Shown one piece after another: positions 1-41,637 of a DNA stretch of 41,637 nt. The notes under the pieces are model-generated. The model was not told the origin of the DNA, searched no databases, and was given only the letters and a program-made list of their open reading frames with translations. Each line of letters begins with the position of its first letter. Positions within the stretch are counted from its first letter, which is position 1. The translations under genes and the position numbers were made by a program. The stretch is taken from NCBI GenBank assembly GCA_000310025.1, contig FN648444.1, forward strand, positions 175,909-217,545, given 5' to 3'. Source of the stretch: Ectocarpus siliculosus. Taxonomy: Eukaryota > Sar > Phaeophyceae > Ectocarpales > Ectocarpaceae.

Positions 1-414
1 CCCCCCCGGCCCTTCCCTAGTTGGAAAATTTCACCCAATCCAGGGAGAAAGTGGGGGGATGTTATTAATTAGCCAGACGGAATCCTTGGAAATATTAGGG
101 CCTTGAGAACTCGGGATCTAGGAATTCGGCACTTCCCTCGGAGTAAGATGCTCAAATTATTTTTTGGGTTAGGAACATGACCCCCCCCCCGAAAAAAAAA
201 AAAACGTTGCGTAAGAATCCGCCTTAGTCTATAGCAAGAGTATCCTTGTATGTTTTTGGTCCCCTCACTTCCTGGTACGTGTTCAAATTGGGCAGCCGGT
301 TCACACGGTCGGCGGTAATGCCAGCCACATACACACCACGGCACCGGCGTGTTTTCATCGGCCAACCGGTTAGCTAGCGCGGTCAACGCTATCCATGTAT
401 ACAACAAAACGCAC

Positions 415-2579
415 CTGAGCCTTGCCGGGAACCGAGACGCCGAGAAGGTCGATGATTGAAGCGGGGTCCTCGATGAATGGGTCAAGCTGGTTGATGATAG
501 AACCTCCGATGATGAGGAGCCACAGGTTAGCCACCTGTCATCCCGAAACAGGGTAAATTCACAAACCGACGAGACGAAGGGAAGGTCAAGTCGCTTCCAT
601 CTCAGTCTCAGTCATCGAAGTGGTTTTGACAGAACTGCACTACCATACAAGAAGAAACCGAAATCAAACCATTTACTAACTGCGAAATTAAATCACCAGA
701 CTCGTTAGCTAGTGGTTTGCGTTCGGCTTCTATGCTACGCAGGGGAAGGGGGGGGGGGAGGGGGGCATACTCATGTTTTGCAATACTTACAAGCGTCCGG
801 CGAGCACTAACGTCAAGGTAGCAGGCAATCTTTCGTAGAACACCCGCAAAATGCGCCAAGCAGCTTCGACGTGTACACGTCGTGTTCCCCACGACGTCGA
901 CCGCGGTCTGCAGTTCAAGCCTCAACAAAAAAAAAACTGCTATGGAGACAAGAAATGCTATAATACTGATACTGCAAACGACGGGCTGAACCATGGCTCA
1001 CGACTTTTATGGCGGCGGGCGGTAAAAGGCATTGCAAAATTGTAGCTTCGCAATCTAACTCAACTATAATAACTACTCGGACGCAACGTGCACGCCGTGA
1101 ACCCGACAAATACGCAAGCCTAGAGCTACTCTTAGTATAGTATAGTATAGTATAGTGACTGACTGGCCAACTCACTCGAAATCCGAAGTGCCACTTGAAG
1201 ACGTAGAGGTCCACATCCGCCTCGGACTTCATGCGGCAGAACCTGTGTGAGCATCGTAAGCGCACGTTATGGGTGGTGCTATCTACGGTACTGTTCAACA
1301 CCTCGAAACTGCTGCTGCTCTGTTTCATGGCATCAAGACGCCTCCTGAGGGCAAAGCCTGTTCTGTGTCGATACGGCTGTATTACAATAACGGCTTGTCT
1401 CATCTTTTCACCCACCCCACAGCAGTAGTCCAACAACCACACTAAAAACAAGCCTTGGCAGAAGGAAAATACTATAATACTCTGATGACAGAAAAGGTTC
1501 GCCTCGCAAAGCTCTCACCGTCTGACAACATTAGCTTCGTATACATAGTTCTGCCGAACTCCCACTCAACAACTTGCCATTCCCAATCGCGAGTCTCACT
1601 GCATAACACCAAACCTGACACACCAAGTTCCGCTTCAACAACACCAAAGTGGGTATGACGTCCTCGGTACGATTGGACCGGCACGGAGACGTTTCAAGGC
1701 ACTGAGAGAGACCGGTTTTAACAGTGCAGGCAACAAAACAACAGCAACAACCTCAACTACACCATGGCATATACTGTACAATACCAGCAAAAAACATTTT
1801 CGCGGGCCTGTCTCACTTGATGGCGACCAATCTGATGACGATCGGCACGATAGCGGTGAGGACGGCAAGGGCAATGACGGGCAGCAGACCGGCGATAAGG
1901 CCGTACAGGAAGGAGCTCGGCGAAGGGAGAGGGATCCTGTACATGGCGCGCGCGATAGTCGGATAGCAGCGTCAGCAGCAGCAGCAGCAGCGACAAAGAA
2001 ACAAACACGGTGACGCAGTTGAGAAACACGGAAGTAGGGGCAGCAGCAGAAGCAACAGCAGCGACAAATAACAGGCAACAGCGAAAAAAAATACTATTAA
2101 AACAGCGGCCGCACAGTTGAGCAACACGGGCAAGGCAAAGAAAGACGGTCTGCCTCGTCCTGCCTCGTTCTCATTTGCAGCACCTGTGTGGAGTGATCCG
2201 AGCAACACTGAGACACACGGGTGTCTTAGGGCTGAGGATCGGACAGCCAATCTCATGCAAACACGTGCGATCTTCCTGTAAATATCCGACACCTCCACCA
2301 ACCGTTGTGCATCAACAACACGTTTCGTGTCTCATAAATTAACCGCGCTTTTTTCGCAGACACCCAAAAAAAAAAAAAAGACCTGACGGCTGTGACACCA
2401 AATACACAGCGGTTCAGCAGCAGCAAAGCAACATGACATACAGCAGCAAACACCCACCAGTCCCAGCGCTGCTTCAGGGCGTCCAGGTCAGAGATAGCCA
2501 GCACCACGGCCACGGGGATAGCCCAGAACAGGATCCCGGCCATCCAGACGCAGTTGGCGATCTTCTTCCTTCCCTCGAC
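415..2579 (-). other. Start of the channel pore domain (RSN1_7TM-like), truncated
   Basis: Exons 2579-2458, 1936-1817, 1242-1176 and 534-415 encode TM3 (VWMAGILFWAIPVAVVLAI), TM4 (GLIAGLLPVIALAVLTAIVP), the linker KFCRMKSEADVDLYVFKW and TM5 (VANLWLLIIGGSIINQL), ending at LLGVSVPGKAQ followed by a GTGCGT donor. The next exon, expected to hold an FF-rich helix, is not recognisable in 1-414, so it lies beyond the edge. Confidence 0.8.
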
Positions 2580-5500
2580 CTGACCGTTATAACAGTTACA
2601 TAGTTGAGGTCAACGGCGGTGACATGATTCTTTCGCTTGAGATTCAGAACTCGACCGCCATCCACTTTTCGAGCCATCCGCACCCAAGAGTCGGGTCAAG
2701 ATCGACAAGTCGCGTGAGATTAGCTTGTCGCGCGTTGTGACGTTCACTAGCCCGATGGTCGAAAAGCAAAAGATGGCTCTCAATCTCTCTCTCCCTCCCT
2801 ACAGTAGACACAAGCTCTCGCTTTCTGTTTGTCTCTGCCCAACTCTCTGTCTCTCTCTTTCTCTCTCTCTCTCTGTCTGTCTCTCTCTGTCTCTGTCTCT
2901 TATCTCCCCCTCTCCCCCCAACTCACGAAGAGAGCGGTGGCGGTCACGTTGTCCCAGATGACATCGTTCGGCGCAGGGGCATTGTGGGCGTCCTGAAAGG
3001 AACAAAACAGGGTAAAAGCAACCACGGGGCGCAGGGCGTACAGTTGCTGTTGTTGTTGTTGTTGTCTTCACATTAAAAACCGTTCCGATCTCTCTCTACC
3101 CAGTACCTTCGTATGTCCGTACTGATCCAACACTCGACGCGGTCGATTCCCGTGGTCACAGGTTAACTTACCCTAAAAAGGTACACTCAAATAAACTGGC
3201 CCCGAGGGGTCCGCAAGTCAATAGAAATCAACGACAGATATTCTGGGATCCTCCGCTCCCTCTTCGCGCTATGCGGGGTATCAACTGAGATTAGCAGTCA
3301 CTATCTATCATGGGCCGGAGAGAAAGAGGTACACTCCCTTGGTTCAATCTTGGTACTTCACAACGCAAGCAGAGACAAGTCCATCTGGCACAGAAAAAGA
3401 GAGAAAAAAAGAGAGAAAAAAGGAGAAAAAATAAAAATGGAAACCGTAAGGAGAAGAGAAAATAAATGAAAATAAAATGAAAAAGGGCGAGGACAAAGAG
3501 GGACCAGGCCGAAAATAACAGGAAACAGTAGAGGGTGTGAATCATTACCAGAAGCGGGGTACATTGTGATAATCTTTACCGAATCAACCACCACCTCCTC
3601 GAGTTCGACTTGTCCAAGGAGCGACTGAATGCAGACCACTACCGGACCCAGCGCCATTCCTGAACCAACAACCACCTCGATTTAAACAAGGCCGGTCAAG
3701 ACCAAGACTAGCTGAGCCTAGGACCAACGGCACCCACGTGATTGAAGAGCTTCCCGCGCACGTTGAGGCCCAAGGCTATAATATAACGAAGACTACAACA
3801 CCCTTTTATGCACTGCCGAAAGACCAGCCGAGACTAAGACAACCCGAGACTACTGACAAGACTAACGAAAAGGGCACCCACCATGTTGTTGAGCTTTCCG
3901 GACAGGCTGAGGCCGGCGGCGGCGAGCTTAGTGGCGGCGGACGTGAAGGCCACGAAACCGGTAGACGAGGCCACGCTTGAACCGGCACCCTGTCATGCCA
4001 TGCCATGTCATGTCATGTCATCACGAGGGACGAAGAAACAAAAAAAAAACGCGATCCAGGGGAAGACAGCCATGGTTGAATGAGTGACACAACGTACTTC
4101 GAACCGTTCGTACGCTACCTACCCAGGCATCCAACCGATGCTCCTAAATCATACACAAAAAGTCCTTACATGACCACTTAGTTCTCACAGTAGTACACGA
4201 CAAAGAAGACAAGAGCAGCCGTGGGTAGGGGCGGCGGTGCACGAATGCACGGTGGTGACACGATACTCAAGACAGAGAGAACCCCTCGTTTTATTCTCGC
4301 TGACGGCAACGTGCTCCATCCACCTACTCCATGAGAGGCGAGCAGCCGGTTAGCACCTTCGTGACGTTCGCAACGCAAAACATAAAAAAAACGCCGCCTT
4401 CTGCAAACCCCACCTGAGAAGCGACCTGGCTGATGCGGGAGTGCTCCTTGTCGGCCTGTGCAAACGATACGATAAGCGACGCGCATGGCATAAAAAAATG
4501 GCGGTGTGCCAATGGTCAAGTGAGGCAGGCAGGCATCCGATCGCACGGTTCCCGCAGATGTCACGCCTAGTTTTCCCATCAAATGGGAAAAAATACATGC
4601 ATGGTATGATTCTACAATCGTGCAGAGTGGCGTCACGTGGACGTGCGTCAAGCATTTTAGGATCATCATCAGCAGCAGCAGAGGCAGCAGAGGCAGCAGA
4701 GGCAGCAGAGGCAGCAGAGGCAACAGGACCGCAAGCAAGAAAAAAAATCAAAGGCGGAAAGACAAGACCTAGAAAAGATCAAATGATTGCATGTTATGCA
4801 CCATTCCAAGAGTTCTTCTTGCGCATGCATGGATGGAAAGTACAAAACACGAAATCCCATACACCTCACCGGGAACACGGGTGAGAAAACGCTCGCCACG
4901 GTATTACCGTACCGTACCGTACCCACACCTATGAAAAAACGTGTTGAACCAACAAGCAATAGAAATCTCCCTCTGGGGAATCACAAACGCCACACCCGCA
5001 CAACCAAAACCCACCTCGCCGAGAAGCCTGGCGAGCTCTCCCTTGAAGTGCGCCTCGCTCGACACCTTCTCTCCTCCGCAGCAGGCCACCCCGCCCACCC
5101 TGGTCATGGTCTCCTGCAGTACAAGTATGCCAGCAAAAACACAGAAAAAGAAAAAATCGGGCACAATAAAGCCAGCCCTCCGCGACCTCGCTACAGCTGA
5201 GACTACGCCGCCGGCACGCAAAAGGAACAACCCAGGGCCACGGGAAGTCATCGCAACATTTCCCAGCCTCTACTCGCACTGAGAAAAAAACAATCTGAAA
5301 CCGAACCGTGATAATACTTGCGTGGCCACGTTGCGTTTACTACCGAACTAAATTGTACAATCAGCCAGCGGGATGCTGATCATGGTAACATTCAGAGCTG
5401 GGGTCAAGCCGTCATGCCATGGCCCGATAATGCTCTGGCTTTTCGGAGGTAAGATTCCGTGAGTTGTTTTACCGAAATATCACCTCCCTCAACAGTCTTT

Positions 5501-8500
5501 GACCAACAGCAAGTGAATTAACGACGCACTGCCAAGGAGTGCGCCGTGCAAGACACATATACATAACACAGGAGAGACTACCCCGCCGCACCCGCATCGA
5601 AGAACCAAGATTAAGATTCGGCAAAAACAACACGCAACAGTGACAAAAAAAAAAACACACGCACACACCCGAACGCAACAAGTACAACACCAAACGACAA
5701 ACGTCAATTCGCACAGAATCAACAGCCATTTTTTTATTGGTGCTTGCTGCTGTACATTGGTCCAGCGAAGCCCGAAGAACAAAAATCACGTACTCAATCC
5801 AAGGCGCGTGAAGGAAACGGACAAACATTTTTTCTTTTTCAAAATAAACCCAAGTAGGTACGGTTCACGGTATGGTACCTTCGGGGGTTCGAGGTGCCTT
5901 TGCGCCACGGCGTGCTCGACCTTCTCGAGAGCCTCCTGCTTCTTCCCCAGAGTTGCCTCGAGGTCACTCGAGTGCATGCACAGGCTGGCGTACGAAACCT
6001 TGAAAAAAAAAAACGCATGGATAGTTGCGTTGATTGGCCCACCAAAATAAACTTCAAGACGCGTGCACGGAAAAACGAGTGAAAAATGAAAGATTCTTCA
6101 CAGAGAGGTGCTGAATACATGAGTCTTCGCCTCGGGCCTTCGCGTGGTCGAGGAAGAGGTATGTGTTCCACGCATGGAACGCCATCACAAAGATCCACCA
6201 ATCTATCAACCACTATATGCATAGCAACCAACCAGTTGATACAGCCGCAACCAACCACGCGACACAAGCATAGTCATGTCCATCGAAAATCTCTTGACAA
6301 GCAGCAGCAGCAGCCAGCCACGGCAACTAAACGAGCACAGCAGTCACTACGATTGAAGCCCCAAGACCACAACAACACAAGCAGCCTGCTATCCTTCATC
6401 CCTCTTGACGACCGCATCCACATCCGAACAAAACGAGCACAGCAGTCACTACAACCAAAACTCACCGACACAACACCAACAGACCGCTTGAAAAACCGTG
6501 TCCTTCACCTAGCACACACACACACACCGATATTCGTTAAAGCTTGTATCCTCAACTGGGAGAGTGTCCTTAAAAATGGTGTCCTGAACCTAGCACACAC
6601 ATGTTTTTTCGTCAAGTTAAAGACACACACCGAACATATTCGTTAAAACTTGTATCCTCAACCTGGGGAGTGTCCTCAAAAATGGGCTTCATAACCAGGG
6701 TTCGACTGAACAAATACAAATACAATCCGCACCTTGCCCGGGAAGAGGTGGTCGAAGTAGCCGTAGAGCGCCGGCGAGGAGCGCTTGTCCTCGGGGATGT
6801 TCTCCACCATGGTCGAGAACGCCACCTCCTTGTTCATGTCCGGGTCTCCCTCTGCCAGGAACTTGAACCTGCCGTCGTTCGCAATGTCACCGAAAAACCA
6901 CCAGTCAGGAGTGAGTGGAATATGCATACATACATACATACATACACACACATACACACGCCGGTGCCATCAAGCAGACCCATGCCTAACGAAAAACTCC
7001 TCGTTTCGTAGATACCGTAGATACCGTAAAGGGCGGGGCGGAGACATGGCACCCCCCCCCCTTGACCGATTTTCAAAGCCCAATTGCTCCACAACCACAC
7101 CAGTAATGGTGGGTTTGGCAACATGTCGTCGAGCGCTTTCCGTAGACGTTCGGGGCTCTTTCTGTACCCACTTTGTTGTGGAGCAATCGACCTTTCAAAG
7201 CCGCTCTAGGGGGTGCCTCTCTCCGCCTCCACCTGTTACGGTACTCGCACTGGCGGTTCAACATCAGCGAAAGCCCCCACACGAACCTCTCGTTTCGTCT
7301 GCGGGAAATCTTGCCGCCTACACGTACTAACATAGAGCAGTTTTACTCGTCCCCGCCCGGCTTCACCCTCCCCCGGAGTGTACATGAGATGAACATATTT
7401 CCAACGCGCACAAAAAATGCTCAACAGAGAGAGAGGTATACTGCTAAACCCCGCCAGGAAACCAGGTGCACACAGACCTTCGTACAACAAAAACGAACAA
7501 ACCTGCTGGTGATGAGGACTTCTCTCCACCATCTTCACACCACCAACGATCTGGGTTCTTAACACGATCCAACACATGACGCTGCTGCTCAAGTATTGCG
7601 ACTCAATATCAAGCCTAAGCCTCCCTTGCTTACCTCTTGGGCACGAAGTTCTCCCACTCCTTCCACCACAGCAATAGAGTCCAGAGGACGACGATGTACA
7701 TGAAGGCCACCGAGTACCACAGCCTGAGAAAGACCGGAGTGAGGTAGGGCAACAACTGCTGTTACAAGGGATACTATTATGAATAATAGTCGAGACTTCA
7801 CACACAATTGACAACACAGGCCACAACATGCTTGCTCGTGGCACCTTCAGGCAGCAAGCACAGAGCATCAACACCCATCAACGGCATCAACAATCAGCAA
7901 AGCGACCGCAGAGCTCTCGAACAACAGTCGCCGGCCCCTTTTTCTCACCTGGTGCTCCCTTTCGTCACGTTGGCCATGGTGATCTCGTTGAAGTTCACTT
8001 CGCCGTTACCCCCGGTCCGGTAGACCAGCACCATCAACACAATTCCCAGCAGCGCCGGCCTGCCGACAGGACACAACCACGCACACAGCAGACAACGGAA
8101 ACAGCACAGATCAAGCCCTGACACGTGTTTCTCCGAGAGAGGAAGGACAACAAAACAAAACAACACACACGATACCGCATATTTCGCACGATCCACTCTC
8201 CCCCATCGACTACACCACTGCCCGAATCACGCTCGAGCAGCACGCCGTAGGAAACAAATACAAAAAAGAATGACAAGGCTCGTCCTGCATGTACAGTAGC
8301 ACCTTCCTGCAAGTTTCATTCTAACTCTTCACCTCACATCGGGTGTTGGGACCCCCCTTCACAACGAAAAGGGATATATCTGGAAAAATATAAATGCGTA
8401 TTCATACCATCTGGCAATCAGCAAACATCAACCAAGACCGCAAACCGGTATGCATACAGTTGCGCGGGGGGGGTGTTGCGTGAGGGCTGACTTCGACTGA

Positions 8501-11500
8501 CACGCTTTTGACCGTTAACCAAAAAGACACAGAAGCGTGTATCTACAGCAGTACCAAGAGGGGACACAAACAGCAAAGAACACAAAACCGTGTTTACTCA
8601 CAACGCCGTGAGCTTGAAGCCCATGAGGCAGTGCCTGAGGAGGACGTAGTGGTCCATCCCGACCATCTTGAGCAGTTCGGAGTCGTCCACCTTGCCGATC
8701 GACGCCAGCCACGAGAACGGTCCTACCAGGTACAATACAAGAGCAAAAGCGGCAAACCATCAAACACGAACACTACACAACGCACGAGATTCGCTTTCGG
8801 AAAAAAAAACAGACCACAAACAAACCTATGCATAGACACGCTGATGACATACGAGATTTCGTATTTGGATAAAACAAAACAGAACACACCCTAAGACACA
8901 CACGCATCCATGTATACGCATATGACGAACGAAATTCGTTTTCGGGCAATGGGAAAATGGTAAATGTACAATACACTCAACAAACGGGATTCGCTGTCAG
9001 AAAAGAAAAAACACTCACCGAGCGATGACGCCAACCCACAAGCCCTTCAGCCCATTAGGCACCGCGAGATGGCGGTACCGTACTGGTCCGTTTTTTTATC
9101 TCGGTGTCGAACTCGTTCCTACCCCACACGCCAAACCAGGACCCGGCCGAATCGACAAAAACGCAGGCGAAAAACATGGTCTACTGTTGTTTGAGGGTTT
9201 CAACTACAAGTACATATGGTACCGTATTCAAGAAAATAGAAAAAACAGTAGTTAAGTTGCGGTGCACGGCATACCTGGGCCAGGTTCATAAGGCGTGCGG
9301 TGAGGCCGTTGGGTCTGCCTCGGCTGTTACAAGCCAATCATTGGTGATCATGTCGTGCAGGTACGAAGGGGTGACGGGGAAGCACGGGGGAGGGCGGGCG
9401 GGCGGGCGGGCGGGCGGGGGTCGCAAATAGTGAGGCATGAGATGCGGGAAACGGAGACAGGGGGAGAACAAAACCCACGAAAATGAACATTTGCATTCAC
9501 ACGTGAGAGAGGCCAACAATCAAGACACAGAGAGGCCGCAGGCCATGACGGGTGTGCATGCCAACCGAGCAAACTGCTGCTGCCCGGCACCGCTCCCTCC
9601 GCGGTTCAGCTCATGAATTTTCTTATCCCTGGGGGGGAGGGCGTTGTTCGATGTACGCTTGTGGGTGACGAAAAAATATCACACCGTCGGCCGGGACCGA
9701 TTTCCAATGTTGGACTACTCCACTATGTAGAGGACGCGTTCATCATACGATACGTTTTCGGAGAGCTCACGACGAGGCGGTTTCAACGCCGACATTGTTG
9801 ACATGACCATCATTTCTGCCGTGGAGTAAGCGAGCCTCCGAAGTCTTCGGTCATCTAGATGCGAGTGGTATTCTTGTAGTGCCGCTCGTGCGGGCCACGT
9901 TCACGATTTCGTTAACTCGTCGCTCGTTTTTCCCTCTGGATCGCTACTATCAATCCCCCCCCCCAACAACAGACCTACATCCTACTCGTACAACGCAAGA
10001 ACCGCTGTGTCAACGGCAAACAACGATCAACCGCGATAACATATTGGACGATCATCCTCCCATACTGTAAGGTAAGAAAATCGATTGATTGCAAGGCTCG
10101 GGAGACACACATTTGCGACCTACAACCATGGACTGTACAACAATCAGCTGGTCCCGTACAACGACGTGCAGCAAGGTAACCTCTCACTCGAGGCATCGTA
10201 GTGGCTCTAAACACAGGCGCTGTGGGTAGCGCCGCTGTGCGTGCATGAGTTCGAGACAGATGCAAACCTTGAAGTCACTAAATAGAAAAGCGCCATCCAT
10301 TCAATCAGTCTTCGACAGGCAAAACCTTAACTTTGTAGTCTCCGTGTAACGTACTCTTCTGAGATCAAATTGAGAACTTTCGCGAAATGTATCTTTGTGC
10401 TAACGACGATTTCGAAAAAAAAAAGTATTGTAGTTGGGATGCATCTATACTTCAACAAAAAAAAAGGACAAGAGAAACCCCTTCCTCTTTAACCCACTTG
10501 ATGCTCAGGCACACAAACGAATGTTGTATATAAGCATGGCAATGATGTGGATCTGTTTATAAGTTGTCATGCGTAAATGCGCGATGGAAAGGCTAACTAC
10601 ACGGAACACTTTTCATTTTTTGAATGAACAAAAACGAAAACGAGGCCACGAGGCCACATCAACATCGAATGTCCGCAAACACTGCGGGGGAACATCAACA
10701 TCATGCCGCGGCGGCGTGAACCGTGGCGAAACGCCGGTGTGGCGGACAATACAAACGGCGATCGAAATGACAAAAGCACGACCCCCAGAGTGTACATGGA
10801 GCGAAGCAGAGGGCATCATCTATCTGGTTCATACTTCGTTTACCCACAAAAAATATTCTGACCTGTTGTTGCGGGAGTACAAGCTGGCATTCGTACATGG
10901 AAAGAATAAGAATACCGAAGAGTCGGGAGAGATGGCTCCCCCGTGTTAGCGTTTTCTCGTAGCGTATTTCTCCACAACTAGGAGGGTGCGAACACCAACC
11001 GATACCTTTCCGGAAAACCCTCAACGACATGTTTCCAAAACTACCCTTTTCGGCAGTGGTACCGCCCTGGTTGTGGAGAAATACGCTTAACAAAAACGCT
11101 AACACGGGGGTGCCATCTCTCCGACTCTTGACGGCATCAAGTGCATACAGCAGTACTCAAGATGCCATGCCCCCCCGCGTTCGGCAAGCTGTAACTATAC
11201 CGAGGTTTGAAAACACGAGTCGGTATAAACCATGACACACGGACGGGTTCTGCCCAGCGCTGCTACTACTGATGAAGCTGTTTGTGTGTCGCCAAGGCGG
11301 GCACCACGTCAAGGCGGGTCCTCGACCGGTATTTTTGTTGTTTTTTCATGTTGAAGGCGGTGAGAGAGTCATGGCGCAGCAACATTATTGTAGACTATGC
11401 TTGTGTTTGAAGTTGGGATCCCACTTTAAATTAAACGAACAACTGCGAAATCACGCTCCCTACTCTAACGAGAAAACACCCAAGCGTGTCCGGCCAAGTG

Positions 11501-12430
11501 ATGCGCATAGCAGCAGCAGCAGCGGCGGCGGCTGCCGTTGGAGCCAGCAGCATCCAAAGACGTCAAAGTATTCTTTTTCGAAAAGTCGAAGTTGCACCGC
11601 TCCTCTTACCGGCTCTCTCCTTGACCGCAAGTTTTTTGGGGTCGTGAGCAAGAGCGAGTTTTGAATCCATGACAGGGCGGAGTCAAGTCGTGCGCGGCGC
11701 GAGCGCAAAACACGGGGAACCGACGCGTGCACAACCATAAAGGAAATGGCGTCATAAGCACTCACCGACATCCTTACAGGAGGACATTTAAGCTGTGAGG
11801 CCTTGTGCGCCCGCCTCTGCTCCAACAGAGGGAACGATGTTCGACGCCACTTGAATCAAGATCGAAATATTTATGAAAATTCTCAAATCGCACCACAGCG
11901 GCACGCCAACACAACAACGCACCTGGTAGATGCCGCGCTTGTTCTTGTTCCTTCGCCAGCACTCGAACAGGAGGTACACGATCACGCCCTACACACAGCA
12001 GTAGAGGGGCAGCAGGGGGGATTCTTGTCAACGAGGTCTGCACCACGGTGAAAGGAGAACTTCAGTCGCTCGCCGTTGGGTTTCGCGCCACACAGATTGA
12101 TGATGCCGGAGAGGCATCACCTATTTCTTCTCCGAGAGGTACCGTACACGACGACGACAGCCGGAGCCGACCAACCCGCGGGTCACGTCGAAGCTGTTCT
12201 CACGCCGGCTGCCTTGAGACACCCACGCCGACAGCGTTGGTTTGTCCAGCACGCTCCACCTGCATGCAATCAACCGTCTCTCTCGATGTGGTAATGTCGG
12301 CACGACAGGGTATACAGAATTCCCCAATCAACTCGGCGCGAAACCTGAGTGATCGCACCTGCAACGCCGCGAACGCCGCGGTGGAGATCACCGGAGACCA
12401 CTCCGACGAGGTCTGGTCGTCGTCATCCAT
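415..12430 (-). CDS. OSCA/CSC1/TMEM63-like calcium-permeable stress-gated channel, 3'-truncated by window edge
   Basis: Members of this family are plasma-membrane or endomembrane cation channels opened by hyperosmotic or mechanical stress. Proposed exons, 5' to 3' on the minus strand: 12430-12359, 11988-11923, 11792-11766, 11619-11610, 8722-8602, 8059-7949, 7723-7634, 6868-6733, 5998-5879, 5113-5015, 4455-4409, 3975-3882, 2992-2927, 2579-2458, 1936-1817, 1242-1176, 534-415. Together they give 1488 in-frame bases (496 codons) with GT-AG ends. The start ATG opens MDDDDQTSSEWSP, just ahead of the first membrane segment. Family marks in order: TM0 (about residues 14-32), GPFSWLASIGKVDDSELLKM, TM1 and TM2, the GDPD-to-VENIP stretch, YFDHLFPGK, CCGGEK, APAPNDVIWDN, then TM3-TM5. 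The 3' half (pore helices TM6-TM10) is outside the window. The 27-bp and 10-bp exons and the 4409 donor are the least certain parts. Family assignment is strong; exact splice sites are inferred. Confidence 0.85.
1130..1156. repeat. TATAG pentanucleotide repeat
   Basis: About five near-perfect TATAG units lie in the intron between two channel exons. No function is apparent. Confidence 0.7.
2780..2910. repeat. Pyrimidine (TC)n / (CTCTGT)n tract
   Basis: A long CT-rich simple repeat sits directly downstream (on the minus strand) of the 2992-2927 channel exon. In that transcript it reads as a GA-rich purine tract just after the splice donor. Confidence 0.75.
3068..3187. repeat. Dispersed repeat, copy A
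   Basis: This stretch, beginning CACATTAAAAACCG and ending near GGTACACT, matches 20209-20330 in the same order and orientation, with blocks such as AGTACCTT, CCGTGGTCAC and AAAGGGTACACT-like sequence conserved. It lies in a channel-gene intron and is probably an old interspersed element. It is non-coding as far as visible. Confidence 0.7.
4668..4725. repeat. 9-bp minisatellite (GCAGCAGAG)n
   Basis: Five or so tandem GCAGCAGAG/GGCAGCAGA units lie in an intron of the channel gene. The array stays open in several frames, which produces alanine- or cysteine-rich shadow frames. Confidence 0.8.
6328..6684. repeat. Intronic tandem duplications
   Basis: Two pairs of direct repeats lie in one channel-gene intron. 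AACGAGCACAGCAGTCACTA occurs near 6332 and 6430. A roughly 60-bp block (CACACACCGA..ATTCGTTAAA..CTTGTATCCTCAAC..GTGTCCT..AAAAATGG) occurs near 6521-6580 and again at 6624-6684. Confidence 0.75.
7022..7243. mobile_element. MITE-like inverted-repeat element, copy 1
   Basis: The left arm starts TACCGTAAAG, then GCGGAGACATGGCACC, then GACCGATTTTCAAAGCCC and GCTCCACAAC. The right arm is its imperfect reverse complement, ending TTACGGTA. The arms are about 70 bp with a central spacer of about 80 bp. It has no coding capacity and lies within a channel-gene intron. The termini match 10913-11135 and 24551-25356. Confidence 0.7.
8780..9010. repeat. Degenerate tandem repeat around ACGARATTCGYTTTCGG
   Basis: Four spaced variants of an ACGAGATTCGCTTTCGG-like motif followed by A-rich DNA occur near 8788, 8850, 8930 and 8985 in a channel-gene intron. 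The motif core is itself near-palindromic. Confidence 0.55.
9393..9420. repeat. (GGGC)n G-rich run
   Basis: About six GGGC units run on the plus strand, ending in a longer G run. Four or more G-triplets close together could form a G-quadruplex. In the channel pre-mRNA (minus strand) this is C-rich. Confidence 0.7.
9661..9860. mobile_element. Degenerate MITE-like element
   Basis: It carries AATATCACACCG..GACCGATTTCCAATGTTGG..ACTACTCCAC, which resembles the reverse complement of the right part of 25690-25885 and the arm of 7022-7243. A possible opposite arm (GTGGAGTAAGC..CGGTCA) lies near 9822-9852. Boundaries are uncertain. Confidence 0.4.
10913..11135. mobile_element. MITE-like inverted-repeat element, copy 2
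   Basis: The left arm runs from TACCGAAGAGTCGGGAGAGA through CCCCCGTGTTAGCGTTTT to GCGTATTTCTCCACAAC. The right arm mirrors it almost base for base, starting GTTGTGGAGAAATACGC and ending CTCTCCGACTCTTGACGGCA. The arms are about 65 bp. The outer GTCGGAGAGATGGCACC block is shared with the element at 24551-25356. It lies in the 2.9-kb channel-gene intron. Confidence 0.75.
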
Positions 12431-13119
12431 CCTTCACAAGATCGTCGGTACCCTCTCTGTCTCTCTCCGTGCGAAGACTAGGCTGGGGCGGCTAGTGTGG
12501 CCCTTTCGCTCTTTCGCTGAGCCAACGGCCGCACTCCTCTCGCTCTCAGGCGAACGACGACGTCCCGCTCTCTTCACGCGCGCCGCTTCCCAAGCGTCTC
12601 CTACGGCTCGGCTATGTTGTCAGTTCGCAGCGCACTCACTGCCCTGTTGTGAAATAGAATTGTTGATGTTGCACTGCTGTGTCGCCGGCAGCAGCTGGTC
12701 CACACGGAGCGTGCCAAAAAGGAGCTCCGCCGAATGTTCAACTATGCCCCTTCTATTTTTTGCTCCTGTCTGACAACCCCCCGTTCGGTGCCTGGTGCAG
12801 TACATTTTACCATCCGTGCGAAGGGATCTTTACTTCTAAATTTACTGTCTCCTCATTGGTTGGAGATGCGCGTGCGCGCGCTCGCTCGGTGAACCTCTTT
12901 TTGGTTCTATTCACAAAGCTCTCCTGGGGTGGGGAAACCCCGGCGCTGTAGCTACATTTCTCCGCACGCCGCGCACGAGGTGCGCGTGCTGTGAAGGACG
13001 GACAGGGTGGCCGTGCTACCTTATCGACACGTAGCCTCTAGAGAGAGCATTGCATAGCGTGGCTTCCACCGTTGGCCACCACAGCAGCGGTCAGTCGTTG
13101 ATGCAAGGAGGTGAGCGGC
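12431..13119. promoter_or_regulatory. Divergent intergenic region between channel and KDZ-like genes
   Basis: The inferred starts at 12430 (minus) and 13120 (plus) are 689 bp apart, so both promoters and 5' untranslated regions should lie here. A CCAAT-type box in inverted form (ATTGG) occurs near 12855, followed by an alternating GCGCGTGCGCGCGC stretch. No convincing TATA box was seen. The regulatory role is inferred from position. Confidence 0.45.
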
Positions 13120-13869
13120 ATGCTGCCGAGCACGCGCTCTGCTGGCGGCGCGCATCATGATGCTGATCATGATGCAGGCGCGGATGACTGCGTGGATGGT
13201 GCGGCTGGTCGCCAGCACAAGCCGTTGTCGCACCCCTTGCCCGCAGCCCCATGCGCGAACACTGGAGAGAGTTCCAACTTCTTGCAGCAAAACCCTCCTC
13301 GAGAACGGACAGCGACCTCTTCCGGTAGCGAGCCGTCGGGCAATTCCCATCTGTCGGTCAGCGGCGCGCCTGGCGGTGTAGCCACCGTCGCGAACACATT
13401 TCCTTGCGACACTCCTGCGGCTATCGGAGCGGCTCGCAGAAGTGTGAGTGGACGTGAATCACCACCAGCGAAACGCCACGCGTCGCAAAGCCCATCATCC
13501 CGGCGGAGTTTGGGACGAGATGCAAGAAATTCATGCGAGGGCTTCGGGGCCGGTGAACGTCGCGGCAGGGTGCTGCACTCGTTCCTTGCTACAGCTGTGC
13601 AGATGTCCCAAGCATCGGAGGCCTTGGGGACGCCAGGGGAGCTATCAGGTGATGGTTTCGAATTCGCGGAACCACAATACGCCCCTGTCGTCTGCCATTG
13701 GGGTACATACGGGACCGGGATACTGTTCTACCGGTACGCACGGGCCGAGTGCACCACTACTACATTGGGAGGTAGAGGGAGTAGCGCAGCTAAACTATGA
13801 ACGCTCACGCCAACTTGGAGCAATGTTGCCACCATGGCAGCGCCTAGCCAACGAAGTGCCGTGGCGACC

Positions 13870-13920
<51 letters not shown>

Positions 13921-16900
13921 ACAGCAACAGCTGTCAGCCGCCGGTTGCTTTGGAGGGGTATGGCCGCCGCCCCGGCCGCCGCCACGGCTTTTGATGGCGC
14001 AGCAGGGCGCAGCTGGCGGGGCGGTGTTTCAGCCGCAGCGGGATAGACGGGTACGTCAGCCACTTCCGCCGCTGCCGTTGCCTGTGCAGCAGAGGACGGC
14101 AGGTGGCATCGTCGGTGACGCCCTGAACGGCCATGGTTTACATCTGGTTTTGCAGCATGGCGCACCGCATGGCTCAGGGACAGGCGGTCATGAGGAGGAA
14201 GACGAGGAGGGGGGGGGGGAGGCAAAGGATGCCTCCAGCGGAAAGCCCGTCCCTGTCATCGTGCCTGCTAATGCTACGTTGGCGAAGCGCAGCTGGTGCT
14301 GTTCGAAAAGCAAGACAGTTACTTCGATTTGTCGTGGGTGTCTCAAACGATGGCATTGCCACGTCGACCATGGGCTGATCGACCTTACCAAGGATCGCTT
14401 CATTTGCTGCTTCTGCGATACGAAGACGAAGTCGGCATGTCTGTGTCACGCGTGAGTACCCAATATCGTTTTCCGCTGTTCAGTTTCTTTGCTCAATTGC
14501 AATTCTCTTAAATTATGTGACCAAGAGTGATGTGCCAAATCGAGTTCTCGGATGCTTCTCGCACACGTGGGTGTCACCCGATTCGATGCCACCCATGTGG
14601 TTTGTTTGAGAGGAATATGCAACAATATCTTGACTTCCACAGCGCTCGCGCAGCCTGGTAGGCTGTCACCTGTTTTCACCTAGTTGCTCCGGGAATGTTG
14701 CTGGTGATCTGTATCGACTCCAACTTTTCTGGTTGCTTGACCATCGGTGTTTGTTAGGTCTTCACCCTCTCGCAGTGCGAACAAGACCGGAGCGTCCACA
14801 ATACGACCTGCTCTCAGCGTGCGTGCTGTACGTATACTCATTTCCCCCCCCTCTATTCTTCCCACCATCACATGCTTCGTACTCATACAGGTGCAAGAAG
14901 AACAAAGCTGATAAGCGAGCGGCATCCCAACGAGCTCAAGCCGGCCACATCCACGGGAGTAGCGTGTCCCGAGTGGTTCACCGCCAGGCTCGAACCAGCG
15001 CTTTCAAGCTCCGTCTGCCTCTCACGGTGGCGGCGCGCAACTCTAGAGATAGACAAAAGGCACTGTTTTCGGTCTCCACTACCGCCCGCGGCGACCGTGT
15101 CATGGTCATCACCGACGTCACCGCCGAGCAACCTGGTGCGCCTGCAAGCTGCATCGTGAACTGCTGCGATAACCGATGCCACAAGTGAGTCGATGTAGTA
15201 GTTGGGGGATGTCACGAAACAACAGTGCTTGTGTGGTGTTCGATACTCTTCCTTCTCACCGGCAAATCTCCGATCGAAACTACACGTTATTGTTGCAACC
15301 CAACGCTTGTATAACTCGTTTGGAAAAAGAAAAGACATTTTGCAGGGCACAGGTAGGGGCCCGGCCGTTCTGCATTCTCATTTTATTTTTCGACAGTTGC
15401 TGCTCGCTAAATTTATCAGAAATTAATCGGCATATATATATTTTTCTGACGATGCACTGTCACTTTCACGGTTGCTTTTGTTTGGTTTTGCAGTGTGCAA
15501 GCGGAACCCGAGCACGCGCCAAACGCCGAGCAGGTTGCAGCGGGCCAATGTGAGCACGCTGACGTCATTCTCGGAAATGGGACCACTCCGAAGGCGGATA
15601 TTCCTGAAGCAGAGCCGGTTGTCTTTGGCAAGGATGGGGAAGGGATCGAAAGCGTTGGGGATGCAGCGATAACCCAGATGATTTTGACTCAGGGTAGCTT
15701 TGACACTATTCTAAGGATGGCAGCGACTGCAGAGGAGCATGGGGTGCCGCTGTTGATGCGCTTAGGCGAGACTCAGACGTATGTTGTGTACCATCCGGGT
15801 CATCGGTCTATTCCTGGCAGCTGGGCACACGTCGAGACGGATTTCCCGCAACCACCCGGGTCGAAGAAAGCGCCATCCACGAGAAGGCGGACCACTGAAA
15901 GGAAGCAGATCCAGTGCAAGGTGATAGTCTACTACTGCCGATGCATGACTATTTTTTATTCGGAGCTCTAGAGTATTGAATGTATGTAGAGCGCTTCTGC
16001 TGTGTATGNNNNNNNNNNNNNNNNNNNNNNNNNNNNNNNNNNNNNNNNNNNNNNNNNNNNNNNNNNNNNNNNNNNNNNNNNNNNNNNNNNNNNNNNNNNN
16101 NNNNNNNNNNNNNNNNNNNNNNNNNNNNNNNNNNNNNNNNNNNNNNNNNNNNNNNNNNNNNNNNNNNNNNNNNNNNNNNNNNNNNNNNNNNNNNNNNNNN
16201 NNNNNNNNNNNNNNNNNNNNNNNNNNNNNNNNNNNNNNNNNNNNNNNNNNNNNNNNNNNNNNNNNNNNNNNNNNNNNNNNNNNNNNNNNNNNNNNNNNNN
16301 NNNNNNNNNNNNNNNNNNNNNNNNNNNNNNNNNNNNNNNNNNNNNNNNNNNNNNNNNNNNNNNNNNNNNNNNNNNNNNNNNNNNNNNNNNNNNNNNNNNN
16401 GTACCCGGTGATGACTGGCAAGAGCACGGCTATTTCGTTTTCGGAGAGACTCTACTCGTCCATCTGTCCCACATGGACGCGACGAGGCGGGCGGTGCTCA
16501 GTGGTACGGCAATCAGCCACGCATTCGACAATCTCCTCCGTCCTTTGGCCGACAACCTGATATGGATGGCCCGGAACAAGCTGGCCAAGAGGTGACTGTG
16601 AAAATCATCGTCATCCACTGTTTGTTGTTCTTTGCCTTCCGCTTGTAGCACGGTACGATCCAATGTGTCACGGGGGGGTGTTTACCTAAAACTGCAAGGG
16701 AAACACCCGTCTCGGGGAGTAGTTCCCCATGATCAGGCTAGGAAAAAAATAATAGTCCCTTCGACCTCCAGCCCCGAAACACTTCTAGTCTATCTTAAAT
16801 CAAACGCTCCATCTTCAAACGTGCAGGTGTCGCAATGCCAAGGCGGTAGGTCGTAGCCACTGTATTTATCCCCCACATTTTGACCTCGAAATCGAATGTA

Positions 16901-19900
16901 CGACAACCTTATTCCGGGTTTCCTCGGGGATCAAAGTACGATATTGTTTCAACGAGTCATCGAGCACACTTTTCCCTCAGGGCTGTTGTTATCTAAGTCG
17001 TTCCCAGTACATTTCGTGTCCCCCTCCCAGGGGACGTTGGATGAGGGTACCGCAAAGCGCTTTCAGTACGCACGGAGGTGCGAGTGTTTTCCAAATCATT
17101 TCGTTCGTTTTTGCGGGGCCCGGTCCCACCGCATCTCTTCTCATTTTTTTTGCCGCACCCCTCGTGCCAAGTCAAACCAACGCGCGGTAGGAAAGGACAA
17201 CGAAGTCTTTGGGCGGATCTTAGGATAGGCACAAGGAGGGGTTAGGGAAAAATAGCTTTAACATGTTTGGTATATTGCTGTAGTATCTCGGTTGGTCTGC
17301 ATCGTGCAACAAGTAGTTTGATCAGCTGGGTGGAGTGCAAATTCGTTGCAGAGAGGGTTGGTGAGCATCGGTAGTACATTGTTCTTGCCTACAGTACTTG
17401 TCATTTATAATCGCACGGTACTTGCGTGTAAGGCGGCATGTACCTCCGTGCCAGGAAAACAACACTATGTTGAGGAAGCTAATGTGTACCGGCAACATGC
17501 ACATCAGCTGCGGCGTGTCTCAAGCGATTTTTCTCAAGAATGTCACCCTCGAGGTGGCACGGTCAACCGTCGTGCGATCGTTCTTGAAAGGTGTTCATGC
17601 CCTACTTTATCGCAGTACCGAATTAAATACCGGAGTGGAAAATGCAAATAGATTACTTTGTTTTGGTTTTTTGCATCACGATGCGGACTGGTTCCCTGGG
17701 CGTTGGTACTACGCGGTGCAGCATGGACGTTGATACGTAGGGGCGTGACCCCCCAACGCCTGGAATGAAGCTCACTCCCCTTCCGGCATGTTCCTGTTGC
17801 TGTCCCCGGCGTACCGCTCTCTCCTGCCAGAGCGCTGACCAACAACTACTTGAAAAAGCTGTTGCTTGACGCGTATCTGGCGTTTGAAGCCCTCACCGAC
17901 CACCCTTACGGGTTCTTCAGCTTCATCGACGGTTTTTTTCCGCTCCTTTCGAGTTTTGACGGCTGCGCCAAGCTGGCAGTCAACATCTGCATCGAGAAGT
18001 ACCTGCAACAGCGCATGAAGCAAGTGATCGACATGGACCTTGATGCCATCTGGCTCGTCATCAGCATGCTGTCGCCGATGGTGTTCGGAATGCGGCTGCA
18101 GTTCTCACAAAACACGCCGCTGACTTTTTGCCCCCAAAACCGCAAGTCCAACATCATCGTGGTGCCTGCTCGTGGACATGCCCCGCGTAGCGGAGATGCA
18201 CAGGCTGCCGATGGCCAGAAACTGATGGAGCGTGTCCGGGAGAACGAGGATGGTCTTGGGCTATCGGAGATTTTGGAGGGCATGTCGCTGGACGGGCTGA
18301 AGGGCCTCTATCGTTTGTGCTTTGGGCCGCGAGCGCCGGGAATTAGCAGGTACTTTTCACGAGAAGCTACAGCGATTTCTTTTGTCCATATTTGCCAAAA
18401 TTCTTGAGGTGGTAGCGCTTATTACAGAATGGACCGCTAATTTGCCGTAGTATTTAGTTTTTTTCCCCCCTTTGTTACTCTGCAATGATCATGTTGCGTG
18501 TTGTTCGAGAAGAACCAGTGCTTCCGTGAGGCACTATGAGAAATCGTTTCTTGGTTTCTACGCAGGGGTTGTACTTGTCATGGTTCCACCGCACATTTGA
18601 AGTGGCTCAATTGAGGGCTGAGAGGTAGCTCGAGACTATTGCAGTAGTTGATTCAACAGGTATCATTATTCATATCGAAAACATCGACAGCTGTTCGCGC
18701 GTTTGTTTTCCGTGTGGGGGAGTATTGGATAGCGTCGGAAATATGGACGCCCGCCGTATGTGTCCAATTTATGCCTTCGGGCCGGGTGTTTCGCTCGTCA
18801 AGGTGACGTCTGCTGCAAACCTCCAAACCTGTTCATCTCATATCTCAGGAAAAGATTCGGGACGCCGAAAGTGCTTGCGCACCTATGTTGGAACCTTTCA
18901 TTTTTCCACACGAAGTAGGGCGTGTTGGCATGTAGAGCAAAGAGCAATTGCACTGCCATGAGCACTGATCGCTCTCATACAAGATTTTCTGTAGGTCTCT
19001 TGTCAACTGCCCTCTATCCACTCCCCCCACTCTCAGGTACCCCAACAGGGTGCTGCTGATTGAGCTGTTCAAGACGGTGGAGAAGCTCTGGCGGGAGAAC
19101 AACCATGGAAAGGAGGATTGCTCAAAGTTCTTCATGGAAAGGGGGGCATGGTTGGTCTCGTCTGGGGTGGAGGGGGGGTACAGCCCGGACGGAGTCCAGA
19201 CGTGCCATATGTTCATGCTACGGGCGGAGAGCCCCACAGACTTGGCCGTGCTCCTGTTGCACCACGTGGTGAGTGCCCCGTTGTAGAGAAACACAATTAT
19301 CGTATTGATCACGAGTGCTCGTTCAAAAGATCCCGGACTCTTGAAAACAATGAAAGTCGAATACGTTCGACAGATGGTGAGCAGGCTTTGATTAACGAAG
19401 GTGTGCACATTTTGCGTTGGTATAGATCAAAAGTGTAGTTGTACATACTTCCGGTCTTTGTTGCAAAACGACAAGTGCCGATTAGGGCATCTAGCGGGTT
19501 GAAGCAACATCTACGTGGAGGAGACAACATGGTCACCTACGAGGTGTCTGCATGCTGCGATGTTCACGCACTCCCAACCTTGAAACTATCGTAGAGCACC
19601 ACCACGCCGACGCGAAAGTACTCACGGCTGACTTTTGGTTCGTCCACCAGTAATTGGGCGGGACAAGCACAAACCGCAATCCGGTTGTGTAAAGGTCTCT
19701 TTCACGACATGTGCTTCTTGGTGTCCTTGCGCTTATGATAAACGACGTACTCGTTGTTGGCCGTGTTTTTCGAATATCGTACAACCGACTTCGGGTCAAC
19801 CCTAAGTTTAAACTCCGCGCATGGAGCACAGAAAAAATGACGTTGGTCAAATTGATGCAAGCGCGTGTGAAGCTAAAGTCTGTCTGTGTGTGCACGCATG

Positions 19901-22900
19901 ATTTCTTGAAAACTCAGTACTGGAAGCCCGAAACCATGCCGCAGGTGCGGCCACAGCGATAGAGATACCACGCCCACGCATGTCCATACCGGAAGCGAAA
20001 ACTGCGTGTCGTTTCAGAATAAAATAAAACTTGGAAGTTTTATGTGGAAGTAGAGTTCAACCGCCCTCTGAACGAAAGGGGCAAGGGGCAAGGAAAAGGA
20101 AACACGTACTGCGGTGCATGACCCAAAGCACGTCTGCCAGCCACACCCGCGCGTGCTTTTCGTGGGTACACTATGGTAGTTCCACGCACGGCTTTTGTTG
20201 TTTTTTGTGTTCACATTAAAAACCGCCCCGGTCTCCGCGCAGTACCTTTTAATATCCGTATACTACTGGTACAACTGACGCGGACGCCTTCCGTGGTCAC
20301 AAGCCAACTACACCCCCAAAAGGGTACACTATACATTTTCTAGAACGAAACGAAAATATAAAATGGGCTAGGAAAAATTTCTCCAAATGCGGAAACAGCG
20401 TAGCACAAAAATAACATGCGTCCAACAATTCGCCATTTCGAAACATGTTGCCACCTGTGTCTACAACAGGTGCGTGCATCAATATCCCAAACAAGGACCC
20501 CCTTGTTTTTTCACAGAGCGGCTGCAGCTTTTTTTCATCCAATCTTTCGTGTCAAGCCTAGCCACCTGCCGAAAGCTCGCGTTTGCCACATAGGCCACCG
20601 CTTCCCTCCAAATACCCCCAAGCCGCCAAGCTAGATATGCACAATCCACAGGTGGTCACGAGACCGTGTACATGCACAGGAAGCATGGTCTTTGGGAGAA
20701 TTTTGGTGCACATTTAAGATGTAGAACGTTTCCAGGAAATGATGTTTCTCTGTGTTGTAATGAGCAGTAAACACGACTCCAATCGATTGAACTGGTTGCC
20801 CCACTCGCTCTTGGAGGCCCGGAGTGCGCATGTGTTGTGCCCAAGCCAGAGATAAATATTGTATAGAACGCCACCAACGCGCTACTTCTAACACAACTCA
20901 AAGCATGCACGAAGAAAATATGACCATCAATCAAGCAGGCCGTAGGATAGGATGTAGACATAATATCTTATCGACTCCAACTCCAATGCTCGCACCAGTG
21001 TTAATTCTGGGAACAGTTGGTCGTGCGCACGGCCAGACCCTGTGTCGCTTTTTTTATCTGAAATCTAGTGTTGTCCAAAAAATCAAGTCGGAATCGAAGT
21101 CTGCACATGTACTGTTGTCAAAGGGAGGAATCGAAGTCTGCACATGTGCTGTTCTCAAAGGGAGGCATGGAATTGTGTCACCTCTTCGGAAAAGTTTGCA
21201 ATTTTTCCTCGTCTTGTCTCGCACATTCCCCCGTTGGACTCTTCTCGGCAAGTACGCAAACAGCGTCCACGACCTCGGGGTTGTCTACACAACATGTGTG
21301 TGACCCTCATCTCGAAAGGCTTTTAACCGCAATAAATGGGCACCGGGTTAGAACAACTTGGCAGTCTGTGTTAAGTCTATTGCTGGCGTATCCGTCTCAG
21401 ATTCGTTTGTGAACTGTCTGTTGAATACGTCAGGCGAAAACACGACAGTAGAACCCAAGAAAACTTTGTCAACTTCCCACGCTCTACCTTCACCCATGCT
21501 TTCATGTCCCCCGTGTCCCCCATTGTTAATGCAGCACATGCCTATCCTCGTCATCACGGACATCATGTGTCGTGTAGGTCCGATCGTCCACGACCGCTGC
21601 CAGACGGCGGCGCCGAACGAAGGAGTTCTTCCCCGGGTTGGCGAGCCTGACGAGCATGGCATGCGGAAGGTGGACATCCCAGCACTAGCGCCTCTGGGAA
21701 ATTACTTTCTTGGCGCCGATCAGGTTTCGGAGCCCGTACCGCAGGAGAAATGCACTCAACGCAATGTGTACAATCTCCTGCGCGATGCGCAAACTTCTCC
21801 TCCGGTTCAACGGTTGGACTTCGGTCAGCTTCTCAGCGTCTCAGCATGGCAGGACAGAGAAGAAGGGACCACCCGCCGTGGACTTCGTGCTGCTTGCTCG
21901 GGCCCGTTTGCGGAACCTGCGCCGCCGAAGCCACCACTCCATGGACCTCTTTGAGGGTAGTGGCTGTTCTGAACGTGCGCCTCACCAAGCTCGTGGCTTT
22001 CATCAGCGAAGGACAAGACAAGGAGGTCCCGCCAGCAGTACTTGTCGAGGAAGAGCAGATGGCCCCGGGCTCGGTGCTGCCGACGTTATCGGCGCAGAGC
22101 GTGTTCTCTACACGCGTTCTCGCGGTGGCGACTGGGTCCACCACCGGCAAGGCTCCGGAACTACCTGCCTTCTCTCAGCATCTTTTCGAACCTGTGGCTG
22201 GCCAGAATGATCTTCGACCTGCGGCGCTCGATCACCTGGTTTTGACCTACGCCCGGGTGAGTACGTCTCCTTCGCGCAGCTGACGTAGTGGGCTGTTGTG
22301 CTTTGTCTTTGGCGGTATTATCAATACTGGTGGTTGTTCGTTGCTCCGTTGGTCAAGTGGGTTTATTTTCGCGTTCCTCATTGAACATCGTTGTCCCTCC
22401 TTCTTTTTTTTTCTCCCACCTTACGTTCCTTCCGTTTTCCTTCTCGGCGTCGCCGGTTGATTTGATTTCTGCGCGCGGCAAAACCTACCTTGTTTCATGT
22501 TTTGTTATTCAATTCGGAGCAGTGAACATAGGTAGATCACTGCTGACATATTGACATATTACTCATGTGTTGCTGCAATTTGAAAAACAATGCTAGAGAC
22601 GCTAGAGCGGGGAACAAGAACATTTTTCTCGCATGCTGGTAAGGACATGCGCATGCTCTGTGCCCACCGCTAAAACTACCACACCTCTCCCATTCAGCGC
22701 ATGCACTTCGTTGCATATTAATAGGCTGTAGTGCTCGAATCTCTTGAGTTGCTGCCATGTCAACAAGACTACCCAGCAATGTTTTTTTTTTTCTGATGCT
22801 TGTACAGAGTTTCCTGTATAAATGCATTAAAGCAGCCCATTGCGGTAACCCAACTATTTAGACAAATTTTTCGATCACACGGTTTACTTTCCGTCCCCTT

Positions 22901-23857
22901 CTTCGGGACCTCTGACATCTGGATCAGGCCAAGGAGGAGTTCATCGCGATTGGACTTCAACCTGCCAACCAGTGCGCAAAGAAGAGGGCAGGTACGAGGA
23001 CGTGGACACTTGCGTGTTAGGTGTTGAGGCTAGTCGTTTTGTTGGTCCAATAATCTAAGGACCACCAATCTACCGGGCTGTGTACGTTTTTCCATAATGT
23101 GTCAATGTTGGTGCCGGTATCAGGCCGGTATGGTACATGTCGTTCGTTACCTCCAAGCCGGCTCAAAATGATCAAACCTTAGTCAAAACGTTTTCATGAG
23201 CCAACACATGGCATGCCGTTTTTTTGTACGTCATCTCTGTTCGTCCTCACAGAACTGGCTGTGCGCTCAGGAGCATGCTTCGGGTCGGCGGTGCAGCGTA
23301 CGAAAGCCCTTCAGATTCAGGTGGCTCAACATCAACCGGGGAAAAGCGCTGACACCAATGGCATCGTGGAAGAGTATGGCCTTCCGTTCGACATCCAACC
23401 GCTGCAGGAGGACCCCACGGCGACAGTGTGCAGAACGCACGCCTTGGGGAGCAATGCCGGGCCTTACTACGGGCCTGACGCCCTGCACGACTGCAACCAC
23501 GGGGATGACTGCCGCCAAAAGTACGGTGGGATAGACTCATGCGCCCAGCTCTCGGGGGTCAACCTCAACGCGCACGAGCAGAACCATGCGAAGAAGAAAA
23601 AATTTCTGCACATGTTGAATGTCATGAAATTTGACCGCTTTGCGTTCATGGTAACTCTGATCAACGAGACCGAGAATGAGGCAATAAACCGCAAATCGGT
23701 GGCAAACATGGTCAAGCGTGTTCGAGGCCATGGCTCGGAACGAGTAGAGATTTGCCAGGCTCAGGTTTGGTTCTGCGGCAGATGCTTCTGCCAGAAGTCT
23801 CTAATGCGATCATTCGACCAGTTCGGCCGGGTCCGGCTGACCTTTGTTAAGCCATAG
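13120..23857 (+). CDS. KDZ transposase-like, cysteine-cluster protein (intron-rich, likely domesticated)
   Basis: Proposed exons: 13120-13648, 13776-14451, 14891-15184, 15494-15920, (gap)-16591, 17831-18349, 19037-19268, 21535-21823, 21961-22256, 22928-22991, 23253-23857. Every junction outside the gap is phase-compatible, giving 642 codons before the gap and 731 residues after it. The N-terminal part is Ser/Gly/Arg-rich with a glutamine run (about residues 208-229) and an acidic HEEEDEEGGGE patch. A Cys/His cluster follows (about 348-402, with C-x2-C and W-C-C spacings, ending CDTKTKSACLCHACK) and a second CCDNRC patch near 495. The last exon has H-D-C..., then GVNLNAHEQNHAKKKKFL..MLNVMKFDRFAFM, resembling the iNsEinEQ.n..L..yM..nFm block of KDZ-type transposases. 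HHVHMPILVITDIMC resembles the strand carrying a catalytic Asp. The exact start, and whether the protein still transposes DNA, are unknown. A cysteine-cluster nuclear protein derived from a transposase is the best guess. Confidence 0.6.
13776..15184 (+). other. PolyQ stretch and cysteine/histidine cluster of the KDZ-like gene
   Basis: Two consecutive exons encode a CAG-coded glutamine run, a proline/glutamine-rich spacer, and then a Cys/His-rich region. The cluster starts SWCCSKSKTVTSICRGCLKR, continues WHCHVDHGLIDLTKDRFICC, and crosses the intron as CHA|CKKNKADKR. It looks like a zinc-binding module of the kind (CxC clusters) found beside KDZ transposases. That comparison is from family knowledge; metal binding is inferred. 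Confidence 0.55.
13868..13932 (+). repeat. CAG trinucleotide repeat encoding polyglutamine
   Basis: An uninterrupted CAG run followed by CAG/CAA mixed codons gives about 21 glutamines in the frame used by the gene. The repeat length is likely to vary between strains. Confidence 0.85.
16009..16400. other. Assembly gap (392 N)
   Basis: A run of N lies between 16009 and 16400. The sequence is already coding at its right border (reading PGDDWQEHGYFVFGETL), so the gap hides the start of one exon of the KDZ-like gene and its acceptor. The preceding exon ends at a GTGATA donor at 15921. Confidence 0.95.
20209..20330. repeat. Dispersed repeat, copy B
   Basis: This is the second copy of the element at 3068-3187, in the same orientation, in an intron of the KDZ-like gene. 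GGGTACACTAT occurs at its end and again just upstream near 20164, so a short direct repeat may flank the copy. Confidence 0.65.
21084..21166. repeat. Tandem 38-bp duplication
   Basis: ATCGAAGTCTGCACATGT.CTGTT.TCAAAGGGAGG is present twice in a row in an intron of the KDZ-like gene, with two or three differences, suggesting a recent duplication. Confidence 0.8.
21535..23857 (+). other. Putative KDZ-like C-terminal catalytic region
   Basis: The last four exons are preceded by an exon (19037-19268) ending FMLRAESPTDLAVLLLHHV. They supply VITDIMCRVGPIVHDRC, a variable linker with VAVLNVRLTKLVAFISEGQ, AKEEFIAIGLQPANQC and the terminal exon. The terminal exon has H/C pairs (LHDCNHGDDCRQKYGG), the HEQNH block, a conserved hydrophobic MLNVMKFDRFAFMVTLIN stretch and a final CQAQVWFCGRCFCQ cysteine cluster. 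In relatives the equivalent EQ motif supplies an acidic catalytic residue. Whether Asp/Asp/Glu are all intact cannot be judged from sequence reading alone. Confidence 0.5.
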
Positions 23858-24550
23858 CCATACTTTTGGGGGGGCTCGGATGTTGTTGTACGATGTCTCG
23901 GATGCTTTGTGGTACGGTGTCCGCTTGAGCTGAACCGCTTGCGCCATTACGTCATTTCGCCCGGTTCGCAGTGGTGGGTAGAGTTAATTTTTTTTTGTAG
24001 TCTTTCGGCTGATGGTGTGTCGAGGCTGGTGGTAGGAGTATTCGGCTCCGCGTTTTGGGGGATAGATACGTTTGGTTTTTCTTGAGGGGAATTCATTGGT
24101 TTCGCTACACGATAGGGTTGCTTCAAGAACTATTTCCGAGCCCACCGACGTTCCGTTTGTCAGCCTTTCACACCACTTCCAGTACTATCGACTGCTCGCT
24201 GTTTTTTGTGTTTCCAAAAGCGCGATGTATCTTTTGCCTTCGAGCCTTGGCTTGAAAGATGCGTATCCAAGGACAACCAGACCTGTTCCCAAATGTGAAA
24301 GTAACGAATTGTCGAAGAACCGTTTTTGATCCTATATCGAAAACAAGGCAGACCTACCTACCATTGGGTTCAGCTCATTGCGTTCCATCCGGATGAGGGT
24401 AGAAATTATTTTGTGTTCTGTCCAAGAAAGTTGTCTGGTGCCCACTTGGCCACTTGCCCACTTGGCCACTTGGCAATAATTTTCAGGTTGCGTTTTGGCA
24501 TTCAATACCATTTCGTCCTGGACTTGTGGTACGTACATGCCGTTTCGAGA

Positions 24551-25356
24551 TACCGTCATGGTCGGAGAGATGGCACCGGGTGCGATCGTTTTTTTAAATG
24601 TTCTTCCTTGAGTTTTTATCGCGCCCCGGTGCCATGTCTCCGACCCCGGTGCGGGAATGCAATTAGATCTTTTTGATTACATTTTCAAGGCACCCCGGTG
24701 CGATCTCTCCGACCGGTGCGATCTCCGATGAAATACACACAGGTGTTGTATGATTGGGAGCATACCGGTAACGGCAACGTAGGCTGGTACGCCTTAAAAT
24801 CCATACAGCGAGTGGTGTCGTGTTTGATGCGAGTTTGGCTATAGAGTGACGACAAGAAAGGATGTCTTTTCCATCTGAGGTACTGGTACATACGGCATCA
24901 GTTGTCTTCCGCTTTCGTTTCGGTGTTCCTCTACGGATACCAGTACGTACGAAGCAACGTACGAAGCAACAATAGCTTCGTGTTGTGTAAGGTGGGGTAG
25001 GATGTGGCTTGTACGTTGTGTGTCTAGTTGAGAGTATACGGTTGGCAACTTCCATACCAATTCAAATATGAAATCAACTGGCATCCCGTGTGAACCGCGA
25101 CCATGCATACGTACATGCATTGGGTGGCGCTCCGCTGACACCATCCCCACATGTATAAGGAACACACATGTACCTCACTCCGGCAGCTGAAAATGAGCTC
25201 AATCTTTGGGTTTGGCGGTCGGTGTGCGATCTCACTGACCCCGGTGCGTAAATGGATGTAAATCGTGCCGTTCTCGTATTTTTTTAGCAACCCCGTGCCA
25301 TCTCCCCGACCGGTGCCACCTCTCAGACCGGTCCTATCTCTCCGACTATTACGGTA
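24551..25356. mobile_element. 806-bp non-autonomous DNA-transposon-like element
   Basis: The left end reads TACCGTCATGGTCGGAGAG followed by ATGGCACCGG. The right end, reverse-complemented, reads TACCGTAATAGTCGGAGAG followed by ATAGGACCGG. Inside each end, variants of GGTCGGAGAGATGGCACCGG recur several times in both orientations (near 24560, 24625, 24690, 24710, 25230, 25290, 25312, 25330). There is no transposase frame, so it would need proteins supplied elsewhere. It shares terminal sequence with the small elements at 7022-7243 and 10913-11135. Target-site duplications were not clear. Confidence 0.7.
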
Positions 25357-25689
25357 TATATTAAAGCTATGTTGTTTTCTTTCCGCGTTCACCCCTTCTA
25401 AACCAAAGCTTAACAAGCAGGCTATCGGCGAGACTATGTCGGCTCCTCTCTCCCCTCCTGCAACTCCCCCTTCAACCAACTTCCCCTTCAACCTACATGA
25501 AGTCTACAAGTAAGTATGCTTCAGACAACGTGGCGACGACTCGTTCAAACCTGGTGTATAATATCTCCTCAATATACCCTGCGCAAAAACTTTGGGTTTT
25601 TCTCGATAGTTTGACATGGGAAGGTGTTGAATCTAGTATCTGCCATTTGCAACCTACATGGGAGCAGATCATCTGCGATGTGTGCCTGT

Positions 25690-25885
25690 AAATGCAGCAG
25701 CCTACCCGCCTGGACCGATTTCCAAACATCAATTACTCCACGAAGAGAATGCGTGCATGAAACGACTGTTTCAGAAGGCTCTTGACAGAGCGGCTTCAAC
25801 GCCGCCGTTTCCGGCGCTGCCACGCTTCTGCTGTGAAAGAATGGAGCTTGGAAAATCGGTCGAGGGGGTGTGATATCTTGTGTCA
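25690..25885. mobile_element. MITE-like inverted-repeat element, diverged copy
   Basis: GACCGATTTCCAAAC near 25713 faces GCTTGGAAAATCGGTC near 25846, and CGAGGGGGTGTGATATC closes the right side. The same GACCGATTTYCAA..ACTCCAC series occurs in 7022-7243 and 9661-9860. No open frame of interest. Confidence 0.5.
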
Positions 25886-27086
25886 TACCTTGTTTAGGTG
25901 TAGCCTGAGCCGGAAATGGGTAGGCTTTCGACGCCTTATAGGGTGGCTGTGGGGGATTGGGGGAAACATGCTTCTTCAGACGTCGTATGGGTTGTTGTGC
26001 AGTGTTGTGCCTGGTTGGACGTTGGCAAGCTATCAATCTGGAAGCAGATGGCAGCGGCAGATCTGGATGCTGATGCGCCTACCTCTAGCGTTGCGGGGCA
26101 ATCGGTTGTTTCTTTCGTGTACAGCCAGCGCAGAAAGCGGTTCCGGTCATCTCGAAGCTGTGCAAAGGCCTAGACCTACAGCACCTAGACTCAGCTAGAT
26201 ATTCCACTCGCTCTTCGTACAGCAGCAGTACACGCCCTACCGAACGGCCGGCAGCCCGGTAGCGCGCACATACAAATCGGTGCCCCCGACAACAGTCTAC
26301 ATTGTAGACTAATTGATTGCTTTCGGCGGTCCTGACATGTTTTTCTAGCAGCATTCTTCTCCTCCCCTACACACCATGAGTCCCCTGTGCGCGCAGGAAC
26401 ATACTCCACTGAACATACGAGCAGGCGGGCTCTGCAAGCCTGCACAGCTCGGGCTTCAGTGTGCAAGCTAGCAGAGCTGAGCTAGCCGAGTACCACCTCC
26501 AAACCGTCAAGAACCGCGTGCGCGCGCGCCCAAAAAGTACGGCATGCTTTCCGAACCTTCCGGAAACCCTACCCCCGAACCCCCTAAAGATCCTTTCGCA
26601 CGATTGGTAATCCGACCTCGCCTGGTGCCTCTTTCGTGCTGCGGTAACTGCCCATTTGTACTGCTGTGCACACACGCACGTCATTCGGCTGTGGCTGCCG
26701 CTGGCGCTATCTTCCTCCCTAGGCCGGCAGCGAGTACCAGCGAGCAAGGGCAACACGGAGAATAAGAGCGAACAGGCGCACGCACATACAAATCGTTTCG
26801 CGCACTTTTTTTTCCTCCGCTTTTTTTTTTCGAACCTGAGCAATCACGCGGCGTATGCATGCTACGGCGCAAAGGTGCTGGTGCCGAGAGCAACAGAGAC
26901 AGCAGGGCGTCTTGGCTTGCTGGTGGTGAGCATTAGAATTATGGTGAGATGGTTGAAGTTGTCCTGGAGATGGAATCGGCCTGTAGGTACTCCTTTTCAG
27001 ATATCAACCTCTAGGTGGTTTGCCGTCTGATACAGCAGCGACGCCCTCACCTACCTCCGTTCCTGCTGTCACCAGGCTTGAGTGCG

Positions 27087-27332
27087 ATGAGGTTATCACG
27101 ATGCCGACTGCTGTACCTGTGCTGCGGGATCGCCGTCACCGTCGGTCTATTTGCCACATTGCTACGGCCAAGCACAGTGACAGAATACGCATCTGCTGCG
27201 GCGAAGCTCTCGCCCTCCTCGCGAATCCCCGCCGGCATGCATGTTGAATTGGACGCCCTGGAGGCCGCTGACCCTGCCGCTTCTGCTGCCGCCGTGGCAG
27301 CCATAGATTCAGCCAGCCCGAAACTTTTGCAG
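27087..27332 (+). other. Signal-anchor exon of the PC-esterase-like gene
   Basis: The 82-codon first exon starts with two arginines within six residues and then a hydrophobic stretch (LLYLCCGIAVTVGLFATLL, about residues 8-26). An Ala/Ser-rich lumenal stem follows. The arrangement indicates a type II membrane protein with its catalytic domain in the Golgi or ER lumen. The exon ends AAACTTTTGCAG|GTGTGA. Confidence 0.7.
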
Positions 27333-30300
27333 GTGTGAATGCTGTGGGGTTGGGGTCTCTCATTGCGTCTGTCTACCTGTCGTAGGCTTGCTTGCATCCG
27401 AGCGAGGAGGGATGCGGTATGTATGTATTTGTAGGTAACATGCACAGAGGATCCTGACTCGGTTTGTGTAGAAATACCAACGGCGCAACGGCGGCGGGAT
27501 TCAGCAGGATTGGAATTGCGGGGTGTGCATGTGTGCCGCAGTAACTACGCTTCCGCTCCTCTGGACTGCCCTCGCCGAGGGTGGTCCGGGGCCCGCCAGT
27601 GGGTTTATTCCACGCAAAGACCACCACGGAGACACGAGCTCAACCCTCGAAGGGAACGTAGTCCCGAGTTTGGTGGATAGGAGTTACCGCGGTCGCGAGA
27701 TCGGGGTATCTCCCGTTGGACCAAATCGGGCATCAGCATCGCGTTGAACCCTAATGTCCCGGTTTGCACTATGCAGTTTGGACACCGGGGTTGAGCAGCA
27801 GCGGAGAACGCAGGGGGGGGTGGCCCGGATAGGAATAGAGGGGCTGCACACTGTGCGGGCATGCATGGGAGAAACGAGGAAGGAGTGGAGTCGGGCAGAG
27901 CAGGAAGGTTGCACCTGCCTTCGAAGAACGACACGAACGGGGCTAACAGCAGACACCTAGCCAGAAAATCCACGCGGCGACTGGGCGAACGCAAAAACCC
28001 CTTTTTAACCGGGGTCGATCGTATCCCGGTTAATTTTCTCTTTCGTTTGGGTAAAAAGTCGCGTCTTGGAGGACTTTTGTGGGGGTCCACTTTTTATTTT
28101 TCTAGAAAGGTGTGCCCCCTCTTTGGGTTGTTTGCTTGTGACCACGGAAGGCGTCCACGTCAGTTGGACCAGTACTATACGGACATTAGAAGGTACTGAG
28201 CGGAGACCGGGACGGTTTTTAATGCGAAGACCAACAACAACAACAACAATGGAGGGGTATGATCGGCCGTTGCTGTACACATCACCTCGACGGTATATCG
28301 ATCGAATTTGAGCGTAAACCAAAAAAAAATAAACGGGGCTGCTCCTTCGTACCTCGTACCATGTATGCATAGATGTTGAGTTTCCACGGTGGCAGTCGTA
28401 AGGCTGACCCAGAACACAGCTACAGCAGTAGCGGCTACGGTCTAAGAGAGGGTCGTGACAAGCTTCAAGAATCTCCCTTAATTTTGGTATTTTTGGACTC
28501 GTTCTCTACGGATAAGAGAGGATTGCTCTGATGTTTAGTGTGTTAGCTGGATGTAGGAGAGAGAAAACACAGTCCGGTTTTGCGCGCACTGGCGGCGTAC
28601 GCTCTCGTTCTGGCATCTTGAACTGTACTACATATGCAATAAAGATACGTGCGAGTTTCGTGGCCGTGACGCCACTTTTATTCTCTTAAATCGGTACTTG
28701 CTCTGTCTTACTCCGTAGTCGATACTCTGCACGAATACAATGAGCAAACTCAGAGAGGGTCCCACCACTCGCGGAAACATGGATCCAGCAGGTGGTCCTC
28801 AATCTTCACCGTCAATAAAGACGTCGTAACATCAACTCGAAGATTATCTCGGGGTAGTTTCTCTGTAATGCCGTATACTTTTGCGGTACAAATAGGAGTT
28901 CATAAGAATAGTTCGAAGTATGGCTGAGGTTCAACAGTCGCGGAGGCGTTTCCTTCCGTTTTCACGAGGGTTGCGGTAGTTGCGATCCTTAACGTTGCCT
29001 GAACCAGGTCCTCTTTGCCCACCGACGCACTCTCTCCGGCGTTCGGCGTTCGCGTTCCACGTTTTATGTGTGTGTGTACTCATAGTCGCGCATGCCGTAG
29101 TCGTTAGACCATTGACCTTACATCCCTACAAAGCCGGGGCGGAGCACGCCGGGTCCTCACCGGACCAGGCTCTCACATTACCAAGCGCGAAGCACCGTGA
29201 GTTATTCGGCGAGTCGCATGGAGGGTGCGCTGCGTCCTGCTAAGGGTGTTCGGCGTTTTGTGCTTACTTCCTTGCATACGGACGACAGCTACGAAAGGCT
29301 TACTGTATTTCCTGGTGCTTTCACTTCCAGAGACAGTGATAAGCACTGTGTAACTGCCTCGAGGGTGCTTGACCAATATAACACAACGTGGTGCGATCAT
29401 CCCCTTTGCGCGGAGTGAGGGTTCTCGACCCCGCACAACATGATCTACTCGACCACCGTTATGGTTACCGCACAAAAAAACAAAGTCAAAGAAGAAAGCG
29501 TGCAACCTGGTTGCCGAGCTCACGAAGTGATCGGCTCGTTTTATAACGTCGTTGTCCAGCGACGAAAACCCAACCCCGATGGCGACGGGGGGACCAGGGG
29601 GGTTTTCTGACACGTGTATTGCCTTTTTGATCCCCCCTTCGCCACCTTCTTTTTCTCTCCAGGAGCTGTATCGCCTGGCGCGAGATGACGTGCTGGGGAT
29701 ACTTGGCGATGATGATGGGGCAAAAGCGTGCGTCAACTGGAGAAAAAAGCCTAACCAGGGGTGCACCGACCCCAGCCAGTGCGGAAAAGGTGGCCGTCTT
29801 TTCCCCCTGCCCAATGCACTCGTGTATGTAGCTTTTGCTGCCGGAGTTTCCTGTGCATTATGAAAGAAAATGTGAGCGCGAGACAAGCGTGTGCATTCGT
29901 CGGCGTGAATCGTGGGTTGCGGCTGATGTGCGGTGTGGCACAGCGGCAAGAGAGCGCGTGACGCATCCCGACCGTTTGTTATAGCTGTGCCATCACGCAG
30001 AAACAACGGTGCGTTGTCACAGCCATAAGCACCACTGCTGTCGACTACTTGGTACTTGTGCTGTTCATCCTACTCGTACCGATATGCCTTAGATGTTTGT
30101 CGGAGTCTTCGCGTGACCAAGACCCGTCCTGAACCTCAACAGCAGTACCCACTAGCCATCGACGATAAACAGAAACGAAGGGCTCTTGCCAGAAAATACC
30201 CTTGCGCCCCAGCAAACGCCAAAAGCCCTTTGCGCGACAAACGTGGGCTCTGTTCGCGAAGTACATGAACCGTTAGTCCTGAGGATATACAGCGATTATA

Positions 30301-31333
30301 GCGGTGTTGGTGTTGACGTTGGTGATCGGTGATGGAAGCACCCGTGACGACGAACTTGCCGGTGCAGGGTGGCTGTTCCGGCGAAAGGGCTTGCTGCTAG
30401 CCGTGATGTTCACCGCAGGGGGCGATGACGGCGAAGACCCTTCAGTTGCAACAACCGCAGTCCAAACAAGCAGCGGGACCGCGGGAAGCGGGGCCCCCAC
30501 AGATTGGATCCATGTCGCGGAAGGAGGGGACAGGCGGGAAGGCCTCTCGCCGCATGAATGGAGTGCGGGGACGCCTGGGATGATGACCGTGGTGGGGTTG
30601 AGGGAGGGGGCGGACGGAGAGCTGTCCGACTGCAACAGCCGAGACCTCAGCATGCTGCTGAGGCTGCAAGGCCCCGAAGCGTTGGCTGAGGTACTGTTCA
30701 ACCCGTCTGCTGCTAGCACTGCTGCTAGCACTGCTACTGCAGAAATTACCATTTTAATAGTATGACGAATATTGCCAAGGTGTTTCGCTCCTGCTTTGCC
30801 GATACAACCGTGATCCACGACCGTGCACGTATAGAGGCAAACCCGGGGTGGCGTTCTTGAAATTTTCTCCGATGGGACAAGGAGAAGAGGAACAGCCAGA
30901 CGCTGGCTTGCTTCGCTTCCCTTTTACAGTAATTTAAGAGACGCTTAAACTCTTTCTTCGAAGGTTCCTTTGATAACCACGGACATTTGAAGAAGAGAAG
31001 GTAAGAGGAGGTTTGTACGGTGAACTCGGCACTTCCGCCTTGTGAAGACGACATCAATACTAGCAGCACGGTTTTCGTGCGTTTGAGCATATCCTCCAAC
31101 CTATTACCAACTCCTTTTGATGATTGGTTGGCCACTGCGGCGTGACGTGCCTCCAACGAATGCGACTTGTTCTTGGTTGACGACGAAAGGCCGCGATGCC
31201 TGTTGCGGGAAGGTGTGCGTGGACCGTGCTGTTCCAGCCCACGCTGGAGGGTGTCTACACGCTGGACGTAACGCTCCTCGACTGGAGAGGCGGCCTCGAG
31301 GCGCACCAGTCATTGTGAGCGTAGCATGGCGTC

Positions 31334-31370
<37 letters not shown>

Positions 31371-34300
31371 TCGTTATTTTTGTTAAATGTGACGAAATTC
31401 ACCTCCCGTTGATTGCGCGGACAGCTTTACTTGGTCGTGTTCCCGACGTGGTAGAATGTTCCCTCTTGGCACCCCGCCGGACAACCACTGATTGCCCAAG
31501 CTGCTTTTGAAGCACACACTATCTTAGCGCAGCGTAGACTCGAGCGTCTATTCGGTGGAACTTGGGCGGTTTTTCCAGAGGCGGAAGTCGGCAGCGTTGT
31601 ACAGGCACCCTTCTGGGGGGGCGAACCGTGACGGAGACGACATTTTCACGAGATATCACGTGCAGAAAATGAACTGGGCACGGGTTTTTGCCAGAGAGCG
31701 CGACAGCTTTGGCATTGCTTTTGCTGGGCCTTAAACTTCTTTTTCGGCCCATCACCAGTACTTGCCAGCCTCCAAACAGGAACGCTTGCCGTACGCAAGG
31801 CGCTTCTTCTCCGCTATAGAGGGTGATACAAGGCCGCGAAACTTCGGGTAGTTGTGCAGCATCAAAACACATGTTGACAACCGTCACTTCCCCCCCTGAT
31901 GCAGAAAGTTCGGCAATGCAACTTTCGTTACCCCCGCACTGTCCCTATCCCCTATTGCGCACGAAATAGACGCCTAAAAGTGCATGCAAACCCATGTTTT
32001 CGCGGCGGTTGGGCGAATATCATTGTACCTTGCACCTATTACCTTCATCTCTGTGGTGCCTGCGATCTGTGCGGATTTGTTTTTTAAGCCACATTCCGTT
32101 GCATCGTTTGTTTTGGCAGATGCACCGAGGTGGCCGGGCAGTACGGCGAGGGGTCCGTGGAAATGGACGCTGTCAGGTGCGCCGGTCGCGCCCCCGTGTT
32201 GGCACGTATGCGCCGTTTTGGTATGCTCTCGATCTTCTGGACGTCGTATTGCACGGGTAAAACGTGGGGACGGATCGCGGGGTTACGTAAACCTAGACGA
32301 GTACGTGCGGTGCAAGCAATGGGCACGTGAAGGCTCAATATACCTTTTTAACCTCTGGAGGTACAACAGCGCTAAAGCGTACTATAACTAACATCTCACT
32401 CATTCCCGCAAGCTTTCACCAGGTTAGCCTTCACCGACGGCGAGGAAAAAAGGCAGAGCTTTCGCCTCAACTTCGTCCGAGACCGGTCAACAGCTCGCAA
32501 CGCCCCCCTCCCCTATTAGTTTGTGTGGCATGTCGTGACGTACCGTACCATTTTGTGTCGTGCTTTAGGGGCCTCGTTGGGCCTTCTAGGGCGCACGGGG
32601 CGAGATCTTCCGTGTACTTGCACTACCGCGCTCCCGTTCATGGAAAGCCGATTCTCTGAGCTTCACTTTGATTTTTCATTCGAGCATGAGTAAGGCGCGG
32701 GATAACTGTTTGTAGATCGTGTTCCCCTATTTGTACGGTGGTGGGACGGTGGTACTGGCCGTTCTACGCGGCGCAACTAACTGCTTCCTTTCGTTTTTTG
32801 ACCGCCCGGCGCCACGGCCAAACGCACCAGGGACGGTCCTTTCTACGGCAATTTCGAGGGGTGTTGCACCCTGTGCACCCGCAGGGAAGGCTGCGTGGCG
32901 TGGTCGGCGACGAACGACCCGAGCAAGGCCCTCGTCAACGGGAGCAGGCGAGGCACTTTGGGTGGGGATGACGGCAGGTTCGGTCGTAGCGGCGAGGAGG
33001 ACGCTCCAGTGTTCATGCCGGCATGGCATCGCTTTGCTCGGTCCCGATTGTACTACCCCGCCCCGCCTCAAACTGTTTGGATGCGGTGTTTGGCGTGCCG
33101 GGATGGAACGTCTGTACCAGCGTGTATGACCAATGTCTCCGGGGTACCGATTGGATGCAGCAGTTCAACCCTATTTAGCGCCGCGAACTGCAGACCTGGT
33201 TTTGTGCGACGCGATGGGCTGGTTGCCTGCGTGCCACCACGCTATGCCATGCTGCCGCACATGGCGCATTACGAATGGGTGTGGTTTGGTTGTGGTTGTT
33301 GGTGTGTTTGCTACAGCGAATGCACGCACGCCATGCGGTGTTGCGCGATGCTGCCCAATGCCACGCGATACCACGCGATGCGATATCAGGCGATGACACC
33401 CGATGTGTGATACGGTGCAATAAGACGATTCGATATTCGGTTCGATCCGACATGATGTGATGCCCCCCCGTACAGGTGTGTCCTGTACTCGTTGGTGACT
33501 CGCCAGCCCGTGGAGGACAAGCAGCTCAAGGGAGCCGTGCGCAGCGGCACGCCGAGGGCGGAGGAGTCGATGACGTACCTCGGCCCCTCCATGTCGATCG
33601 CCAGAAGGTACGACGCACCTTGCATACGATCGCTTGTGTGCGTTTGCTGGGCTAGTGCCCGTGGTGGGGGTGGAGAGTCGAAGTTGGCGCTAATGGGGAG
33701 TTACAGGTCCTGGGGAGAATGTTGGAGTCTAGATAACAGTTTTGTCCTGTGCAGGTTGGTGGTTTTGAATTGTGTTGCTAGACGACAATGACGTTGACAA
33801 TCGAAATCTGTCGCAACTCTGTTAAAAGCCTATACGTACATAATAATCTTGCACGGTGGACTATGGGCATGATTGGCGGTGGGGTGGGCTTCGTCACGAG
33901 TGCCCGTGCTGGTGGTGCTTGAAACACACGCGCGGCGGCACAAGATGAGCCCACCGCCTTTGCCGTACGTGCGCTCCTCCTCGTGCCGTGAGAACGTGAC
34001 ACATCGAACCCCTGGTGAATCGTGGCGTTCCTGTGGCGCACCTGTCCATATCATATCGATGGCGACGTCGCTTGTATGGTGTTGTCTCAACTATTAATAG
34101 GAATGAAACTCTATATTGTAGACTATATGCCCTTTGGATACATCTGGCGCTTGGAGCGCCTATCACGTGAGAGCCTATCACACGAGCAAGTGCTGACTCG
34201 GAAAAAAGGGAAAACAAGTCAGTACGTTCCGTGCCGGTTCTTTAGATCTGAGTTTTTGTCTCTGTTGGCGGTTACCGTGGTGGGCGACTTCGGCAGGTGG

Positions 34301-37300
34301 TGCACAGAGGACAACGGCAACGTTCTGGGCAGCGGCGGCAGACGTTTCACAGTGGTAGCGGCTAGGGAGACGACCATCGAGGAAAACAAACGAGAGAAAG
34401 GAGACCGAGAAACAGAAGAGAAGGAGGCTGCCGTGGCAGCAATAATAGCAGGCCTTGAGTGGGATGCGCTACCCCTGTGCAGGTTGGTGTGGCGGGTGAC
34501 GGGCCGATTCATTCGTCGGGCGACCTGTTTAGCATTCCCTTGCTTTTTATTGAGGAATACTGGCTCCGTGCACTCAACCTTCAGTCGTTTGACGTCATAT
34601 ATTTGTCGTTTATGAATGGTTCCGTGATTCTTTCGTGTTTCTTTACTGCAGTGTACACGAGGCACACACGTACTCGCAATATTGATGGCGTTTCACATCA
34701 ACCTACGCCCTATCCCACCCAATCAAGGCCCGGCGGCGGGGTCCCCACAACACCACTGCCTCGTGAAGGGCGATGGGTTAGTCTTCGTGACACCAAGTGC
34801 AACCTTTCGCCTGAAATGGTGGACCTGTGGGGCTGGCCCACGTACGACAAGGACATGTTCGGAAGCGCTGCGATGGTGGGTGGCGATCTGATGGCTTCGT
34901 CGTGGTTGTCGTGTTGATGTTTACTCGTTCTAGTTCGGTGTAACGCTTTGTTTCATCCCACACGACCCACTCTCTTGCGGGTTTTCCGTCCCGTCAGATC
35001 TTCGAGCTCCAAGTAGCTAGACCTCATCTTCCACCCCCCCCCATTCCCCTCCCCAACGTCTATTTCCACCAAATTGTGTTCGTTACTACATGCACGTGCC
35101 GCCGCTGTTCACGCAGCCAGAGGCGTGTTTCCTCAAGCCTGCTGACAGACGAAAACCCACAGAGGAGCTCAAGCATGCTCAAGGGGGGTATACATGGCAG
35201 CCCTACGACTGTCGCTACGACCTCATGGACACGGACACCCGACTGAGCTGCTTCCGCGAAAAGAACATCACTAGGTTCCTTGACTTCGGAGACAGGTGAT
35301 TGTGTGATAGTGTTGTTTCTGATGCTGAGGCACAGCAGTGTTACCTCCAAAGCGGTCTAGCCCGTGATCGGCGTGTTCTGCGGCGATTGAGTGCGTGCCG
35401 AGGGTCCACACGATGCAGACTGGAAAGTAACTCACCATTCGGGAGGTGGAGGAGAGCAACTCTGTGCCCCCCCCTTGTTGTGCAGCGCCTGAACGACATC
35501 ATTTCGCTTGTGCCACTTTGATCAGACTACGCCTCATGAGTGCTGTACGCGCATGGTGTGTTCCCCAGCCTGCTTTGTGGCCCTATTGTGCGGTGAAGCT
35601 GTGGCGGTGGTTTCGGGATATTTTTCGCTGCTCTGCACCTGATGGCCACCACCAAGTCTAAAGCCGTACGCGCTCTGCTGCGCCCTGCGGCGCATGTGTG
35701 GCAGCCTGATATCTACCAGCAGGATGGCACGAACCGCGTTGTGGCTTCCTACTGCGGATTCCTCGGTGTGGTCCACGGGAGGAGGGGAGAACAAGATTGG
35801 GGAAGGGGCGAAAGAGTCAGGTCAGAAAAATAAGGGTGCGTAGGTTATTGGCGTGGTTCTTTACGGTGTTGTTGCTGCTGGGCGGCGTCACGATGATATG
35901 CATGCCTGTCTGCTTTTCTGTCATCAGCTCTATATCTGGGATTCAAACGGCGGTGTTGACGCTGGGCCGTACGATATTTCTCAGGCGTTCGTTGAAGAAT
36001 TCACACCAACAGGTGCAGCGTGTCCGAATGCGCATGAAACAGTCAGTTTTATGCTCCCATGTCATTTCTTGTTGCCCGTCAACCTGGTTCTGGCTGTGCG
36101 CGACAAACGAGGACATACCCGGAGAGAAGCGCACACCGTTTTCGCGGAGACTGGTGATTTTTTACAAGACTTGTTTCTTCTGTCACCGATGAACCATACC
36201 TACCAACACGTTTTTTCCCATCCGGCGCGAGACGACGAGCTTCTACACGCCTAATTTGTTTGCGGCCGATTGGCGAAGGCGATGTATCTGTGACGGCATA
36301 GATGATGGTGTTGTTAGTTGGGCCTAGGCAATGGGGTTTAGCTTTTCGACGCGTCTTGTGTTTCCTGTTTGTCAGGTGGGGGGCACCAGACCAGCGCACC
36401 GTGGCTGTGCAGGCTGTACAGGCTGTGCAGGCTGTGCAGGCTGTGCAGCTGCAGCATACTACGGGCTCCCGCCTACGTACACCGCTGGAGCGACGCTTTC
36501 TTATACATTCGCCTCAAAACGGTCGAGCTCTGTAGGCTCCATTGGAGAATACTGTAGCACACGTACGTCGATGAAAATCACGGAACACTGATAGGATGAA
36601 TGGGCGCGCGGGGCCACAAATTCCGATGATAACAGTGTGAACTCACAGGATATACCGCATGTGCTCAAGTACGAAGGGCAGGAAGGTGCGAGTTTGGCAG
36701 GAACAGCGGGCGGGTCAGCAATGGGCAACCCATGCCTGTTCGTCTATCCGATCTTTACCGTCAAACAGGTTGCGTGGGCGGGCCGATCCAGTACTACGGC
36801 GAGGCCCGCCACCAGGATGAGCACGACGGGTCGGGCTCGACTGCCACAACGAACCGGTACTGCGGCGTGGAATCCTACTGGCAGGTCAAGCCGGGCCAAG
36901 TCAGGAACCTGGTGACATCGGCGAGTGGGTGTGCACGTGTTGGGCCACGGGTAGATGGCTCGACTCCGTATATATATCGCGTTGGACCGTGTGACGAGGA
37001 GAGGGCTAGCCGTAAGGTGGCAGACGCACGTGAAATTTTCGCTGTATACCCGGTGACCCCTCTCTGGCTTTCGCAGTAAAGCAGTTGCGCAGTGTGGTAT
37101 GTAAATGTCACCGAGTGCGTGCCTTTTTTTATCTCGCTTCGTTTTCCAAACGCAGGCGCAAGTTGATGTTTTGATGTTCCTGTTTTCGTCGAAATGATCT
37201 TCGATTTTTTTTTCTTCCGTTGGACAGCCGATTTCGGTGTTTGACGCACCGGTCTTGTTGTTAAAACTTTAAACCTGGGGTTCTCGGCCCCTCCCTCGCT

Positions 37301-38593
37301 CGACCCATTGGAATTAGAACAGTTCAAGCCGGATGTTGTCCTGGCGAACTGGGCACTGGTGCACCGATTGTGGCACCACACGCTTGACGAGTTCCAGACG
37401 TTTCTGAAGCAGCTGGGCCGGCAGCTTGACGGCATGACAGAGCAAGACGGGCACAGACCCAGGTTGGTGCATCATCGTATCGTCTTGATGAGATCGGGTC
37501 GATGTGTGCATACCCGTGACGCGATGTACAGTGATGAAAAATAGCGATCGAGCGGCGGGGCTTGTCATGCGGGTGCCAGGGGCGGAAAGGGGCGGCAGCC
37601 TTTGGACACGCTCGGTACTTGTACGGATATTCGAAACCAAGTAGGCGCATATCAATGTCGATGTATATGATTAAATCTGTATTCGGAGTTTGCAAAAGTT
37701 CAGGGACGCCTGACGGTACACGACAACGATGATGACGTGGTACTCCGTGTGTGTGTGTGTGCACAGATACATGTTTTGGCTTTCGGCTCCCTTCTTGGTG
37801 AGCGAGAGAGAACCGCACTGTGTGCTTGAACGAGGCCTGCAGTTCACGAAGGCGTTGAGAGGCCTGCTGGAGCCAAGGGGTTGGATCGAGGTGAGTGTGG
37901 AGAGTCGTGTGGACGTCCCGTGTAATCCTGTCGGTGCTGTACCCATATGAATTGCAACAAGCCTGTGGGACTGAGCCGTCGGCTGTGCCGGTGCGGCCAC
38001 GGGAAGGAAACAGACTTGGTGTACACACTTAACAATGACTAAGGCCGTGGTTGCTGATTTATTTTGATCTGTACAAAAGTTGTGGGAGGGGCCTCTATTG
38101 CAGGCTGTGGAGGTTCGAGACCTCGATCCGGGTTGACCAAGTGGGTGTGGCTCTTCGTCTTCTTGCCTTTCACTCATCTCTTGCATCGCAGCACCACAAG
38201 ACCCACTAGTCATTGGATTCCCTGCCGGGGTTCTGTTAGGGTTGGGCTTGGGTTGAGGCTAGGGGTTGGCTACGCTCACTTTCCGAGCGATTCGGGATTT
38301 TCGTAGACCTGCCGAGGTTGTTCTTGACTTCGATTGTCTTCCAAAAACACAGTAATTAGGTAAATTAAAGATAACACCCTGTGTACATCTACTTCGCTGT
38401 GTTTGTGGCTGGTACGAGCTATACCCCGTTTGCCGCGGCGTCCTCGACGGTTGTGCAGATAAATTGGGTCAGCATGACGCGGAAATGGGGAGTGGATATC
38501 TTGGACGGCATGCACCACGGAGAGCCGGCAACCCGAATGCTGGCGTACTTGTTGATGCACCACGTATGCCACGCTTCCGATAGCGACCGATAG
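27087..38593 (+). CDS. Type II membrane NXPE/PC-esterase-like protein (putative secretory-pathway SGNH acyl-modifying enzyme)
   Basis: Nineteen proposed exons: 27087-27332, 27472-27540, 29663-29789, 30419-30690, 31190-31314, 32120-32176, 32885-32977, 33476-33607, 34297-34482, 34662-34875, 35117-35295, 35599-35767, 35928-36012, 36449-36531, 36649-36685, 36769-36924, 37318-37462, 37767-37890, 38459-38593. They total 2634 bases (877 residues plus stop) with every phase matching. The protein opens MRLSRCRLLYLCCGIAVTVG, a short basic start plus hydrophobic signal-anchor typical of Golgi type II enzymes. A WTVLFQPTLEGVYTLDVTLL segment resembles the NXPE filamin-like beta-sandwich. The esterase part has GGYTWQPYDCRYDL, FLDFGDS (Ser codon split by an intron), PDVVLANWALV and the late D-x-x-H block DILDGMHHG. 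By family analogy it may acylate or deacylate glycans. Exons 2, 12 and 14 are the least certain. Confidence 0.7.
30419..32176 (+). other. NXPE-like beta-sandwich segment of the PC-esterase-like gene
   Basis: Three phase-compatible exons (30419-30690, 31190-31314, 32120-32176) encode DWIHVAEGGDRREGL..GMMTVVGL, then AWTVLFQPTLEGVYTLDVTL and CTEVAGQYGEGSVEMDAV. The W-x-V-x-F-x-P-x3-G-x-Y-x-(V/L)-x-V-x-L pattern is that of the Ig/filamin-like domain preceding the esterase in NXPE proteins. Third-position GC is very high in this frame, while the opposite strand frame at 30273-30818 is a shadow. Confidence 0.55.
31332..31372. repeat. CTG trinucleotide repeat
   Basis: About eleven CTG units lie just downstream of the 31190-31314 exon, inside the intron. 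They are not translated in the proposed model. Confidence 0.85.
33240..33460. repeat. Degenerate CGATGC-type repeat
   Basis: Irregular runs of GCGATGC, CACGCGATAC and GATTCGAT variants precede the acceptor of the 33476 exon. They look like a decayed microsatellite. Confidence 0.55.
35117..38593 (+). other. PC-esterase (SGNH-like) catalytic domain of the PC-esterase-like gene
   Basis: It begins CFLKPADRRKPTEELKHAQG and GGYTWQPYDCRYDL, then the nucleophile block RFLDFGDS. Later blocks are VWQPDIYQQDGTNRVVASYC, LYIWDSNGGVDAGPYDIS, GCVGGPIQYYGEARHQD, KPDVVLANWALVHRLWHHTL, RYMFWLSAPFLVSE and the C-terminal WGVDILDGMHHG..MLAYLLMHHVC. GDS near the start and D-x-x-H near the end fit the Ser/Asp/His triad of this fold. 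The middle exons are more divergent than in animal or plant relatives. Confidence 0.65.
36403..36452. repeat. 9-bp minisatellite abutting a splice acceptor
   Basis: Five units of GCTGTGCAG (one with TACAG) run straight into the acceptor of the exon encoding YYGLPPTYTAGATLSYTF. Each unit ends in CAG, so each is a potential alternative acceptor. Confidence 0.75.
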
Positions 38594-39722
38594 TACTTTA
38601 GCTCGTGGACAACAACCACACCCACGACCACCGGTGGTCTTCAGAGAAGCTTGCAAAACCTTGATGCTCCCGAGTTGGGGTCCTAGCGGCCTGGAAGTCG
38701 TGAAGATTCTCTTCGATAACTTCTGGGAGCAGGAACGATGGGGCAATCTCCCTGCTTGGATTGCGTTGGCGTGTAGGCGCGCTCTCGGTGTCTCTTGGGG
38801 TACACTACCCCCAAGAGTTTTTTTTTCAATGGACGCGAGGCGGTATTGGTGTTACTGTGTCATTTAAGTAAGCGCCGTCCGCACGAAACAACGCGTGTAC
38901 GCCCATCCCCAAACATTGGCAGGTCGGTTTTTCGTACGCAAGGGGTATGTGTGGGAAGTAGCCAGGTAGAGGAGAAAATTAGGCGGAGAATACATCATCC
39001 CGATCGGGCACTAGGCATACTTATATCGCTGCAGTCTAACTTTGAGCCGAGTTGACAATCTTCGGTTGTTAATCTTACTTTTAGTTACATCTGTTATTTA
39101 ATGGTCTTCAATAGTTTCCGTGACCTTGCGTTGAAGAGCGGTAGGCCGCGGTTCTTGCGGTTTTACCTTGTCCAACGTCCCACGTGTTGCTGCGATTTTC
39201 TGGAGTACTGTAGTATTTTGTTTTGGCATAAAAATCGTTTTTTGCGTCGTCGTGATTTTCTGCTGTCGTGCGTTGTTTAGGTAGTTCGACGATGGCTATG
39301 GAAGGCGTCTCCTGTCGATTGGATAAGCATGGAATCAGAGGGTACCGAACAATTACGGAAACGATTGATTTTGGATGTGAAGATAACGACATACACAGCA
39401 GCACCAACGCACTGACTGTCACCCTAAAACTACGTGCTTGGGATTTGAGCGACGGAAATTCTTGAAGGTTTTATTTGCCGACGGAAATTCTAGAAGTTTT
39501 TTTGGGGGCGTTGAGATTGCTAGGCAGGCTATCCGCCTTGTCTTGGAAGCCGTGTTTAGCCTATCGTGTGACATTGGGATAGTTGACGTGAAGTCCACGT
39601 CGGCGAGGCAAATAACGTCGTCGGACTATGCCTTTCCGAATATACAGCTGGTTTTATATTGAAATCTGCTACGAAGTTTTGTATGAAAAGAAACTGGGAT
39701 GATGGAACCACTTTTTATTTGC

Positions 39723-39850
39723 CGTTTTCAGGCCAGCATTCGAGTTGCGGTGGGGTGTTTTCGATTCTCAAACATTCGCAAGGCCTGAGCTGGTTGTCGG
39801 ACAGGTCGAGCAACGTCAGTTTATTGAGAGTGCCGAGTAAACGTCGTCCT
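39723..39850 (-). pseudogene. Leucine-rich-repeat remnant
   Basis: The minus strand reads LLGTLNKLTLLDLSDNQL, a clean plant/algal-type LRR unit, followed by RPCECLRIENTPPQLEC and a stop. Only about one repeat is recognisable and no matching upstream exon was found. It may be a decayed copy of an LRR gene or a single unrecognised exon. Confidence 0.4.
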
Positions 39851-40504
39851 GCAGCACTTGTAACCTACTCTATTCAAAGTCTTTTGTGAGGGGCGGAGTG
39901 TTACAATGTAAAGGTTCAACAGCGACCAGCCAGGTGAGTGAATAAGTACGTGCAGTTTTTAACCACCACACCATGGTGTGATAGTCAGGTTTATCATGTT
40001 TTCGTTTCGTGCTATGCATACAGTGTATATCCCTGCTGCAATCGCGCATCTTTTGCCGTAGTATGCATATAGACTACAAGATCCCCCTTCGGAGGTGGCT
40101 TGCACTGTCTGTCTTGAACACAGGGGGCGGTGCAAGGGGAAGGCAAACAGTACTCAGGATAGAAAAATTCAAGCAGTGTAAACTGGAGACAGAGTAGAGT
40201 AGTGCAAAGAATTAGGGTGGAAAACGTGCAAAGTGTTTTGTTGAGGAGGATTACGCGGTGGTCGGAAAGGGGTGCCGGCGATGACAACCTCTCTCTATGG
40301 TGAGTCCGTACAATTGTGAGCAATTGTGAGTGAGGCAGCAGCAATTTCAATGTAACCACCGTATGTATGCGGAGGGTTGGGCCATGATGGACAGGTAGTC
40401 TTGAAGAGAATAGTACAATGAATGATGGTGGAGATCCCTGGATCCGAATCGGGTCGTTTCCGAATCCGTTTGATGTGTCTGTATAAAAGGTTCCTGGGTT
40501 GTGC

Positions 40505-41157
40505 TGTACAGTTGGCGCCCGCAGTTAAGAAATATTTTGTTAAGAAATTGAGGATCACTTTTTCACGAAAAACAAGAAAATAGGGTCAAGAAACATAGCT
40601 CAATCTGGGTCACACAGACAGTAAGAAATGTCTCAATAAGAAACACAGCGGCGACCGCTGCCCTACTACTACATAAGAAACGAGGGTTTACGGGGGAGTG
40701 TGTCGAATAAGAAACAAACCCCACAGCTCTCGAGATCTCGCTCTTTCTCCCTCTCCCCCTACCCCCCCCCTCCCATAGCGCATTATTATTAGTTGTACGA
40801 CGAGGGGGGAGTGTTTTTTTTGCGGCGCCCCCTCCGGCCCCCTGCGGGCTCTGCCACGCTCTCTGCTGGCGCTAAAGCTTTGGCACAGCACACCAGACAG
40901 GCTGCGAACCACGACATGCTGTCTGCTGTACATGGCTTTGATGGTGCTCTCCGCCAGCTCTCGTGAGGGCTTGACCAAGCTGGTCACCCTCAGAGATCAA
41001 CAAAGAGCAGCTCTTTGTTGGACATCAAGAAGCACCTTCTAAAAAATAAGAAACATGATACAAGAAACTGAACGACATACATACATACGCTGAGTTTATA
41101 GCCCACAATGAGAATTCGAGGCTGGACCTGAAATAAGCGTTTCTTAAGTGCGGGCGC
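40505..41157. mobile_element. Inverted-repeat-bounded segment with TAAGAAAC motif array
   Basis: CAGTTGGCGCCCGCAGTTAAGAAA at the left (about 40510) is repeated in inverted form as the complement of 41133-41157, with one or two differences. Between them, (T/C)AAGAAA(C/T) occurs about ten times, mostly on the plus strand, clustered at 40525-40715 and 41047-41070. This could be a non-autonomous element with subterminal binding motifs. Alternatively TGGCGCC after TACA resembles a retrotransposon primer-binding site. The right arm also reads as protein in the OTU-like remnant, so an inverted partial duplication is a third option. Confidence 0.4.
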
Positions 41158-41424
41158 CAACTGCATGTGTTTGACAATTTCATGACAAACTTGTGCGTGA
41201 TTCGCTGGGTCACCAAAGAAAGGCTTTTTGTCTAGAAATTGCTCTGAGAAGACAGCCCTCATCACCAATCAAGTTCATCCAAAATATTCCATGCCGATGA
41301 CGGCGGGGTAGGACGAGGAGGAACAGGAGCTGACCGTCGCTTCGACGCGGGAGCTCTTCTCAGCCTGCTTGCTCTGCGTGCCCTGCTGCTTCTTCTGATA
41401 CTTCGCAAGCCTCTCACTCGTCAT
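41095..41424 (-). pseudogene. OTU cysteine-protease-like remnant with shifted frames
   Basis: Three minus-strand frames together show parts of an OTU domain. A basic leader (MTSERLAKYQKKQQ) is followed in another frame by GDEGCLLRAIS, matching the GDGNCLFRAI active-site block. A third piece with GDPANHAQVCHEIVKHM fits the G-x3-xH-x-x-V-R helix that normally follows. The pieces overlap or abut but are in different frames with stops between, indicating frameshifts or sequencing errors. OTU domains occur both as deubiquitinases and inside transposons; the origin here is unknown. Confidence 0.4.
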
Positions 41425-41637
41425 GCTCCCTGTAGATCGCGCGGATTAGGTCCTTGCGCTTGGCGCGCGCGCAGGTGTAGTGGACTAACTACCTGCCCTG
41501 CCCGAGCGGGGCAGGCAGTACCCAGTAGAAAATCCCTTCTTGGATTACGGGACCGTCGGGGGCGGTTCACACGGGCGAAATGCAGTGCTTTCCCACCTTT
41601 TACAAACGATCGGGGAAAAACCGGGGGGGGGGTGGGG

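What the first reader, a model, noticed from the sequence alone, without database searches (positions are those of the whole stretch)
13120..23857. Intron-rich KDZ-like transposase gene with polyQ and cysteine clusters
The C-terminal exon carries H/C pairs and a HEQNH..MLNVMKFDRFAFM block that resembles KDZ transposases. Yet the gene is split into at least 11 phase-consistent exons over 10.7 kb, has a long low-complexity and polyQ N-terminus, and has no visible flanking terminal repeats. That combination fits a domesticated transposase with a host role rather than a live element.
Basis: partly seen in the sequence, partly recalled or inferred. Interest (0 to 1): 0.75.

Follow-up and report, generated by a model that had tools for sequence, protein, structure and literature searches.

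The report
Large multi-copy KDZ-like DNA transposon
The suspected host gene is the many-intron transposase gene of a 13.8-kb jumping DNA element that sits, nearly identical, at many places in the same (probably brown-algal) genome, so it is an ordinary though large transposon and not a tamed one.

Summary
The exon chain is real but is not a domesticated gene. The element fills window 12798-26619 (13,822 bp). Matches elsewhere in the genome share its borders: 22 of 46 begin at 12792-12799, 34 of 45 end at 26619-26623. Its ends form an imperfect 35-bp inverted repeat (26 of 35 identical). Of 7 copies with both ends read, 5 (window included) have exact 8-bp target duplications, one matches 7 of 8, one none. 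The last exon has 19 full-length copies at 96-100% identity, 18 without a stop. A sister family, 51% identical in that exon, also has inverted repeats and a flanking duplication. KDZ affinity is indirect: more distant relatives carry Pfam CxC4, the KDZ-associated cluster, above cut-off, but the KDZ domain was not found and the window chain matches no Pfam family. Eight KDZ families are already reported from Ectocarpus (PMC12477816); this may be one.

The parts
12790..12797 (.). left target-site duplication GCCTGGTG
12798..26619 (+). whole transposon copy, 13,822 bp
   Evidence: shared match borders; length
12798..12832 (+). left terminal inverted repeat (35 bp, 26 of 35 identical to the right one)
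   Evidence: core motif at 66 places in the genome, reversed control 0
   Evidence: no match in relatives; indels and dN/dS 1.8 against C16
13802..14451 (+). open stretch with polyQ and a Cys-rich end (exon 2; its 5' border not determined); not conserved in relatives
14891..15184 (+). exon 3
   Evidence: conserved in the sister family only
15494..15920 (+). exon 4
   Evidence: conserved in sister and more distant loci
16009..16400 (.). N gap; in the C3 copy this place holds a further exon with a CPKCG motif and the start of exon 5 (CVDCG)
16401..16591 (+). visible part of exon 5; homologous to the CxC4-bearing exon of relatives
   Evidence: 41% identical to L061, E 2e-11; CxC4 in L061 and L062 chains
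17831..18349 (+). exon 6, holds the first invariant D (FDGC/VDAC motif)
19037..19268 (+). exon 7
   Evidence: no match in relatives
23253..23857 (+). last exon with the invariant E (HEQ/HES), Cys/His pairs and stop codon
26585..26619 (-). right terminal inverted repeat
26620..26627 (.). right target-site duplication GCCTGGTG

Best explanation
The locus is one copy of a giant cut-and-paste DNA transposon of the KDZ type. Shown: shared sharp borders, imperfect 35-bp TIRs, 8-bp target duplications, many near-identical copies at different sites, and one multi-exon gene whose exons are conserved in diverged families, at least one of which is itself an element with TIRs and a flanking duplication. 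Inferred: the gene makes a DD(E/D) transposase of RNase H fold that uses its zinc clusters (CxC4-like and others) to bind the ends, excises the element and inserts it with an 8-bp staggered cut; because it acts in trans, broken or internally deleted copies can be moved by intact ones. No host role is needed.
For: Last exon: 44 matches in the own genome, 19 full-length at 96-100%. Borders. TIR 26 of 35, reached in 0 of 100,000 shuffles; TIR core at 66 places against 0 for the reversed control. TSDs: 5 exact and one 7-of-8 among 7 copies. Sister family with 35-of-40 TIR and flanking duplication. CxC4 above cut-off in two relatives' chains and at 5 genome places, a sixth below it; each of the six lies 5-10 kb upstream, same strand, of a last-exon relative listed. 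Window exon 5 is homologous to that exon. D and E invariant in 6 of 6, D..C in exon 8 in 7 of 7 rows. Zisupton and one Dileera family make 8-bp duplications (PMC12730594, passages). Ectocarpus has eight KDZ families of generally over 10 kb (PMC12477816).
Against: No match to the KDZ domain PF18758, and no CxC4 match in the window family itself. The resemblance of the D, D, E motifs to KDZ is recalled, not computed. The window copy is broken in exon 8 and partly hidden by a gap. One of seven end pairs has no duplication. Ten right ends abut a piece of the sister family's 5' end, so copies are not all independent insertions. Polymorphism in the last exon, 7 nonsynonymous and 4 synonymous variable codons among 12 loci, is only weakly constrained (pN/pS about 0.5 by my division).
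Confidence: 0.83

Rival explanations
1. A DNA transposon, but of another superfamily with duplications of about 8 bp (hAT-, P- or MULE-like), or of an unnamed one that shares only a CxC4-like cluster with KDZ.
For: 8-bp duplications also occur in hAT (PMC12730594 passage). KDZ domain not detected.
Against: No hAT, P or MULE Pfam match either; CxC4 above cut-off in relatives.
Confidence: 0.13
2. A domesticated transposase with a host role, at this one locus among mobile relatives.
For: Long introns, one gene, conserved exons.
Against: This very locus has TIRs and its own 8-bp duplication; its last exon is identical in protein to another copy's (C17); its exon 8 frame is broken relative to other copies.
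Confidence: 0.03
3. Many copies are segmental duplications or assembly duplicates of one locus, not transpositions.
For: Some copies share flanks: two left ends, three right ends among those fetched; ten right ends abut a piece of the sister family.
Against: Borders are the same while flanks differ at 19 of 20 left and 17 of 19 right ends; duplications differ between copies.
Confidence: 0.01

Closest known systems
Giant KDZ DNA transposons of Ectocarpus sp. 7 (Dinatale et al. 2025, PMC12477816; abstract, sections 5 and 15 and passages seen)
   Same: Giant (over 10 kb), many introns allowed for in their gene models, low divergence between copies, transposase genes often broken; very likely the same or a closely related genome (inference).
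Zisupton / Dileera / Kyakuja (KDZ) of fungi and fish (PMC12730594 passages; Boehne 2012 and Iyer 2014 recalled)
   Same: 8-bp target duplications (Zisupton, one Dileera family), Cys clusters of the CxC type in relatives.
   Different: KDZ domain profile does not match; no TET/JBP partner seen; ends are C...G-type imperfect TIRs, unlike the CA..TG ends without TIRs described for Kyakuja.
Pfam PF18717 CxC4
   Same: Relatives' chains score 41.1 and 34.4 bits against a cut-off of 26.9.
   Different: The window family's homologous exon does not score.

Membership tests
KDZ superfamily | KDZ transposase domain (PF18758) | tested here: inconclusive
   No match in exons, chains or genome, but the genome search rang in no control, so sensitivity is unknown.
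KDZ superfamily | CxC-type cysteine cluster upstream of the transposase core | tested here: met
   In relatives, not in the window family itself: CxC4 over cut-off; the window's exon 5 is homologous.
KDZ superfamily | 8-bp target-site duplication | tested here: met
   5 exact and one 7-of-8 among 7 end pairs; the sister's shared flanking stretch is 10 bp, 8 bp if the border is set by the TIR.
KDZ superfamily | terminal inverted repeats (as in Zisupton) | tested here: met
   26 of 35; sister 35 of 40.
KDZ superfamily | three catalytic acids in an RNase H fold | tested here: inconclusive
   D, D, E conserved across families; fold not predicted.
domesticated transposase gene | no longer mobile: single or few copies, no TIR or TSD | tested here: not met
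domesticated transposase gene | conserved at the same locus in other species | not testable with these tools
   no other brown-algal genome held

The most novel reading that the evidence does not exclude
The window family and its diverged relatives may form a deep brown-algal lineage beside Kyakuja, Dileera and Zisupton, sharing with them only the CxC4 cluster and 8-bp duplications, with a catalytic core too diverged for the KDZ profile and spread over many exons (D, D and E on exons 6, 8 and the last). That would be a separate clade or superfamily.
Probability: 0.25. Interest if true: 0.4.

Novelty: new member of a known kind. Interest (0 to 1): 0.2.

Why it matters
It removes a false candidate for a domesticated transposase and replaces it with a delimited element: ends, target duplication, gene model and a sister family. 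That helps masking and annotation, since the gene could otherwise be called as a host gene many times over. It also suggests that the Pfam KDZ profile misses this lineage while CxC4 finds its more distant relatives.

Tried and rejected
Pfam searches by exon and by joined chain found no KDZ in the window family; weak hits of the polyQ exon (TFIIA, Spt20) are below cut-off and low-complexity. Relatives in IMG/VR (68 pattern matches, none confirmed) and in GTDB genomes (55, none confirmed). PDB sequences: one hit, E 0.25, taken as chance. An accessory gene was sought; no other conserved ORF except a short match outside exons. In one search exon 5 was read in a wrong frame and exons 6, 7 and 11 against C16 rest on short chance alignments; I do not use them. 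Exact-string reading of exon 8 failed in two loci and was redone by alignment. Six other ORFs of the window: no Pfam match at E 0.01. The paper search for CxC4 or KDZ transposase held 161 papers; none of the 15 listed titles is about KDZ. Other paper searches: of which I opened two papers.

Full report
What was claimed.

The gene. The last exon (23253-23857) has 44 matches in the window's own genome: 19 full-length at 96-100% identity (the window copy is one), 18 of them without a stop; nine near-full-length at 50-52% (three with one stop); the rest are partial or lie at 35-43%. Exons 3 to 8 and the last are found by tblastn or profile in one or more of six diverged loci. Of 232 ORFs of 40 aa or more on both strands of the element, ORFs over the N gap left out, 14 had a hit in relatives: 6 exons, 7 antisense or out-of-frame shadows of exons, and 1 short match outside exons. 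So the chain is a real gene, and no second conserved gene was seen. Splice phases agree at the junctions that can be read (by eye). Among 12 loci of the last exon (8 distinct sequences) 11 codons vary, 4 synonymously and 7 not, which is weak constraint at best.

Corrections to the gene. None of 8 other copies that cover the place has them; over the part covered, 6 of the 8 read open and 2 have one stop, and only two were read over the whole exon. Mutation or assembly error cannot be told apart here. The N gap (16009-16400) hides an exon with a CPKCG motif and the start of exon 5 with CVDCG, visible in the C3 copy, which itself has a 13-base insertion in exon 4. The first exon and the polyQ region have no match in relatives. 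Against the C16 copy (90% identical over the 5' part) the first exon shows a 7- and a 1-base indel and dN/dS 1.8, the polyQ exon 0.72 with indels of 51, 6, 2 and 1 bases, exons 3 and 4 0.32 and 0.42; exon 4 of C16 also has an 8-base indel and a stop. The polyQ part is not shown to be a conserved feature.

The element. With window 1-14500 as query, 22 of 46 matches begin at 12792-12799; with 23200-41637, 34 of 45 end at window 26619-26623. Both lists hold only the best candidates, and neither lists the window's own copy. The two ends form an inverted repeat in register with the borders, 26 of 35 identical, reached by 0 of 100,000 shuffles and by none of the other 35-mers among 13,361 scanned. 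Its core occurs at 66 places against 0 for the reversed control. Of 40 ends fetched 39 were readable; flanks differ at 19 of 20 left ends and 17 of 19 right ends. Seven copies have both ends read: exact 8-bp duplications in the window, C2, C3, C91 and C26; 7 of 8 in C184; none in C6, whose two parts span about 3.4 kb. Against full independence: ten right ends listed (C3:1396818, C12, C14, C89, C217, C285, C290, C311, C381, C489) abut a piece of the sister family's 5' end, as if one nested insertion had been multiplied.

Sister family. A family 51% identical in the last exon is also an element. DNA matches share its left border; its C2 copy runs 16,740 bp with a 35-of-40 inverted repeat and the flanking duplication GGCCATGT; the shared stretch is 10 bp, so the length 8 rests on the border set by the repeat. 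Only this one copy was read.

What kind. No exon or chain of the window family matches a relevant Pfam model. PF18758 was not found in the genome, but that search rang in no control. Two relatives' chains match CxC4 at 41.1 and 34.4 bits against a cut-off of 26.9. The genome search gave six CxC4 places, five over the cut-off; each of the six lies 5-10 kb upstream, on the same strand, of a last-exon relative. The window's exon 5 is 41% identical to the CxC4-bearing exon of L061 (E 2e-11). A D in exon 6 and an E in the last exon are invariant in 6 of 6, and exon 8 has D..C in 7 of 7 rows. That these look like KDZ motifs is recalled, not computed. Zisupton and one Dileera family make 8-bp duplications (PMC12730594, passages).

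Literature. PMC12477816 (abstract, sections 5 and 15, passages) reports eight KDZ families, 6403 copies, 148 intact, 1.80% of the Ectocarpus genome, giant elements generally over 10 kb, with transposase genes frequently predicted to be broken. This family may be one of the eight.

Verdict. A giant KDZ-like DNA transposon, probably mobile in the recent past, in a copy that is itself broken as assembled. The domestication reading fails its own refutation test. The mechanism beyond that (zinc clusters binding the ends, DDE cutting with an 8-bp stagger, movement of broken copies in trans) is inferred from the type of element.

Noticed in passing
window 40509-41163: A stretch of about 655 bp with 24-nt inverted repeats at its ends (96% complementary) and two further copies at 90-91%: a likely small non-autonomous transposon.
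   Followed up: no
window 3043-3524: A repeat of about 480 bp with 17 near-full-length matches at 94-98% in the genome list, capped list.
   Followed up: no
window 20195-20311 and 28127-28243: An inverted pair, 117 nt, 89% complementary, one arm in the large intron of the transposase gene and one outside the element; part also resembles 3059-3092.
   Followed up: no
G000 right ends on C3, C12, C14, C89, C217, C285, C290, C311, C381, C489: Ten copies of the element abut a piece of the sister family's 5' end, suggesting one element nested in a derivative of the other and both multiplied together.
   Followed up: partly
G000:C18:29812-29887: A right-type and a left-type end motif face each other with 24 bases between them: perhaps a minute deletion derivative.
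   Followed up: no
window 25708-25741, 9690-9723, 7059-7092: A 34-base motif shared between the element's 3' part and two places outside it; the neighbouring stretch also resembles the sister family.
   Followed up: no
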